Shown piece after piece: positions 1 to 64,000 of a DNA stretch of 64,000 bases. Positions within the stretch are counted from its first letter, which is position 1. Each line of letters starts with the position of its first letter. Source of the DNA: an uncultured Eubacteriales bacterium (GTDB lineage: Bacteria > Bacillota > Clostridia > Christensenellales > Aristaeellaceae); NCBI GenBank assembly GCA_902764915.1, contig CACWXY010000006.1, positions 123,523 to 187,522 on the forward strand, written 5' to 3'. Below the pieces are notes generated by a model. That model made no database searches. It saw nothing but the letters and a program-made list of their open reading frames with translations, and was not told the origin of the DNA. Made by a program: the position numbers and the translations under genes.

Positions 1-414
1 GACCAGCTGCAGAACCTGATTGCTGCGTTTCCCGCGCCTGTGCTCTGCTTTGCTGCGGACGCCGGTGCTGTGCTTGTGGGTGGGGAATCCCATGATACGG
101 ATGCAGCGTCCGGTATCTGTCGGGTGCTGACACTGGGATACCGGACAAAGGACGGCCTCCAGTGCACACTTTCCTCCGTTTCGCCCGTGCCGGACACAGA
201 CCTCTTTCCCAGGGAAGACCTGCATCCTGCACAAAGCACCTGTACGATTAGCGGTGTAACAGGCATCGTGATGCAGAACAGTCTTCACAGAAGACTGTAT
301 GCGCAGACGGATGCCGCACTTTATGTGGCGGATTTTCCCGAATGCGTGCCGGAACAGCTGACACAGATCGCGGGACAGCTGCAGCTCGTAATCTTTGATG
401 CAATGAGCCAATGA
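1..414 (+). CDS. C-terminal part of an unidentified protein
   Basis: The reading frame is open from the first base of the window and stops with TGA at 412-414, so only the last 137 residues are present and the start lies upstream. It contains neutral, mildly hydrophobic sequence with several cysteines (for example VLCFAAD and STCTIS) but no motif I recognise. It ends 13 bases before the FAD-dependent dehydrogenase gene on the same strand, so the two are probably co-transcribed. A GTG at position 40 is an internal valine codon, not a credible start, because the frame continues upstream of it. No function is proposed. Confidence 0.6.
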   Translation, partial: DQLQNLIAAFPAPVLCFAADAGAVLVGGESHDTDAASGICRVLTLGYRTKDGLQCTLSSVSPVPDTDLFPREDLHPAQSTCTISGVTGIVMQNSLHRRLYAQTDAALYVADFPECVPEQLTQIAGQLQLVIFDAMSQ

Positions 415-427
415 AAGGATAACAACC

Positions 428-1852
428 ATGGATACCCAGAAATATGATGCCATTATCATCGGGGCCGGACCTGCAGGAATCTTTACAGCCCTTGAACTGA
501 CTGCACTTCGACCCCAGTCGCATGTCCTGATCGTTGATGTGGGACGTGCCATTGCCCACCGATCCTGCCCCGCACGTCTTACCGGACAGTGCGTTCACTG
601 CCAGCCCTGCGGGATTGTACACGGCTGGGCCGGTGCCGGTGCGTTCTCCGACGGAAAGTTGTCTCTTTCCGACGATGTCGGCGGACATATTTCCGAATAT
701 GTCAGTCATCAGAAAGCGATGGAGCTGATCCATCACGCAGACGATATCTATCTGCAGTTCGGTGCACCTACGCAGGTGCATGGCCTGGACGACCGCAAGG
801 TCGATGAAATTGCTTACAATGCCAGCCGCTACAATATCCGTCTCATTCCATGTCCCGTTCGTCATCTGGGCACGGAAAACGCCATGAAAGTACTGGGCGG
901 CATGCATGACGCTCTGGTCACCAAGACTCACACTACGTTTATGGAGCTCACTTCTGCACAGGATATCCTGGTGGAAAACGGAAAGGTAGTCGGTGTCCAC
1001 CTGAAACCGCGCAATGGGGATGTATTCACTGCGCTTTCCGATCACGTGATTGCCGCGCCTGGCCGCGGCGGTGCAGAATGGCTGGCGGATCAGGTAACCA
1101 AGCTGGGACTGCGCACACAGAACAATGAAGTCGATATCGGCGTTCGCGTGGAGGTCCCCAACAGTATCATGGATCATCTGACCCGTCACCTGTATGAAGC
1201 CAAGCTGGTCTATTATGCCGACACCTATGAAAACAAAGTCCGCACTTTCTGTATGAATCCCGGCGGTGTTGTATCCGAAGAGCACTATGAATCCGGTCTG
1301 GCCGTTGTCAACGGCCACAGCTATGAGGATGCCAGTCTGCGCACGGGAAATACGAACTTTGCCATGCTTGTCTCCACCCGCTTTACTGAGCCTTTTGATC
1401 AGCCCATTGAGTATGGCCAGCACATAGCACGCCTGGCCAACATGCTCACCGGCGGCCCCATTATGGTGCAGCGCCTGGGCGACCTGCTCCAGGGCCGGCG
1501 CACCACACGTGAACGTCTGGCCAAATCCACCACGCTGCCCACTCTGACAACCGCCGTACCGGGAGACCTTTCCTTTGTTCTGCCATCCCGTCACCTGACC
1601 AGTATTGTTGAAGCGCTGAAGGCCTTTGATCATCTGGCGCCGGGTCTGTATGCCAAGAACACGCTGCTCTATGGTGTGGAAGTCAAGTTCTATTCCTCCA
1701 AGGTGCTTGTCAATCAGCGTTTCATGACCGGTATTGAAGGGCTGTATGCCATCGGAGATGGCGCCGGCGTTACCCGCGGACTTATGCAGGCCAGTGCAAC
1801 CGGCATCGCGGTGGCAAGAGATATCGCTGCATCCATTCCGGTTTCTGTATGA
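428..1852 (+). CDS. FAD-dependent dehydrogenase (COG2509-like)
   Basis: A 474-residue cytoplasmic flavoprotein. Residues 7-20 form a Rossmann dinucleotide-binding loop (IIIGAGPAGIFTAL) for FAD, and the C-terminal segment YAIGDGAGVTRGLMQA is the second FAD-contact motif of the glutathione-reductase fold. Between them lies a cysteine cluster (RSCPARLTGQCVHCQPCG, about residues 41-60) followed by GWAGAGAFSDGKL, typical of the uncharacterised FAD-dependent dehydrogenases of COG2509. The substrate of that family is unknown. The ATG is preceded by AAAGGA. The gene follows the partial gene at the left edge by 13 bases. Family assignment is firm; function is not known. Confidence 0.85.
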   Translation: MDTQKYDAIIIGAGPAGIFTALELTALRPQSHVLIVDVGRAIAHRSCPARLTGQCVHCQPCGIVHGWAGAGAFSDGKLSLSDDVGGHISEYVSHQKAMELIHHADDIYLQFGAPTQVHGLDDRKVDEIAYNASRYNIRLIPCPVRHLGTENAMKVLGGMHDALVTKTHTTFMELTSAQDILVENGKVVGVHLKPRNGDVFTALSDHVIAAPGRGGAEWLADQVTKLGLRTQNNEVDIGVRVEVPNSIMDHLTRHLYEAKLVYYADTYENKVRTFCMNPGGVVSEEHYESGLAVVNGHSYEDASLRTGNTNFAMLVSTRFTEPFDQPIEYGQHIARLANMLTGGPIMVQRLGDLLQGRRTTRERLAKSTTLPTLTTAVPGDLSFVLPSRHLTSIVEALKAFDHLAPGLYAKNTLLYGVEVKFYSSKVLVNQRFMTGIEGLYAIGDGAGVTRGLMQASATGIAVARDIAASIPVSV

Positions 1853-2344
1853 CCCCCGCATCTTCGAATATCGACTCTTTCTACCTGAATGCCTGACCGA
1901 CATAGCCATATATTGTCTCGTTACTATGGAAGCGTTCTCTTCCCTTGTATCTCCGTCGATGAAGAGGACTTCTGCACCTTGGGTGGGTAGGAATAATGGG
2001 CCATCCGAACAGCGCTTATGGAAGTTTTCTGCGGTTGCAGGGAGTGACATGGATCCCCTGCCGGTGCGGATAGCCAGTCTTGCAGCCATCTCCGCAGCCG
2101 CTATGGCATGGCGGCTACTGGGCTGTCACCTGCTGCAGGCTGCCACATCGGCTTTTCCATATAAACCCGCCGCAATTCTCGAAAACCGAAGATAGCCGCC
2201 CACAGTGCAGGAGACTCAGAGAAAAGGAACTACAATAAAGAAAACAGACATGTGTCGTGTCATCCAATGGAATTCAGCTCTTATTAAGCTTTGTGAACAG
2301 AATATGAGCATTGTGAATTTTGCCTGATTTCTTTTCCAATCGTA
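1853..2344. other. Intergenic region without a recognisable gene
   Basis: About 490 bases between the flavoprotein stop and the prsA-like promoter. Both strands have short open frames, but none has a ribosome-binding site plus protein-like composition. No tRNA, terminator hairpin with T-tract or riboswitch core could be recognised. The last 120 bases are AT-richer than the surroundings, as expected upstream of a promoter. Confidence 0.5.
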
Positions 2345-2373
2345 TTGTCAGTCAGCCTTGAAACTGACATAAT
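2345..2373 (+). promoter_or_regulatory. Sigma-A-type promoter for the foldase gene
   Basis: TTGTCA at 2345-2350 and CATAAT at 2368-2373 are separated by exactly 17 bases, in an AT-rich stretch 48 bases before the start codon. Each hexamer differs from consensus by one base. Confidence 0.7.
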
Positions 2374-2420
2374 AATGTCTACTGCTCCTGCTACGGCAGG
2401 CATGAAAGGATGGATGCTTC

Positions 2421-3845
2421 ATGCAGCGAATACTTGCTATCTTTCTTACCCTGACTCTGCTCTTCACAGCGCTGATGCCTCTGGCTATGGCAGAAGAAGA
2501 GGATACGCTCATTGTCACCGTGAACGGCGAAGAAATCTATCAGACCGAAGTAGAAAACTATGCCGAAGACCTGATCAGCTATTACAGTCAGTATGGTTAT
2601 GATCTGTCTTCCGATGAAAATCGTACACTGGTCAATCAGATGGCCATGGACTATATTCTGCAGTCCAAATTCATTACACAGGAGGCCCATCGGCTGGGAC
2701 TGGATGCCTTCTCAGAGGAAGAGATTGCTTCTCTCAACGAAACCATTGACAGTGTCTATGAAAGTCTCATTTCTCAAGCCATGTCCGCTTACGGCATCAC
2801 ACCGGCAGACGATGCCACCGATGAAGACAAGGATGCCGCACGCTCTACTGCCATAACCCTGCTTGACAGCATGGGATACACCAAAGCATACATTCAGACA
2901 AACGAAACCGAGGAGCTTCTGACAGAAAAGCTGATGGCCGTACTTACCGAAGATCTCAGTGTTACGAGTGAAGAAGTCGAACAGGCTTTCCAGGAGAGGG
3001 CAGAAGCCGACCGTGAAAGTTATGAAGGCAATACCATGGCCTATGAATTTCAGACCGGATACTATGGTCAGGAATCATACTATGTGCCGGAAGGCTTCCG
3101 CGGCGTCACGCATATTCTGCTGAAAGTGGATGACGAGCTTCTCAATACCTATCAGGATCTGGTAGCCCGCCTGGAAGAACAGGAAGCTGAAGCTGAGACT
3201 GAAACTCAGACTGAAGCTGAGACTGAAACTCAGACTGAAGCTGAAACCGAAACTCAGACTGAAGCTGAAACCGAAACTGAGACTGTCACTGAAGAAGCCA
3301 AAGAAGAGGAAGAGGGCGAAGAAAAAGAAGAAGAAACACCTGTCACACAGGCAGATGTGGATGCAGCCCGCGATGCCATCCTCGCTTCTGTACAGGACAC
3401 AATCGATGCTATTCACGCAAAGATGGACGCCGGTGTGAGCTTTGCCGAACTGATTGAAGAATACGGCGAAGACCCCGGAATGAAGGTGGAACCCAATAAG
3501 AGCAACGGATATTCCGTATCGGCTGACAGCATTCTCTATGATCCGATCTTTGTAGACGCTGCATTCTCTGTTGACCATGTGGGTGATGTCTCTGAGCCGG
3601 TGATTTCCTCCTTCGGTGTTCACCTGGTACAGTATACCCGTGACGTGCCTTCCGGTATTGTGGAACTCACGGACGACATCCGTGCATCCCTTGAGGAAGA
3701 ACTTCTGTCCAACAAGGAGCAGGACGCGCTGAATACTGCCTTTACAGCATGGAAGGAAGCCAGTGAGATCGTCTATACCGAAGCGGGTGAAGCCTATCGT
3801 CCGGAAGTTCAGGAAAACGCTGAAGACGCAGAGCCCCTGGAATAA
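2421..3845 (+). CDS. Secreted parvulin-type peptidyl-prolyl isomerase (PrsA/SurA-like)
   Basis: A 474-residue exported foldase that would assist folding of secreted proteins outside the membrane. A signal peptide (MQRILAIFLTLTLLFTALMP, then LAMA and EEED) fits signal peptidase I. A SurA-N-like helical domain covers about 25-225. The parvulin domain opens at about 227 (GVTHILLKV) and resumes at about 335 (GVSFAELIEEYGEDPG to SSFGVHLVQY). Between these halves sits an acidic low-complexity insert of roughly 80 residues with four copies of the octad EAETETQT. Bacillus PrsA is a lipoprotein; this protein has no lipobox cysteine. The start has AAAGGA ten bases upstream. It is monocistronic between a promoter and a strong terminator. 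Confidence 0.88.
   Translation: MQRILAIFLTLTLLFTALMPLAMAEEEDTLIVTVNGEEIYQTEVENYAEDLISYYSQYGYDLSSDENRTLVNQMAMDYILQSKFITQEAHRLGLDAFSEEEIASLNETIDSVYESLISQAMSAYGITPADDATDEDKDAARSTAITLLDSMGYTKAYIQTNETEELLTEKLMAVLTEDLSVTSEEVEQAFQERAEADRESYEGNTMAYEFQTGYYGQESYYVPEGFRGVTHILLKVDDELLNTYQDLVARLEEQEAEAETETQTEAETETQTEAETETQTEAETETETVTEEAKEEEEGEEKEEETPVTQADVDAARDAILASVQDTIDAIHAKMDAGVSFAELIEEYGEDPGMKVEPNKSNGYSVSADSILYDPIFVDAAFSVDHVGDVSEPVISSFGVHLVQYTRDVPSGIVELTDDIRASLEEELLSNKEQDALNTAFTAWKEASEIVYTEAGEAYRPEVQENAEDAEPLE
3189..3284 (+). repeat. In-frame 24-bp tandem repeat in the foldase gene
   Basis: Four consecutive 24-base units encode residues 257-288 as (EAETETQT)x3 followed by EAETETET. Units differ by single synonymous or near-synonymous changes (GAGACT versus GAAACC), so the array is a young tandem expansion. 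It lengthens a Glu/Thr-rich linker inside the isomerase domain. Confidence 0.9.
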
Positions 3846-3867
3846 CAAAAAAGCACAGATATATCGC

Positions 3868-3900
3868 AAAAGGCACGGCTGACTGCCGTGCCTTTTGTTT
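3868..3900 (+). terminator. Rho-independent terminator of the foldase gene
   Basis: Perfect 12-bp stem AAAAGGCACGGC / GCCGTGCCTTTT with loop TGACT, running into TTTTGTTT, 22 bases after the stop codon. Confidence 0.92.
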
Positions 3901-4121
3901 ATCCTTGATTAACAGATTGATCCAGCGCTTCTTTGATCAGGCATGCATGCTATTGAAACAGTATTCTTCTATTCGCAAGCATCTCACATTGCAAATCAGC
4001 GCTTGTTTGACTGTTCTGTTATATCGTGCAGTGTGATCTGAAGCATGATTCAATGCCCTGACAGGCTGCGGAAAACTGCATGCAGATCTCCTTTTTGTGC
4101 TGTTTCACATCACACGGTCAA

Positions 4122-4709
4122 TCATCGCTTCCCGGGGAAATACCGCCGACCCCGCGGCGTTCCCTGTACATAGATATCGATCTGATCCTCATGCGCAAAG
4201 GTAAACATCTTATCGTCCATATTGCGCAGATGTCGCATCATGGCAAGATCTCCAAGGAAGGAAAAACCATGCAGTGCCAGGCACCAGAAAGCAACCGCAC
4301 GTGCCAAGGGAAAAAGCAGCAGAATTCCAATCGTCACGGCCAGACATATGCTGTCCGGAACCATCAGACTGCTGATTCTTGCGTCCTTATCCATACAGTA
4401 CCGGGAACTGATACGAGGCATGACGCTCCTGTCCCACCGCACATGTGCGTCCTGGCAGCCCAGCCTTTTCATGTGCCACAGCCGTATGCCTTCCCGCAGC
4501 GCCACACTCATAAGCAGGCCTCCCAGCAGCGCTGCGCTCTCCCAGCCCAGCCCCCTGCAGGGAAAAAAGTGCGGAAGTCCAAGGCGCAGCATTGCCATCA
4601 TTACCAGCCAGATGCCCATGGCTGCCATCAGTCTGCGGTCTGTGAAATCAAGGAAACGAAAGCTATCTGTTCTGCGATTCCCCTCCTCCAGGGCATCCAC
4701 CACTTTCAT
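4122..4709 (-). CDS. Membrane protein of unknown function at the end of the translation operon
   Basis: A 195-residue protein whose ATG overlaps the ribF stop as ATGA, so it is translated from the same message and is very likely a real gene. Two or three hydrophobic segments can be seen (about 30-45, 58-70 and 125-150), with charged loops and a polar C-terminus. The order of hydrophobic segments and the C-terminal HGFSFLGDLAMM stretch vaguely recall DUF3267-type membrane proteins, but I see no HExxH metalloprotease motif, so I make no functional claim. There is no clear terminator after it. Confidence 0.7.
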   Translation of the reverse strand: MKVVDALEEGNRRTDSFRFLDFTDRRLMAAMGIWLVMMAMLRLGLPHFFPCRGLGWESAALLGGLLMSVALREGIRLWHMKRLGCQDAHVRWDRSVMPRISSRYCMDKDARISSLMVPDSICLAVTIGILLLFPLARAVAFWCLALHGFSFLGDLAMMRHLRNMDDKMFTFAHEDQIDIYVQGTPRGRRYFPGKR

Positions 4710-5635
4710 TTCATCACCTCACTGCGCTGCTGAAACCATGTGCGCACTTCTGCGCAGTCGCGCTGCAGCTGTGCCTTCAGGGCTTCCAGGCCGTCAAACT
4801 TTGTTTCTGCCCGCAGAAAATCCATCAGTTCCAACCGAACTATGCTGTCGTACAAAGCCAGTTCCTGATCAACGGCATGCGCTTCCACTTTGATGCCTCC
4901 GCCGGGCACTGTCGGATGATGTCCGATATTGACCATGGCAGGGTAAGCATGATCTCCGCAAACCATCACCGCCACATAGGCGCCAAAGCGCGGAAGCGCT
5001 TTCTCCTCCGGCAGTTCCACATTGGCTGTGGCAAACCCGAGGGTGCGCCCCAGTCCCAGTCCATGCACAACCCGGCCTTCCAGACTGTAGGCGTGGCCCA
5101 GAAGACGGGACACATCATGGATCTGTCCCTTCTCCAGTGCATCGCGGATTCTTGTGGAGCTTACGGGCTGTCCGTCCATACAGACTGCATCCACAACCTC
5201 TGTGTGAATCCCGTTCGCTTTTCCAAAAGTCTGCAGCGTATCCACTGTCCCCTGGCCTCTATAGCCAAAGGTAAAGTTATACCCGCATACGATCGCCCGT
5301 GGCGCATAGATCGCCTTCAGTTCTTCCAGAAAGTCCTCCGGCAGTGTCCGCGCCACTTCCCTTGTAAATGTATGAACGGCCAGAATATCCACGTCCATGT
5401 CTTCCATCAGCCGATCCCGTTCATCAGGAACAGACAGGCGTTTCGGTGCCCGCTCGGGTGCAAAGACCATAAGCGGATGCGGTTCAAACGTGCATACTGT
5501 CAGCGGCACACCATACGTGTCACGCAGTTCGCGCCCCCGCATAATCAGTGCCTGGTGCCCTCTGTGAACGCCATCAAACATGCCAAGGGCCAGCACGCAT
5601 CCATCCAGTTTTTCCGGATCTACCAACCGCTGCAT
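4706..5635 (-). CDS. ribF: Bifunctional riboflavin kinase / FAD synthetase
   Basis: A 309-residue cytoplasmic enzyme that phosphorylates riboflavin to FMN and adenylates FMN to FAD. The N-terminal FAD-synthetase domain shows GMFDGVHRGHQAL (about 18-30), the nucleotidyl-transferase H-x-G-H signature, and VCGYNFTFGYRGQG. The C-terminal kinase domain shows GRTLGFATANVELP and PAMVNIGHHPTVPG. SD GAGGAACGT precedes the ATG. It lies 15 bases after truB and overlaps the next gene. RibF next to truB and rbfA is standard in Firmicutes. Its product would supply the flavins used by the FAD, PFOR-linked and FMN proteins elsewhere in the window. Confidence 0.95.
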   Translation of the reverse strand: MQRLVDPEKLDGCVLALGMFDGVHRGHQALIMRGRELRDTYGVPLTVCTFEPHPLMVFAPERAPKRLSVPDERDRLMEDMDVDILAVHTFTREVARTLPEDFLEELKAIYAPRAIVCGYNFTFGYRGQGTVDTLQTFGKANGIHTEVVDAVCMDGQPVSSTRIRDALEKGQIHDVSRLLGHAYSLEGRVVHGLGLGRTLGFATANVELPEEKALPRFGAYVAVMVCGDHAYPAMVNIGHHPTVPGGGIKVEAHAVDQELALYDSIVRLELMDFLRAETKFDGLEALKAQLQRDCAEVRTWFQQRSEVMK

Positions 5636-5650
5636 ACGTTCCTCCGTCTG

Positions 5651-6535
5651 TCAAGAAAATAGAACTTTCCACTGTATCTCTTCATCCAGCATCTGGGCAA
5701 TTCCGAGAAAACGTGTCCCCAGATACATACGGGCGCATTCGCCTGTCTGCACATTATCCCCGCTCAGATATTCTTTCCGGAGTCTGGCCCCGTTGACAGC
5801 CCATTTTTCCAGATGCAGTGGAATATCCAGCCGAGACATATGCGCCAGAGGCGCGTCCAGCGGCAACATACGGGATATCAGACTTCCATCCTGCGCCGCG
5901 GCTTCCGTTTCCTCCAGTGTCAGCGTATCCTCGATCCGGAAAATCCCCGTCTGTGTGCGCAGAAGAAAGCGCATATGCGCCGGGCATCCGCAAGCCTTGC
6001 CCAGATCCTCGCACAGAGATCGAATATAGGTCCCGCGTCCGCAGACCACACGGATCAGAAAGCCATGCTCCGGAAGGGTATGCAGAAGGGTGATGCTTTC
6101 AATATGCACCTGTCGTGCGGGTACTTCGACGGTTTCCCCTCGCCGTGCCCGCTGATACATGGGCACACCATCCCTCTTGATGGCGCTGTACATGCCCGGC
6201 CGCTGCCAGATATCGCCAGTCATGCCCTGACATGCCTTCTGAAATGCATCCGCATCCGGATAGTTCGTACCGCGTTCCACCACTGTGCCCTGTGCATCCT
6301 GCGTATCCGTTGCCGCACCGAAAGCACACTCTGCCACATATGTCTTTTCTTTTTCCACCAGATAATCAAACAGTTTGGTGGCACTGCCCACCATCACAGG
6401 GAGTACGCCTGCGGCTTCCGGATCCAGTGTGCCCGCATGTCCGACTCGTTTTTCTCCGGTCACGCGGCGCACAAAACCGACCACCTGGCTGCTGGTCATG
6501 CCCGGCGGTTTAAGCAGATTCAGAAATGCGTTCAC
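5651..6535 (-). CDS. truB: tRNA pseudouridine(55) synthase
   Basis: A 294-residue enzyme converting U55 of the tRNA T-arm to pseudouridine. Family landmarks are LLKPPGMTSSQVVGFVRR near the N-terminus, the catalytic-aspartate segment HAGTLDPEAAGVLPV (about 34-48), and RVVCGRGTYIRSLCEDLG in the centre. A PUA-like C-terminal region follows. The start is GTG, overlapping the upstream nrnA stop as GTGA, with AGGAGGGCGC as SD. It sits in the rimP-ribF translation operon. Confidence 0.95.
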   Translation of the reverse strand: MNAFLNLLKPPGMTSSQVVGFVRRVTGEKRVGHAGTLDPEAAGVLPVMVGSATKLFDYLVEKEKTYVAECAFGAATDTQDAQGTVVERGTNYPDADAFQKACQGMTGDIWQRPGMYSAIKRDGVPMYQRARRGETVEVPARQVHIESITLLHTLPEHGFLIRVVCGRGTYIRSLCEDLGKACGCPAHMRFLLRTQTGIFRIEDTLTLEETEAAAQDGSLISRMLPLDAPLAHMSRLDIPLHLEKWAVNGARLRKEYLSGDNVQTGECARMYLGTRFLGIAQMLDEEIQWKVLFS

Positions 6536-7536
6536 GCGCCCTCCTGCTGTCTGTGTGCCTCACAGAGTGCGTCCAGTGCCGCTTCCAGTGCCTCTCCGGC
6601 ACGGACACCGGGAATCGTGCAGCCCGCGGCCTGGGCATGCCCGCCGCCGCCGAACTGCTTGGCAACTTCATCAATCCGCCACGGTGCAATCGAGCGGAAG
6701 CTCATCTTTACGCCTTCCTCTGTTTCTCTGGCAAGCACTGTCATATGCACCCCTCGGATATCACGTCCGAAATTGACCACCGTATCCGCATCCTCTGCCA
6801 TTGCGCCATGCTTTGCCATGTCATCTTCTGTCAGCATCATGCCCGTTACCGTATCGTGCTCCCGATAACACAGAGTCTGCAGCGCACTGGTGATCAGGCC
6901 GACCTGCGCATGCGAGCGCTGCGCAAACAGAATCCGGCACAGCCGGGACAGCTGCACCGGTGTGCGCGCAATCTCGCTCATCATGTCAAAGCACTCAGGA
7001 CGTACATTGTCCTGGGAAAAGTTACCCGTATCGGTCGCCACTGCCGTATACAGGCACTCCGCGATTTCCCGGTCCATAGGCACACCCAGGATCTTCATCA
7101 GCCGCCAGATCAGCAGTCCCGCCGCACTGGCGTCCTCGTCCACAGCATTGACTTCCAGCCCCCGCGGATTCGTCCCATGATGATCAATCTGTACAATATG
7201 TCCACACCGGGCCAGCAGTGCATCCAGCGCCGCTTTCTGTGCTTCGTCCCGGAAGTTTACAATCCGGTCCAGTCCGGAACAGTCCACGGCAATAAACAGG
7301 TCATACTTTTCCGCACCTTCGCTCACACGCCGGATCGCATAGAATCCATCCATATAGTCCATATAGCTCGGTGCCGGATCCCGGTCATAGACATGCACGT
7401 TCTTTCCCATCAGCCGGAGAATCCGGGAAAGTGCCAGGGATGAACCGATGCAGTCTCCGTCCGGGTTCAGGTGCGCAGCAATGCATATCCTCTCAGAAGA
7501 CCGGATCAGTTCCGCAATCCGTTCCAGTTCACGCAT
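6532..7536 (-). CDS. DHH/DHHA1 phosphoesterase (NrnA-like oligoribonuclease / pAp phosphatase)
   Basis: A 334-residue cytoplasmic enzyme of the DHH superfamily, expected to degrade nano-RNA and/or 3'-phosphoadenosine 5'-phosphate using Mn2+. Metal-binding motifs are AHLNPDGDCIGSSLAL, FIAVDCSG, and the DHH signature QIDHHGTNP. The DHHA1 domain ends in FGGGGHAQAAGC. I place the start at the ATG at 7536, which has AAGGGAAGAAG upstream and overlaps the rbfA stop by 8 bases; upstream in-frame codons lie inside rbfA and lack protein-like sequence. The rbfA-nrnA-truB order is conserved in Firmicutes. Confidence 0.9.
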   Translation of the reverse strand: MRELERIAELIRSSERICIAAHLNPDGDCIGSSLALSRILRLMGKNVHVYDRDPAPSYMDYMDGFYAIRRVSEGAEKYDLFIAVDCSGLDRIVNFRDEAQKAALDALLARCGHIVQIDHHGTNPRGLEVNAVDEDASAAGLLIWRLMKILGVPMDREIAECLYTAVATDTGNFSQDNVRPECFDMMSEIARTPVQLSRLCRILFAQRSHAQVGLITSALQTLCYREHDTVTGMMLTEDDMAKHGAMAEDADTVVNFGRDIRGVHMTVLARETEEGVKMSFRSIAPWRIDEVAKQFGGGGHAQAAGCTIPGVRAGEALEAALDALCEAHRQQEGA

Positions 7537-7900
7537 GCTCTTCTTCCCTTTCCTCGTCCTTGATAACCTCTTTGAGCACGGCAGCAATGTGCACGCCGTA
7601 GGCGATGTTCTCATCACTGATAAAGAGCAGTTCCGGAATATACCGTATCTTCATTCGTCTGCCCAGTTCCCTGCGGATCATACCGGCGGCATGCTTGAGT
7701 GCGGCCAGCAGTTCCGTTCTTTTCTCATCTTCCAGACAGCTGACGTAGATCTTGGCATAACGCAAATCGCCCGTCACTTCTGCCCTGGTAATCGACCACA
7801 TGCCATCAATCCTCGGGTCCCGAAGATCATGACGTATAATTTCATCGACTTCTCTCTGGATCTCTTCACTCAGCCGATCCACACGCTTATATCCTGCCAT
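7529..7900 (-). CDS. rbfA: 30S ribosome-binding factor A
   Basis: A 123-residue KH-fold protein required for late 30S subunit maturation and 16S rRNA 5'-end processing. It begins MAGYKRVDRLSEEIQREVDE and has the family segment DPRIDGMWSITRAEVTGDLRYAKIYVS (split here as DPRIDGMWSITR and GDLRYAKIYVS). The ATG at 7900 has an excellent GGAGGAATAGAA SD; an upstream in-frame start lies within infB and is rejected. A terminator-like hairpin separates it from infB, with its T-tract touching the SD. Confidence 0.93.
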   Translation of the reverse strand: MAGYKRVDRLSEEIQREVDEIIRHDLRDPRIDGMWSITRAEVTGDLRYAKIYVSCLEDEKRTELLAALKHAAGMIRRELGRRMKIRYIPELLFISDENIAYGVHIAAVLKEVIKDEEREEEHA

Positions 7901-7907
7901 TTCTATT

Positions 7908-7950
7908 CCTCCAAAAAGCGGGAGGCAGAGGCGCCTGCCCCTGCCTCCCG
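7908..7950 (-). promoter_or_regulatory. Terminator-like hairpin fused to the rbfA Shine-Dalgarno
   Basis: On the minus strand a perfect 10-bp stem CGGGAGGCAG / CTGCCTCCCG (7919-7928 with 7941-7950, 12-base loop) is followed by C and TTTTT, which runs directly into GGAGGA, the rbfA ribosome-binding site. It should act as a partial terminator or processing site lowering rbfA and distal expression relative to infB. Confidence 0.7.
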
Positions 7951-7956
7951 GAAATG

Positions 7957-10900
7957 TTAACGCGGAATTTCTTCCATAATGAAGCACTCGACGATATCGC
8001 CTTCCTTGATATCGTTGTGTCCTTCCAGACTCATGCCGCACTCATAACCCGCCGCCATTTCCTTGACGTCGTCCTTGAGGTGGCGAAGGCTGGACAGCTT
8101 TCCTTCAAACACAACCACATTGTCACGCAGAAGACGGACACTGGCGTTGCGCTGCATCTTGCCATCCTGTACATAGCAGCCGGCAATGATGCCGGCACCG
8201 GTGATCTTAAAGACATTGCGGACCTCGGCATGGCCCAGCAGCACCTCACGGTACTCAGGTGCAAGCATGCCCTTCATGGCCAGCTCCATGTCCTCAATCG
8301 CCTTATAGATGACGGTGTAAAGACGGATATCCACCTTCTCCTTCTCCGCCTGTTCACGGGCAGAAGCATCCGGACGGATGTTAAAGCCAATGATAATGGC
8401 ATTAAAGGCAGAAGCCAGATTCACGTCGTCCTTGGTAATAGCGCCGGCACCGGAATGCAGAACGCGTACACGGACTTCGTCGTTGGAAAGCTTTTCCATA
8501 GCCTGCTTGACAGCTTCCACGGAGCCCTGCACGTCCGCCTTGATAATCAGATTCAGTGTGGTAATCTTGCCTTCCTCGATAGAGGAGAACAGGTTCTCCA
8601 TGGTCATCTTGGCAGCGGTTGCCTCGCGGGATGCACGCAGCTTTTCGCGGCGTTCCTCCGCAACCTGGCGGCTCAGATGATCGTCGCCTACCGCGATCAT
8701 CTCGTCACCGGCGCTGGGGACTTCATCAAAGCCCATGATTTCCACAGGCATGGAAGGACCGGCTTCCTTGACCTTTTCACCGCGGTCATTAATGAGCGCA
8801 CGCACACGGCCAGCTGCCATGCCTGCAATAATGTTGTCGCCCACATGCAGCGTACCGTTCTGCAGAAGTACGGTAGCCAGCGGTCCGCGTGCCTTGTCCA
8901 GTTTGGCCTCAATAATGACGCCGCGGCCCAGACGATTCGGGTTGGCACGCAGCTGCAGCATGTCTGCCTGCAGAAGAATCATCTCCAGCAGTTCATCCAC
9001 GCCTTCACCGGTCACCGCGGACACGGGCACGCAGATGGTCTCGCCGCCCCACTCTTCGCATACCACATCGTACTTGGTCAGATCCTGCTTTACGCGTTCC
9101 GGATCTGCCGCAGGCTTGTCCATTTTATTGATCGCAACGATCATCGGCACGCCAGCCGCCTTGGCATGGTTGATTGCCTCAACCGTCTGCGGCATGACAG
9201 AGTCATCTGCAGCCACAACCAGAACGGCTATATCCGTTGCCTGGGCACCGCGGGCACGCATGGCGGTAAACGCCTCGTGACCGGGGGTATCCAGGAATGT
9301 GATCTGCCTTCCGTCCACACTCACTGTATAGGCGCCAATGTGCTGGGTAATGCCGCCTGCCTCTGAGGCCGTGACACGGCTCTTGCGGATATAGTCCAGA
9401 AGACTGGTCTTGCCATGGTCGACGTGACCCATGATCGTGACAACCGGCGGACGGAACTCGAGGTTTTCTTCCCCGTCTTCGAAATCCTCTTCCACCAGCT
9501 GATCTTCGGCAGTCTTTTCCGCTTTCTTTTCCAGCGTAATCCCAAACTCGGAGCAGACCAGGGAGGCCGTATCGAAATCAATCTCCGAGTTAATGGTGGC
9601 CATATTGCCCAGGATCAGCAGCTGCTTGATGATCTCACCGGCGGTCTTGCCAATACGCTCTGTCAGATCACGCACAGTAATGGTATCGCCGGACATATAG
9701 GCCGTCTCAATCTTAATGGGCGCCATGCTCTGCTGCACAGACGGCTTCTTGCGGGCCTTGCGTCCGCCGCGGATCACTTCATCGTCATACCCGTTGCTGT
9801 AGTTATTGTTGCGCGCCTCCTGCTTGCGATTGCGGGAGACATGCTCCGGGTCATGCTGACGCACATAATTCTTTTTGTTGGGATCATAATTGGACACGCG
9901 CTCTTTTTCGATCGTCGGCACCATTTCCGGGACCACACGGCGCGCTGCGCTGCGGTTGCTGCTGCCGCTGCGCTGGCCGAATCCACCGCTCGGCTGTGCC
10001 GAACGTCCAAAACTGCCGGCACCCTGGCGCTGTCCACCCTGCGGCTGTGCCGGACGTCCAAAGCTGCCCTGGCCCTGCGGTGCGCCCTGCGGTGCGCCCT
10101 GCGGTGCGCCCTGCGGACGCCCGCCCTGCGGACTGCGGCCGAAAGGCTGACCCTGCGGCCGGCCCTGGCCCTGCGGCGCCGGACGCCCAAAGCTGCCCTG
10201 GCCCTGTGCCGGACGTCCATACGGACCCTGCGGCCGGTTCTGCCCCTGCGGAGCACGCGGCTGCGGCTTTTCTGTCGGCTTGGCAATACGGATGACATTG
10301 GGTGCCACGCCGACTGGCTTGGGCTGCGGCACAGGATCGCCCGGGCGCGAAATAATCTGCCCGATTGCCGGACGCTTCGGCTTTTCCGGCTTCGGCGCCT
10401 CCTGCTTGGCAGGCTCTGCCGGTCTGCTCTCTGCTTTGGGTTCCATTTTGGTTTCCACCTTAGTTTCCGCCTTTGCCGTCGGCTTGGCTTCCGTCCTGGA
10501 CTTTTCCGCCTTCGGCGCATCCGTCTTGGCAGGCGCAGGCTTGGCTGCTTCCTGCTTTGGCTCGGCCTCGGCTTCGGCCTTGGGCTGTTCTGCCTTCGGC
10601 GGTTCGGTCTTCGGCGGTTCGGTCTTCGGCGCTTCCTGCTTGACAGGCTTTTCCTCTGCGGCCTTCTGCGGTTCTTCTGCGGTCTCCGGCTGGGCGGCCT
10701 TGGCAGGCTTTGCCTCGCTTATTTCTGCCTTCGGCTCTTTTTCCTCCACCGGCTGCGGCACTGCTTCCACGTTTTCCGTCGTCTTGGGCTTTTCGGTCTT
10801 TTCCGCTGCCCTCACGACGGTTTCCGTCTTCACAGGCAGTTCTTCCGTCACAAACCCGCTCTCGGAGGTGTAGGCTCTGGAATGGGAAGAGAATGCGCGC

Positions 10901-11085
10901 TGGTCTTCCTCGCGCTTCTGCGCGGCTGCGGCCTCTTCCCGCTGACGCAGCAGACGCTTCTCCATATCCCTGAGCTGTGACATGAGACCGTCTGCCGATT
11001 TGTGCAACTGGATGGCTTCATTCAGTGCTTCGCCAGCCTCTGTTGCCAGTTCCCGTGTTGCATCCTTAAGATTCAGTTTCGTCAT
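7957..11085 (-). CDS. infB: Translation initiation factor IF-2
   Basis: A 1042-residue GTPase that delivers initiator fMet-tRNA to the 30S subunit and promotes subunit joining. The GTPase core shows G1 GHVDHGKT (about 553), G3 DTPGHE (about 599) and G4 NKMD (about 653), followed by beta-barrel domains and the C-terminal fMet-tRNA-binding domain. An IF2-N domain ([21 protein letters not shown]) precedes the core. The first 420 residues are an extended Pro/Ala/Lys/Glu tract followed by a Gly/Gln/Pro/Arg-rich segment with PQG repeats, making the protein longer than typical Firmicute IF-2 (about 700-900). The ATG overlaps the ylxQ stop as ATGA. Confidence 0.97.
10081..10116 (-). repeat. 12-bp tandem repeat in the IF-2 linker
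   Basis: Three exact copies of TGCGCCCTGCGG (plus strand) with a partial fourth encode the GAPQ repeats in the disordered N-terminal extension of IF-2. Part of a wider Gly/Gln/Pro/Arg-rich low-complexity tract spanning about 9960-10270. Confidence 0.85.
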
Positions 11086-11453
11086 TCGACGCTTGCACCC
11101 CCGACATTCCTGTCTTTATGATTCGTGTCCGCCGGCTGCGGCGGCACGTTCCATGCATCCTCAAGCAGGCCTTTGACCTTCTCGCAAAGCCCGCCCTGTA
11201 ACATCCCAACGGCCATACAGCTGCGTCCCATAGCCTTTGAGAGCATTCCCTCCGGTACCAAAGCCATCGGTATCTGCCGGAAACGGCATGCCGACTCGTA
11301 CCGGTCCTTCGTATTCTCCGATGCCCCGCTGTCCACAAGAAGCAGCGCGCACTGTCCGCTTCGAATCTGGGACAGGCACGGGCCTTCCCCGGTGACAGCT
11401 TGTCTGGCCCGCAGGCTCAGACCGAGTGTTCCCGAAAGACGTTTTTCATCCAT
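11082..11453 (-). CDS. Ribosomal L7Ae-like RNA-binding protein YlxQ
   Basis: A 123-residue protein of the L7Ae/L30e/S12e/Gadd45 family, predicted to bind kink-turn RNA. It starts [18 protein letters not shown], with [22 protein letters not shown] and [23 protein letters not shown] matching the family fold. The position between ylxR and infB, with an 8-base overlap upstream (ATGGATGA) and an ATGA overlap downstream, is diagnostic for ylxQ. The C-terminal 20 residues are polar and variable. The ATG at 11453 is chosen because the upstream frame lies inside ylxR. Confidence 0.88.
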
Positions 11454-11739
11454 CGTTCCCGGTTTCCTCCAGCCGCACCTGTTCCAATGTCTGCTGCAGC
11501 TGAGCCGCTGTTTCCTCGCCAAGACTGGTTTCCAGCTGACGCTCCAGCTGCTTCTGCCGGATAGCGCGCTGCAGACAGTCGCCCTGGCGGCAGACATAGG
11601 CGCCGCGCCCGGACTTTTTCCCGGTGGGATCAATGGACACGGAGCCCTCCGGCGAGCGTACCACACGGATCAGTTCTTTTTTGGGCTTCATTTCCCGGCA
11701 GCCCACGCACATGCGCATCGGGATCTTCTTCGTTTTCAC
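11446..11739 (-). CDS. YlxR / RnpM RNA-binding protein (DUF448)
   Basis: A 97-residue protein of the YlxR family (named RnpM in Bacillus, reported to modulate RNase P). Signature segments are MRMCVGCREMKPKKELIRVVR and GRGAYVCRQGDCL, with paired cysteines. I prefer the GTG at 11739 (VKTKKIPMRMCVGC) because GGGAG lies five bases upstream and family members begin at this position. A TTG four codons earlier at 11751 is an alternative. Lies between nusA (29 bases away) and ylxQ (overlapping). Confidence 0.9.
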   Translation of the reverse strand: MKTKKIPMRMCVGCREMKPKKELIRVVRSPEGSVSIDPTGKKSGRGAYVCRQGDCLQRAIRQKQLERQLETSLGEETAAQLQQTLEQVRLEETGNDG

Positions 11740-11768
11740 GTTCTCTCCCAAAGTCTCCCCGTCATCCT

Positions 11769-12947
11769 TTACAGGGTATCATCCTCGTCTTCGTCCGGAT
11801 AACCGTCAAACGGTTCATAGCTCAGCGGCTGATAACTGATATCCGACTCACCGAAGTTCATGCCCGCCTCGTCAACCATGTCCGTCATCTGGGACGCCTG
11901 GCTCTGGGACTTGATGTCGATCTTCCATCCCGTAAGCTTAGCTGCAAGCCGCGCATTCTGGCCTTCCTTGCCGATAGCCAGGCTCAGCTGATTATCCGGC
12001 ACGACCACGCGACAGACCTTTCCGGTCTCAGCGATATATACACTCAGTACATGTGCCGGGTTCAGCGCATTGGCGATAAACTCGGCAGGATCCTCGCTCC
12101 ACTTGATGATATCGATCTTTTCACCGCGCAGTTCGTTCACTACCCGGTCTACGCGCCCGCCGCGCTGACCGACACAGGCGCCGACCGGATCGATCATGGG
12201 ATCCATGGAATGCACAGCCATCTTGGTACGGCTCCCCGCCTCACGGCTCAGAGACTTGATGGTCACCACGCCGCCTGCGATCTCCGGCACTTCCATTTCA
12301 AACAGACGCTTGACAAGACTGGGATGAATCCGGGATACGCGCACCTGCGGGCCGTGCTGTGCCGCATTGCTGGCACGCTGCACTTCCAGCACATATACCT
12401 TCAGATGATCACCCTCATGAATTTCCTCGCCCGGAATCATCTGCTCATTTTCCAGAATTCCCACCGTATGCCCCAGTTCCACCACAGCACCACGGTCCGT
12501 GATGCGCTGTACAACGGCCGTGAGAATCTCATCGGTTTTCTCCGCGTACTCCTCATAGATCTTGCCGCGTTCTGCCTCACGGATGCGCTGCATGATAACC
12601 TGTTTGGCTGTCAAGGCTGCCACGCGAAGGAATCCGCGGGGCGTGACATCCACCTCCACGATATCATCCAGCTGGGTGCTGGGACGGATGCGCTTGGCAG
12701 CGTCGATCTGGATCTGGCTGGCCTCGTTCTCGACATTTTCCACGGCCAGCATACGCGCAAACACGGAGATCGCTCCGGTGTTGCGGTCCATGCGCACAAC
12801 CACATTGGCAGGTTCCACTACGCCCCGCGGCAGGTTCTTCCGGTAAGCAGCCTTGACCGCTTCCTCAATGGTGGAAAACAGCATGTCTTCACTGATTTCC
12901 TTTTCTCTGGCAAGGGCCTGCAGAGCCTCGATAACTTCCGATTTCAC
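11769..12947 (-). CDS. nusA: Transcription termination/antitermination factor NusA
   Basis: A 392-residue RNA polymerase-associated factor controlling pausing, termination and antitermination. The N-terminal domain starts KSEVIEALQALAREKEIS; S1 sequence (HTVGILENEQMIPGEEIHEGDHLKVYV) lies near 150-190; two KH domains follow, with GACVGQRGGRVDRVVNELRGEKIDII and NQLSLAIGKEGQNARLAAKL. An acidic tail (PDEDEDDTL) ends it. The GTG at 12947 overlaps the rimP stop as GTGA and has GGAGGGAGAAG at good spacing. An ATG eight codons upstream at 12971 lacks an SD. Confidence 0.95.
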   Translation of the reverse strand: MKSEVIEALQALAREKEISEDMLFSTIEEAVKAAYRKNLPRGVVEPANVVVRMDRNTGAISVFARMLAVENVENEASQIQIDAAKRIRPSTQLDDIVEVDVTPRGFLRVAALTAKQVIMQRIREAERGKIYEEYAEKTDEILTAVVQRITDRGAVVELGHTVGILENEQMIPGEEIHEGDHLKVYVLEVQRASNAAQHGPQVRVSRIHPSLVKRLFEMEVPEIAGGVVTIKSLSREAGSRTKMAVHSMDPMIDPVGACVGQRGGRVDRVVNELRGEKIDIIKWSEDPAEFIANALNPAHVLSVYIAETGKVCRVVVPDNQLSLAIGKEGQNARLAAKLTGWKIDIKSQSQASQMTDMVDEAGMNFGESDISYQPLSYEPFDGYPDEDEDDTL

Positions 12948-13459
12948 GATTTTTCTTCTCCCTCCGTCCACGCTTCGCCTGAACCTGTCAGGTCGACTTC
13001 CTCCACACCGCTCATGTCCACACAGAGACGAATCGCAGCACAGGCGCGGCGCGCGATTGTCCGCTCCGCGCCTCCGATATCCAGTACAATGCTGTCCCGG
13101 TCAAAAGCCTTCAGCACTCCGGACCATTCCTTCTTCCCTTCCAGGGGAGAGAACAGTTTCACTTCCACTTCCTGGCCTTCCGCTCTTTCCAGATCCCGGT
13201 CCGTCTTCAGTGGACGGTCCAGCCCCGGACTGGAGACCTCCAGAAAATCATAGTCATAGTCTTCCAGCAGTGGCTGAATGGCCCTGTGGTATTTTTCGCA
13301 GCTGTCCAGATCCATGCCTTCCTCACGGTCGATATAGATCCGAAGATATTTTCCGGTGTTCTCCCGGTCCAGGGCCACATCGACCAGTTCAAAGCCGAAC
13401 TGATCCGCCACGCGCTGACACTTGGGATAGACCACCGCTGTCAGTTCTGCTTTCGCCAA
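12944..13459 (-). CDS. rimP: Ribosome maturation factor RimP
   Basis: First gene of the translation operon; a 171-residue factor for 30S assembly. Family sequence QFGFELVDVALDRENTGKYLRIYIDREEG and DFLEVSSPGLDRPLKTDRDLER is clear, followed by the SH3-like C-terminal domain. The start is uncertain. A TTG at 13459 has AGGTG at suitable spacing and matches where homologues begin; an ATG at 13507 would add 16 residues (MPLFSVAGKQGSEVFW) with no family counterpart and a poorer SD. I prefer the TTG. Confidence 0.9.
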   Translation of the reverse strand: MAKAELTAVVYPKCQRVADQFGFELVDVALDRENTGKYLRIYIDREEGMDLDSCEKYHRAIQPLLEDYDYDFLEVSSPGLDRPLKTDRDLERAEGQEVEVKLFSPLEGKKEWSGVLKAFDRDSIVLDIGGAERTIARRACAAIRLCVDMSGVEEVDLTGSGEAWTEGEEKS

Positions 13460-13507
13460 CCAGAACACCTCGCTTCCCTGTTTTCCGGCAACAGAAAAGA
13501 GTGGCAT

Positions 13508-13686
13508 ACCACGCCCTTCGTTTTTACGAAAAAAGATACACTCATAGCATGCTGCTCCTCATATCTTCTCCCGAAGGTCGTGACCACTCTTTTAACCGTT
13601 AAGCCCTTCTTTCATACATAGCAGGATATGCTGCCATATCCCGGTAAATTCCTGCATGGCTGCAGGAAGGAATTTCAAACATGCGG
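13508..13686 (-). promoter_or_regulatory. Leader of the rimP-ribF operon
   Basis: About 170-220 bases of untranslated leader between the promoter and rimP. It contains a perfect 8-bp inverted repeat TTCCTGCA-GCCA-TGCAGGAA (13651-13670), a further imperfect dyad at about 13621-13640, and no recognisable riboswitch core. A regulatory role is inference. Confidence 0.4.
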
Positions 13687-13715
13687 AGTATAGCACACCT
13701 TTTGGGGATGTACAA
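13687..13715 (-). promoter_or_regulatory. Sigma-A-type promoter of the translation operon
   Basis: Minus strand TTGTAC (13715-13710) and TATACT (13692-13687) with a 17-base spacer. It is the only good promoter upstream of rimP. Confidence 0.75.
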
Positions 13716-13886
13716 GCGCCTGTGTCGCCTTCTTTTCGAAGAATTCCGTTTTCCGCACGGTTTTTACAGGCCTGCTGAGAAAGAAATCCGTCCTCTGGAT
13801 GCCATAACAGACTCGTTTTTCCACCAATCTCCCATACATCGCATCCGGCGCCCCGCCATCATGACACCTTCTTTTCGAAGACTTGC

Positions 13887-13915
13887 TTGACACTCCCGCA
13901 TGCTTTGACTACACT
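13887..13915 (+). promoter_or_regulatory. Sigma-A-type promoter of trmB
   Basis: TTGACA at 13887-13892 (perfect -35) and TACACT at 13910-13915 with a 17-base spacer; trmB starts 30 bases downstream behind GAGGTG. Confidence 0.75.
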
Positions 13916-13945
13916 TTTCCCATACTTCCGTGAGGTGAATGAGCC

Positions 13946-14671
13946 ATGCACATGCGCAAAAAGAAGTGGGCGCGTCCTGAGCTGGATGCCTGTCCCTATT
14001 TCATTCCGGATCCTTCCCTGTATCGCAACCGCTGGCAGACGCTGTTTCCCGCGATCCAGCCTCTGCATGTGGAGTTCGGCTGCGGGAAGGGCGTTTCCAC
14101 AGCGCAGATGATTGCGCAGGAGCTGCAGTATAATTTTGTGGCCATGGACATTTCTCCGGATGTGCTGGGAGATGCCCGACGCAATCTGGAACAGGCTGCT
14201 TCCCCGGTCACCCATGCTTTCCTCAGCCGATGCGACCTGGAACATGCCGCAGATTTTTTCGGCCCGGAAGACAGGGTGGAAAGGATCATCCTTTCCTTCT
14301 GCAATCCCTGGCCCAAGCGCCGCCATGAAAAGCGACGGCTGACGCATCCGCGGCAGCTCATGCAGTACCGCACTTTTCTGGACACGCAGGGAGAAGTCTA
14401 TTTTAAGACGGATGACGATACGCTCTGGGACGACTCCCAGGTATACTTCTATGTCTGCGGATTCATGCCCGTGTTCCGCACGGATCATCTGCACGCAAGC
14501 GGGTTCTCCCCCAACTATGTCTCCGAGCATGAAGCCCGGTACCTTCAGGAAGGCAAACACATTCACTTTGGCATTTACCGCAAGGCTCACCTCCCCATGG
14601 ACCTGGATCCGCTGACCTGGCAGCAGCCCAATCGCTCGGATCTTCCCCCTGATCTCTTCGGGCCTTTCTGA
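13946..14671 (+). CDS. trmB: tRNA (guanine-N7)-methyltransferase (G46)
   Basis: A 241-residue SAM-dependent enzyme forming m7G46 in tRNA. The SAM-binding loop VEFGCGKGVSTAQMIA is at about 43-58, FVAMDISPDVLGDARRNL follows, and the TrmB signature IILSFCNPWPKRRHEKRRLTHP lies at about 113-134 (canonical form has NFxDPWPKxRHxKRR). KTDDDTLWDDSQ matches the family C-terminal FKTDn motif. SD GTGAGGTGAATGAG. Followed 30 bases later by the AI-2E-family gene. Confidence 0.93.
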   Translation: MHMRKKKWARPELDACPYFIPDPSLYRNRWQTLFPAIQPLHVEFGCGKGVSTAQMIAQELQYNFVAMDISPDVLGDARRNLEQAASPVTHAFLSRCDLEHAADFFGPEDRVERIILSFCNPWPKRRHEKRRLTHPRQLMQYRTFLDTQGEVYFKTDDDTLWDDSQVYFYVCGFMPVFRTDHLHASGFSPNYVSEHEARYLQEGKHIHFGIYRKAHLPMDLDPLTWQQPNRSDLPPDLFGPF

Positions 14672-14701
14672 TGATTCTTTTCGGCAAAGGAGTCTCTGCC
14701 T

Positions 14702-15847
14702 ATGTCACAGCCCTTGCTTTCTCCGGCACGCAAGGCTTTCGAACGTCTCAGTGCCTATCTTCTGGGCGGGATTGTCATTCTTGCCCTGCTGTGGATATTT
14801 CTTCCCGTTCTGTGGCGCTATTTTTCTCCCTTTATCATTGCCTTTCCGCTCGCAGCCTTTCTTCAGCCCATCACGCGTCTGATTGAAAGAAAGACCCGTT
14901 TTCGGCATACCGTCTGTGTACTGATCCCGGTTGTCCTGCTCTTCCTGGTCATGGCCATGCTCGTGCTATGGTTTGCCTCCTTTGGCATCAATCAGATTGT
15001 TGATCTGCTCAACCGTTCACCGGAGGTACTGGCAGAGGCATCCAACCTGATCCGCACCTCCATTTCCACGGTTCTTTCCCATTTCCGCGCCCTGTCAAGC
15101 GATGAAGTCTTCCATGTGCAGACCGTCTCTGATTCGGCTATCACCTGGCTTTCCTCACAGATCACGTCCTGGGCCGCGGGCTTTCTGGGGCAGACCGTAA
15201 ACTGGGCTTCTTCCATTCCCTATCTCTTCCTATATCTGAATTTTCTGGTCTTCGGCGTATACTTCATTGCCAAGGACTACGATAACCTGCTTTCCCGGTT
15301 TCATGCCGGCATTTTCGGAAATCCCGGGACCTCCACAGGACAGCTTACCAATTCTGCCCTGCTGGGGTTCATGGGATGGCTGCATATGCAGCTGGTCTAT
15401 GCCCTGCTTTCCTTCATTGTCGGATCCATCTACTGGACGCTTTTCGGATACCGCTACGCCATACTGATATCTGTCACAGCCGCGATTCTGGAATTCCTTC
15501 CCGTCGTCGGAAACGGCACTATCTATATTCCCTGGGGGATCATTGCCTTTCTCTCCGGTCATCCGGACTCCGGTTTTCAGGCACTGGGGCTTTTCTACGG
15601 ACTTCTGCTCATCCGCCGTGTTACTGAGCCAAAGCTGCTCTCCCGGACCACCGGTGTTGCCCCGCTTCTCAGCATGATCGGCATGTTTGTCGGCCTTCAG
15701 CTCGGAGGCATTCTCGGCATGATCGGTGGACCGGTACTGGCCACCGTGGCTGTCACGCTTTGGGAAGGCAATTACCGCAGAACCATACTGCACGATGCGC
15801 GGATTGTAAAAGCATACCTGTCTCAGCGCTGGTCAAGTCAGGAATAA
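14702..15847 (+). CDS. AI-2E family permease (YtvI/YdbI-like)
   Basis: A 381-residue polytopic membrane protein. Hydrophobic segments can be seen at about 20-45, 60-85, 165-190, 220-250, 258-290, 295-315 and 325-350. Family marks include FLQPITRLIE near the N-terminus, LEFLPVVGNGTIYIPWG, and RRVTEPKLLSRTTGVAPLLSMIG in the C-terminal conserved block. The superfamily includes putative autoinducer-2 exporters, Na+/H+ antiporters and the sporulation protein YtvI. The substrate cannot be inferred. SD AAAGGAG. Last gene before a strong terminator, probably co-transcribed with trmB. Confidence 0.88.
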   Translation: MSQPLLSPARKAFERLSAYLLGGIVILALLWIFLPVLWRYFSPFIIAFPLAAFLQPITRLIERKTRFRHTVCVLIPVVLLFLVMAMLVLWFASFGINQIVDLLNRSPEVLAEASNLIRTSISTVLSHFRALSSDEVFHVQTVSDSAITWLSSQITSWAAGFLGQTVNWASSIPYLFLYLNFLVFGVYFIAKDYDNLLSRFHAGIFGNPGTSTGQLTNSALLGFMGWLHMQLVYALLSFIVGSIYWTLFGYRYAILISVTAAILEFLPVVGNGTIYIPWGIIAFLSGHPDSGFQALGLFYGLLLIRRVTEPKLLSRTTGVAPLLSMIGMFVGLQLGGILGMIGGPVLATVAVTLWEGNYRRTILHDARIVKAYLSQRWSSQE

Positions 15848-15880
15848 GCGCTGTCATCCGGCTTTCTGCGTCAATAAATG

Positions 15881-15944
15881 ACAGCTGCCAGAGAATGCAT
15901 CCTTCATGGCTCATTGCAGGATGCACTCTCTGGCAGCTGTTTTT
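15881..15944 (+). terminator. Strong rho-independent terminator after the AI-2E permease
   Basis: Long stem of 23 positions with one mismatch (15881-15903 with 15918-15940, outer part ACAGCTGCCAGAG / CTCTGGCAGCTGT) and a 14-base loop, followed by TTTTT. Confidence 0.93.
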
Positions 15945-16790
15945 ATCTGCTTCCGGGGAAGTGGCCATTGCACACATCCTCCCTGGCGGATGGAATGCAG
16001 CGCTGAGCAACTGGCACTGCGGGCAAGAGTCCTGGCAAGAGAGACATACCATTGCAGACGGCCGCATCTGTCGCACACATGCCGGTATCGTGTCAGCCCC
16101 GCCGAATGCGTACACACAGTTTATTGTTTCCGTCTCTGCACACTGAAAGAAGCGGCACTTTCCGTGATGTCTGCCATCATTTTCGGCTAATATTCTCGAA
16201 GGCCGGCCAGACGTATGCTATTTCAAGTATTGATTTTCATCAGGCAGATATCCCGTATATGGACAATCCAGCCATATGTTTTTTTTCAGCACGCAATGCA
16301 TATGCTGTGAAGCCTGTCGTCTGACGATCCACGCTTTATTCCATTCCCTTCCGCTTGTTCAGCGGCAGGAGCGACAAAGCACACACTCCGACTTTCCGCA
16401 CCATTCTGCTGGCAAAGGTATATGCATGCCGGTGCAGTCCTGCCCGGCAGAAAGCGGCAGTGCCATAAAAGGCATGCACGATCGCCTTATACTGCTGTTC
16501 TCAGACAGACGCCACACGCAGTACAGCCGGAAACAGGGATCGAGCCGAAGGAGACAGAACAAGGCTTTGGAAGCCGGATTGCCTGCCATATATGCGCATT
16601 ATTCTCCATATGGCAGCACAGGCATTCCTTCTTTATTGAAAACCATATTGTTTTATCACTTTTTCTTTCCATTTTCAATATTAGCACATGGATTCCTTCA
16701 TGTATCTTCGGTTTACGCCGCCATACAGTCTTCCTTCCATCATCACTCTTCATAATCCACGGCAGTGTCATGCGGGTATCCATGGCTTTG
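15945..16790. other. Large intergenic region without a recognisable gene
   Basis: About 850 bases between convergent transcription units. Open frames of 60-200 codons occur on both strands but lack ribosome-binding sites and protein-like composition. The central part (about 16190-16330 and 16610-16690) is AT-rich. I found no tRNA, riboswitch core, transposase fragment or terminal inverted repeat. It could be a decayed gene, but I cannot name one. Confidence 0.5.
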
Positions 16791-16852
16791 AAAAAGGGTA
16801 CCGCATTCCCGGGCAGCACGCAGTCCGTGCTGCCCGGGGAATGCGGTACCCT
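16791..16852 (-). terminator. Rho-independent terminator of the ecf-ior-paaK operon
   Basis: Stem of about 25 bp (AGGGTACCGCATTCC... with its complement at 16826-16851, one-base bulge, loop of about 5 bases) followed on the minus strand by CTTTTTC. It lies 30 bases after the paaK stop. Confidence 0.93.
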
Positions 16853-16882
16853 TCTGTGTATGGAATGTCTGTGCGTTTATCG

Positions 16883-18118
16883 TTATTCGAATCTCTCGTC
16901 AATCACGCGCTTGCTCTTTTTCTCACTGCGCGGAAGCACGCCCAGTTCCACCACTTTCACCAGCGGTGAGAACCCGATGCGTGACTTCACGCGTTCCGTG
17001 ACCCTGCGCGCCATATCCGCAAAGTCCACCGTTCCGTTGGTTTCCACATAAATGCGCATGGTGTCCCTCCCATCCAGATGCGAAATACGGATCTGGTACT
17101 CACTGGAGAGCTCGGGGAAGGAAGCCAGCACTTCTTCAATCTGCTTGGGGAAGACATTCACACCCTTGATCTTCATCATGTCATCACTGCGCCCGGCGAT
17201 GACATCAATCCGCGGGTGATGACTGCCGCAGGGGCACTCCCCGGGGATGATCCGGCTGATATCATGCGTGCGGTAGCGGATCAGCGGCGCACCTTCCTTG
17301 ACAAGCGTGGTAAGAACAATCTCGCCCCACTCGCCGTCCGGAACATTCTTTCCGGTCTGCGGATCAATGATTTCGACATACAGATAGTCTTCCCAGATAT
17401 GCATGCCTGTATTGTACTTGCAGTTGATGCCGATGCCCGGGCCATAGATCTCAGTCAGTCCATAGATGTCATACAGTTCAATGCCCAGTTCTTTCCGGAT
17501 GCGCGCGCGCATTTTATCGCCCCAGCGTTCTGAGCCGATCACGCCTTTCTTCAGGTGAATCCGATCCCCGATCCCACGCTTGGCGATCTCCTCCGCCAGA
17601 AGCAGGGCATAGGAGGATGTGGCGCACAGTACCGTAGTCTTCAGGTCCATCATCATCTGCAGCTGCTTATCCGTGTTTCCGGGACCCAGCGGCACGGCCA
17701 TGGCGCCCAGGCGCTCACAGCCCGCCTGGAAGCCGATGCCGGCTGTCCACAGGCCATAGCCGGGGGTAATCTGGATACGGTCATGGGGCGTAATCCCTGC
17801 ATATTCATAGCACCGGGCAAACATAATTGCCCAGTCCTCCACATCCTTTTTGGTATAGGGAATAATCACGGGAACGCCGGTAGTGCCGGATGAGGAGTGA
17901 ATGCGGACAATCTCCTCCTCAGGCACTGCCATCAATCCCAGCGGATACGCATCCCGAAGGTCCTGTTTCTGGGAAAAGGGCAGTTTTTCAAACTCTTCCT
18001 CCGTGGCAACGCCGGTAATGCCGGCCTCCCGCAGTTTCCTGCCGTAGAAGTTATCCGAGGCAACCAGGCGTTCAATCTGACGGTTCACAAGGCGCAGCTG
18101 TTCATTCGAAATTGTCAT
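16883..18118 (-). CDS. paaK: Arylacetate-CoA ligase (phenylacetate-CoA ligase family)
   Basis: A 411-residue adenylate-forming enzyme that joins an arylacetate (phenylacetate, indole-3-acetate or similar) to CoA with ATP to AMP plus PPi. The ATP-binding loop HSSSGTTGVP is at about 74-83, YGLTEIYGPG at about 215-224, and the C-terminal hinge and lysine region GRSDDMMKIKGVNVFP at about 308-323. The length matches the short archaeal/clostridial PaaK type. SD GAAGGAG. It lies 17 bases after iorAB, the recurrent IOR-ligase pairing of anaerobes. In the oxidative direction it would make ATP; under tryptophan control it more likely activates arylacetates for reductive carboxylation. Confidence 0.92.
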   Translation of the reverse strand: MTISNEQLRLVNRQIERLVASDNFYGRKLREAGITGVATEEEFEKLPFSQKQDLRDAYPLGLMAVPEEEIVRIHSSSGTTGVPVIIPYTKKDVEDWAIMFARCYEYAGITPHDRIQITPGYGLWTAGIGFQAGCERLGAMAVPLGPGNTDKQLQMMMDLKTTVLCATSSYALLLAEEIAKRGIGDRIHLKKGVIGSERWGDKMRARIRKELGIELYDIYGLTEIYGPGIGINCKYNTGMHIWEDYLYVEIIDPQTGKNVPDGEWGEIVLTTLVKEGAPLIRYRTHDISRIIPGECPCGSHHPRIDVIAGRSDDMMKIKGVNVFPKQIEEVLASFPELSSEYQIRISHLDGRDTMRIYVETNGTVDFADMARRVTERVKSRIGFSPLVKVVELGVLPRSEKKSKRVIDERFE

Positions 18119-18135
18119 ACGTATTCACTCCTTCT

Positions 18136-20631
18136 TCACTTCTCCGGGTTTTCATAGGTAAGGGCCTTCTGATTGATGGCCTGCACTTTTTCCGGGAGCA
18201 TACGCCGTATCGCCTCCGCGATTGCCTCCCTGGTCAGGCCGATGGCTCCGCTTTGCGCCGCAGCGCCAAGCATCACTACATTCGTAACCTTGTCATTGCC
18301 GAGCGCTTCCAGGGCTTTGCGGGTATCCACACAGATCACCCTGGCATCCGCACGCTGCAGTGCTTCCATGATTGCGTCCCTGTCATACGCAGGACCGCCC
18401 GTGAGACTGGAAACCGGGTATACCGGTTCCACAGCGGTGATCACGGTTCCGCCCCTGCGCAGATAGGGCAGCATCCGCACCGCCTCGGCAGGCTCGAAAC
18501 TGAGAATACAGTCCGCTTCTCCCGGCGCGATCATGGGCGAATGAACGTCCGGCCCCAGGCGCAGATGACTGAACACGCTTCCACCGCGCTGGGCCATGCC
18601 GATCGTTTCCGCCGTGCGGATCGGAATACCGGACACCATGGCCGCTCCCGCCATAAGCCGGGAAGCAAGAATGGTTCCCTGTCCACCCACGCCGCACAGC
18701 ACGATATTCTTCCGCAGCGAATGATTGGGCGCCGTCACGCCGTCAGAAGAAAGCGCACTCGCGCTGTGCCCGGACTTGGTTCCCGCTCCCGCAAAGGCAG
18801 CGGGATCACGGGCTTCCCCGCCCCCGATGGCTTTTACCGGGCATACCTGCTCGCACAGCGTACAGCCGGTACAGGTGTCTGTCTGGATCCTTGCCTTTCC
18901 GTTCTCCAGCGTAATGGCGGGGCAGCCGAGCTCGGTAATGCACCGGCGGCATCCCACACACCTGTCCGTGTCCACTTTCGCCCGGCTGCCGCGGGGCTTG
19001 CATTTCACAATACAGGGATAGCGGAAGATAATCGCCTTCAGCCCGGGAAGATCCGCCATGCGCCGTACGGTCTCCACAGCACTTTTCAGCTCCAGGGGAT
19101 TGACAATCTCTACATGCGCAATCCCGATTCCTTTCAGTACGTTCTCCATCCGCACAGCGTCCACGGCTTCGCCCATCATGGTGACGCCGGTGCCCGGATG
19201 CGGCTGATGCCCCGTCATGGCCGTGGTCGAGTTGTCCAGTATCACCAGCGTCATGTCCGCCTGATTGTAGAATCCGTTCACTGCCCCGGTAATCCCGGAA
19301 GCAAAGAAGGTGGAGTCACCCACAAAGGCAAATGCCTTGGTATCCGGCTCCATATGCGTCACGCCCTGGGCAATATTGACGCCTGCACCCATGCACAGGC
19401 ATGTATCGCACATGTCCAGGGGCTGCGCATTGCCCAGGGTATAGCACCCGATATCCCCGCAGAAGAGCGTCTTCTTGCCCTTCATGGCCTGTTTGACAGC
19501 ATAGAAGGAAGCGCGGTGCGGACATCCGGCACAGAGCACCGGCGGCCGGACAGGCAGCGGCGGCAGCGTATCCAGCGCGCACGCATGCTTCTCCATGCTT
19601 CGTCCGATGAGTCGTTCCACAGCCTCGCGTATTTCTTTGATCGTATTCTCGCCGCTGGGCTTGATCCATCCGTCACGCTTTCCGTGCACACACACACGGA
19701 TGCCTCTGCGTCCGCACAGGTCCTGCAGCGCACGCTCCAGCACCGGATCCAGTTCCTCCACGGCCAGTACCGTGTCCAGGCCTTCCAGGAAGGACGCAGC
19801 CAGCGCATCCGGGAACGGGAAGGGTGTACCCACCTTCATCAGCCGCGGACGATCCTCCTGCGGCAGCAGGTCCAGCAGATTCGACCAGTTCATTCCATGG
19901 GAAATGATGCCCATCCGTTTTCCCGCAAAGGAGCCTGTTTCCGGAAGCACGCAGTTGAAGGTGCTTTCAGAAAAGACGTCCGTCAGATGCTGGTTGCGCG
20001 CTTCCATTCTGGCATGATTGACCACAGACAGCCGGGGAAAAATCACCCAGCGGCTGCTGTCCTTGACAAAGCCCTCCGCAGCATGTGTCTCCCATTCTTC
20101 CTCGTCCCGGACATCAATGACTGCGTACCCGTGGTCAATCCGGGTCGTGGGCCGCAGCAGCACTGGCGTATGGTATTCTTCCGAAAGCCGGAATGCTTCC
20201 TGCACCATGGCATAGGCTTCCTCCACAGAGGAGGGATCCAGAACCGGCAGCTTACTGTACATGGCAAAGGTGCGGGTATCCTGCTCCGTCTGGGACGAGA
20301 TCGGGCCCGGATCATCCGCCACCAGCACGACCATGCCGCCCTTGACTCCGATATACGCCAGGCTCATCAGAGGGTCCGAGGCCACATTCAAACCTACCTG
20401 CTTCATGGTTACCAGCGCACGCGCGCCGGCATAGGCGGCCCCGGCCGCCACCTCCAGCCCCGCCTTCTCATTGACGGACCATTCCACATACGTTTTCTCG
20501 CGCTTCCGGCGGGCAATGGTTTCCAGTACCTCCGTTGACGGTGTGCCCGGATACCCGGATACCAGCTGTACTCCGGCTGCCAGCGCTCCCAGGGCAATCG
20601 CTTCATTGCCCATGACAAATTCCTGATGCAT
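18136..20631 (-). CDS. iorAB: Indolepyruvate:ferredoxin oxidoreductase, alpha and beta subunits fused
   Basis: An 831-residue TPP and iron-sulfur enzyme interconverting arylpyruvate + CoA + oxidised ferredoxin with arylacetyl-CoA + CO2 + reduced ferredoxin. IorA part (about 1-620): GNEAIALGALAAG and SGYPGTPSTEV near the start, TPP-binding GDIGCYTLG and FVGDSTFFASGITG, and two [4Fe-4S] clusters CVGCRRCITELGCP and CTGCTLCEQVCP at about 557-595. After a short Gly/Ala/Ser linker, the IorB part (about 635-831) begins with CGVGGQGTILASRLMAGAA and contains ETIGMAQRGGSVFSHLRLG. IorA and IorB are normally separate genes; here one frame encodes both. SD GAGAGGAAGG. Confidence 0.93.
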   Translation of the reverse strand: MHQEFVMGNEAIALGALAAGVQLVSGYPGTPSTEVLETIARRKREKTYVEWSVNEKAGLEVAAGAAYAGARALVTMKQVGLNVASDPLMSLAYIGVKGGMVVLVADDPGPISSQTEQDTRTFAMYSKLPVLDPSSVEEAYAMVQEAFRLSEEYHTPVLLRPTTRIDHGYAVIDVRDEEEWETHAAEGFVKDSSRWVIFPRLSVVNHARMEARNQHLTDVFSESTFNCVLPETGSFAGKRMGIISHGMNWSNLLDLLPQEDRPRLMKVGTPFPFPDALAASFLEGLDTVLAVEELDPVLERALQDLCGRRGIRVCVHGKRDGWIKPSGENTIKEIREAVERLIGRSMEKHACALDTLPPLPVRPPVLCAGCPHRASFYAVKQAMKGKKTLFCGDIGCYTLGNAQPLDMCDTCLCMGAGVNIAQGVTHMEPDTKAFAFVGDSTFFASGITGAVNGFYNQADMTLVILDNSTTAMTGHQPHPGTGVTMMGEAVDAVRMENVLKGIGIAHVEIVNPLELKSAVETVRRMADLPGLKAIIFRYPCIVKCKPRGSRAKVDTDRCVGCRRCITELGCPAITLENGKARIQTDTCTGCTLCEQVCPVKAIGGGEARDPAAFAGAGTKSGHSASALSSDGVTAPNHSLRKNIVLCGVGGQGTILASRLMAGAAMVSGIPIRTAETIGMAQRGGSVFSHLRLGPDVHSPMIAPGEADCILSFEPAEAVRMLPYLRRGGTVITAVEPVYPVSSLTGGPAYDRDAIMEALQRADARVICVDTRKALEALGNDKVTNVVMLGAAAQSGAIGLTREAIAEAIRRMLPEKVQAINQKALTYENPEK

Positions 20632-20661
20632 GGAACCTTCCTCTCTGTATATGATCTTGGT

Positions 20662-21423
20662 TCAGAATACGACTGACAGTGCGATCAGAACCAGTCCCGC
20701 AAGGATCGCAGTCAGATCCCTGCCGTCAAAACTGGTCCTGCGATAGGCGCTCCTGCGCGTGCGCAGGGAAAACCCACGCAGTTCCACGGCAATGGCCGCT
20801 GACTCGATTTTCTTGACTGAAGAGATCAGAAGCGGTACGCACAGTGGGATCATCAGCCGCAGTTTCTTCCAGAAGCTTTTGGTGTCAAACGCGACGCCGC
20901 GCGCGGTCTGTGCTTCCATGATCATCTGCATATCTCCCGTAAAGACAGGGATAAACCGGATCGCAGATGTAATGGCAAAGGCATACTTGTACGGCATATG
21001 CGCATGGTAGACCAGTGCATTGGCCAGGTCCGACATCTGTGTCACGGCAATCATCAGCGCCAGCGGCAGGGTAATGTCGATCAGCCGCAGAACGCCCATT
21101 ACCGCAACCTGGAGCCCGTGATCCGTAATCAGGATTCCCAGGGGAAGCGTAGCCAGCACGCGTCCGCTCTGAATAAACAGGACCTGCATGACCAGAAGGA
21201 ACAAAGCCAGCTTGCCCAGTCCCCGCAGCAGCTTCAGCGTATGTCCCGGAATGCCGGCGAGAAAGCCGATCCCGATATCCAGAACAAGAACGCCCAGCAG
21301 AAACCACCATGCGTCCGTGAGAAAGCAGGCGATGCACAGAAGAAGGGGGAGCAGAATCTTGGTACACGGGTTCAGCCGATGAATCACCGTATCCCCGGGA
21401 ATGTACACCAAAAGACTTTTCAT
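20662..21423 (-). CDS. ecfT: ECF transporter transmembrane component EcfT
   Basis: A 253-residue integral membrane protein that couples the ECF ATPases to an S component. It starts MKSLLVYIPGDTVIHRLNPCTKILL, typical of EcfT (P-G-x-S-x-x-H-x-L-x-P-x-x-K), has about five hydrophobic segments, and has coupling-helix motifs in the C-terminal cytoplasmic part (EAQTARG; VELRGF). Start ATG overlaps the upstream ATPase stop as ATGA. iorAB starts 30 bases downstream on the same message. Confidence 0.9.
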   Translation of the reverse strand: MKSLLVYIPGDTVIHRLNPCTKILLPLLLCIACFLTDAWWFLLGVLVLDIGIGFLAGIPGHTLKLLRGLGKLALFLLVMQVLFIQSGRVLATLPLGILITDHGLQVAVMGVLRLIDITLPLALMIAVTQMSDLANALVYHAHMPYKYAFAITSAIRFIPVFTGDMQMIMEAQTARGVAFDTKSFWKKLRLMIPLCVPLLISSVKKIESAAIAVELRGFSLRTRRSAYRRTSFDGRDLTAILAGLVLIALSVVF

Positions 21424-22220
21424 TGCACTCCCGCCTTTCTCTTCCCGATCGCTTCCGTCATTTCCTCCACGGTTCTGATCCCCGAAAGACCCAGGCGCGC
21501 CGCCAGACCAATCATCTGCGGCGGAAGCAGGGATGCCGCACGCAGCAAGGATGGATCCTGAAAGACTTCTTCCGTACTCCCCTGCCCCAGGAGATGCCCT
21601 CCCGAGAGAACCAGAATCTCGTCGGCATAGTCCAGCACGACCTCCATGTCATGACACACCATGACAACCCGCGTTCCCTGTTTTTCCAGCCGGGATACAT
21701 ACTCCATGATGCGGGTACACTCCCGATAGTCCAGCCCGGTCGTCGGCTCGTCCAGGATCAGAAGCTCCGGCTTATGCACCAGTGCCGTCGCCAGCGCAAC
21801 GCGCTGCCGCTCGCCGCGACTGAGCATCATGGGATCATCCTGCGCAGACAGGGACAGCGCGTCCATGACCTCCTGGCACGCTGCCTCATGCAGCGACGCA
21901 TCCGGAACCGTCCACTGCAGGGAAAAGAGAAGTTCATCCCTGACCGTGCTCCGGCAGATCTGCCGGTCCGGGTTCTGGAAGAGAAATCCCATGCGTGCGG
22001 CCAGGGTACTGGCCTGCAGTGTCGCCATATCCTGATCATGGAAATAAACGGTGCCGGAAGTGGGATGCAGAAGACCGCGCATAAGCTTGGATACCGTGGA
22101 TTTACCGGCGCCATTGGCTCCGATCAGTGCCGTAATCCCGCCCTTTTCCAGGGAAAAGCACAGATCATGCACCGTACTGCCCTCGCCGTAGCCAAAAGAG
22201 ACGTGATCAAACCGGATCAT
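21420..22220 (-). CDS. ecfA: ECF transporter ATP-binding subunit (second)
   Basis: A 266-residue ABC ATPase. Walker A GANGAGKST at about 33-41, Q-loop FQNPDRQI, signature LSRGERQR in place of the usual LSGGQ, Walker B LLILDEP, and an H-loop VCHD. The C-terminal extension PPQMIGLAARLGLSG is characteristic of EcfA proteins, which contact EcfT. ATGA overlaps join it to both neighbours. The degenerate signature suggests the two ATP sites of the heterodimer are not equivalent. Confidence 0.9.
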   Translation of the reverse strand: MIRFDHVSFGYGEGSTVHDLCFSLEKGGITALIGANGAGKSTVSKLMRGLLHPTSGTVYFHDQDMATLQASTLAARMGFLFQNPDRQICRSTVRDELLFSLQWTVPDASLHEAACQEVMDALSLSAQDDPMMLSRGERQRVALATALVHKPELLILDEPTTGLDYRECTRIMEYVSRLEKQGTRVVMVCHDMEVVLDYADEILVLSGGHLLGQGSTEEVFQDPSLLRAASLLPPQMIGLAARLGLSGIRTVEEMTEAIGKRKAGVQ

Positions 22221-23056
22221 TGCATCGCCTCCCTTGCCATGCGCTCCGCCTCATCCATGTTCACAGGCGCTGTTCCCTGATACCAGCCGCGCTCTGACAG
22301 AGCCTGGTGCAGGGATACAATGCGCGGCACATGAATGCCCAGGCTTTCCATGGCCCGGCCGTTGGCCAGCACTTCACGCACGGGACCGAAGAAAGCAAGA
22401 TGCCCGTGATCGAGCACCGCAAGCTTTCGCGCATAGGCGCACAGCAGTGCGATCTTCTGTTCCACAATCACTATGGTTGTCCCATAGACACGGTTGATAT
22501 CGGACAGCAGCGCAAAGATCTGTTCACTGCTCTGCGGGTCCAGTTCGCCTGTCGGCTCGTCCAGAACAATCATTCTCGGCCGCAGCGCCACAATGGAGGC
22601 AACCGCCACTTTCTGCCGTTGTCCGCCGCTGAGCGTATCAATATGCCGCATGCGCAGATCCTCGATCCCGCACGCCGCAAGCGCTTCCGTAACCCGGCCT
22701 TCGATTTCATCATGCGGTATGCCGAAGTTCTCCAGTCCGAACAGAATCTCATCCTCCACCACCGAGGCAACCATCTGCGCATCAATATCCTGGAAGACGC
22801 TGCCTACATGCGACGCAATAATCTCCGGCCGGGTCTCCACCGTATCCATGCCGTTCACTTCCACGGACCCGTAATAGTCGCCCCTGTAAAAGCCCGGAAT
22901 GACGCCGTTCATTGCATAGGTGAGCGTACTCTTGCCGGCACCGCTGTTGCCGATAATTCCGACAAAATCCCCGTCCGCAATCGTCATATTGATATTCTGA
23001 AGCGCCGGGGTTCTGCCGCTGTCATACTGAAATGTAAAATCCGAAATCCTGATCAT
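22217..23056 (-). CDS. ecfA: ECF transporter ATP-binding subunit (first)
   Basis: A 279-residue ABC ATPase that pairs with the next gene product. Walker A GNSGAGKST at about 35-43, FQDIDAQMVASVVEDEILFGLEN Q-loop region, canonical signature LSGGQRQK, Walker B MIVLDEPTGELDP, C-terminal LGIHVPRIVSLHQAL. The ATG at 23056 (MIRISDFTFQYDS) has AAGGGGC upstream; the longer frame to 23113 starts in the intergenic hairpin and is rejected. Stop overlaps the next start as ATGA. Confidence 0.9.
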   Translation of the reverse strand: MIRISDFTFQYDSGRTPALQNINMTIADGDFVGIIGNSGAGKSTLTYAMNGVIPGFYRGDYYGSVEVNGMDTVETRPEIIASHVGSVFQDIDAQMVASVVEDEILFGLENFGIPHDEIEGRVTEALAACGIEDLRMRHIDTLSGGQRQKVAVASIVALRPRMIVLDEPTGELDPQSSEQIFALLSDINRVYGTTIVIVEQKIALLCAYARKLAVLDHGHLAFFGPVREVLANGRAMESLGIHVPRIVSLHQALSERGWYQGTAPVNMDEAERMAREAMQ

Positions 23057-23074
23057 ATGCTGCCCCTTGTCCGC

Positions 23075-23102
23075 GGGAAAGATGCACCACGGCATCTTTC
23101 CC
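23075..23102 (-). promoter_or_regulatory. Intercistronic hairpin between ecfS and ecfA
   Basis: Perfect 11-bp stem GGGAAAGATGC / GCATCTTTCCC with loop ACCACG on the message, not followed by a T-tract. Probably an mRNA-stability or processing element that sets S-component levels apart from the energising module. Confidence 0.6.
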
Positions 23103-23122
23103 GGAGTACACAATGCGCTTAT

Positions 23123-23668
23123 TTATTTCTTCAGTACCTTCTTCATGGCTGGATACAGAGCCTGTACCAGAACGGCATTGATGGTGGCCGTACCCAGGAC
23201 AATCGGGACATACGCCGCCAGTGCACCGGACTCATAGTGCATGAACAGGAAAAGACATACCGTATAGGAGCCGCCGCTGATGACTGTGGAGAGAAAGGTA
23301 GCGACAATGGGATTGGCATCAAACCGGCTCACACGCATGGGTACCTTAATCAGAAGGCCCATGGCGAGTGCGCCGAGCAGTTCGCTGATCAGGTTCAGAT
23401 ATGGCGTACCGGGCAGCACCTGGCAGATCGCGCCGGCAAGAAGCCCTATGATGGCAGCCTCCACAAGCCGGGGACGGATCAGCAGAATGGCCAGACAGTA
23501 CATGGCAATAATGAAGTTCGGCTTCATGCCGAAGAAATTGATTACGGAACCGACGACGCCCTTGAGTACAGCGCCTGCGGCAAGAAGAACAGCTACGAGA
23601 ATCAGGTCCGCTACCTGCAGGCCTTTCTGGCTGGACATTTCTCTCAGTGTACGCTTTTCACCGGACAT
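23123..23668 (-). CDS. ECF transporter substrate-binding (S) component, probably for tryptophan or a related indole
   Basis: A 181-residue integral membrane protein with about six hydrophobic segments (LILVAVLLAAGAVLKG; FIIAMYCLAILLI; AAIIGLLAGAI; LLGALAMGLLI and others). Its size, the energising ECF genes that follow and the segment GMKPNFIIAMYCLAILLI fit S components of the TrpP-like kind. Specificity is inferred from the tRNA-Trp T-box upstream, not from binding residues. Start ATG at 23668 has AAAAGGAG nine bases upstream; an ATG at 23704 has no SD. Confidence 0.75.
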   Translation of the reverse strand: MSGEKRTLREMSSQKGLQVADLILVAVLLAAGAVLKGVVGSVINFFGMKPNFIIAMYCLAILLIRPRLVEAAIIGLLAGAICQVLPGTPYLNLISELLGALAMGLLIKVPMRVSRFDANPIVATFLSTVISGGSYTVCLFLFMHYESGALAAYVPIVLGTATINAVLVQALYPAMKKVLKK

Positions 23669-23795
23669 AATGACACGCTCCTTTTCATCACTTGTTCTTT
23701 TCATTTCTGTCTCAGACAGGAAACTGCGCTTCCGACGACTGCGCCGTCGCTCCTTTCTCTGCCTTCAAGGCCACTGTCCGGCAGATTCTGGGACA

Positions 23796-24060
23796 GAAAA
23801 ACCCCTGTCCCTGCAAACATTTTTGCTGGGACAGGGGAAACAAGCTTCTCCTGCGGTGCCACCCGGCTTGGCACGTGACCCGTGCCCTCTTTTACGCACT
23901 TTCATGCGCTGCCCTTGATCACGGAGCGCCCCTCCGTCTCGCCTACTCGGTCACCCTTTCGGTTTGCTCTCAGAAGTCCATTCTGTCTTACTTCCTCCAC
24001 TGCGCTTTCACCGTCCGCAGCTCGCTGGGGGGTTCCGTCAGACATACTCGTCTTCCTCAT
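23796..24060 (-). promoter_or_regulatory. T-box riboswitch specific for tRNA-Trp
   Basis: Minus-strand leader of the ecfS operon. Stem I: lower helix GAAG (24054-24051) with CTTC (23975-23972), upper helix TGTCT (24043-24039) with AGACA (23987-23983). They enclose a specifier loop with ACGAGTA on the 5' side and GAATGGA on the 3' side. UGG (23979-23977, Trp) follows GAA and precedes a purine, as in known T-boxes. An apical CAGCGAGC / GGTGAAAGC pair follows the Stem I consensus. The T-box core GGGTGGCACCGC is at 23863-23852; its UGGC would pair with an acceptor end GCCA, that is G73, the discriminator of bacterial tRNA-Trp. A terminator (CCCCTGTCCC / GGGACAGGGG, then TTTTT at 23800-23796) follows. 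Confidence 0.9.
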
Positions 24061-24071
24061 GGATGTAGCTG

Positions 24072-24101
24072 CATTCTACCGGATCATCCAGAGTGCTGTC
24101 A
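24072..24101 (-). promoter_or_regulatory. Promoter of the T-box operon
   Basis: Minus strand TTGACA (24101-24096, perfect -35) and TAGAAT (24077-24072) with an 18-base spacer, placing the transcript start just before T-box Stem I. Confidence 0.75.
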
Positions 24102-24159
24102 AGACAGGATTGTCGGAAATGGGTGAAAAAACATCAGGAAAACAATGTGCCGTCCTGTG

Positions 24160-25029
24160 TCAGCATTCCATTCGCTCCACGCGGTCGCCGGTTTCCCGCA
24201 TGGGATAGAATACCGGGCGCTCCCTGGGGCTCTGATTGGGGTTGTGCAGTGTCAGCATCAGCTGACCGTCCTCTGTCCGGAAAAGCATGCCATGTCCGCC
24301 ATCCCGGGAAAAGACCGGGGGCAGCTGCGTAAAGTGACTGCTCACACGCCCGGTATCCGACACGGCCAGGCCTTCGGTATACCCGCCCTCGGAAAAACTC
24401 GCCCACAGGCACAGAAGCCGGCCTTCTGCTGTCTTCCACAGAAACGGGCCGTCTGTCACATATCCGTCCACGCCGGAGGAATGATGCACGCTCTTCGCCC
24501 ATTCCGCCTCGGAAGCACGGAACAGGAGTACCGGTTCGCCAGCGCTCGCTTTCAGGTCCCGGCACAGCGGCATGGCCCAGACTTCTCCGTCCCCCGCCTG
24601 CACCCATTCATGGCAGAAAACCATATAGGGCGTTCCATCGCTTTCCACATAAAAGGTTCCGTCCAGGCACTCCCAGTCCCGGGGCGTGACAGGACCCGCG
24701 GACCATACGGCAAAGGGACCCATGGGCGATGCGGCGCGCAGGATCTGCGTGCCTCTGTGGACACCCTCGGCAGCAAAGCTCGCAAACATGTAATACGCGC
24801 CTTCATAGGCATGCACTTCCGGCGCCCAGTAATTGCGGTCCGCCCAGAAGCCCTCCGGCCGCGTAAAGCACGCATGCGGTCCATCCCATTCCTCCAGGTC
24901 CCGGCTTACATACACGTCAAACCCGTCGGCTTTTCCCCAGCAGGTCGCTCCCCGGGTGCCATAGAGATAGTATTGGCCGCCTTCCCGGAGCACAAAGGGA
25001 TCACGCACATGAATTTCATTCGTTTTCAT
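24160..25029 (-). CDS. Glycoside hydrolase family 43 protein
   Basis: An approximately 289-residue five-bladed beta-propeller glycosidase, probably acting on arabinose- or xylose-containing side chains or oligosaccharides. RDPFVLREGGQYYLYGT at the start carries the catalytic-base aspartate; NYWAPEVHAYEGAYYMFAS and DGTFYVESDGTPYMVFCHEW are further blade motifs. In the usual general-acid position I read VTDGPFLW, Asp instead of the common EGP. There is no signal peptide, so it acts in the cytoplasm on imported oligosaccharides. Start ATG 25029 has GGAAAGG nine bases upstream (an ATG at 25038 is too close to that SD). It overlaps the AraC-type regulator stop and ends the operon. Confidence 0.85.
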   Translation of the reverse strand: MKTNEIHVRDPFVLREGGQYYLYGTRGATCWGKADGFDVYVSRDLEEWDGPHACFTRPEGFWADRNYWAPEVHAYEGAYYMFASFAAEGVHRGTQILRAASPMGPFAVWSAGPVTPRDWECLDGTFYVESDGTPYMVFCHEWVQAGDGEVWAMPLCRDLKASAGEPVLLFRASEAEWAKSVHHSSGVDGYVTDGPFLWKTAEGRLLCLWASFSEGGYTEGLAVSDTGRVSSHFTQLPPVFSRDGGHGMLFRTEDGQLMLTLHNPNQSPRERPVFYPMRETGDRVERMEC

Positions 25030-27262
25030 TCTTTTCATCCTTTCCTGTCTCTTCCCGGCGGGCCCGCCTGTACTGCAGCGGTGTCATACCGGTCTGCTGC
25101 TTGAACCGGCGTATGAATGAACCGGAATCATAATAGCCCACCTGCAGACCGACGTCACGTATGGGGTCGTCCCGCTTGATCAGCAGTTCCTTCGCCTTTT
25201 CGCACCGAAGCAGTGTCAGATAGTCCAGAGGCGGCATTCCCATGCGTTCCTTGAACGCCATGGACAGTCGGGCTGTTGTCAGATCAAATGAGTCCGCAAT
25301 CGCGGTCATGGAAAGCTCGGGATCCTGGAAATGTGCCTGCATATACTCTGTCACGGAATCCATCATATCATGCTTTCCGCTGTCATCCGGCGTTTCCTGG
25401 GTCAGAAGATCATCGCAGAGCTTGCGCAGCATACTGTCCAGGTCGTCCAGGGACTGGCAGGAGGAGAGCGTAAAGATATCATAGATCTCACGCGCACTGC
25501 TTTCCTGTTCCATCTCCCGTGCATGATCCCGCGTCAGCACATCAATGACATCGTTATAGATCATGCGAAATGCAAAAGGAGACATGGCTGTATGCCGCAG
25601 AAAATCCATGAGTTCACGGATCCGGCCGTCCAGTGCTTCCCGATTGCGCAGCGTAACGGCCTGCGAGATGCTCTGCGTCAGTGTACGCGCACTGGGAAGA
25701 ATCGCCTCCACGGCAGGGGAAAGCGCGTCATAGCGCAGCACCTGCCGCTCACCCATGGCGAAACGATTGTCATACGCAGCAGCCGCCTCCAGATAGGCAG
25801 AGGGTGCATGCAGCAGGTCCGACTGTACACTGGACATGGCCGTCACCGCGCGCCCGCCCTTGTCCAGTGCCCGTCTTCGGATTTCCTCGGCGATATGCAC
25901 CAGTTCCTCTTCACTGCGGGCAAAGCACAGGTACAGGAATACATTCAGGGCTACCAGTTCCACGCCGATGCATTCAAACATTCCTGCATTCTCCGGCGCG
26001 CCTTCGTGCAGATCCTCCGGCCGGTCCGCACCTTCCCGGCTGGAAGCCAGGATAACCGCGTACAGCGGATAGTCCATCTTCAGTCCGACGCGTTCGCCAG
26101 CCTCCCTTATCGCCTCCTCGCTTTCAAAGCGTCCCTTGAGGATGCGCAGCACCAGTTCATGCCGGCGCATGGGAAGTGCCGACTCCAATCGGGCGGCCAG
26201 TTCCCGGTTGTTGACCTGCAGCCGCTCAATCCCGCGGGATATGTGATGCAGTTCGTCCCGTTCCTGTGCGCCTTCAGGCGGAGGAATCAGCGTAGCCAGT
26301 CGTTCAATGGGCCGCGCGTGACGTTTGGCCAGGAAAAAGACCGCCAGCAGTGCCAGCAGTGCCATGACCGCGAGGATCGCCAGGGCACGCAGCATACTGG
26401 AGCGAATGAAGGATGTCACATCCCGCATCCGCATGACGGACACATAATGCATGTCCCAGCTGCGGCCTGACCATCGCGTGACCAGATAGTCCTCGCCGTT
26501 CTGGCGCATATGCGACACGCCTGCATCCAGTGACTGCACGGCCTGTGCATCCACTGGCAGTGCAACCGATGAAGCCAGCACGGCATCATTGACAAATACA
26601 TACGTATTCTGCGGACTGGATACTGCATCCGAAAACAGGGACTCATATACGGATTCCCGGATCTGAAAGAGAATGGATCCCTTGCTGGTGCGCGGATTAG
26701 CGCCCAGCGGCAGAATAAATGTCACCAGTCGCAGTTCCGTGCTCTCGGACAGGGAGGAATGCACTGTCTGCACCGGTATGATCTCCATGCGCTGCGGTGC
26801 CAGGATCATCCCGCGAAGCACCTCTGATGCCACGTTTTCATACTGCATAAGATCACAGAACATGTCCACTGTCATGGAAGAGGCAGAGGAATACAGATGC
26901 GTATCCCCGGAAAAGTGCACCAGCATGGGCTCACTGAAACTGTTGGCACTGGTATAGGGAATCAGCTGCTGCTGCAGTTCATAGGCCTTCCATGGCGCTT
27001 CTGCAAACTGAAAAGGCTCGATATACGGGCTCAGCCCGATCTCTTCGGCCGTATTCAGCATGGATGCAATCAGGCTCTCATGGCTCTGCGCGATCCGGCT
27101 GAGACGATTCATCTGGGTCTGCGCGATCTGCCGCTCCACCTGGTCTCTGGTCTGCACATAGGTCAGTGCCGTCATAAGGCCAAACACAATGAGGAAAATC
27201 AAGGCATAGGACAGGCCATAGCGCAGAAAAACCCGTGATGTACGTTCCTTCAGCCTGGCCAT
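25016..27262 (-). CDS. Membrane-bound AraC-family regulator with extracellular sensor domain
   Basis: A 748-residue one-component sensor regulator. A transmembrane helix at about 14-36 and another at about 305-327 flank an extracellular sensor domain of roughly 270 residues. A cytoplasmic middle region follows, and a C-terminal AraC-type double helix-turn-helix lies at about 640-738 (MTAIADSFDLTTARLSMAFKER; VGLQVGYYDSGSFIRRFKQQTGMTPLQYR). This architecture is common beside LplB/LplC-type sugar transporters in Firmicutes, where it senses an external sugar or loaded binding protein. It lies three bases after the second binding-protein gene. Likely local activator of the GH and ABC genes. Confidence 0.88.
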   Translation of the reverse strand: MARLKERTSRVFLRYGLSYALIFLIVFGLMTALTYVQTRDQVERQIAQTQMNRLSRIAQSHESLIASMLNTAEEIGLSPYIEPFQFAEAPWKAYELQQQLIPYTSANSFSEPMLVHFSGDTHLYSSASSMTVDMFCDLMQYENVASEVLRGMILAPQRMEIIPVQTVHSSLSESTELRLVTFILPLGANPRTSKGSILFQIRESVYESLFSDAVSSPQNTYVFVNDAVLASSVALPVDAQAVQSLDAGVSHMRQNGEDYLVTRWSGRSWDMHYVSVMRMRDVTSFIRSSMLRALAILAVMALLALLAVFFLAKRHARPIERLATLIPPPEGAQERDELHHISRGIERLQVNNRELAARLESALPMRRHELVLRILKGRFESEEAIREAGERVGLKMDYPLYAVILASSREGADRPEDLHEGAPENAGMFECIGVELVALNVFLYLCFARSEEELVHIAEEIRRRALDKGGRAVTAMSSVQSDLLHAPSAYLEAAAAYDNRFAMGERQVLRYDALSPAVEAILPSARTLTQSISQAVTLRNREALDGRIRELMDFLRHTAMSPFAFRMIYNDVIDVLTRDHAREMEQESSAREIYDIFTLSSCQSLDDLDSMLRKLCDDLLTQETPDDSGKHDMMDSVTEYMQAHFQDPELSMTAIADSFDLTTARLSMAFKERMGMPPLDYLTLLRCEKAKELLIKRDDPIRDVGLQVGYYDSGSFIRRFKQQTGMTPLQYRRARREETGKDEKNENE

Positions 27263-27265
27263 GCC

Positions 27266-28810
27266 TCACTCGCCTCCTGTCCGGTCCCATATCGTCTGGT
27301 AGACTTCACAGTACTGTGCCATTCCCGCTTTCTCAAGCCGCGCGAGAAAAGCGGTTCCGTCCTCCGCTTCAACGCCCTGGGTGACCATGCGCACCAGTGT
27401 GGCATCCACTTCATGCTTGAGCTGCGCCTTCAGGGCGCTGATCTGCGCGTCCTCATCCTGCTGCCGCGCGCGCACCACTGTCAGTTCCTTGAACGAGGTT
27501 TCCTCCAGCACTCCGCTTTCCTCATACAGCCGGCAGTACGCCTGCTTTTCCAGCCGATGAGATGCCGGCAGATACACTGCATCATAATAGGCAGGCGGTG
27601 CAAAGAACTGCCCGCAGATCACCGGCACCTGCCGGTAAAGTTCATTGCCCTCAGGCACATAGCGCACCGCGTAGCGTCCGTCATCCAGCTGCATCAGGGT
27701 ATCACCCATGCGCCCGTTCTGGGACACCAGCATGGTCTCTGTCTGGAACTGCGCGTCCAGCCAGGCAAGCGCTGCCTCCACATGCTGACAGTTCCGGGTC
27801 ACCGCTGCGCCGAACTCCACAATATCCATGTTTCTGGGAAGGCAGGGGCGGACACCGTCCGCATGCACCGGCAGCATCACCTGGTACCTCGCGGCAATGG
27901 ATGACTGCAGGGCTGTATTCTCCAGCCGCCAGTAGCTGAACATGCCACAGGTGTCCTGATTCACCTTGGCTGCCCAGAGATTGGAACCCTGGCTGATGCA
28001 CTCCGGGTCCAGCAGGCCTTCCTGGTACCAGGTGTGCAGTGTCCGTGCCGCCTCCAGAAAAGCCGGTTGCGCCGGGGCAAAACGCACGGTATCCCCGTCC
28101 AGGTAGACATACTCCTCATTCAGCGGAAGCCCCCAGAAGGAAAACAGATTGTACAGTCCTGTGGTATTGTCATCCCATGTGAGCTCCAGCGGAATCTCGT
28201 CGGTCAGCCCGTTCCCGTTGGGATCCCCGTCCCGGAAGGCGACAAGCACGTCGTGCAGTTCTTCCACTGTTTCGGGCATCGAAAGCCCAAGCTGCTCCAG
28301 CCAGTCCTTCCGGATAAAGAAATGTCCGTTGGTATTGACGCCCTGGGAAATAAGAAAGCCGAACTCGTACATATGTCCGTCACTGGCCGTCACCTGTTCC
28401 CGGATTCCGGGCTCGGAAAGCCGGGAGGCATAATGGGGAAGCAGACCCTTTTCTATATACGGGTCCAGCGCCACCAGCTCGCCCCGGCCCACGCCGTATT
28501 CCTCCACATCCAGCGAACCCCTCAGAATCAGATCCGGGAGATCGCCGCTGGAAAAGGCCAGGGATACACGGCTGTTCCACTCCGAGTCCTTCACTTCCTC
28601 AAAGCTCACATGCACCCCGGTATCCGCTTCCAGTGCCTGATAAAACCAGAGCGAAGGAAAATCCACATCCATGTTTTCCAGTTCATACTGCAGTGCTGTC
28701 AGCTGGACAGGGGCCGGCACCGGTTCTTCCTCCCGATGACATCCGCACAGAAGGAAAAGACAGAGCACCGCACATGCCAGGAACGCACCATATCTGTTGA
28801 TTTGTCGCAT
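27266..28810 (-). CDS. Extracellular solute-binding lipoprotein (sugar ABC type)
   Basis: A 514-residue binding protein for a carbohydrate ABC transporter. The N-terminus ends in the lipobox LLCGC (Cys about 24), so it should be lipid-anchored. It is clearly paralogous to the product of 28906-30408: LTALQYELENMDVDF versus LTAFQYALENQNTDF, and DVEEYGVGRGELVALDPYI versus DVEEYGVTQGLLLPLDEYL. Its SD directly follows a terminator-like hairpin, which should lower its expression relative to the upstream paralogue. It may instead be a sensor partner for the adjacent membrane regulator, from which it is separated by three bases. Confidence 0.88.
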   Translation of the reverse strand: MRQINRYGAFLACAVLCLFLLCGCHREEEPVPAPVQLTALQYELENMDVDFPSLWFYQALEADTGVHVSFEEVKDSEWNSRVSLAFSSGDLPDLILRGSLDVEEYGVGRGELVALDPYIEKGLLPHYASRLSEPGIREQVTASDGHMYEFGFLISQGVNTNGHFFIRKDWLEQLGLSMPETVEELHDVLVAFRDGDPNGNGLTDEIPLELTWDDNTTGLYNLFSFWGLPLNEEYVYLDGDTVRFAPAQPAFLEAARTLHTWYQEGLLDPECISQGSNLWAAKVNQDTCGMFSYWRLENTALQSSIAARYQVMLPVHADGVRPCLPRNMDIVEFGAAVTRNCQHVEAALAWLDAQFQTETMLVSQNGRMGDTLMQLDDGRYAVRYVPEGNELYRQVPVICGQFFAPPAYYDAVYLPASHRLEKQAYCRLYEESGVLEETSFKELTVVRARQQDEDAQISALKAQLKHEVDATLVRMVTQGVEAEDGTAFLARLEKAGMAQYCEVYQTIWDRTGGE

Positions 28811-28814
28811 AAGG

Positions 28815-28852
28815 CCTCCAAAAAGGGCGTCCCCGCTTCCGCGGCGACGCCC
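28815..28852 (-). promoter_or_regulatory. Terminator-like hairpin fused to the Shine-Dalgarno of the second binding protein
   Basis: Minus-strand stem GGGCGTC / GACGCCC (28825-28831 with 28846-28852, with an inner CCGC-ggaa-GCGG helix), then TTTTT (28824-28820), then GGAGG (28819-28815) five bases before the ATG. Same layout as the infB-rbfA junction. Confidence 0.75.
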
Positions 28853-28905
28853 GACGAAAAGGTTATGCGTATCTTACCATACCTTTTCCGAATCCTCAAT
28901 GCGCA

Positions 28906-30408
28906 TTACTTGGCCAGAAACGCATCATATGCATTCTGGTACAGTTCAATATAGCGCTCCACGCCAATGGACTTGGCCACATTCTGGAACTCGTTCCAGC
29001 TTTCGTCCGTCACACCATTGCGCACAAAATTGGTGAAGGATTCTTCCATGAACTTCTGCAGTTCATTGTAGATATCCGCTGCCTCAATGGCATCCTCATT
29101 GCTCATCTTGCTCAGGTCGCGCAGGTACTGGAAGCTCTTATATTCGAGCACGCCAGCCGCTTCATAGGCCTTGGAGTCTTCATAGCGTTCCACGCGGTGC
29201 GGAGCCATCTTATAGATGGAGGTGTAATAATCGCCCGGTGCGAAGAACTGACCCATGGTCACAGGTACAAAGTCATACAGTCCGTTGTTCTCGGGAATAT
29301 TGATGACTTCATACTTGCCTTCCTCGTTGAGCACCATCTGCTCACCCATTTTACCGTTCAGCGCAACCATCATGGTCTCGGTTTCCAGCTGTGCATCGAT
29401 CCACTTGAGCGCTGCAACCGGGTCCTTGCAGTTGCGGGTCAGGTATGCACCGGCCGTCGGCACTTCCAGGATCTGAGAGACAGAAGCCTTGTAGCCGTCC
29501 GCCGCAGGAGGCAGAATGGACTTGAAGTTTCCGACATTATCCGCAGAAATTGCGGTATTGATCAGCCGCAGATAGCAGAAATAACCGACCTGGCCGTCAT
29601 TGACCTTGTTTGCCCAGAGATTGGAGTCCTGTGTCAGGGATTCCGGATCCATCAGGCCTTCCTCATAGAGCATGTGCAGCCATTCCACGCAGGCACGGTA
29701 GCCGGGCTGTGCGCCGGTGAACTGAACCTTGTCATTCTCATCAATGTAATAATAGTAGGTATTCTCCGGCACGCCGAAGGAGGCGAACTGATTCCAGATG
29801 GTCTCCGGACCGAACTGGGTAAAGGAAGCGGAGAACGGATACTCCATGCCGTCCGCCTTCATCTTGCGCAGCATGTCCGTGACCTCGTCAATGGTCGTGG
29901 GCGCTTCAATGCCCAGCTTTTCCAGTTCCTTGGTATTCACATACCAGGTGCCGGTATGGTTCACGTTCTGTGCCATCAGGTAGCCGATGTAATAGGTCTT
30001 GCCATCAGAAGCGGGAATGGAGTCGCCTGCATGATTGATATTCAGACGGGAGACATAGTTGGGCATGATCTCTTCTGTCAGATACTCATCCAGCGGCAGC
30101 AGCAGGCCCTGGGTAACGCCATACTCTTCCACGTCCACCGGATTGCGCAGGATCATGTCCGGCATTTCTTCCGGTACGGCAAACATCAGGTTCACGCGGG
30201 TGGACCAGTCCGCATCCTTGACCATGTCAAAGGTCACATGGGTATTGGTCTTTTCTTCCAGTTCATCAAAGAACCACAGATTGTTGAAGTCGGTGTTCTG
30301 GTTTTCCAGCGCATACTGGAAAGCCGTCAGCTCCGTCTTTTCCGCCAGCGCTGCCGTCACGGACAGGGCCAGGCACAGGGCCAGAAACAAGGATACCAGT
30401 TTCTTCAT
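28906..30408 (-). CDS. Extracellular solute-binding protein (sugar ABC type), no lipobox
   Basis: A 500-residue exported binding protein. The signal peptide MKKLVSLFLALCLALSVTAA then LAEKTELTAF fits signal peptidase I or an uncleaved anchor; no lipobox cysteine is present, unlike its paralogue at 27266-28810. Family-1-type binding-protein features include LWFFDELEEKTNTHVTFDMV and DMILRNPVDVEEYG. It is placed directly after both permease genes, so it is the main substrate receptor of this transporter. SD AAGGAGG. A short hairpin CGGGC-GCT-GCCCG lies in the gap before it. Confidence 0.88.
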   Translation of the reverse strand: MKKLVSLFLALCLALSVTAALAEKTELTAFQYALENQNTDFNNLWFFDELEEKTNTHVTFDMVKDADWSTRVNLMFAVPEEMPDMILRNPVDVEEYGVTQGLLLPLDEYLTEEIMPNYVSRLNINHAGDSIPASDGKTYYIGYLMAQNVNHTGTWYVNTKELEKLGIEAPTTIDEVTDMLRKMKADGMEYPFSASFTQFGPETIWNQFASFGVPENTYYYYIDENDKVQFTGAQPGYRACVEWLHMLYEEGLMDPESLTQDSNLWANKVNDGQVGYFCYLRLINTAISADNVGNFKSILPPAADGYKASVSQILEVPTAGAYLTRNCKDPVAALKWIDAQLETETMMVALNGKMGEQMVLNEEGKYEVINIPENNGLYDFVPVTMGQFFAPGDYYTSIYKMAPHRVERYEDSKAYEAAGVLEYKSFQYLRDLSKMSNEDAIEAADIYNELQKFMEESFTNFVRNGVTDESWNEFQNVAKSIGVERYIELYQNAYDAFLAK

Positions 30409-30472
30409 GGGAAAGCCTCCTTAAATAGAATATGATCGTACGGGCAGCGCCCGATGATACCGGGAGAAAGCA

Positions 30473-31402
30473 TCAGCCCTTGAGTGAGCCGATCATGACA
30501 CCTTTGACAAAGTACTTCTGCATGAACACATACAGGAGCACCGCAGGTACCGTAGACACCACAATACAGCAGTACTTGGCAACTTCTGCCTTGCGCAGGG
30601 CTTCCTGCAGACCGCCCAGGTTATCCGCGTACGCCTCAAAAAACGTATCAGAAGAGCCGGTTGACGTCAGGGAAGCCAGGATCTCCTTCAGCACCAGCTG
30701 CAGGGGATACAGTTTACGGTCGCGCAGCATGATCAGTCCGGTAAAGTAGTCATTCCAGCGGGCCACGCCGTAATAGACGCTCAGAACAGCAATGATGGTG
30801 CCGGACAGCGGCAGGATACAGCGGAAGAAATAGGTGAAGTGTCCGGCACCATCCATGACCGCAGCCTCATACAGTTCATTGGGGATGGATGTCTGAATAT
30901 AGGTGCGGGCTACCATCAGGTTCCACACGGACACAAGGTTCATGACAATCATGATCGTGCGGGTATTATACAGTCCCAGGTCCCGGACATTGAGGAAAAT
31001 TGGGATCAGTCCGCCGGAAAAGAACATGGTAAAGGTAATAGCCAGGTTCACCAGCCGCTTGCCTGCGAACTTCCGGGACAGCGCATACGCCGCAGCCAGG
31101 GTAATCATGACACTGAGAAGGGATCCGACCAGTGTGTAGAAAACCGAATTGGCATAGGAGCCCCACAGCTCCGAATACTGGAATACCGCCTGATAACCCA
31201 TCAGAGAAAAGTCCACCGGCCACAGAAGCACTCTTGCCTGAAGCACCGCATCCGGGTCGGAGACCGATGCGATCAGAATCAGATACAGAGGATAGAGAAC
31301 TATGGCCAGCACCAGTATCCAGAACACCAGGTTTACTGCGTTAAAGATATTGTCTGCATGGGTTTCGCGGATTCTGGTGGAACGATGCACGGTCTTCGTC
31401 AT
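30473..31402 (-). CDS. Carbohydrate ABC transporter permease (LplC/YtcP-like)
   Basis: A 309-residue inner-membrane permease with six hydrophobic segments, starting MTKTVHRSTRIRETHADNIFN. The EAA cytoplasmic-loop motif for the ATPase contact is NELYEAAVMDGAGHFTYFFRCILPLS. The C-terminus YVFMQKYFVKGVMIGSLKG is typical of LplC-type permeases. The ATG at 31402 has GGAGGGAG; the longer frame is rejected. No ATPase gene is present in the cluster, which is usual for this family: a shared MsmK-type ATPase elsewhere would energise it. Confidence 0.92.
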   Translation of the reverse strand: MTKTVHRSTRIRETHADNIFNAVNLVFWILVLAIVLYPLYLILIASVSDPDAVLQARVLLWPVDFSLMGYQAVFQYSELWGSYANSVFYTLVGSLLSVMITLAAAYALSRKFAGKRLVNLAITFTMFFSGGLIPIFLNVRDLGLYNTRTIMIVMNLVSVWNLMVARTYIQTSIPNELYEAAVMDGAGHFTYFFRCILPLSGTIIAVLSVYYGVARWNDYFTGLIMLRDRKLYPLQLVLKEILASLTSTGSSDTFFEAYADNLGGLQEALRKAEVAKYCCIVVSTVPAVLLYVFMQKYFVKGVMIGSLKG

Positions 31403-31415
31403 ACGCGCTCCCTCC

Positions 31416-32357
31416 TCAGAACAGGCTGATCTCGGAAATCTTGCGGGAGATTCCGTTGACGAGCATGATAATGGCAAAGTTGATGACATTCAGACAGAGG
31501 CCTATGGCGCTGGCATAGGAGTACTGCGCCTTGCTGGCGGCAATGCCCACGGAATACACATACACGCCGATAATATCCGAGGTCGCCATGTTGCCGGATG
31601 TCTGCAGCAGCAGCGCCTTGTCCGTATTTGAGGATAGCAGAGAACCGCAGTTGAGGATCAGCATCATAACTGCAATCGGCAGAAGATGCGGGATGTCAAT
31701 ATGCCGGATCTTGTTCCATCGGGTTGCCCCGTCAATCGTGGCCGCTTCATAGAGCTGCGGGTCAATGCTGGTAAGCGTGGCAATGTACAGGATTGTGTTC
31801 CATCCTGCGTTCTGCCATATCTCCGAGCCGATAAACAGCGGGCGGAACCAGTTCGGCTCCAGCACAAAGTAGATGCTCTTTCCGCCCAGAGCCACAATCA
31901 GGTGATTGACAATGCCGTTGGTAGGCGAAAAGAACAGGTAAATCATGCCGGCCAGGACCACTGTTGATATGAAGTGCGGGACATAGATGGCAGTCTGGGC
32001 AAAGCCCTTGAACCGCTTTCCGTTGAGCTGGTTCAGCATGATTGCCAGAAGAATGGGAATCGGAAAGCCAAAGAGCAGGCCGTAGAAATTCAGAAGGAAT
32101 GTATTGGCGAACATGCGCCCGCAGTAATAGCTGGAAAAGAACTTCTCGAAATACTTCAGCCCCACCCACTTGCTTCCGGTAATCCCGAAGGCTGCCTTGT
32201 AATCGCGGAACGCGATCTGCACACCATACATGGGAAAATAGCAGAAGATCACAAAGAAGCACAGCGCGGGAAGCAGCAGTACCCACAGCTGCCAGTCACG
32301 CTGGATTGCACGGCGCACCCGCCCGAGATGCAGCCTGCGTTTGGCAGATCCTGTCAT
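31416..32357 (-). CDS. Carbohydrate ABC transporter permease (LplB/YteP-like)
   Basis: A 313-residue permease starting MTGSAKRRLHLGRVRRAIQRD, with six hydrophobic segments. FCYFPMYGVQIAFRDYKAAFGI is the hallmark N-terminal stretch of LplB-type proteins, and the EAA loop reads PQLYEAATIDGATRWNKIRHIDIPHL. SD CAGGAGGCGG. First gene of the ABC-regulator-GH43 operon, 13 bases from the LplC-type gene. LplB/LplC-type systems import plant cell-wall oligosaccharides such as (rhamno)galacturonides in characterised cases. Confidence 0.92.
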   Translation of the reverse strand: MTGSAKRRLHLGRVRRAIQRDWQLWVLLLPALCFFVIFCYFPMYGVQIAFRDYKAAFGITGSKWVGLKYFEKFFSSYYCGRMFANTFLLNFYGLLFGFPIPILLAIMLNQLNGKRFKGFAQTAIYVPHFISTVVLAGMIYLFFSPTNGIVNHLIVALGGKSIYFVLEPNWFRPLFIGSEIWQNAGWNTILYIATLTSIDPQLYEAATIDGATRWNKIRHIDIPHLLPIAVMMLILNCGSLLSSNTDKALLLQTSGNMATSDIIGVYVYSVGIAASKAQYSYASAIGLCLNVINFAIIMLVNGISRKISEISLF

Positions 32358-32403
32358 GCCATCCGCCTCCTGTTTTTGTTGATATTGGTTGCTTTCGTTC
32401 CCG

Positions 32404-32432
32404 ATTGTAAGGGGTAAACAGTGGCTTGTAAA
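32404..32432 (-). promoter_or_regulatory. Promoter of the sugar ABC operon
   Basis: Minus strand TTTACA (32432-32427) and TACAAT (32409-32404) with a 17-base spacer, about 45 bases before the first permease. Confidence 0.65.
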
Positions 32433-32509
32433 CCTGCAAAAATTCTGCACATTCTGTGTTCCAGCCCTGATTTTTCCACGGGTCTGGCATTTTCAGAATT
32501 TCTGCGGTC

Positions 32510-32538
32510 TTGGTTTTTCGCCTTTTTCGTTCTACAAT
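32510..32538 (+). promoter_or_regulatory. Promoter of the divergent glycosidase pair
   Basis: TTGGTT (32510-32515) and TACAAT (32533-32538) with a 17-base spacer, 40 bases before the glycosidase ATG. Together with the minus-strand promoter this makes a 220-base divergent control region. Confidence 0.65.
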
Positions 32539-32577
32539 GCGCTCAGTTATTCCTATCGCCTGAAAGGAGATTGCCTC

Positions 32578-34020
32578 ATGGAGTCACATCCGTCATTTCA
32601 GTGTGCCGATCCTGCACTGCAGAAGCTCTTCTCTCTGGCGCAGAAGCGCTGCCGGGAAAACCTGAAGGACTTCGCCGGCCGTCCTGTACTCGTTGAAGGC
32701 GGCGGATACAGCAAGATCTGGCTGGAAACCCAGCCCATGGGCGGCGCCATGTATGCGCTGTATGATCCGCAGGTCGCCTACAACAATGTATTTCTGTTTA
32801 TGGAGCATCAGCGTGCCGATGGCAGGCTTCCCGGTTCCATTCAGCTGGCAAACGGGCACATGGAGGCACAGTTCAATAAGCTGCAGGGTTTCTGTTTCCC
32901 CTATCCAGCCATGCAGGTACTCTCTCTGCGGGGTAACCTGCCCTCAGAAAGGGCCGCCCTCATGGAGTGTCTGATCCGGTTTGACGGCTATCTCTGGCGC
33001 ACGCGCAATACATGCCATGACAATATTCTGGAATCCTTCTGCGTATACGATACCGGTGAAGACAAATGTGTGCGCTACGGAAACGCGCCGGTATGGTGGG
33101 AGGCGGATACGCCCCCGGAAGGCTATGACCGCGTACCCATGGGCTCCCAGGAAATCATGAGCTGGAGCTATGCTGCCCGAAAGACCATCGCCTGGATTCT
33201 GCAGTCAGGCGGGAAAGCCGAGGCCGCAGAAGCATGGGAACAGAAAGCGCTGAAAGTCCGGCATGCCCTGTGCAGCCGGCTGTGGAACGATGACGATGCC
33301 ATGCTCTATGATCTTGACGCCAGGAACCAGCCTATCCGCATGCACACACATCTGCCGCTGCGCTGCATGTATTTCGGCGCACTTCCCAGGCATGTGGCCG
33401 ACGCTTTTGTCCGCCGGCAGCTCCTTCGTCCCGATGCATTCTGGACCACGCTTCCTCTTCCCAGCCTGTCCGTATCCGACCCTGCCTTCCAGAATGCTCC
33501 GGAAAACAACTGGTCCGGTCAGGTGGAAGGGCTGACACTGCAGCGGGCCATTCATGCACTGGAGAATTATGGATATGAAAGCATCGTTACCGCGCTGGGC
33601 AGACGGCTGCTGACAGCCCTGATCAAGGGGGATTATCTCTTTCCCCAGCAGTTTGATCCCCTGACCGGGGCACCGTCCCGTGTCGGAATGCTGTCCCATG
33701 AACCGATTCCGAAGGGCAGTACAGAGCCTGTTCAGGATGCCTATGGCCCCACCCTGCTGGCTGCGCTGGAATATATCGCCCACATTTACGGGATCGCCTA
33801 TGAGCGGGGAGAAATCTGGTTCTCGCTGGGCAGCGGTCTGGAATATGCGTACACGGTCCCCATCGGATCCCGTCAGTATGCAATCCGGTCCGACGGACAG
33901 CATGCAGATATTGCAGTGGACCATCACGTGATCGGACGCTTCCCCTGCGGCACACGCATCCGCACCGATGCCGAGGGCAGGATACTCGGAAAACGACCTC
34001 TGGAGGGACCGCTATGCTGA
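32578..34020 (+). CDS. Alpha/alpha-toroid glycosidase (MGH1-like / six-hairpin type)
   Basis: A 480-residue protein without a signal peptide, therefore cytoplasmic. Segments such as YSKIWLETQPMGGAMYALYDP, ILESFCVYDTGEDK, VPMGSQEIMSWSYAARKTIAW and NNWSGQVEGLTLQRAIHAL resemble the helical-toroid glycosidases grouped as MGH1-like or six-hairpin enzymes. I cannot assign a GH family number or point to the catalytic acids with certainty. SD GAAAGGAG. It overlaps the following GH28 gene by 7 bases and is divergent from the sugar transporter, so it should process imported oligosaccharides. Confidence 0.75.
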   Translation: MESHPSFQCADPALQKLFSLAQKRCRENLKDFAGRPVLVEGGGYSKIWLETQPMGGAMYALYDPQVAYNNVFLFMEHQRADGRLPGSIQLANGHMEAQFNKLQGFCFPYPAMQVLSLRGNLPSERAALMECLIRFDGYLWRTRNTCHDNILESFCVYDTGEDKCVRYGNAPVWWEADTPPEGYDRVPMGSQEIMSWSYAARKTIAWILQSGGKAEAAEAWEQKALKVRHALCSRLWNDDDAMLYDLDARNQPIRMHTHLPLRCMYFGALPRHVADAFVRRQLLRPDAFWTTLPLPSLSVSDPAFQNAPENNWSGQVEGLTLQRAIHALENYGYESIVTALGRRLLTALIKGDYLFPQQFDPLTGAPSRVGMLSHEPIPKGSTEPVQDAYGPTLLAALEYIAHIYGIAYERGEIWFSLGSGLEYAYTVPIGSRQYAIRSDGQHADIAVDHHVIGRFPCGTRIRTDAEGRILGKRPLEGPLC

Positions 34021-35444
34021 ATACTTCTCTTCCCGCCTGGACACAGTCACTGACAGACAGCCTGCACGCCATGGCAGACTCTCTGCGCCAGCGCCTTGTC
34101 CCGCTTTCCTTTCCCGAACGTATCTATCTGCCTGAGGACGAAACGGGCTTTGACAGCACGCATGCCACGCCCTTCATCCAGCGTGCCATTGACCGCGCCG
34201 CCGAAAGCGGTGGTATTGTACGTCTGACAGAGGGAGACTATGTGAGCGGTACACTGGTGCTGCGCTCGCATGTGTGTCTGGAAATCCAGAAGCATGCAAG
34301 GCTTCTGGGGAGCACGGACCTTACAGACTATCCGGAGCATCATGCCCGGGTACTGACGGTGCAGGATACCTCCATGGGCATGCATCAGTCCCTCCTGTTT
34401 GCCGAGGACTGCTGCCACATCAGCCTGCGCGGCGAGGGCGAGATCGACATGCGCGGAACTCCGGATCACTTTCCGGGGGACGAAACCGCCCAGGGAACCC
34501 CCGGACGACCTTTCATGCTGCGCTTTCTGGACTGCCGGGACATCCATGTGGCAGGACTTACCTTCCGCAATGCCGCCTGCTGGATGCAGAATTACCTGCA
34601 CTGCGAGAATCTCCTGATCGAAAACCTTTCTGTCAGCAATCATGCCAACTACAACAATGACGGAATGGACATAGATGGATGCCGGAATGTCTGGGTGCAT
34701 GACTGCTGCATTCACTCCGGCGATGACGCTCTCTGCTTCAAAGGCGCCTCCATGCAGGATACAGAGAACGTGCTCATCGAGCGCTGTACTCTGTTTTCCG
34801 CCTGCAATGCTGTCAAGATCGGCACCGATACCCAGGGCAGTTTCCGGAATATCCTGGTGCGCGACTGCGTAATCGGCGGCCTTGCGCACGATCCTTCCGG
34901 GCTTAAGCATGCGTATGCTGACAGCGGAATTTCTCTGGAAAGTGTCGACGGAGGAACCGTGGAGGACATGGCGTTTGAAAACATCACCATGGAACGCGCC
35001 TGGTCGCCCCTGTTTCTTCGCATCGACGACCGAGCCCGCACGCGCCCGGGAGATCCGAGGCCGGGGATTGGCTGCATACGGCGGATCCTGTTTTCCGACA
35101 TCCGGGGAACGGACTGCGGACCGCGGGGCAGTTATTTTCTGGGATACCCTGGCGGCTGCATACAGGACATCGCGCTTTCCGATGTGTGGCTGCATCAGCA
35201 TGCCTGGAAAGCAGCCCCGCCCTCCCCGGACTTTCCGGACCTGCATCTGGTGTATCCGGATGCGCATATGATTGATCCCTACGGCGCGTCCCCTGCCTAT
35301 GGTCTGTACGCGCGGCATGTTTCCGCACTTTCGCTGGTACGCGTCCTTGTGCTCGCCGAAGAGGGGGAAACAAGGGAGAGGTTCCTCATGGATCCGTCTG
35401 TGACATGGCACTTACAGACGGATACAGAATCCCGCATAGGATAG
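34014..35444 (+). CDS. Glycoside hydrolase family 28 protein (polygalacturonase-like)
   Basis: A 476-residue right-handed beta-helix enzyme. Family landmarks are YNNDGMDIDGCRNV (about 214-227) and HSGDDALCFKG (about 237-247), which supply the catalytic aspartates, and a solenoid of NVLIERC / NILVRDC-type turns. The usual GHG motif with the catalytic-site histidine is replaced by SACNAVKIGT (about 262-271), and no RIK tripeptide is evident. No signal peptide, so a cytoplasmic exo-type or unusual GH28 acting on galacturonic-acid or rhamnose oligosaccharides is likely. It starts inside the end of the upstream glycosidase gene (translational coupling). Confidence 0.85.
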   Translation: MLNTSLPAWTQSLTDSLHAMADSLRQRLVPLSFPERIYLPEDETGFDSTHATPFIQRAIDRAAESGGIVRLTEGDYVSGTLVLRSHVCLEIQKHARLLGSTDLTDYPEHHARVLTVQDTSMGMHQSLLFAEDCCHISLRGEGEIDMRGTPDHFPGDETAQGTPGRPFMLRFLDCRDIHVAGLTFRNAACWMQNYLHCENLLIENLSVSNHANYNNDGMDIDGCRNVWVHDCCIHSGDDALCFKGASMQDTENVLIERCTLFSACNAVKIGTDTQGSFRNILVRDCVIGGLAHDPSGLKHAYADSGISLESVDGGTVEDMAFENITMERAWSPLFLRIDDRARTRPGDPRPGIGCIRRILFSDIRGTDCGPRGSYFLGYPGGCIQDIALSDVWLHQHAWKAAPPSPDFPDLHLVYPDAHMIDPYGASPAYGLYARHVSALSLVRVLVLAEEGETRERFLMDPSVTWHLQTDTESRIG

Positions 35445-35447
35445 TGC

Positions 35448-35477
35448 TTGCAATCATCTCTTGCTTAGCTATATAAT
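35448..35477 (+). promoter_or_regulatory. Promoter of the tat genes
   Basis: TTGCAA (35448-35453) and a perfect TATAAT (35472-35477) with an 18-base spacer, 25 bases before the tatB-like start. Confidence 0.75.
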
Positions 35478-35501
35478 TTTTCCCGAAGGGAGGCGTCGCA
35501 C

Positions 35502-35846
35502 CTGTTCAATATTGGTTTTTCCGAGCTGATTGTGATACTACTCATTGCCTTTCTTATCGTAGGCCCGAAGGACCTTCCGAAAGTTGCACGCTGGCTCGGC
35601 AGAAGCGTAAAGAAAATGCGCCTTCTGATCAGGGAACTCAAGCAGGAAACCGGCTGGGATGCGTTTGAAAAAGAACTGAATGACACCAAAGATGACATAG
35701 ATGTCACCATCAGTGATCTGAAGCGCGACATGGATGTCACTTCTGATCTGAAGGATGCATCCAAAGAAGTCGAAACTGGCATCAAAGGTGTCCAGAAAGA
35801 ACTGCAGAAAGCCCAGCAGGTCTTCCACGTATCCAAAAAATCATAA
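35502..35846 (+). CDS. tatB: Twin-arginine translocase TatB-like subunit, CTG start
   Basis: A 114-residue TatA/TatB-family protein. Read from CTG at 35502 it begins (M)FNIGFSELIVILLIAFLIVG, giving a complete N-terminal membrane helix followed by the G-P-K-D-L-P hinge and amphipathic helix KVARWLGRSVKKMRLLIRELKQ. A charged tail with DLKRDMDVTSDLKD repeats follows. GGGAGG lies eight bases before the CTG. The frame has no ATG, GTG or TTG between the upstream stop (35466-35468) and that point, and a GTG at 35532 would cut the membrane helix in half. The longer tail favours TatB over TatA. Confidence 0.85.
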   Translation: MFNIGFSELIVILLIAFLIVGPKDLPKVARWLGRSVKKMRLLIRELKQETGWDAFEKELNDTKDDIDVTISDLKRDMDVTSDLKDASKEVETGIKGVQKELQKAQQVFHVSKKS

Positions 35847-35864
35847 AAGGGAGGTTCCATTCGT

Positions 35865-36035
35865 ATGCGTTTGGGAACAACAGAAATTCTTTTGATTGTC
35901 GTATTGGCTCTGGTACTCTTTGGCGGCAGTAAACTGGCCGGCGTGGGAAAAGCCCTGGGCAAGAGCATTAAGGACTTCAAGAATGAAGTGCGCGATGACG
36001 ACGACAAGAATGCCGATGAAGAGAAAAAAGCGTAA
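35865..36035 (+). CDS. tatA: Twin-arginine translocase TatA subunit
   Basis: A 56-residue pore-forming subunit: MRLGTTEILLIVVLALVLFG membrane helix, GSKLAGVGKALGKSIKDFKNE amphipathic helix, then an acidic/lysine tail RDDDDKNADEEKKA. SD GGGAGG ten bases upstream. It lies 18 bases after the TatB-like gene and 21 before tatC. Confidence 0.93.
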   Translation: MRLGTTEILLIVVLALVLFGGSKLAGVGKALGKSIKDFKNEVRDDDDKNADEEKKA

Positions 36036-36056
36036 TCCGCAGCCGGGACAGAGAAT

Positions 36057-36848
36057 ATGAAACTGAGAAAAAACAGAGCATCGGTCCCTCCCAAGAAGGA
36101 TGAGGAGAGCATACAGGAGGGCAGCCGTGCCCCTATCCTGGCGCATCTCATGGCATTGCGCCATGTGCTGATTGTCTCTGCCATCGCCGTACTTGTCGGC
36201 TTTGTCCTCATCTATTATCTGTGCATTGATGCGCTGATGGCCTGGATTATCGAGCCTATTGTCTCCCGCGGGATTGAAGTCATCTATACCGCCATGTCAG
36301 AAGCGCTGGTAACCAAGTTCAAGGTGGCACTGATCGCCGCATGCATCGTGGCAAGCCCTGTCATCATCTATGAAGCCTGGGGTTTTATCCGGCCTGCACT
36401 GTATGACAGAGAGGTGCGTCTCGTGCGCACGCTCTTCTTTGTCGCACTGCTGCTCTTCCTGGTCGGTGTTACCTTCTGCTACTTTGCAGTCTATACGCTG
36501 GCAGTGGAGTTTTTCCTGGTAGCCGGCGATAATCTGGCCACACCCATGATGTCACTGGACAAATATGTAGGGTTCCTCTTCGGGTTTATTCTGCCCTTTG
36601 GAGTTGCCTTCCAGCTGCCGGTATTTCTGTTTCTCACCACCCGCTTCGGGTTCACCAGTTATCAGGGACTGGCCGGGAAGCGCAAGTTTGTGATTCTTGG
36701 CGTTTTTGTACTGGCTGCCATACTGACGCCGCCGGACGTCGTCTCCCAGCTGGCTCTGGGCATTCCCATGCTCATACTGTTTGAGGTAGGTCTGCAGGTA
36801 TGCAGGCTGACCAAGCCGCGGAATCCGGATGTATCAGATGACGGCTGA
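36057..36848 (+). CDS. tatC: Sec-independent protein translocase TatC
   Basis: A 263-residue polytopic protein that recognises twin-arginine signal peptides. Six hydrophobic segments; the family's N-terminal HLxELRxR motif appears as HLMALRHVLI, and the conserved FxxYxxxAF-type region is present as SLDKYVGFLFGFILPFGVAFQLPVFLF. SPVIIYEAWGFIRPALYDRE is the conserved periplasmic-loop region with the substrate-contact glutamate. Together with the two upstream genes it forms a complete Tat system. Confidence 0.93.
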   Translation: MKLRKNRASVPPKKDEESIQEGSRAPILAHLMALRHVLIVSAIAVLVGFVLIYYLCIDALMAWIIEPIVSRGIEVIYTAMSEALVTKFKVALIAACIVASPVIIYEAWGFIRPALYDREVRLVRTLFFVALLLFLVGVTFCYFAVYTLAVEFFLVAGDNLATPMMSLDKYVGFLFGFILPFGVAFQLPVFLFLTTRFGFTSYQGLAGKRKFVILGVFVLAAILTPPDVVSQLALGIPMLILFEVGLQVCRLTKPRNPDVSDDG

Positions 36849-36867
36849 ACAAGAACAACGGAAACCC

Positions 36868-36898
36868 AAAAACAACAGGCCATAGCCTGTTGTTTTTT
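36868..36898 (+). terminator. Rho-independent terminator of the tat operon
   Basis: Perfect 10-bp stem AACAACAGGC / GCCTGTTGTT with tetraloop CATA followed by TTTT; flanking AAA on the left makes it potentially bidirectional, serving the convergent metallophosphoesterase gene as well. Confidence 0.92.
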
Positions 36899-36920
36899 CT
36901 GTATCCCATGCGACGGTTCT

Positions 36921-38090
36921 TCACGCCTTCGACAGAACCGTCGCATGCATGTTTTCCCCGTGCGTCTCCTCTGTCACACAGGAGAAGTATGCCCCGAAGA
37001 TGCCCGCCGGATGGGCTTTCCACAGCGCATAGGCGTCTTCCTTTTCCCAGGACCTGTCCTGCGTGTGATAGGCACCGGTAAAGAATGCCAGACTGAAGCG
37101 GGCTGAAAAAGCTGCCATATCCCGCTTCTGTACTTCGCTCAGCGGAAGCCCGGCGAGCGCCTGATAATTCCTGCTTTCATTGACCTGCAGAAACCAGTCC
37201 CGGCTGTAGCGCTGGACTTTTTCCGGCAGGTATGCGTCCCGAATGCGCTTCATTTCGTAGCGCATCGTTCCGTCATGCATCCATGAAACAAGCGCATACC
37301 CATGAGGCGTAATGCAGAAGCCTGTCGTCGCCGCGTCCGTAACCCCTTTTTCACGTGAAATATGCTGTGCATGCAGATGACCCGACAGATGAAGGCGCAC
37401 ATCATTCTCCGCCAGCAGCGTAAGCATTCTCTCCCTTCCGCGGATGGCAAAGTTCTCCTGTGCAAAGCGCGTATGAGGGATCAGCGCGTGATGGCTGGCT
37501 GTAATCACCTGTATGCCGGCCTGCTTCGCCTGGGAAAGGACATGCAGAAGCCATCTCTCATGCGCCGGGGTAAACTCCGCATGGATTCTGCCGCCGTCCC
37601 GGTAGACACAGGTGTCCAGCATAACCACCCAGATGTTTCCGGCCAGGGGCACCACATACGAAAAGCCAGGGCCTGTGCACGCGCCCAGGAAGCGCTGATA
37701 GCAGACCCGAAATCCTTCCGGTGAAAGATTTTCCGCACTCTGTACGTTCTCCCCTATAAACCGTCTGGCAGAGGTGCTCAGAATATCATGGTTTCCAGGG
37801 ATTACATAGACCGGAGTCCCCGCGTCCCGGATACGGGCAAGATAGCCTGCCACAGCCGTATGGCTCTGTTTTTCCCCGTTCAGGGAGAGGTCCCCGGTCA
37901 CAATAAGCGCATCCGGGCTGACCGTTCTTACCTCTTTGACCAGTGCTTCCATCAGCTGATCTGAGAGATGCGTCACTTTTCCGTCACTGGCCTGCAGGGC
38001 ACGCAGAAAAAGCGGGCTCTCCGCATAAAGCTCTCTGGCCAGGAAATGAATGTCCGACACGACCATCAGGCGGTTTTTCAATGGGCCCAT
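36921..38090 (-). CDS. Metallophosphoesterase (calcineurin-like)
   Basis: A 389-residue cytoplasmic phosphoesterase. The five metal-binding blocks are visible: VVSDIHF (D-x-H), VTGDLSLNG, IPGNHD, ASHHALIP and LSGHLHAQH. A C-terminal region of about 120 residues (after TTGFCITPHGY) is extra to the catalytic core and has no known motif to me. I choose the ATG at 38090 because GGAGAGGAAG precedes it; a TTG at 38126 would add 12 residues but has no good SD. It lies 240 bases after the 5'-nucleotidase-family gene, possibly on the same message. Substrate unknown. Confidence 0.85.
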   Translation of the reverse strand: MGPLKNRLMVVSDIHFLARELYAESPLFLRALQASDGKVTHLSDQLMEALVKEVRTVSPDALIVTGDLSLNGEKQSHTAVAGYLARIRDAGTPVYVIPGNHDILSTSARRFIGENVQSAENLSPEGFRVCYQRFLGACTGPGFSYVVPLAGNIWVVMLDTCVYRDGGRIHAEFTPAHERWLLHVLSQAKQAGIQVITASHHALIPHTRFAQENFAIRGRERMLTLLAENDVRLHLSGHLHAQHISREKGVTDAATTGFCITPHGYALVSWMHDGTMRYEMKRIRDAYLPEKVQRYSRDWFLQVNESRNYQALAGLPLSEVQKRDMAAFSARFSLAFFTGAYHTQDRSWEKEDAYALWKAHPAGIFGAYFSCVTEETHGENMHATVLSKA

Positions 38091-38330
38091 GCGCTGTTTC
38101 TTCCTCTCCATCAATCGCTTTGGCAATTATCCCAGGAACCTCTGCGCGGCACACCATGGTTTCATCCGATCCATGCCTGTCTGTCGCAGGCACAGCACAT
38201 GCTCATGCCTTCTCTCCCATGATACAGAACTCACAGGAAGCTGCCGGAGAACAGCCATGCTTTCTGCATTCTTTCTTTTCTTCTGCCCTGTACCGTTTAC
38301 GGATTACCTGCAGCAATGGCGTCCCCTGTC

Positions 38331-39833
38331 TTAGAGCACTTTTCCGTGAAGAAGGCAGGTAATCCCATGATCGCCTTCCACGATCACCTGTTCCTGACGC
38401 ATCAGTTCATTCAGGAGCAGTTCCGAGACCTCTGTCTGTATTTCCCGTACTGTCGGGCACTGCAGCCACATAGGGAAGTCGCCTGCGCCGCTGGCACGGT
38501 AATTGTTCATGCAGACAGTCAGCTTTTCGTCGTCCTGCAGTGCATGTCCTCGATAGAGAACGCTTTTCACGCGCTTTCCTGGCGGGCACGAAAGATCATA
38601 TGTCACAGCAAGGCCTGCAAAATAGTCATAGTTGAAATGCGCTTCCTTAGGCCGCAGGAAAGGCTCCGCAATTCCAATGGTATCGCCATCGACGGCAAAA
38701 TAGGTGGCACACTGTTCCAGTGCTTCGCGGACAATCTTTCCCGTCGCTTCCCGCACAACCAGTGTATTGGAGTATACATAGCTGGCAACTACATCCCGCA
38801 CCGTCACGTCTTTCGCAAAGCCGCGCATTTCATTGGCCAGTGAAGTACAGCTGATATCGGCTCCCGAAACCCGGAGCTGCACCTGATTGATAAAGTCAGC
38901 CACATACGTGCCGTGCAGTGCCATGTCCAGCTTATCTCCAGGCCACAGATCCCGTGAGAGATGTCCGATCGGCTGATCCAGCCACGTCTCCACATCCCGG
39001 TACAGGGCTTCTTCCTTTTCCGTCCATCGGCCCTCGCTGGGGACATCGCACAGCACCGAAGTAAAAGCCGTGCCGTCCCAGGTAACCTTCACATACTGCC
39101 GGCTGTTGCAGGGCGTCTGCACCAGATGGGTGCCATGCCAGCTCTTCCCCGCCATGGCGATATGCTGATGTCCCGTAAGAAGAAGGTCAATGTCCAGCGC
39201 CTCGCAGAGCCTGCAGGCAATGTTCTCATCGGTATCCGACAGCGGTCTTCCCGTCGTCAGGTCCTTTTCCACGCCTCCGTGATAAATGCCGATGATCAGG
39301 TCCACTTTCTCCTTTTTCAGCGCCTGCACGCATGCCCTGGCCGCCTCCATAGGCGACGTGACCCGGAGCTTTTCCAGGTTTTCCTTCTTTTCCCAGACAT
39401 TGATCCAGTCCGTCACAATCCCGAAAAGCCCTACCCGAAGTCCGTCCCCCATAGTATGCACGGTATACGGCCGGATGGGCATCTGCCCTGTCAGATCCTC
39501 CACATTGGCGCACAGACAGGTGGCATGCAGTGCTTCCAGATACCCCTGTATGGATGCATAGCCATAATTAAAGTCATGATTGCCCAGTGTCACATAGTCG
39601 TATCCGCGGGCATTCAGCGCTTCATGCACTGTTTCCGGAAGCCCTTTGCTGTGCAGATAATAGGTCAGCGGTGACCCCTGAAGGGTATCACCGCCGTCAA
39701 TAATCAGGGTCTGCGCATCCTTGGGAAACTGCATCTGCAGAAGGCCCATGGGAAGCGGAGACCGGGATGCAAAATTGGTATTATACAGGTATCCATGCGT
39801 ATCCGAGGTAAAGTATATTGTCAGTCTTTCCAT
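38331..39833 (-). CDS. Cytoplasmic bifunctional metallophosphatase / 5'-nucleotidase family protein
   Basis: A 500-residue UshA/CpdB-type enzyme hydrolysing phosphate monoesters of nucleotides or related compounds. Catalytic-domain motifs: YFTSDTHGYLY, IIDGGDTLQGSP, VTLGNHDFNYG, IGIYHGG, and LTGHQHIAMAG. The C-terminal substrate domain contains YVYSNTLVV and YDYFAGLAVTYDLS. Characterised UshA-type proteins are exported; this one starts MERLTIYFTSDTHGY with no signal peptide. It follows phnE by two bases as last gene of the phn-type transporter operon, so it most likely acts on what that transporter brings in. Confidence 0.9.
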   Translation of the reverse strand: MERLTIYFTSDTHGYLYNTNFASRSPLPMGLLQMQFPKDAQTLIIDGGDTLQGSPLTYYLHSKGLPETVHEALNARGYDYVTLGNHDFNYGYASIQGYLEALHATCLCANVEDLTGQMPIRPYTVHTMGDGLRVGLFGIVTDWINVWEKKENLEKLRVTSPMEAARACVQALKKEKVDLIIGIYHGGVEKDLTTGRPLSDTDENIACRLCEALDIDLLLTGHQHIAMAGKSWHGTHLVQTPCNSRQYVKVTWDGTAFTSVLCDVPSEGRWTEKEEALYRDVETWLDQPIGHLSRDLWPGDKLDMALHGTYVADFINQVQLRVSGADISCTSLANEMRGFAKDVTVRDVVASYVYSNTLVVREATGKIVREALEQCATYFAVDGDTIGIAEPFLRPKEAHFNYDYFAGLAVTYDLSCPPGKRVKSVLYRGHALQDDEKLTVCMNNYRASGAGDFPMWLQCPTVREIQTEVSELLLNELMRQEQVIVEGDHGITCLLHGKVL

Positions 39834-39835
39834 GC

Positions 39836-40738
39836 TCAGCCTCTCGCCAGTCTGCTTCTTACTTTGGTAGAGAACAGTTCAATCACAATCATTAGCAGAA
39901 TCATGCCCAGAAGATAGGCCCCCACCATGCTCCAGCGGCTGGAGGTGATACACTGAATCAGCGCGGCACCAATACCGCCGGCACCGACAATACCCAGGGT
40001 TGTTGCGTCCTTTACGTTAATATCAAATCGATAGATGACAGTGGAGATAAAGTTGGGAATGATCTGCGGCAGAATGCCATAGCGGATTTTCTGGAATCCG
40101 TTGCATCCGGACGCATCCAGGCTTTCCAGGATTCTTGTATCCACATCCTCAATCGCTGTGATGTACATCTTACAGATCATGCCGATGGAGCATACAGACT
40201 GCGTCACCACGCCGCAGAACGCATTAGGCCCGGTTACGCGGATCCACACCAGTGCCCAGACCAGAGACGGAATCGTCCGGATCAGAAGAATAAACACATT
40301 AAAGATGGCAGCCACCCATTTGGGTACCACCTTATCACAGGCAAGGAAAGAGAAGGGCACAGCCAGAATTCCGCCGATCAGTGTACCCAGAATGGCAATG
40401 GCTACCGTCTGCAGGAGCTGATACGGAACGCCTTCCGGTGTGATATTGATATAAGGCGCAATAACCTTCCCGTTTTCATCCATTGTCAGAAGCAGTGAAG
40501 CATCGGGATGAATCAGGCCGCTGCCGATACCTTTGGCAATCTCCACGCCCTTGCTCGCCATCCCCTTATAGTTCACCGCACTGCCTGACCAGGAGATCAG
40601 GGCAGCCACAATGAGCACAATCAGGGTATACATCCACCAGAGCCTGGGACGGGTGAGATAGGTCGTGACAATATCATAGCGCGCATCTCTGGGAAGCGCA
40701 TCCTGCCCGACATTCTTATTATTCTGCATATCATGCAC
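39836..40738 (-). CDS. phnE: Phosphonate-type ABC transporter permease (PhnE, second copy)
   Basis: A 300-residue permease with about six hydrophobic segments. The binding-protein-dependent permease signature reads ESLDASGCNGFQKIRYGILPQIIPNF, and GVVTQSVCSIGMICKMYITAIEDVD is a PhnE-type stretch. It starts MHDMQNNKNVGQDALP. It lies four bases after the first phnE; PhnE pairs as separate proteins form the heterodimeric channel. Confidence 0.92.
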   Translation of the reverse strand: MHDMQNNKNVGQDALPRDARYDIVTTYLTRPRLWWMYTLIVLIVAALISWSGSAVNYKGMASKGVEIAKGIGSGLIHPDASLLLTMDENGKVIAPYINITPEGVPYQLLQTVAIAILGTLIGGILAVPFSFLACDKVVPKWVAAIFNVFILLIRTIPSLVWALVWIRVTGPNAFCGVVTQSVCSIGMICKMYITAIEDVDTRILESLDASGCNGFQKIRYGILPQIIPNFISTVIYRFDINVKDATTLGIVGAGGIGAALIQCITSSRWSMVGAYLLGMILLMIVIELFSTKVRSRLARG

Positions 40739-40742
40739 CTCC

Positions 40743-41711
40743 TCAGCTCAGTTTCTTGCGCAGGTACTGACTGGTATTCTCAATGATCAGGACCACCACA
40801 AACAGGGCCAGCAGAACCATGCCCAGTCCCTTGTAGTCGCGCCAGCCGATTCTCTCGTCCATCAGAAGACCCAGGCCGCCGGCACCCACATAGCCAAGGA
40901 TGGCCGCAGCTCGAATGTTCATCTCCAGTGCATACAGACAGTAGCTGAGATAGGTCGGAAGGATCTGCGGCATACAGGCGGACCAGAAAGACTGGAACTT
41001 GGTGGAACCGAACGACTCCATGGCTTCAAAGGCACCCATGTCAATGGTCTCAATGGATTCATACATCATCTTGGAAACCACACCGAAGGTAAAGACAATA
41101 ATGGCCACAGTACCCGCAAAGGTGCCCAATCCAAAGATCAGGGCCGCAAACTTGGCAATGACCAGTGTGGGAAGCGTACGGATGATCATCAGCAGAACAC
41201 GCTGTGTCCAGACTATCGGTTTACTGGGGTTAATATTGGTCGAGGCAATCACGGAGATCGGAAGCGCCAGTGTCGCACCGATCACGGAACCCAGAATGGA
41301 CATTTTAATCGTGTCCAGCAGCGGCTCCACAACCTTGGGAAAATACTGAAAGTCCGGCTGGAAAATCTGCTGGAGAATCACAAAGAACTGATGTCCCCGG
41401 CGCAGAATCAGGCCGAAGTCAAAGCCGGTAAGCCTGGCGGAAGCAAGAATAATATCCACAAGAAGCATGGCTATCACAAAGCTGCGGGATGCAGGCTGTA
41501 TGATTTCCTTGCCATTGGTCAGTTTCATTTTTCTGGTCCGCAGTGCAAGCAGACCCGCACATACGGTCAGTACGCTGATGCCAATCGATAAGACTGTCAC
41601 ACCCATGGAGGCCAGCGCACAGGCAACGCCCAGTATCGTCATAATGACAGCACTGGCAATTCCCTTGCCGACGCTCCGGCCGGAGGCGTCCAGATGTGTT
41701 TTCTTGTTCAT
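40743..41711 (-). CDS. phnE: Phosphonate-type ABC transporter permease (PhnE, first copy)
   Basis: A 322-residue permease with hydrophobic segments at about 20-55, 75-95, 130-155, 170-205, 240-270 and 290-312. EAA motif: EAMESFGSTKFQSFWSACMPQ; C-terminal ILGYVGAGGLGLLMDERIGWRDYKGLG is typical of PhnE. Eleven bases after phnC. Confidence 0.92.
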   Translation of the reverse strand: MNKKTHLDASGRSVGKGIASAVIMTILGVACALASMGVTVLSIGISVLTVCAGLLALRTRKMKLTNGKEIIQPASRSFVIAMLLVDIILASARLTGFDFGLILRRGHQFFVILQQIFQPDFQYFPKVVEPLLDTIKMSILGSVIGATLALPISVIASTNINPSKPIVWTQRVLLMIIRTLPTLVIAKFAALIFGLGTFAGTVAIIVFTFGVVSKMMYESIETIDMGAFEAMESFGSTKFQSFWSACMPQILPTYLSYCLYALEMNIRAAAILGYVGAGGLGLLMDERIGWRDYKGLGMVLLALFVVVLIIENTSQYLRKKLS

Positions 41712-41722
41712 GCTGTGCCTCC

Positions 41723-42481
41723 TCAGGTGCCGGCTGTAGGCACGGTCGCCCCGTTGTAGATCTGATCCAGGATATCCTGCGTCACCGTCTCTGTAGGTCC
41801 GTCATAGACTACCTTGCCGGCGCGGATTCCGATCACGCGGGTGCAGTACTTGAGCGCCAGATCCACATGATGGATATTGATGAGCACTGTAATGTTCATC
41901 TCCTGATTAATGCGCTTGAAATCCGCCATCACCTGGTGCGCCGTCACCGGGTCCAGCGCTGCCACCGGTTCATCTGCCAGAATAATCGTCGGCGACTGAT
42001 TCAGGGTACGTGCCAGTGCGACACGCTGCTGCTGTCCGCCCGAAAGCTGGTCACAGCGGATATAGGCCTTGTCCAGGATGCCCACCTTGTCCAGTGCTTC
42101 CAGCGCCTGCAGTTTCTGCTTTGCGGTAAAGGCACCCAGGAGCACACGAATGAAAGGCATATCCGGCACCATGCTGGTCAACACGTTCTTAATTGCCGTA
42201 GAACGTGTGACCAGATTAAAGGACTGAAAAATCATGCCAATCTTACGGCGGTACTGACGCATGGCTTTTCCGGACAGTGTCATTACATCGGTGCCGTCAA
42301 CTATGAGCTGTCCGTCTGTCACATCGATCATACGGTTAATCGTCCGGATCAGTGTGGACTTGCCGGCACCCGACAGGCCGATAATGGCCACGAACTCGCC
42401 CTGGTCAATGGTAAGATTCACATCGCTCAGGCCTTTGGTGCCGTTGGGATAGACCTTGTTTACATGTTTGAACTCGATCAA
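41723..42481 (-). CDS. phnC: Phosphonate-type ABC transporter ATPase
   Basis: A 252-residue ABC ATPase. Walker A GLSGAGKST at about 36-44, Q-loop FQSFNLV, signature LSGGQQQRVALARTL, Walker B IILADEPVAALDP, H-loop INIHHVD. The segment IGMIFQSFNLVTRSTAIKNVLT is strongly PhnC-like. The message upstream carries a hairpin that should lower phnCEE expression relative to phnD. Confidence 0.93.
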   Translation of the reverse strand: MIEFKHVNKVYPNGTKGLSDVNLTIDQGEFVAIIGLSGAGKSTLIRTINRMIDVTDGQLIVDGTDVMTLSGKAMRQYRRKIGMIFQSFNLVTRSTAIKNVLTSMVPDMPFIRVLLGAFTAKQKLQALEALDKVGILDKAYIRCDQLSGGQQQRVALARTLNQSPTIILADEPVAALDPVTAHQVMADFKRINQEMNITVLINIHHVDLALKYCTRVIGIRAGKVVYDGPTETVTQDILDQIYNGATVPTAGT

Positions 42482-42524
42482 AAGAATCTTCTCCTTCCTG
42501 GTGGCTCTTCTTTCCTCACTCGGA

Positions 42525-42557
42525 AAAGACCCCGACGGATCCGCCGCCGGGGTCTTT
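42525..42557 (-). terminator. Attenuating hairpin between phnD and phnC
   Basis: Stem AAAGACCCCG / CGGGGTCTTT (42548-42557 with 42525-42534, loop GCGGCGGATCCGT on the message) followed by TTCC. Located 14 bases after the phnD stop; expected to terminate part of the transcripts so that binding protein exceeds transporter. Confidence 0.8.
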
Positions 42558-42571
42558 CAGACCAAGCGCTG

Positions 42572-43630
42572 TTACTGTACTGCGGACAGTGCCATACGGG
42601 CACCATCGTAGTCGCTGTCCTGCGCAATGGCATAACCGGTGTGGCTGTACACAGAGAAGATCTCCTTGCCTTCATCGGTATTGATGATATTGATCAGAGC
42701 GGTCTGCAGCGCATGGATGAATTCAGGATTGTATACATCGGGGTTCGCGGTGGTGACGGCAACGGTATCATTGTAGATGCCCTCGGTCACGCCGATAACA
42801 TTCATCTCATTCCAGATGCTGTCTTCGCGGCCCATGCCCTGCTTGCCGGTGGGATCCTTTTCCGCAGTCGGCAGGTTCCAGGCGACCTCATAGTCACGAC
42901 GGCCGTCGGCATAGCAGCACACGATGTCTACCTGCTCCGCAGCAGCCTGTGCAAACGCATCGCCGTAGCCCAGCTGAATGATATTGCCGCCTTCAGCCTG
43001 GATATCGGTCAGCTTCTTGCCGTCATAATTGCGCATAAGCCACATGGTGGGATAGATATAGCCAGCAGAGGAAGAAGTCGCAGCCACGGCCCAGGTAGCC
43101 TTGCTCAGGTCTTCCCAGGTGAGTTCTTCGCCGGCATTGACCTTTGCAGCCAGCTTCTTGCCATACTCAGAGGGCGTCGCATAGATCAGGGAACGATAGA
43201 AGGTCACCTGATTCTCAGTAGGCAGAGTCTTGTTCTCATCGCCGTTCCATGTCCTGGGGTCTTCACTGTCATTGCTCAGACCGGCACGGGTAGCGGTCAG
43301 AATGACGTCCACTTCCTTCTGTGCGGAATAAATGGCATAGGTGCCGCCCGGCAGCCAGCCCACATCAATGGAGCCTGCAGCCATGGCTTCACCGGTCGCA
43401 TTGTAATTGGTGCCTACGGTGATATCGACTTCACCAATGTCATAGCCCAGCTTGGCCATTTCCGCCTGCACCAGTTCAGGCAGATTCTTTGTGCCGGTAA
43501 TGATGACGTCCGCATCCTTGGAGGGCACAAACTCAAATGTCAGTTTGTCCATCTTGATGTTGTCAGCCAATGCACTGACACAGCCCAGCACCATTACGGC
43601 AGCCAGGAGAAGAGCAAGCAGTTTCTTCAT
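42572..43630 (-). CDS. phnD: Phosphate/phosphite/phosphonate-type ABC substrate-binding protein
   Basis: A 352-residue exported binding protein of the PhnD superfamily. The signal peptide MKKLLALLLAAVMVLGC is compatible with a weak lipobox (VLGC, Cys17), but an ALA-D signal peptidase I site a few residues later is an alternative. The mature part has TFEFVPSKDADVI near the start, AAGSIDVGWLPGGTYAIYSAQ, and an SSSAGYIYPTMWL segment in the ligand-loop position (PhnD/PtxB proteins bind the phosphorus group with a similar S-x-S-G motif). Ligand not predictable. SD AAAGGAG. Confidence 0.9.
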   Translation of the reverse strand: MKKLLALLLAAVMVLGCVSALADNIKMDKLTFEFVPSKDADVIITGTKNLPELVQAEMAKLGYDIGEVDITVGTNYNATGEAMAAGSIDVGWLPGGTYAIYSAQKEVDVILTATRAGLSNDSEDPRTWNGDENKTLPTENQVTFYRSLIYATPSEYGKKLAAKVNAGEELTWEDLSKATWAVAATSSSAGYIYPTMWLMRNYDGKKLTDIQAEGGNIIQLGYGDAFAQAAAEQVDIVCCYADGRRDYEVAWNLPTAEKDPTGKQGMGREDSIWNEMNVIGVTEGIYNDTVAVTTANPDVYNPEFIHALQTALINIINTDEGKEIFSVYSHTGYAIAQDSDYDGARMALSAVQ

Positions 43631-43656
43631 GGATCAAAACTCCTTTAATCGTTTCT

Positions 43657-43670
43657 CGGACATATGTCCG
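43657..43670 (-). promoter_or_regulatory. Palindromic operator candidate at the phn transcription start
   Basis: Perfect 14-base palindrome CGGACATATGTCCG, starting about seven bases after the -10 box and covering the expected +1. Such a position suits a repressor site. Confidence 0.5.
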
Positions 43671-43676
43671 TCAGCC

Positions 43677-43705
43677 AGTATATACGAATGCTTATCCCTT
43701 AGCAA
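43677..43705 (-). promoter_or_regulatory. Promoter of the phnD operon
   Basis: Minus strand TTGCTA (43705-43700) and TATACT (43682-43677) with a 17-base spacer, about 50 bases before the phnD ATG. Confidence 0.7.
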
Positions 43706-43730
43706 GAGTGTTCGTTCGCTATTTCCATAT

Positions 43731-43756
43731 AAAAAAAGACAGATGCCGCATCTGTC
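43731..43756 (-). terminator. Rho-independent terminator upstream of the phn operon
   Basis: 8-bp stem GACAGATG / CATCTGTC with triloop CGG (minus strand) followed by TTTTTTT. A smaller GACA-GAT-TGTC element with its own T-tract lies about 30 bases upstream. They separate clpC transcription from the phn promoter. Confidence 0.8.
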
Positions 43757-43997
43757 CTCCATGCATCTAAAAAAAGACAATCTGTCATCCGACGAACATT
43801 CACAGGATATTCCGAAAGACAGACGGGCGGGACTTCTGTTGCTGCTTTCCCATGGCACAGCAGCCTATTGCGGATTGAACCCACACAGGATTCGAAGCAA
43901 AGGCCATGATAGCCGTGATGAAGCAGGAAACGGCATGACTTTGGCGCCATGCCGTTTCCTGCAAAGCACGATGAAGCTGCTTTGCATCGGCTGCCCA
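43757..43997. other. Intergenic region between clpC and the phn terminators
   Basis: About 240 bases without a credible gene. It holds a perfect 15-bp inverted repeat GCAGGAAACGGCATG / CATGCCGTTTCCTGC (43923-43937 with 43948-43962, 10-base spacer), probably the first terminator or 3'-end stabiliser of clpC, although no T-tract follows. A short tRNA T-arm-like stretch at 43867-43895 has no matching acceptor or anticodon arm. Confidence 0.55.
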
Positions 43998-46529
43998 TCA
44001 GGACATGAGGTTCTTGGTCTCATGCCGTACAGCGATCTTTCCGCTGTCCGTCATGTACAGATGCAGCTTTTCTCCGCTCTCAATCTCGCCACTGATCAGT
44101 GCCTCGCTGAGAGTGTCCTCCACCGTCCGCTGGATCAGACGCCGCAGAGGCCGTGCCCCATACTGCGGATCAAAGCCGGCCGTGGACAGATAATCCACCA
44201 CTTCTTCATCCCATGTCAGGGTCAGCGCGTTTTCCCGCGCCAGGCCCACCACCTGGTGCAGCATCAGGCCGGTAATCTTCCGGATATCATCCTCCGTCAG
44301 TGAGTGGAATACAATAATCTCATCCAGACGGTTGAGAAACTCCGGCCGGAACAGGTCCTTGACTTCTTTCATGACCATTTCACGCATGCGTTCATAATTG
44401 CCCGCATCCACCACGCTCCCGGCACCGAAGCCCATGGCTCTGCCTGTAGACAGACTGTGCGCACCCGCATTGCTGGTCATGACAATAACCGTATTCTTGA
44501 AACTGACCACACGCCCGGTGTTGTCCGTGAGCCGTCCATCCTCCAGAATCTGGAGCAGCATATTAAAGACATCCGGATGGGCTTTCTCGATTTCATCCAG
44601 AAGCACGACACTGTAGGGCTTGCGCCGCACGGCCTCGGTCAGCTGGCCGCCTTCCTCATAGCCCACATAGCCCGGTGCCGCACCCACCAGACGCGAGGTG
44701 GTAAACTTCTCCATATACTCGCTCATATCAATGCGGATCAGGGCATTCTCATCCCCGAACATGGCTTCGCCCAGCGCCCGGCACAGCTCAGTTTTTCCCA
44801 CGCCGGTAGGTCCCAGGAACAGAAAGGAGCCAATGGGCCGTTTAGGGTCCTTCAGTCCCGTGCGTGCTCTGCGGATCGCATGAGCGAGCACGGTTACGGC
44901 TTCATCCTGTCCGATCACACGCTCATGCAGCTGGGATTCCAGGCCGCGCAGCCGCTCTGCTTCCGATTCAGTCATGCGACTCACCGGTATGCCGGTCCAT
45001 CCGGCAACCACCTGCGCAACGTCCTCCTCGTTGACCACATCCCGCGCCTGACGCTTCTTTTCCAGCCATGCGCTGCGCTTTTCTTCTATGTTTTCCCGCA
45101 GCGCACGGGCTTCGTCGCGCAGCCGTGCCGCATTCTCAAAGTCCTGATGGCTGGCCGCATCCCGCTTCTGCGCTTCCAGGGATTCCAGTTCCTTTTCCTC
45201 TGTCTTCAGATCCGGCGGAGCGGTATAGGAGGTAATGCGCACTCGGGAACAGGCCTCGTCCATCACATCAATCGCCTTGTCCGGAAGATAGCGGTCGGCA
45301 ATATAGCGATCCGAAAGCTGTACCGCAGCACGCACCGCATCATCGGTAATATGCACCTGGTGATGCGCCTCGTACCGGTCCCGCAGTCCGAAGAGAATCG
45401 CCACGGTCTCGTCCGTGGAAGGTTCTCCCACTGTTACCGGCTGAAAACGCCGTGCCAGCGCCGCATCCTTTTCAATATGCTTGCGGTACTCATCCAGGGT
45501 TGTCGCCCCGATGCACTGAATCTCACCCCGCGCAAGGGCCGGCTTGAGAATATTGGCCGCATCCAGTGAGCCTTCCGCGTTACCGGCGCCAATCAGCGTA
45601 TGCATTTCGTCGATAAACAGAATAATATTCCCGCTGGTCCGGATCTCGTCCATGCACTTTTTCAGGCGTTCCTCAAACTCACCGCGATAGCGGGTGCCCG
45701 CCACCATGCCGGACAGATCCAGAGAGAGCACCCGCTTGCCCGTAAGCATGTCCGGTACGCTGCCATCCACAATCCGTTGGGCCAGGCCCTCCGCTACAGC
45801 GCTCTTGCCCACGCCAGGCTCCCCGATCAGGACCGGATTATTCTTCGTCCGCCGGATCATGATCTGGATCAGACGCTCGATCTCACGCTCCCGTCCTATG
45901 ACCGGATCCAGTTCCCCGTCCTGTGCCATGCGCGTCAGGTCATGACTGTACTGCGCCAGGGTGGAACCTTCCTGCTTTTCGCTGCTGCCAGGGCCATAGG
46001 GACTTCCCGGGCCGAAACTTTCACCCGGCCGTGCCTCTCCCATGAAGGGTACATCCGTCGGCCCCTGGGTACTCTCCCGCCGGCTTGCCGCCATCCTCTG
46101 GGATACCTGCGCATTCGCTTCCTGCAGGTCCACGCCCATGCCTGTCATGATCTGACATCCCTTGTTCATGCGCGTCGCCAGAAGGCCGTGCCACAGAAAC
46201 AACGGCGAGATCAGGTTCTGTCCCATGCGCCGCGCGCCAATGGTGGCAATCGTAAGAGCCCGTTTTGTCTCAGCCTGCATATCCACCCTGGACGGGTGCT
46301 GAGCAAGCGCCGGCACCGTACTCTGCATCCCGGCGATCTTTTCCTTGGCACTGGCATAATCCATGCACCGGCTGACTTCATCCGGCACATCCTCACCTTC
46401 CCGCAGAAGACCCAGCAGCAGATGATCCGTGCCCAATGTCGTAAGATAAAAATCCGCCGCTTCCCGTCCCGCATACTGAATTGCCCGCTGTGCGCTTTCG
46501 GTAAAACGGCTCATTCCAAATTCTGCCAT
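43998..46529 (-). CDS. clpC: ATP-dependent Clp protease ATP-binding subunit ClpC
   Basis: An 843-residue HSP100 unfoldase delivering (arginine-phosphorylated) proteins to ClpP. N-domain [19 protein letters not shown]; first AAA+ Walker A GEPGVGKS (about 235) and Walker [19 protein letters not shown]-type middle domain ([26 protein letters not shown], about 440-480) as in MecA/McsB-interacting ClpC; second Walker A GPTGVGKT (about 573) with sensor and arginine-finger regions. ATG at 46529 has GGAAGGAG and matches family starts; longer frames are rejected. Fourth gene of the ctsR operon, 13 bases after mcsB. Confidence 0.96.
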
Positions 46530-46542
46530 AGAACTCCTTCCT

Positions 46543-47544
46543 TTACGGGGCAAAATGCATGAGTTCGCGCACACGTCTTGCCCGCAGGACATTCTTTTCG
46601 TTTTCTGATATTTCCCGCTGTACACAGGACTCCAGGTGCGCATCCTGCACCTGTATCAGCATTCTGTCCACTTCATCTGTATGCAGGGGAATCATGCCGC
46701 AGGCAATCCCCAGCCTCAGATTGGACCAGTACTTATAGAACTCATCCATTTTCAGAATCCGCGCGTGCGTCAGTATACCCACCGCCCGCTGTACAGCATC
46801 CTCTATCTGAATCCGATTGCCGTCCAGGCTTTTCTCCCGGAGCTTGCCTTCCATATCTGTCAGCTGGTGGCCCACAGTCAGCACTGTATGCAGGATTTCC
46901 TCCTCCGTGCGGCCCAGTGTTGCCTGATTGCTGATCTGATACATTGCACCCAGGGCTTCCGAGCCCTCTCCATAAACACCACGGATCCGAAGCCCCAGCT
47001 TGGCCACGGTCTGGCTGACATTGCCCATCTGCTTATACAGCGCAATCATCGGCAGATGCATGGTCAGAGAAGCGCGAAGCCCGGTGCCTGCATTCGTCGG
47101 GCAAGCCGTAAGGTACCCCAGCTGGTCGTCAAAGGCAATCTCCGTATGCATGGAAAGAATGTCGTCAGCACGGAAGCACCGGTCTGCCGCATCCATCAGC
47201 TGCATGCCCGGCATGACCGACAGAATCCGCAGATGATCCTCCTCATTCATGAGAATTGACACGTTCTCCGCATAATCCACCAGTGCGGCGCCGCTTTCCG
47301 GGTGTGCCAGAAGATCCTTCGTTACCCGATTGGCTTCTTCATAATACCGTCTCTGCGGCTCCGGCAGTTCCCTGATCCGAAGGAAATCGAACCGGTCACG
47401 CATATCTGACATGGCCATGGCGTTGAGCGTACGGGAGATGACCTGCTCCGCCATTTCTCTGTTTTCGCCTGTATTAAAGGGGATATCCCGATAATTCCGC
47501 GCCAGGCGCACCCGTGAAAACATTACATTTCCGGTGTCCGGCAT
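46543..47544 (-). CDS. mcsB: Protein arginine kinase McsB
   Basis: A 333-residue phosphagen-kinase-fold enzyme that phosphorylates arginines to mark proteins for ClpCP. The ATP-contact segment SRVRLARNYRDIPF lies near the N-terminus, with YLTACPTNAGTGLRASLTMHLP (catalytic cysteine in CPTN) and GLRIRGVYGEGSEALG. The ATG at 47544 lies inside the mcsA end (22-base overlap) and has GGAGGAGGAGAACGT; a second ATG at 47523 has a poor SD. Confidence 0.95.
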   Translation of the reverse strand: MPDTGNVMFSRVRLARNYRDIPFNTGENREMAEQVISRTLNAMAMSDMRDRFDFLRIRELPEPQRRYYEEANRVTKDLLAHPESGAALVDYAENVSILMNEEDHLRILSVMPGMQLMDAADRCFRADDILSMHTEIAFDDQLGYLTACPTNAGTGLRASLTMHLPMIALYKQMGNVSQTVAKLGLRIRGVYGEGSEALGAMYQISNQATLGRTEEEILHTVLTVGHQLTDMEGKLREKSLDGNRIQIEDAVQRAVGILTHARILKMDEFYKYWSNLRLGIACGMIPLHTDEVDRMLIQVQDAHLESCVQREISENEKNVLRARRVRELMHFAP

Positions 47545-48056
47545 ACGTTCTCCTCCTCCGCAAGGGCGCGGATCATATCGCGCAGCACAGCGGCCTGTTC
47601 AAAGTCTTCTTCCGCGACTGCCCGGTTCATCTCCCGCGTCAGTTCTTCCTGGCGCATGCGCATTTTCTGCGCATGCTCACTGGTGAGCACTCTGCGCCCG
47701 GTATGATGGGTGCTGCCGTGGATCTGCTGCAGAACAGGCTCCAGTTCCGTGCGGAAAGCCGTATAGCACTGGGTGCATCCCAGCCGGCCGCTCTTTTTGT
47801 ACTGCAGATAGGTCATGCCGCAGTTGGCGCACATAAGCCCTGCGTCATGCGCGTCTTCCTCGTTTCGGGTTTCCCCGGGCCGCTCGCTGAATGCGGAGAG
47901 TATGTTAGCCAGCAGTCCCTCAATCTGTCCGCCGCTCAGTCCGCGGTCCAGCTTGGCCATGCACGCCGAACACAGATGCCGCACCTGGGTTGTATCTCCT
48001 GCAATCACCCGCACCGAGCAGGTGGCCTCGCTTCGATTGCACTCATCACACATCAT
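47523..48056 (-). CDS. mcsA: McsA, activator of McsB
   Basis: A 177-residue zinc-binding adaptor required for McsB kinase activity. Cysteine pairs CDECNRSEA, CSAC, CANC and CTQC form the zinc-binding part; the C-terminal UVR motif reads REMNRAVAEEDFEQAAVLRDMIRAL. ATGATG start overlaps the ctsR stop. Second gene of the operon. Confidence 0.95.
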   Translation of the reverse strand: MMCDECNRSEATCSVRVIAGDTTQVRHLCSACMAKLDRGLSGGQIEGLLANILSAFSERPGETRNEEDAHDAGLMCANCGMTYLQYKKSGRLGCTQCYTAFRTELEPVLQQIHGSTHHTGRRVLTSEHAQKMRMRQEELTREMNRAVAEEDFEQAAVLRDMIRALAEEENVCRTPEM

Positions 48057-48574
48057 ATGGCGTTCATCTCTCCTGTATGCGTCGTATTGTCCCTGTCATG
48101 GGATGCCCGTTCACCGCGGCTGCGGGCAACCGATGTCAGCATGTTTTTAAGAATCTTGGCCCGCAGCGCGTCCTTCATGGAGTCCGGCATAGGGACCGAA
48201 ATAGCCTGTGCGGAAACAGCGGCCCGCATAATGGAGCCCTCACAGGCGCTGATCAGCTTTTCTTCCTCCAGCTGATGGATCAGCTTGCCCGCCTCGGCTT
48301 CGCCCAGCGTTTCTCCGATGCGTTCGGAAATCAGGTACTGGAATTTGGAGCCCCGCTGAATGACACGGACAATCCGAATGTATCCGCCTCCGCCGCGCCG
48401 GGACTCGATCACATATCCGTCATCCAGGGTAAAGCGGGTCGCCAGCACATAGTTGATCTGGCTCGGCGCACAGTTGAAGTACTCCGCCAGCTCATTCCGC
48501 TTGAGCTCAACCTCCGGTTCTTCCTGGGTCAGCATGGTCTTAATAAAGCTCTCAATGGTATCACTGAGTCGCAT
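48053..48574 (-). CDS. ctsR: Transcriptional repressor CtsR
   Basis: A 173-residue repressor of class III heat-shock genes. Winged-helix part: MRLSDTIESFIKTML, FNCAPSQINYVLATRFTLDDGYVIESRRGGGGYIRIVRV (read as FNCAPSQINYVL and SRRGGGGYIRI, the glycine-rich wing that contacts DNA). The C-terminal domain carries McsB/ClpC-regulation sequences. The ATG at 48574 has GAGGG six bases upstream, better than the ATG two codons earlier. Autoregulated through the box at its own promoter. Confidence 0.95.
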   Translation of the reverse strand: MRLSDTIESFIKTMLTQEEPEVELKRNELAEYFNCAPSQINYVLATRFTLDDGYVIESRRGGGGYIRIVRVIQRGSKFQYLISERIGETLGEAEAGKLIHQLEEEKLISACEGSIMRAAVSAQAISVPMPDSMKDALRAKILKNMLTSVARSRGERASHDRDNTTHTGEMNAI

Positions 48575-48595
48575 AATCATCCCTCGATTCTGGTC

Positions 48596-48612
48596 ACTGA
48601 CTTTCTTTGACC
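48596..48612 (-). promoter_or_regulatory. CtsR operator
   Basis: Minus strand GGTCAAAGAAAGTCAGT: a perfect first heptad GGTCAAA and a second half-site two bases off the CtsR consensus (GGTCAAAnAn-GGTCAAA type). It begins seven bases after the -10 box and covers the predicted start. Confidence 0.75.
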
Positions 48613-48618
48613 TAATCC

Positions 48619-48646
48619 ATTATAGCGCATGGAGCGCAAATTGCAA
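48619..48646 (-). promoter_or_regulatory. Promoter of the ctsR operon
   Basis: Minus strand TTGCAA (48646-48641) and perfect TATAAT (48624-48619) with a 16-base spacer. Confidence 0.8.
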
Positions 48647-48698
48647 GCAACCGCCCTGCGTTTTGTGGAAATCTGCTGTCCTGCCATGTCCCACACGC

Positions 48699-48734
48699 AA
48701 AAACAGACCCTCGCAGTATCCTGCGTGAGCCTGT
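48699..48734 (-). terminator. Terminator of the mutS2-to-serine-hydrolase operon
   Basis: Imperfect stem (core CGCAG / CTGCG, loop GATA, outer part closing with ACAG / CTGT) followed on the minus strand by TTTTT, nine bases after the stop codon of the serine hydrolase. Confidence 0.75.
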
Positions 48735-48742
48735 CTTTCTGT

Positions 48743-49921
48743 TCATATGCATCCGATGGTGTCTGCCACAGCCCTGTGCATATGGGCATCCCGAAGATAG
48801 ACATAATGCACCGAAGAGGGAATGCATTCCCCGTCCGGCCAGATGACTGATCCGCGTCCGTTCGGATCCAGTCCATAGTCAGTAAGCTGTCTGCCTGTCT
48901 CCGGCACCACCACGGTCAGGCGGTTCAGCACCCGGTTGCCCAGGGCAATGACATAGCATCCGCTTTCAGGATCCAGGGACAGATGATGTCCCGTAAACCC
49001 GCTCACTGCCATTGCATGATCCGACATGAAGACCGGTACCTCAGAATGCACCTGCTGGGGATGGCGCACATAGCACTGACTGCCCAGATACTGTGTATAT
49101 CGTCCATCGGGCAGCTGTTTTCCTGTTCGGTTGCGCGCCATGGCGCGCAGTGCATCCCGTGACAGGATTTTTCCCGCAAGCATTCCCTCCACGAAAGCCA
49201 CCATGGATTCCATGTCCGCAAACAGCCCGGCATGCCCGGCACACTGTTCCTCGCCGTCCATCAGTGCCCGGCACTTGGGATCATGGGGCGTACCCGGCGC
49301 AATCCCCTCCCGAAGGATCCATCGCGTGCCCTCAATCCGATGCTCACGGTCACAGGAGACGCACTGTTCCTGCTTTTCCGCGGGAATGCGGGCATATACA
49401 CCACGAATGCCCAGCGGTTCCAGGATTTCCTGACGCAGGAGATCCATATATGCCAAGCCCCCCGCTCCCTCCAAAACATAGCGCAGCACCATGGCATGCA
49501 TGTCGCTGTACATCCGGGTGCCAGTATGCGGCTGTGCCTGACAGGCAAACAGTGTCTTCTTCGCATTCGCTGGCGTGTCTGCCTGATCAACGCGCTCCGG
49601 CGTCTGGAGGCTTATCTCAAACCCCAGTATCTGGTCCACAGACACCTGGGAAAGGGCAGAAAACATCGGAGCATAGCCGGTAACCGGCGATTCCAGATCA
49701 AGCCGACCCTGTTCATGCAATCGCATGACCAGCACACCGGTAAACAGTTTTGTCAGACTGGCCAGATCATAGATCGCATGTTCCGTCACCGCTTCGCCTG
49801 CCAGGTTCCGGACGCCGCCCAGTGCCCGGAACGTTCCCTTTGCAGAGCCGCAGCACAGGTCCAGACTGGCGAGCACGCTGGTTTCTTCTGTAAAGAAAGC
49901 GACACTGTCCTCCAGTCTCAT
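48743..49921 (-). CDS. Serine hydrolase of the beta-lactamase / class C family
   Basis: A 392-residue protein with the penicillin-binding-protein-like fold. SxxK motif in YDLASLTKLFTG (Ser about 56), the Y-x-N position occupied by YSDMH, and a downstream HxG-like SGFTGHH. No signal peptide, so a cytoplasmic esterase, amidase or D-amino-acid peptidase is more likely than an antibiotic-resistance enzyme. The ATG at 49921 overlaps the upstream kinase stop as ATGA with GGAG five bases before; a GTG two codons earlier is possible. Last gene of its operon. Confidence 0.82.
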   Translation of the reverse strand: MRLEDSVAFFTEETSVLASLDLCCGSAKGTFRALGGVRNLAGEAVTEHAIYDLASLTKLFTGVLVMRLHEQGRLDLESPVTGYAPMFSALSQVSVDQILGFEISLQTPERVDQADTPANAKKTLFACQAQPHTGTRMYSDMHAMVLRYVLEGAGGLAYMDLLRQEILEPLGIRGVYARIPAEKQEQCVSCDREHRIEGTRWILREGIAPGTPHDPKCRALMDGEEQCAGHAGLFADMESMVAFVEGMLAGKILSRDALRAMARNRTGKQLPDGRYTQYLGSQCYVRHPQQVHSEVPVFMSDHAMAVSGFTGHHLSLDPESGCYVIALGNRVLNRLTVVVPETGRQLTDYGLDPNGRGSVIWPDGECIPSSVHYVYLRDAHMHRAVADTIGCI

Positions 49922-50757
49922 ACGCACTCCAATCCGATCCGGGTACAGGGCACCCGGCCTTCGGTCAGATCCGACAGGTGATGACGGGCATGCCCGATAA
50001 TCACGGTCGTTCCCTTCCGCGCCGACTCCAGCGCAAAAGCCAGCTTGGCTCTGGCGCCATTGGCACCGGCCCGGCTGGCGCCATGACAGCTTTCCTGCAG
50101 TCTGGCCACTTTTTCCTCCAGTTCTTCAACCGTTCGTGCACTGACTTCCCTGACCAGAGAATCCGGATCGGCCGGGTTTCGGTAAATGCCTTCCGTGCTG
50201 GTCATCAGTACCAGTGTCTTTGCATGCACAAGTCCCGCGATCACAGCGGCTGTTTCGTCGTTATCCACGCACTCATGGACTTCGCCGCCCTGCTGCCGGC
50301 GGACCGCCAGTTCCATTTTCCGGTTTTCCTCATCACTGACAGGATCGTTGTAATTGACAATCGGAATTGCCTGCTGGGCAGCAGCCCGCAGGAACAGCTG
50401 CCGTATATGCTCCCGCTTCTCCGGGTCATTAAAGTGCATATGCTCCACCAGTACCTGACGCACCGAGTACTCCGGGCGAATAAACTGACGGTAGTTCTGC
50501 ATGAGAATGGCCTGTCCCTGGGCCGCATAGTCTGCCTTGTCTTCTTCCGGATCCCCCTGCAGTTCTCCGCCGGTACGCTTCATATAATCCAGACGCCCTA
50601 TCTCCGTCGCACCGCTGGTCACCCAGATCATGCCCGGCTGCAGTTCCGCGCCAAGACGGGAAAAAATATTGTAATCAATGTCCTGGTCTTCCCTGCGGAT
50701 CAGGGCCATGGACCCGATCTTGCCCACAAGCGCAATGGTATTGTCCATACGTATCAT
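49918..50757 (-). CDS. Glutamate-5-kinase-like amino-acid kinase, PUA domain absent
   Basis: A 279-residue amino-acid-kinase-fold protein. Motifs parallel ProB: ALVGKIGS (ProB VVKVGS), WVTSGATEIG (VSSGAIAAG), NYNDPVSDEENRK, VDNDETAAVIAGLVHAKTLVLMTSTEGIY. However, the ProB segment GTGGMxTK is replaced by HGASRAGANGARAKLA, and there is no C-terminal PUA domain and no adjacent proA. I therefore treat the glutamate-5-kinase label as provisional. ATG at 50757 overlaps the aroK stop (ATGA); an ATG at 50748 is an alternative start. Confidence 0.75.
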   Translation of the reverse strand: MIRMDNTIALVGKIGSMALIRREDQDIDYNIFSRLGAELQPGMIWVTSGATEIGRLDYMKRTGGELQGDPEEDKADYAAQGQAILMQNYRQFIRPEYSVRQVLVEHMHFNDPEKREHIRQLFLRAAAQQAIPIVNYNDPVSDEENRKMELAVRRQQGGEVHECVDNDETAAVIAGLVHAKTLVLMTSTEGIYRNPADPDSLVREVSARTVEELEEKVARLQESCHGASRAGANGARAKLAFALESARKGTTVIIGHARHHLSDLTEGRVPCTRIGLECV

Positions 50758-51278
50758 GTCTCCTCTGTCCGGGAGAGCAGTTCCCGGATTTTCTGTTTCA
50801 TCAGCATGCATGCCTGTTCCATGGATCCGCGATTGACTACCACCGCGTCTGCTGTTTTTGTGTATGTCGCGATCCGCGCCGCATACAGCCGCTTTACACT
50901 CTCCGCGCCATCCTTCAGAAGCGGACGATGAGAAGTGTCAATATCCGAAAGAATATCATTCAGCGGTCGATCCACAAACACAATCCAGCCGTTTGCATGC
51001 ATCAAAGCCTGGTTTTCCGGCCGGATCACCGTTCCGCCGCCGGTAGAGACAAGCGCCGGAGCGCCTTGCACCACATCCTGCAGCATCGCTGTCTCCAGCC
51101 GGCGAAAGCCTTCCTCCCCCACCTCTGCAAAGATGGCGGGGATGCTCCGGCCTTCCCGTGACTCAATTGCCGCGTCCAGATCAATGAACGGCATGCGCAT
51201 TGCTTCCGCGACAGCTTTTCCGATCCGGCTTTTACCGCTGCCCGTCATGCCGGTCACAAAAATATGTCTGTCAGTCAT
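50754..51278 (-). CDS. aroK: Shikimate kinase
   Basis: A 174-residue P-loop kinase making shikimate 3-phosphate on the way to chorismate. Walker A GMTGSGKSRIG at about 10-20, substrate-binding FIDLDAAIE (D-x-D), GEEGFRRLE, GGGTVIRPEN, and lid region SHRPLL. Overlaps the chorismate mutase gene by 8 bases upstream and the kinase-like gene by 4 downstream. Confidence 0.93.
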   Translation of the reverse strand: MTDRHIFVTGMTGSGKSRIGKAVAEAMRMPFIDLDAAIESREGRSIPAIFAEVGEEGFRRLETAMLQDVVQGAPALVSTGGGTVIRPENQALMHANGWIVFVDRPLNDILSDIDTSHRPLLKDGAESVKRLYAARIATYTKTADAVVVNRGSMEQACMLMKQKIRELLSRTEET

Positions 51279-51552
51279 GCTCCGCCATCACCTTTCTCTG
51301 TTCCTCCCGGGAAAGGCGCATGACCGTCGCGTAGAGTTCCTTTACGGCATCCGACAGCGCTGCATCCGAGAGCATGGCAGTCCGGCTCTCAAGCACCTGT
51401 GCCTCACGGGAGGCATCCAGTACATCCTTCCCCATAGCCCGCTTAATACGCGCGATTTCCCGGGAAACCTGCATCCGTTCCTCAAACAGAGCCACCATTT
51501 TCCGATCCACGGCGTCCAGTGCCTGTCTTGCCTCATCCAGTGTCCTTGTCAT
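51271..51552 (-). CDS. Chorismate mutase, AroQ type
   Basis: A 93-residue all-helical protein converting chorismate to prephenate. LDEARQALDAVDRKMVALFEERMQVSREIARIK carries the family's R-x-x-I/V-D-x-x-D and active-site R/K residues (read in two parts: LDEARQALDAVDRKMVALF and RMQVSREIARIK). A stand-alone short AroQ domain. ATG overlaps the histidine-kinase stop as ATGA. Combined with aroK it marks an aromatic-acid subgroup in this operon. Confidence 0.9.
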   Translation of the reverse strand: MTRTLDEARQALDAVDRKMVALFEERMQVSREIARIKRAMGKDVLDASREAQVLESRTAMLSDAALSDAVKELYATVMRLSREEQRKVMAEHD

Positions 51553-52997
51553 ACTGCCTGATCCTCCTCATGCGGTCGGGGCAGCGTCAATGCAAATGCG
51601 GTCCCTTCCTCTGTATCCAGCAGGCGGATACTCTCCCCATGCATCTGCATGATCCGCTGGCATATGCTCAGTCCAAGCCCTGTGCCTTTTCCGGATGTAT
51701 GTGCCCGGTCCGAAGTAAAGAAGCGTTCAAATATCCGATCCCGGTCTTCCGCGGGAATCCCAATACCGGTATCCCGCACAATAATCTCCCGTTTTTCGCC
51801 GGCTTCTCTGGTTTCCAGCGTAATCTTTCCGCCCTCACCGGTAAACTTGATGGCATTGTCCAGAAGATTCACAATCACCTGCTCCATGCGTTCACTGTCA
51901 GCGTGAACCATGCATGGATCCAATGCGAAATCAAACGCCACTTCCATATGCTTGCTGTCCAGGTCTCCTGCCCTGCGCAGAAGACAGCGACGCATCAGTT
52001 CACACATGTCAAAATCCGTCAGATCCAGCGACGCGTCATCCCGCTCCAGCCGGGAAAGTGCCAACAGCTTTTCAATCAGCTTGCTCAGCCGTTTCGTCTC
52101 GCTGTCCACCACCTGCAGGTAGGTATTGCGCTCACTTTCCGGAATGGTGCCGTCCAGCATGCCCTCCACAAACCCGCCGATGGAAGTAATGGGGCTGCGC
52201 AGTTCATGGCTGACATTGGCCACAAACTCACGGCGGGATGCATCCAGCAGCTCCACCTGCCCTGCCATGGAATTAAAGGCGCTGGCGACTTCCCGCACAT
52301 CCTCAATCGGATGATCGGTGGACACGCGCACATGATAGTCTCCGTCCGCCATGGTTTTCGATGCCCGGGTCAGTTCTTTCAGCGGTGTCAGAACGGAGCG
52401 CACATACAGGGACAGCATCACGCCGGCAAAGCCTGTGACAGCCAGCACCACCAGCACGATCTGCCAGAGTACGGTGCCCAGTCCGCCTTCCACGCTCTGT
52501 GCCTTGGTATGAATCAGCACAGCACCCAGTACCTGATCATTCTGCACAAACGGCACGCCAACGGTAAATATCGCATCCCCGCCAAGTATGACACGCAGGG
52601 ATACTTCCTCTCCGCCCAGCACCTGCATCAGCGCTTCCCGAAGCGCTTTTCCATTGAGTGAGGCTGCAAAAGTCGGATCATTGCTGGCCACCGCAAAATT
52701 ATCCATCAGCCGTCCCCGGCGATCGACAACCGCAATATAGGCCCCGTACTGCTGATAAACCTCGTCTGCCTTCCATTCCAGGTACTCCTGCGAGAGATCA
52801 TCAAACCCGAACATCAGCGCTGCCGTACTGATGGAATTGCGTGACGCGAGATAGGCGATTTCCCTGGCATCCGAGGTCAGCGCTTCCAGCCTGGCATTGA
52901 CCTGCTGGTTGCGAAGCGCCCACATGCTGAGCACACACAGGCCGGAGGCAAGCACAATAATCACCGCCAGAACCACACCCATGATTCTTCGAAACAT
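51549..52997 (-). CDS. Sensor histidine kinase (HAMP-HisKA-HATPase)
   Basis: A 482-residue membrane kinase. Transmembrane helices at about 5-27 and 170-195 flank an extracytoplasmic sensor domain; HAMP follows (LTPLKELTRASKTMADGDYHV). The dimerisation/phospho-acceptor motif is ANVSHELRSPITSI (His about 262), and the ATPase has N-box QVIVNLLDNAIKFT, G1 DTGIGIPAEDR and G2 GKGTGLGLSI. Paired with the response regulator one base upstream. Similar in layout to PhoR/WalK-like kinases; the stimulus is unknown. Confidence 0.93.
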   Translation of the reverse strand: MFRRIMGVVLAVIIVLASGLCVLSMWALRNQQVNARLEALTSDAREIAYLASRNSISTAALMFGFDDLSQEYLEWKADEVYQQYGAYIAVVDRRGRLMDNFAVASNDPTFAASLNGKALREALMQVLGGEEVSLRVILGGDAIFTVGVPFVQNDQVLGAVLIHTKAQSVEGGLGTVLWQIVLVVLAVTGFAGVMLSLYVRSVLTPLKELTRASKTMADGDYHVRVSTDHPIEDVREVASAFNSMAGQVELLDASRREFVANVSHELRSPITSIGGFVEGMLDGTIPESERNTYLQVVDSETKRLSKLIEKLLALSRLERDDASLDLTDFDMCELMRRCLLRRAGDLDSKHMEVAFDFALDPCMVHADSERMEQVIVNLLDNAIKFTGEGGKITLETREAGEKREIIVRDTGIGIPAEDRDRIFERFFTSDRAHTSGKGTGLGLSICQRIMQMHGESIRLLDTEEGTAFALTLPRPHEEDQAV

Positions 52998-52998
52998 A

Positions 52999-53694
52999 TC
53001 ACTTGACCTCGAACTTATACCCTACGCCATAGACTGTGCGGATTGTCCATCCATGTTTTTCGCAGTCCGGCAGTTTTTCCCGCACGCGCTTGATATGCAC
53101 GTCCACTGTCCGGGAGGACTCGCCCACAAAGTCGAAGCCCCAGATTTCATCCAGCAGCTGATCCCGCGTAAACACCTGCCCCGCATGCTGGCAGAGGAAA
53201 TACAGCACTTCCAGTTCCCGGGGCGGCATTTCCACCTGATGCCCCTCGTAATAGCACTCATAGCGCGTCAGTGACACCGTCAATGCCGGAAATACCAGCG
53301 TATCCTCGCTGTTCTCCTCCACGCCCCGGGCTCTTCGCAGCACCGCTTTGACGCGTGCCACCAGTTCCTTGGGATCAAAAGGCTTGGTGATGTAGTCATC
53401 CGCGCCAAGCTCCAGTCCCACAACCTTATCCACCGTTTCATCCTTGGCTGTGAGCATGATAATCGGTATTTCACTGGATCGCCGGATCTGGCGCAATACC
53501 TGCCATCCATCCATCCCCGGCATCATGACATCCAGGAGAACAAGATCGGGAGGCATTTTCCGAAAGGCTGTCAGCGCGTCATCCCCACGATGGCATAATT
53601 GCACCGCAAAGCCTTCCTTCTCCAGATATAGCTGTACCAGATGACTGATATTGACATCGTCATCCGCTACCAGAATCACGGGATCGCTTTTCAA
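52999..53694 (-). CDS. OmpR/PhoB-family response regulator
   Basis: A 231-residue regulator. Receiver domain with acidic pocket VADDDVN, phospho-acceptor LVLLDVMMPGMDGW (Asp about 54) and MLTAKDE, followed by a winged-helix DNA-binding domain (PPRELEVLYFLCQHAGQVFTRDQLLDEIWG; TVDVHIKRVREKL). TTG start with AAAGGAGG about ten bases upstream. Sixteen bases after mutS2 and one base before its kinase. Confidence 0.93.
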   Translation of the reverse strand: MKSDPVILVADDDVNISHLVQLYLEKEGFAVQLCHRGDDALTAFRKMPPDLVLLDVMMPGMDGWQVLRQIRRSSEIPIIMLTAKDETVDKVVGLELGADDYITKPFDPKELVARVKAVLRRARGVEENSEDTLVFPALTVSLTRYECYYEGHQVEMPPRELEVLYFLCQHAGQVFTRDQLLDEIWGFDFVGESSRTVDVHIKRVREKLPDCEKHGWTIRTVYGVGYKFEVK

Positions 53695-53710
53695 TGTGCC
53701 CTGCCTCCTT

Positions 53711-56077
53711 TTACTTAAGCGTTACTACCGTAACGCCATCCTCACCCTCACCATATACGCCAAGACGCAATGATTTCACATGCGGGTGATGCCGCAGCTC
53801 CTGCTGTATGCCGCTGCGCAGCACGCCGGTTCCTTTGCCGTGAATAATGGACACCTCACCTACGCCCTGCAGCACCATGGCATCCAGGTACTGGTCCACT
53901 GTCATAATCGCTTCATCCAGTGCCATACCGCGTACATCGCATTCCATGCGCACGCTCCGCGTCATGGTGCCAGTCTCGGCGTGAACACTGGTCTTAGGCT
54001 TATCCTTCTTCTCTTCCTTCACAAGACGCAGATTGGCCAGTTTGGCTTTGAATTTCATGGAACCGGACTGCAGCTGAACCTCACCATTGCGGTCCGGCGC
54101 TTCCAGCACCGTAGCCTGTGTGCCCAGGTTCACCACTTTTACCTTATCCCCCGGCTTTACGGTCTGCGGTGCAGCGCTGTCATCTGATTTTTCCGGAAGC
54201 TTTTCGCTCAGTGCATCCAGGCTTTCCTCAATCCGCTTGCGTGCCGCATTCGGATCTCCGTCAATCGCAGCGTTCTTTCGCATCCGCTTCAGATCGGACA
54301 GAATCGTTTCCGCCTCCCGTCGGGTGCCTTCCATGATGCGCCGCGCATCCTCACGGGTTTTTCGAAGCGTCGTTTCCCGTCTTTCTTCCATTTCCCTGCG
54401 CAGCTTTTCCGCCTCGTCCCGAAGCCTGACCGTTTCCTTGGCCGCATCCTCAGCTATCTTCCGCTCCCGCTCCGCAATCTGGCGGTGATACTCCGCATTG
54501 GCAATGACGTCCTCAAAGCGCAGTGTATCCCCCGACAGCAGATTCTTCGCCTGATCAATCAGCTGCTCTGACAGTCCCAGACGCCGCGAGATTTCAAACG
54601 CATTGCTCTTGCCGGGGACCCCAATAGACAGCCGGTATGTCGGTCGAAGCGTTTCCACATTAAACTCCACCGAGGCATTCTCGACGCCTCTTGTCGAAAG
54701 CGCAAACGCTTTGAGCTCTGCATAATGGGTTGTTGCCATGGTACGGACATGAATGTCCAGAAGCCGCTGCAGAATACTCTGCGCCAGCGCAGCACCTTCT
54801 GTCGGATCGGTTCCGGCACCAAGCTCATCAAAGAGCACAAGATCCCGGGGGGTCACATCCCGCATAATGGTGACAATATTGGACATATGTCCGGAAAAAG
54901 TCGACAGGCTCTGCTCAATGGACTGCTCGTCTCCGATGTCTGCAAACACCTGTTCAAAAACAGCCATCTCTGTTCCCAGGTCTGCCGGCACCTGCAGCCC
55001 TGCCTGTGCCATCAGCGTAAACAGCCCTACCGTTTTCAGCGTCACCGTCTTGCCACCGGTGTTCGGTCCGGTAATGATCAGCTCTGTAAACTCATCCCCC
55101 AGCCACAGGCTGCCCGGCACCACCTTGTCCGGGTCAATCAGCGGATGGCGGCCGCGGATGATGTTGATGTATCCTCTGTCGTTCAGCTTCGGCGATACGC
55201 CCTGCATGCTTCGGGACAGTCGGCCTTTGGCGAAGATACGGTCCAGATCAGACAGCGTATCCAGGTCCTCCATAAGATCATCCGCATGCGGTGCAATCTC
55301 CTGAGACAGCGCAAGAAGAATCCGTGCAATCTCCTGCCGTTCTTTCAGCTCCCATTCCTTCAGTTCATTGCCCATTTCCACGGCAGCCATAGGCTCAATA
55401 AAGAGCGTGGCGCCCGACGATGACTGATCGTGCACCAGTCCCGGCACACTGCCTCTGGCTTCTGCCTTGACCGGAATGACATATCGTCCGTTGCGGACGG
55501 TAATAATCGGATCCTGCACAAATTTCTGAAAGTTGGGATTGCGCAGCATCTGATTCAGCCGTTCGCGGATCCGGTCTGTCGCACCGCGCAGATGGCGGCG
55601 AATATCCGCCAGCGCACTGCTGGCATGATCACTGATCTCATCCTCTGAAAGAATGGCATCCGTGATATCCCTTTCAATATGGGCTACCTGGCGCAGACTT
55701 CCCGCGTATCCCGTCAGAATCGGTGTCGTCTCTCTGTCTGTAACCAGTGCGCTGCGGACAGACCGGGACGCCCGAAGCATTTCCGCCACTGACAGAAGTG
55801 CTTTGGGAGAAAGCGTCGCCCCTTTCTGTGCCAGAGAAAGACTGGACCGTACATCCTCAAAGGGGGTCAGCGGGCTCCCACCAAGGTACTGAAGCACCAC
55901 TGTCGCTTCCTCTGTTTCCTGCTGCCACAGCCTGACTTCCTCCAGATTCGACGATGGTTCCAGCGCTTCGCAGCGTTCCTTTCCCATCGGAGTCACTGCC
56001 ATTTCTGACAGCATCGTACGGATTTTGGTAAATTCCAGCACACGCAATGTGCGCTTCTGCATTTCTGTCTGAATCAT
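53711..56077 (-). CDS. mutS2: Endonuclease MutS2
   Basis: A 788-residue MutS-family ATPase with C-terminal Smr nuclease domain, linked to suppression of recombination and to rescue of collided ribosomes in Bacillus. Walker A ITGPNTGGKTVTLKT at about 332-346, Walker B VLFDELGAGTDPTEG, coiled-coil Glu/Arg-rich segment at about 520-600, and Smr domain from about 715 (CDVRGMALDEAI; SIIHGKGTGVLR). SD GTGAGGCATCT. First gene of the operon that continues through the two-component system to the serine hydrolase. Confidence 0.95.
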   Translation of the reverse strand: MIQTEMQKRTLRVLEFTKIRTMLSEMAVTPMGKERCEALEPSSNLEEVRLWQQETEEATVVLQYLGGSPLTPFEDVRSSLSLAQKGATLSPKALLSVAEMLRASRSVRSALVTDRETTPILTGYAGSLRQVAHIERDITDAILSEDEISDHASSALADIRRHLRGATDRIRERLNQMLRNPNFQKFVQDPIITVRNGRYVIPVKAEARGSVPGLVHDQSSSGATLFIEPMAAVEMGNELKEWELKERQEIARILLALSQEIAPHADDLMEDLDTLSDLDRIFAKGRLSRSMQGVSPKLNDRGYINIIRGRHPLIDPDKVVPGSLWLGDEFTELIITGPNTGGKTVTLKTVGLFTLMAQAGLQVPADLGTEMAVFEQVFADIGDEQSIEQSLSTFSGHMSNIVTIMRDVTPRDLVLFDELGAGTDPTEGAALAQSILQRLLDIHVRTMATTHYAELKAFALSTRGVENASVEFNVETLRPTYRLSIGVPGKSNAFEISRRLGLSEQLIDQAKNLLSGDTLRFEDVIANAEYHRQIAERERKIAEDAAKETVRLRDEAEKLRREMEERRETTLRKTREDARRIMEGTRREAETILSDLKRMRKNAAIDGDPNAARKRIEESLDALSEKLPEKSDDSAAPQTVKPGDKVKVVNLGTQATVLEAPDRNGEVQLQSGSMKFKAKLANLRLVKEEKKDKPKTSVHAETGTMTRSVRMECDVRGMALDEAIMTVDQYLDAMVLQGVGEVSIIHGKGTGVLRSGIQQELRHHPHVKSLRLGVYGEGEDGVTVVTLK

Positions 56078-56985
56078 AGATGCCTCACTGTTTCTCTGTC
56101 TAAAAAAAGGGGCCCGGTCGTTCTGCCATACCGCCGGCTCTCCTCTGCGGCTGGCAGCTCTTCCGGGGGAACTATCGAAAAAAGCGTATTACTGCGCGGA
56201 ATGATCCGAACGTATGATATCACAGGTCTTTCTCAAAGGCAGCGGCCTTCTTTCCCTATGCCGGGGGAACAAATCCTTCTGCCATTTTTGTGGCAAGCAT
56301 GGCATCTTCACAGAAATCGCCCCCTCCCACAATATGTACAATGGTCTCCCTTCTTCCATGCGGCCTTCTTTTCCGGCTTCCTTTATTCTGTCATTCATGG
56401 CAATCTGTATTCATCTTTTCCCTGTCCCTCATGACAGGTACGTGATCCTTGCCCTTCTCTTCAGCCCGATACTGCATCAGTATGTCCCCGGTTCACTGCT
56501 GCTGATGCCTTCTGTCATCCGCTGCGCTGCTCGCATTTTCAAAGAAATACCTGCGCAGAAATAGCTGTCGGTCCTTTTCCTCTTCCGTATATGCAGCATA
56601 CCGCTCCGAAGCCAGGCATTTCGCGGTTTTCTCTCCAGGCACCTGCATCTGATGATTGGCCATATGCCGAAAATAGGTATCAGCAGGACAGAACGGGGAA
56701 TGAATGGCCATGCTCTCTGCCAGTGCAGACTGTGCTTCGGGCAGCCATGGTCAGATCCCGCGTCTCCCGGTCTTCCGGGGGAATGGCACAGGATCAATCC
56801 ACCGGCTTGTTTTTCCGCCGGCCGCACTTTCTTTCCCTATGCAGGGTATTCCGCAGACATCCCCTCTGTGCTGTTTCTCCAATCCGGCCCTTCTCATGAG
56901 GGGATCCGCTGCATCCACGGACAATGGGACCTGCCGCCTTTTTTAGATTCTATGTTCTCCGCCCTTTTCCCTGCTTTTTTTGGGA
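56078..56985. other. Large intergenic region upstream of mutS2
   Basis: About 900 bases. The mutS2-proximal 60 bases contain a GC-rich minus-strand dyad ending in CCGGGCCCC followed by TTTTTTT (56103-56109), which looks like an attenuator or upstream terminator. No good promoter hexamer pair was found on the minus strand. One short minus-strand frame (56493-56711) has protein-like composition and is listed separately. No tRNA, transposase or repeat was recognised. Confidence 0.45.
56493..56711 (-). CDS. Possible small protein of unknown function
   Basis: A 72-codon frame on the minus strand inside the long gap. Its second half (EKTAKCLASERYAAYTEEEK then DRQLFLRRYFFENAS) has the charge and aliphatic pattern of a folded helical protein, unlike the low-complexity frames around it. 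The ATG at 56711 is preceded only by a weak GAGAG, and no promoter is evident. It may be a small gene, a remnant, or chance. Confidence 0.3.
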   Translation of the reverse strand: MAIHSPFCPADTYFRHMANHQMQVPGEKTAKCLASERYAAYTEEEKDRQLFLRRYFFENASSAADDRRHQQQ

Positions 56986-57017
56986 AGAAAAAGGGATCCG
57001 CGCAATGCGCGGATCCC
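56986..57017 (-). terminator. Rho-independent terminator of the PFOR gene
   Basis: Perfect 11-bp stem GGGATCCGCGC / GCGCGGATCCC with triloop ATT, followed on the minus strand by TTTTTCTT, 15 bases after the stop codon. Confidence 0.93.
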
Positions 57018-57032
57018 CATATGTCCGGAAAA

Positions 57033-60554
<3,522 letters not shown>

Positions 60555-60696
60555 AAATGAACCTCCTTAAGGTAGTATGTGACTGTACGGCATGCGCCGT
60601 ACGGCCCCTCATGCCTGCCGGAGGCTTTGAAAACCGGTGTTCCCTGGGAAGCAACGGAATTCCGTCATGAAAGGCCAAGATATCCAATCAGATTCA
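60555..60696 (-). promoter_or_regulatory. Leader of the PFOR gene
   Basis: About 140 bases of untranslated leader. It contains a hairpin GTACGGC-GCAT-GCCGTAC (about 60576-60593) shortly before the SD AAGGAGG and no recognisable riboswitch. Confidence 0.45.
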
Positions 60697-60725
60697 TTAT
60701 AAGCCCCGGTTTGCGCAAAGTCAAT
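60697..60725 (-). promoter_or_regulatory. Promoter of the PFOR gene
   Basis: Minus strand TTGACT (60725-60720) and perfect TATAAT (60702-60697) with a 17-base spacer. Confidence 0.82.
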
Positions 60726-60746
60726 CATATTTGCGCACCTGCGCAT
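60711..60746 (-). promoter_or_regulatory. Inverted-repeat operator candidate at the PFOR promoter
   Basis: TGCGCAAA (60713-60720) and TTTGCGCA (60731-60738) form a perfect 8-base inverted repeat with a 10-base spacer centred on the -35 box. The left arm is itself inside the palindrome TTTGCGCAAA (60711-60720), and a third TGCGCA lies at 60741-60746. The arrangement suggests binding of a dimeric or tetrameric repressor. Confidence 0.55.
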
Positions 60747-60924
60747 CATGGATTCATGGCCATTTCATAGCCGATTTCAGCCGGATCATGCATGGTTTTC
60801 GTCTTTTTTGTTTCCCGTGAACCCCGGTCACACTGTCCTGCGATTGTCATTCCGTCTCCCATCCGATATAATGGCAGCGTTCCCATTGTGGCCCCCTAGA
60901 AGACAGGCTGCATTCGTCCTGCAA

Positions 60925-60953
60925 TTGACACGCATTTTTACTGCATGTATAAT
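60925..60953 (+). promoter_or_regulatory. Consensus promoter of the NusG-II / apbE / FMN-protein operon
   Basis: TTGACA (60925-60930) and TATAAT (60948-60953), both perfect, with a 17-base spacer; 36 bases before the first start codon. Probably a strong constitutive promoter. Confidence 0.88.
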
Positions 60954-60989
60954 TGGAAGCGTTTCCGCAGTCGGAGAATTGTACCATCT

Positions 60990-61367
60990 ATGAATAAGCA
61001 AAATGTCTGGATTCTTGCGCTCCTTCTTACACTTGCGCTGGGAGCCTTTCTGCTGGTTCCGCGCACAGAGCCGGAACCTTTTGCAGCCCCCGCGTCTTCT
61101 TATGTAATCATAACCGTTGCGGGAGAAGAGCAGGCGCGTATTCCCCTTTCTGAACCCCGGACGCTTGCCATACGTCAGGAAAGCGGCGCGGAAAACATAC
61201 TGGAAATTACACATGAAGGTGTTGTCATGCTTTCCTCTACCTGCGAAAATCAGCTGTGTGTCCACATGGGGCAGGTAACGGAAGAAAACTGGGAATACCG
61301 TCCCAACGGTGCTTTTATCATCTGCCTCCCCAATCAGGTGAGCGCGGAACTGGTGGTGGTTGAATGA
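60990..61367 (+). CDS. NusG domain II-containing membrane-anchored protein
   Basis: A 125-residue protein: N-terminal hydrophobic anchor (VWILALLLTLALGAFLLV) and an extracytoplasmic small beta domain of the NusG-domain-II type, with CENQLCVHMGQV carrying two cysteines and a histidine. In Clostridia this family repeatedly neighbours ApbE and FMN-binding (RnfG-like) proteins; its exact role is not known. The ATG at 60990 is preferred; an in-frame ATG at 60945 lies inside the promoter spacer and cannot be used. The stop overlaps the apbE start as ATGA. Confidence 0.82.
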   Translation: MNKQNVWILALLLTLALGAFLLVPRTEPEPFAAPASSYVIITVAGEEQARIPLSEPRTLAIRQESGAENILEITHEGVVMLSSTCENQLCVHMGQVTEENWEYRPNGAFIICLPNQVSAELVVVE

Positions 61368-62365
61368 CCGGGCGTTTCCGTATTCTCGCCCTTTTCTTAT
61401 GCCTCTGGGTGCTTTTCCTCCCCGTCGCTTCGTCTGCGCAGAATACGGAGCGCACAAGCGGCGTGGGTTTTTACTTTGATACCGTTGTGACCGTTACGCT
61501 CTATGGCGCGCCGGAAGGATTGATGGATATCATCTGGCAGGACTGTGCGTTCTACGAGCACATGCTCAGCAAGACCGTGGATGGATCGGATGTGGATCGC
61601 ATCAATCACAGTGCCGGCGAACCTGTAAAGGTAAGCGAAGAAACTTTTGAGATACTCAAGCGCGCCAAGGAAATATCGCAGGAAACAGATGGCGCCTTTT
61701 CCATCACCATCGCACCGCTTACCGCGCTGTGGGACTTTACAGGCGGAACCGAACGCATGCCGACGGATGAGGAGCGCCTGGAAAAGCTTCCTCTGGTGAA
61801 TGACAGTCTGCTGCGCCTGGAGGAAGGCTGCATGGTGACGCTTCCTGCCGGAATGGAGATTGATCTGGGCGGCATTGCCAAAGGATATATCGCCGATCAG
61901 ATCGCAGCTCATATCCGCGATCAGGTACTGGGCGCCATCCTCAATTTCGGCGGCAATGTCTATGTGGTCGGTCAGAAGCCGGACGGCAGTTCGTTCCGCG
62001 TGGGAATTCGCGATCCGCTCGGGCCGGAAGGTTCTTCCTGTGCCGTAGTCAGTGTCGCCGATATCTCTGTCGTCACCTCCGGTATCTATGAACGCTATTT
62101 TATTCGGGACAATGTGCGCTACCATCATATTCTGGACCCGAAGACAGGCTCCAGTGCACAGACGGACCTGGCCAGCGCAACGATCGTTTCCGAGAGCTCC
62201 ATGACAGCGGATGCCATGGCTACCGCCTGCATTGTCATGGGGTCGGAGCAAGCACTTTCCTATCTCTCGCGCTGCGGCGCGGATGCCGTGCTGATTCTGC
62301 GTGACGGAACCTTCCTGTCCACGGAAGGTTTTGAAGAAAAATGCGGCTTTCAGCCGCTTCCCTGA
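61364..62365 (+). CDS. apbE: FAD:protein FMN transferase (ApbE)
   Basis: A 333-residue exported flavin transferase that links FMN covalently to threonine of target proteins using FAD and Mg2+. A signal peptide or anchor is present (ILALFLCLWVLFLPVASSAQ). Family sequence FDTVVTVTLYG, DGAFSITIAPLTALWDF, EIDLGGIAKGYIADQIA, LNFGGNVYVVGQKPDGS, and the C-terminal HHILDPKTG and SSMTADAMATACIVMG (metal-binding D/T region). It sits directly before a protein with several FMN-attachment motifs, its obvious substrate. Confidence 0.93.
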   Translation: MTGRFRILALFLCLWVLFLPVASSAQNTERTSGVGFYFDTVVTVTLYGAPEGLMDIIWQDCAFYEHMLSKTVDGSDVDRINHSAGEPVKVSEETFEILKRAKEISQETDGAFSITIAPLTALWDFTGGTERMPTDEERLEKLPLVNDSLLRLEEGCMVTLPAGMEIDLGGIAKGYIADQIAAHIRDQVLGAILNFGGNVYVVGQKPDGSSFRVGIRDPLGPEGSSCAVVSVADISVVTSGIYERYFIRDNVRYHHILDPKTGSSAQTDLASATIVSESSMTADAMATACIVMGSEQALSYLSRCGADAVLILRDGTFLSTEGFEEKCGFQPLP

Positions 62366-62410
62366 TGTTCTCTGCGGTTCCCATCAATCCACATGTGGAG
62401 GTTGTCTCAA

Positions 62411-64000
62411 ATGGCAAAGAAGAAGTTTCCCCCGTTTGTGATCCTGGCATTGATTTCCCTGGCTGCGGCGCTCGTGCTTGCGCTGACCAATATGGTCACC
62501 GCCGGCCCCATTGAAGAGCACCGCATGGCTGCTCTGCAGGAAGCATATAACAGTGTCCTGCCTGCCGCCAACTATGAGCCCGTAAGCTATGACACATCTG
62601 CCTACAAGAATGTCACCGGTCTGTATAAAGCGCTGGATGAAAACGGCAATATTGTCGGTTACTGTGTAACCGCCCGTCAGCAGGGCTATGCAGGACCTGT
62701 CGCCGTTACCTTCGGACTGGACCCTCAGGGAACCGTTGTCGGCACGCATATTGGCGATACAGACTTCCTGGAAACCAACGGCATCGGTGCCCGTGCCCTT
62801 GAGCCTTCCTTTGCGGAACAGTTCACCGGTCTGAGTCCGGCCGGCGGCAGTTTTGAAGCACTGAGCGGTGCCACCTTTACAAGCAATGCCGTACTGGGAG
62901 CCACCAACGGCGCACTGTCCGCCTTTGCACACACCGTGCTTGAAACCGAGGCAGAGCCCATTGTCTTTGGCAAGAAAGCAGCTGCGGAAACCGCATCTGT
63001 CGACCCCTCCGCCTTGGTGCCCGGCGCCGTTCTCACAGGCAGTGCCCAGGGCTTTGGGGGCGACGTCCAGGTGGAAGTCACACTGGGAGACGATCTGTCG
63101 ATCGCAAGCCTTGCCGTTGACTCCGCCACCGAGACGGAAGGGCTGGGCAAGCGTGCCATGGAAAGCGCGTTTACCGATCAGTTCATCGGGCAATCGATTC
63201 CGGTGTCTGCAGACGCCATCGACGCCCTTTCCGGTGCCACGATCACCACGAATGCGGTCATTGACGCCATCAATACATCCTCTCCGAAGACAGCCGAAAT
63301 TCTTCCCGGTGCAACCCTGAAGGGTTCCGCACAGGGGTTTGCAGGCGCTGTCGATGTAACGGTCGTACTGGATGATGCATGCCAGATTGCTTCCCTTTCC
63401 GTGAGCGCGCCCGATGAGACCGAAGGCCTCGGCAAGCGTACCATGGAAGATGACTTTACTGCCCAGTTTGTCGGGAAATCTCTTGACGTAACGCTCGACG
63501 ACATTGAAGCCGTGTCCGGTGCGACAATCACCAGCACAGCCGTTATCGATGCCATCCATGCCGCCGTCCCCGCCGAAACCGGTGCGGCTCTCTCTGTGGA
63601 AGTACTGGAAACCACTGAGGAAGGCAGTCTCGGCAAACTTTCCGACGGACAGGCACTTGTCTCCGCCGGAGAGAACTATTCCGGAACGCTGAGCGGTACC
63701 TTTACCTTTGAGAACGGTCAGCTTGTGACCGGCTCTCTGACCGTGCCGGACCAGACCGCAGAAGAAACGCCGGATGCCGACGCACTGTATTCTGATGCTC
63801 TGACGGCCAGCGCAGCGGGCTTTGGCGGTGATGTCACCGTCAAGGCCGTTCTGGACGGAAACACGATTACCAGTCTTGTCATCGAAGCGCCTTCCGAAAC
63901 CGAAGGCCTTGGCAAGAAAGCAGAGGAACCGGAATTTGCCGCGCAGTTCGTCGGAAAGACACTGCCTCTTGCTCTGAGCGATATCGATGCCATTGCCGGT
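62411..64000 (+). CDS. Membrane protein with at least four FMN-binding (RnfG/NqrC-type) domains, partial
   Basis: The frame is open from the ATG at 62411 (SD GTGGAGG) to the window edge, giving 530 residues without a stop. A membrane helix at about 7-29 is followed by repeated FMN-binding domains. Flavinylation motifs S-G-A-T-x-[ST] occur at about 152 (SGATFTS), 274 (SGATITT) and 369 (SGATITS); each is preceded by a domain with the pattern GFGG-DVxVxVxLDD...ETEGLGK. A fourth domain begins near 460 and is cut just before its motif (IDAIAG). RnfG and NqrC have one such domain. A tandem array anchored outside the membrane next to ApbE suggests a flavin wire for extracytoplasmic electron transfer. 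Confidence 0.9.
   Translation, partial: MAKKKFPPFVILALISLAAALVLALTNMVTAGPIEEHRMAALQEAYNSVLPAANYEPVSYDTSAYKNVTGLYKALDENGNIVGYCVTARQQGYAGPVAVTFGLDPQGTVVGTHIGDTDFLETNGIGARALEPSFAEQFTGLSPAGGSFEALSGATFTSNAVLGATNGALSAFAHTVLETEAEPIVFGKKAAAETASVDPSALVPGAVLTGSAQGFGGDVQVEVTLGDDLSIASLAVDSATETEGLGKRAMESAFTDQFIGQSIPVSADAIDALSGATITTNAVIDAINTSSPKTAEILPGATLKGSAQGFAGAVDVTVVLDDACQIASLSVSAPDETEGLGKRTMEDDFTAQFVGKSLDVTLDDIEAVSGATITSTAVIDAIHAAVPAETGAALSVEVLETTEEGSLGKLSDGQALVSAGENYSGTLSGTFTFENGQLVTGSLTVPDQTAEETPDADALYSDALTASAAGFGGDVTVKAVLDGNTITSLVIEAPSETEGLGKKAEEPEFAAQFVGKTLPLALSDIDAIAG

Follow-up and report, generated by a model that had tools for sequence, protein, structure and literature searches.

The operon analysed here lies on the minus strand of the window, by which we mean the whole stretch of 64,000 nucleotides. 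It consists of a promoter, a T-box leader, the genes trpP, ecfA, ecfA and ecfT, a fused iorA-iorB gene, and a paaK-like gene. In the direction of transcription, its features are:

24073..24102, minus strand: promoter TTGACA-18-TAGAAT (consensus scan, 11 of 12 matches)
23824..24069, minus strand: T-box leader RNA (RF00230, 70 bits, E 4.5e-15, model positions 1-219)
23978..23980, minus strand: specifier codon UGG (Trp), from the cmscan column, in the loop ACGAGUA / GAAUGGA
23828..23864, minus strand: antiterminator with the T-box sequence GGGUGGCACCGCAGG, bulge UGGC
23796..23837, minus strand: competing intrinsic terminator CCCCTGTCCC...GGGACAGGGG-TTTTT, a hairpin of -26.4 kcal/mol
23123..23668, minus strand: trpP, predicted tryptophan S component (substrate-binding membrane subunit) of an ECF importer (PF17099 TrpP)
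22217..23056, minus strand: ecfA, first ECF ATPase (TIGR04520, 226.3 bits against a curated cut-off of 315; PF00005)
21420..22220, minus strand: ecfA', second ECF ATPase (TIGR04521, 195 bits against a curated cut-off of 330; PF00005)
20662..21423, minus strand: ecfT, transmembrane coupling protein (PF02361 CbiQ, 89 bits, above cut-off)
18136..20631, minus strand: iorA-iorB, fused (alpha residues 1-602, beta about 640-825)
16883..18118, minus strand: predicted paaK-like AMP-forming arylacetate-CoA ligase (TIGR02155, 392.7 bits)
16796..16851, minus strand: terminator hairpin at the operon end (-53.9 kcal/mol, then TTTTT)

The earlier note had described seven genes, ecfS-ecfA-ecfA-ecfT-iorAB-paaK, between one promoter and one terminator. 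Their order, short gaps and overlaps were found as described, but there are six open reading frames rather than seven, iorA and iorB being fused. The promoter at 24102-24073 is indeed the sole promoter-like match on the minus strand across 16600-24300, in a crude scan that gave four matches on both strands against 3.4 expected from shuffles. The hairpin at 16851-16796 with its adjoining T tract agrees with the single end terminator. The host is an anaerobic bacterium, and among its closest named relatives at the locus, microbes of the rumen and gut predominate.

Genes of the operon

The first gene was assigned to TrpP by profile search (PF17099, E 1.4e-10), and both its sequence family and its fold are those of an S component. 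A search of solved structures by sequence with the TrpP profile returned no match. The more probable start of translation is 23668, and not the first ATG of the reading frame at 23704. With two adjoining ATPases (PF00005 twice) and EcfT (PF02361), the ECF module is complete. In gene set and S-component fold it resembles dedicated importers composed of EcfA-EcfA-EcfT and an S component; unlike the known ones, it belongs to an operon that runs on into enzymes for the precursor of the predicted cargo.

The fused iorA-iorB frame encodes 831 amino acids. Its alpha part exceeded the curated cut-off of the model for the alpha subunit of indolepyruvate:ferredoxin oxidoreductase (IOR) (TIGR03336, 703 bits against a cut-off of 650.9, residues 3-602), beta models matched residues 641-825 with up to 171.6 bits, and the domains PF01855, PF02775, Fer4 and PF01558 cover the TPP, 4Fe-4S and beta parts. 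According to a study of gut acetogens, no motif predicting activity on indolepyruvate was found (PMC13290082, partial text). In the last gene product, the AMP-binding domains PF00501 and PF14535 scored above their cut-offs. Its TIGR02155 score falls short of the PaaK equivalog cut-off of 646.3 bits, so that the name paaK given earlier holds in the sense of PaaK-like and not of a PaaK equivalog. The nearest solved relative is 4r1l, a phenylacetate-CoA ligase (374 bits).

The leader reads a tryptophan codon

A default Rfam scan of the window did not find the T-box because the leader, with its 70 bits, scores below the RF00230 gathering score of 93, though all 219 model positions are covered. The match over this full length agrees with the T-box named in the earlier note. 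Ten of the 17 RF00230 matches in the window's genome are also under the gathering score, including the trpS and valS leaders. The leader gave a folding z of -3.16 versus 100 shuffles.

The specifier loop is flanked by GGAAG/CUUCU and UGUCU/AGACA. That it reads UGG, as had been claimed, is supported by covariance alignment: in all five synthetase-linked leaders aligned from the same genome, this column holds the cognate codon, namely AUC (ileS), AUG (metG), GUC (valS), UGG (trpS), and UAC (aminotransferase-tyrS). UGG is invariant across 16 aligned leaders. Further downstream, the bulge UGGC of the antiterminator is complementary to the discriminator G plus CCA of the host tRNA-Trp (anticodon CCA, discriminator G; L286). 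The intrinsic terminator is present in the minimum-energy fold of the leader and has the 3' half of the antiterminator in common; the shared strand is CCCCUGUCCC, and the hairpin is followed by a U tract. By analogy with the T-box family, uncharged tRNA-Trp would stabilise the antiterminator and allow the six genes to be transcribed, and charged tRNA-Trp would let the terminator form.

Other UGG T-boxes in this genome stand before trpS and before a transporter with substrate-binding protein, permease and ATPase. In Clostridioides difficile, a T-box precedes the putative tryptophan transport protein CD1988 (PMC11477304, partial text). The window leader is like such Firmicutes tryptophan T-boxes (of transporters and trpS) in its UGG specifier and its antiterminator/terminator pair, and differs from them in also controlling an arylacetate-CoA ligase and an IOR.

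Related genomes place the T-box on the enzymes themselves

Seven further genomes (G297, G070, G341, G418, G368, G318, and G470) carry this gene set with identical order and direction. In ten genomes of the same order (G049, G161, G023, G167, G086, G067, G149, G071, G185, and G090), iorA-iorB-paaK follows a UGG T-box without any transporter gene in between, one small open reading frame intervening in G049; the Firmicutes tryptophan T-boxes differ in this respect, too. UGG was the specifier in 10/10 leaders aligned directly upstream of iorA. Given these genomes, the T-box control of the enzymes is no mere consequence of a position behind an importer, and we rejected the idea that they only ride along under a transporter's T-box.

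Among the 22 closest iorA loci of the order (G075 and G117 checked by pattern only), iorB and paaK follow downstream in every case, and 12 have a Trp T-box, these being the ten genomes, the window's genome (G000) and G070. Such a leader is absent from most named relatives of iorAB-paaK: in 80 named loci scanned with a simple pattern judged by eye, 12 of them with fewer than 600 bases upstream, a T-box showed up in L034 alone, where it precedes trpP. In most named relatives the pair thus has other roles or is controlled elsewhere. In a quick IorA tree with long branches, the tryptophan-linked IorAs did not form one group.

TRAP-type leaders in other families

No T-box precedes the trpP-ECF-iorA-iorB-paaK operon in G341, G418 and G368 (family f38) or in G318 and G470 (f53). 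Here, a GAG/UAG array lies upstream of trpP, and the TRAP gene (PF02081) was found in each of the five genomes. Array and TRAP gene both hold in the relatives from f38, f53, and f57. The TRAP gene is present in 12/12 genomes with GAG/UAG leaders vs 2/10 with T-box leaders (Fisher p 0.00014), a contrast that is overstated, since the 12 genomes come from four genera and the array statistic is post hoc.

In a 65-base array test, no more than 5 of 1000 shuffles came up to the observed array for 10 of these 12 leaders; for G355 and G322, 104 and 95 did. A chain array test with 500 shuffles gave 0 for G322, 11 for G355, 6 for G579, and 19 for G639. G355 was weak in both tests. The window leader contains no TRAP array (four triplets in 65 nt, a count also attained in 999 of 1000 shuffles), and the PF02081 profile found no TRAP gene in its genome. 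A tryptophan-rich leader peptide controlling the leaders that lack a T-box was considered and rejected, as they hold a few W-containing frames but no convincing attenuator peptide.

TRAP sites are described in the trpP transcript of Bacillus subtilis (PMC11255114, partial text). The relatives in f38, f53 and f57 match this in array and TRAP gene; the difference is that the predicted TRAP target in f38 and f53 takes in iorAB-paaK. From their sequences, two unrelated tryptophan sensors are thus predicted to give the same output, which is on when tryptophan is short.

Tryptophan biosynthesis genes of the carriers

The earlier note had asked whether genomes with the operon lack trp genes. This is the case in three of the eight co-directional operon genomes, which have no trpA, and not in the other five (G070, G341, G368, G318, and G470), the lack of trpA being the rule in the order (no match in 253/297 genomes). 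Profile matches of G000 and G297 include chorismate synthase and no trpA, trpC or trpB-like gene. In the set of 22 closest iorA loci, 9/12 with a Trp T-box and 4/10 without one come from genomes that lack trpA (Fisher p 0.19). Missing trp genes were therefore rejected as proof of salvage, given how common that lack is in the order and the five carriers with trpA.

Proposed function and alternatives

We consider it likely, judging from the sequence evidence, that the operon supplies tryptophan when it is short, both by ECF import and by conversion of indole-3-acetate to indolepyruvate through the PaaK-like ligase and IorAB. TrpP with EcfA-EcfA-EcfT is predicted to import tryptophan. The ligase, turning ATP into AMP, would convert indole-3-acetate to indoleacetyl-CoA, from which the fused IorAB, with reduced ferredoxin and CO2, would form indolepyruvate. 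An aminotransferase encoded elsewhere would then yield tryptophan, and other arylacetates may be side substrates. Two sensors of the same predicted sign together with an AMP-forming ligase favour this reductive salvage. The argument of the earlier note that a tryptophan T-box would not induce tryptophan breakdown is supported by the UGG specifier, the ten enzyme-only T-box genomes, the TRAP arrays, and a host that has chorismate synthase but no match for trpA, trpC or a trpB-like gene.

For an IOR that lies next to an AMP-forming ligase in Bacteroides, a role in making aromatic amino acids has been suggested; such ligases are argued to favour acyl-CoA synthesis, and the IOR of a methanogen is proposed to run in reverse for biosynthesis (PMC13285125, partial text). 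The window shares with Bacteroides the IOR beside such a ligase and differs in its IorA-IorB fusion; a tryptophan leader or ECF importer is not described for the Bacteroides genes in that partial text.

It is unlikely, though conceivable, that the real cargo of the importer is indole-3-acetate or another arylacetate, which would make the operon one line of transport plus carboxylation. The eight genomes with ECF genes and iorAB-paaK in one operon would fit, as would a Treponema locus (L047) in which the ECF genes, on the opposite strand, are interleaved between iorAB and paaK. However, each of the six genomes sampled from one genus (f57 g150) has TrpP-ECF with neither ior nor paaK next to it, and in G023, G161, G067, G149, and G071 it forms a second operon with its own UGG T-box. 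Moreover, PF17099 takes its name from tryptophan transport, and trpP of B. subtilis is described as a gene for transporting tryptophan (PMC11255114, partial text).

Very doubtful is the view that the enzymes start from phenylacetate or 4-hydroxyphenylacetate to provide phenylalanine or tyrosine, with no more than the switch in common with tryptophan supply. IORs do act on several arylpyruvates (PMC13285125, partial text), and 4r1l is annotated for phenylacetate, but every leader aligned directly upstream of iorA reads UGG, and a tyrosine-type (UAC) T-box in the same genome precedes a separate ligase-ior operon. De novo synthesis of phenylalanine is probable in the host, given its genes for chorismate synthase and a prephenate dehydratase-like protein.

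Equally improbable is an oxidative run from tryptophan through indolepyruvate and indoleacetyl-CoA to indole-3-acetate and ATP, yielding reduced ferredoxin and energy, even though the Bacteroides thetaiotaomicron IOR is reported to act oxidatively in the conversion of phenylalanine to phenylacetate (PMC13285125, partial text), gut acetogens use OFORs to turn indolepyruvate into indoleacetyl-CoA (PMC13290082, partial text), and many gut and rumen genomes carry iorAB-paaK but show no tryptophan leader in a motif scan. A tryptophan T-box would turn breakdown on just when tryptophan is missing; the enzyme genes themselves carry it in ten genomes, with TRAP-type leaders of the same predicted sign elsewhere. 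The ligase, furthermore, is AMP-forming, whereas the oxidative loci of gut acetogens adjoin a transferase-kinase pair, phosphate butyryltransferase and butyrate kinase (PMC13290082, partial text). Tryptophan breakdown was thus rejected as the function, having the wrong regulatory sign under both predicted sensors.

Discussion

Since the 1960s, rumen anaerobes have been known to build arylacetates into aromatic amino acids. A 1967 report is said to have found this for indole-3-acetate and tryptophan. Allison reportedly showed in 1965 that such anaerobes make phenylalanine from phenylacetic acid (cited in PMC7356843). The reductive salvage proposed here is like that process in methanogens and rumen anaerobes, with its proposed reverse IOR and its phenylalanine from phenylacetic acid. 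The difference is that no regulated gene set is tied to the process in the literature searched, and the genes in the window stand behind tryptophan sensors. Our search, which covered few subscription papers, found no report in which ior or paaK is linked to a T-box or TRAP leader; the earlier note, too, knew of no T-box-controlled arylacetate salvage operon of this composition.

If the proposal is true, the leader would be a direct marker of genomes that make tryptophan from indole-3-acetate, and the direction of IorAB-PaaK would turn from a guess into a regulatory prediction. It would also account for the ability of anaerobes lacking trp genes to subsist on a waste product of microbes. Indole-3-acetate is a plant auxin, a host receptor ligand and a signal molecule. 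The proposal would predict gut and rumen microbes that take it up, with tryptophan supply as the switch. We lean towards the broader view that T-box and TRAP came to control the same arylacetate-carboxylating enzymes independently of each other, and that many gut and rumen anaerobes may remove indole-3-acetate as a precursor when tryptophan is short.

Operon layout and specifier codon

The features of the operon in the window are as follows.

24102-24073, minus strand: promoter TTGACA-18-TAGAAT (crude promoter scan)
24069-23824, minus strand: T-box leader (RF00230, 70 bits, E 4.5e-15, whole model aligned)
23668-23123, minus strand: trpP
23056-22217, minus strand: first ecfA
22220-21420, minus strand: second ecfA
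21423-20662, minus strand: ecfT
20631-18136, minus strand: fused iorA-iorB, 831 aa
18118-16883, minus strand: paaK-like gene
16851-16796, minus strand: strong terminator closing the operon

The single promoter and T-box leader described in the earlier note were supported by the crude promoter scan, which gave no second minus-strand promoter in the operon region, and by the RF00230 match. A default Rfam scan misses this leader because its score lies below the gathering score of 93. The gene order ecfS-ecfA-ecfA-ecfT-iorAB-paaK also held, except that iorA and iorB are one fused gene rather than two separate ones.

The leader carries a loop (ACGAGUA / GAAUGGA) between the helices GGAAG/CUUCU and UGUCU/AGACA, with UGG as the specifier. 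As a control, 10 of the 17 T-box leaders of the window genome were aligned to the model. The specifier column read AUC at ileS, AUG at metG, GUC at valS, UGG at trpS and UAC upstream of an aminotransferase-tyrS pair, matching the cognate codon in all five synthetase-linked leaders. The reading of the specifier as UGG was therefore upheld, and this codon was unvarying across 16 aligned tryptophan-type leaders. The tRNA-Trp of the genome (L286), with its anticodon CCA and a discriminator G complementing the bulge, fits the UGGC of the leader. The antiterminator strand CCCCUGUCCC doubles as the 5' half of a terminator of -26.4 kcal/mol.

Tryptophan biosynthesis in the host

The window genome (4.2 Mb, 94.7% complete) gave no match for trpA or trpC, and its best trpB match reached only 19 bits. 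Chorismate synthase is present, aroA scored over the cut-off, and a prephenate dehydratase-like gene fell narrowly short of its own (215 of 219 bits). Given these missing trp genes alongside chorismate synthase, the organism is predicted to be a tryptophan auxotroph unable to use indole. The trp and chorismate synthase results were alike in G297 (L034), a Clostridia MAG from sheep rumen that also carries this operon.

A trpA match was absent from 253 of the 297 genomes of the window's order. At E 0.001, trpA was matched in only 44 of the 297 (42 over the cut-off), so most members of the order would be tryptophan auxotrophs. A lack of trp genes in operon carriers, raised in the earlier note, was found in part: among eight carriers with co-directional genes, trpA is absent from three (the window genome G000, G297 and G418) and present in five (G070, G341, G368, G318 and G470). 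Its absence is not peculiar to carriers.

Further T-box loci were observed in the window genome. At L226 (G000:C8:24000-42000), about 5900-11750, a UAC (Tyr) T-box is followed by an acyl-CoA ligase, iorA-iorB and a sodium/solute symporter. This second iorA is 43% identical to that of the window operon, and the locus appears to be its tyrosine-type parallel. Five relatives (G179, G284, G254, G097 and G079) carry the ligase-ior genes with no upstream T-box pattern. At L228 (G000:C18), 8750-11523, a UAC T-box precedes a MocR-related PLP aminotransferase followed by tyrS; this aminotransferase may be the missing arylpyruvate transaminase. At L227 (G000:C13), about 9300-12350, a UGG T-box precedes a substrate-binding protein, a permease and an ATPase, which we take to be a TrpXYZ-like transporter. 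This T-box points to a second tryptophan-controlled importer.

T-boxes directly upstream of the enzyme genes

Within the order, we analyzed the 22 closest iorA loci (L117-L138). Each is followed by iorB and by paaK, the latter often clipped by the locus end. In ten (G049, G161, G023, G167, G086, G067, G149, G071, G185 and G090), a T-box precedes the iorA match by 77 to 663 bases; the interval holds no transporter genes, although G049 has a small ORF there. The specifier column reads UGG in 10/10. In the window genome and G070 the T-box precedes trpP instead, giving 12 of 22 loci with a T-box. None was found at eight (G179, G079, G017, G097, G152, G126, G054 and G063); at G075 and G117 the search was by pattern alone. 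In G023, G161, G067, G149 and G071, trpP-ECF forms a separate operon with its own UGG T-box. The tryptophan switch thus sits on the enzyme genes for their own sake.

Distribution and history of the operon

A close TrpP (E <=1e-40) was detected in 21 sampled genomes, eight from the order sample and 13 more from the class sample. Seven of these (G000, G070, G341, G418, G368, G318 and G470) carry trpP-ecfA-ecfA-ecfT-iorA-iorB-paaK; the contigs of G639 and G523 stop within the ECF genes. In the full operon of G318 (L196, G318:C6), iorA reads in two frames, reflecting a real break or an assembly error. The operon of G297 and a locus of Treponema sp. RGIG8034 (G298, L047) were located via iorAB, not via this sample. 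In the Treponema locus, trpP-ecfAA-ecfT lies between iorAB and paaK on the opposite strand; no T-box was seen there, and no TRAP gene was found in the genome. Treponema belongs to another phylum, yet the gene set is that of the operon. Among 80 named iorAB loci, paaK lies within the locus in 71, seven are edge-cut and two are without paaK.

In a quick IorA tree (91 rows), the fused IorABs of the window genome and G297 pair with a support of 99 and fall among ECF-less fused IorABs from MAGs of the Lachnospiraceae and Oscillospiraceae. G070, the T-box group of family f23, G167, family f38 and G470 are placed apart from them, and the T-box-plus-ECF label requires at least two changes. These scattered positions indicate that importer, enzymes and tryptophan control were probably joined more than once, the long branches precluding a firm count.

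TRAP-type leaders as a predicted second, unrelated sensor

Eight of the 20 fetched trpP leaders contain a T-box, every one UGG, making ten with G297 and the window genome. The other 12, from families f38, f53 and f57, lack a T-box at E 0.05 and carry GAG/UAG arrays of 7 to 10 triplets per 65 bases, the type of site bound by the tryptophan-binding regulator TRAP. In 10 of these 12, the array was matched by at most 5 of 1000 65-base shuffles; the result was weaker in G355 and G322, and in a chain test 0 of 500 shuffles reached the G322 array. In most leaders of f38 and f53, a hairpin with a T run separates the array from the start codon; in some f57 leaders a hairpin covers the ribosome-binding site.

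The arrays prompted a search for the TRAP gene (PF02081), which is present in 12/12 array-leader genomes versus 2/10 T-box genomes (G070 and G523) and absent from the window genome and G297. Fisher's p of 0.00014 is overstated, because the 12 genomes come from four genera. The full operon including iorA-iorB-paaK lies behind an array leader in five of the 12 (G341, G418, G368, G318 and G470). G523 (L205, G523:C72) seems to have both sensors, a UGG T-box and, over the trpP start, an array of 9 triplets in 65 bases that 0 of 1000 shuffles reached; its TRAP gene is present.

Four elements are already known separately: IOR acting in reverse, the incorporation of arylacetates, transporter genes under tryptophan T-boxes, and trpP under TRAP control. 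In a literature search covering mostly papers available without subscription, we found no published case of ior or paaK under a T-box or TRAP leader. A T-box reads uncharged tRNA-Trp. TRAP senses free tryptophan (PMC11255114). Either sensor would lower operon expression in the presence of abundant tryptophan.
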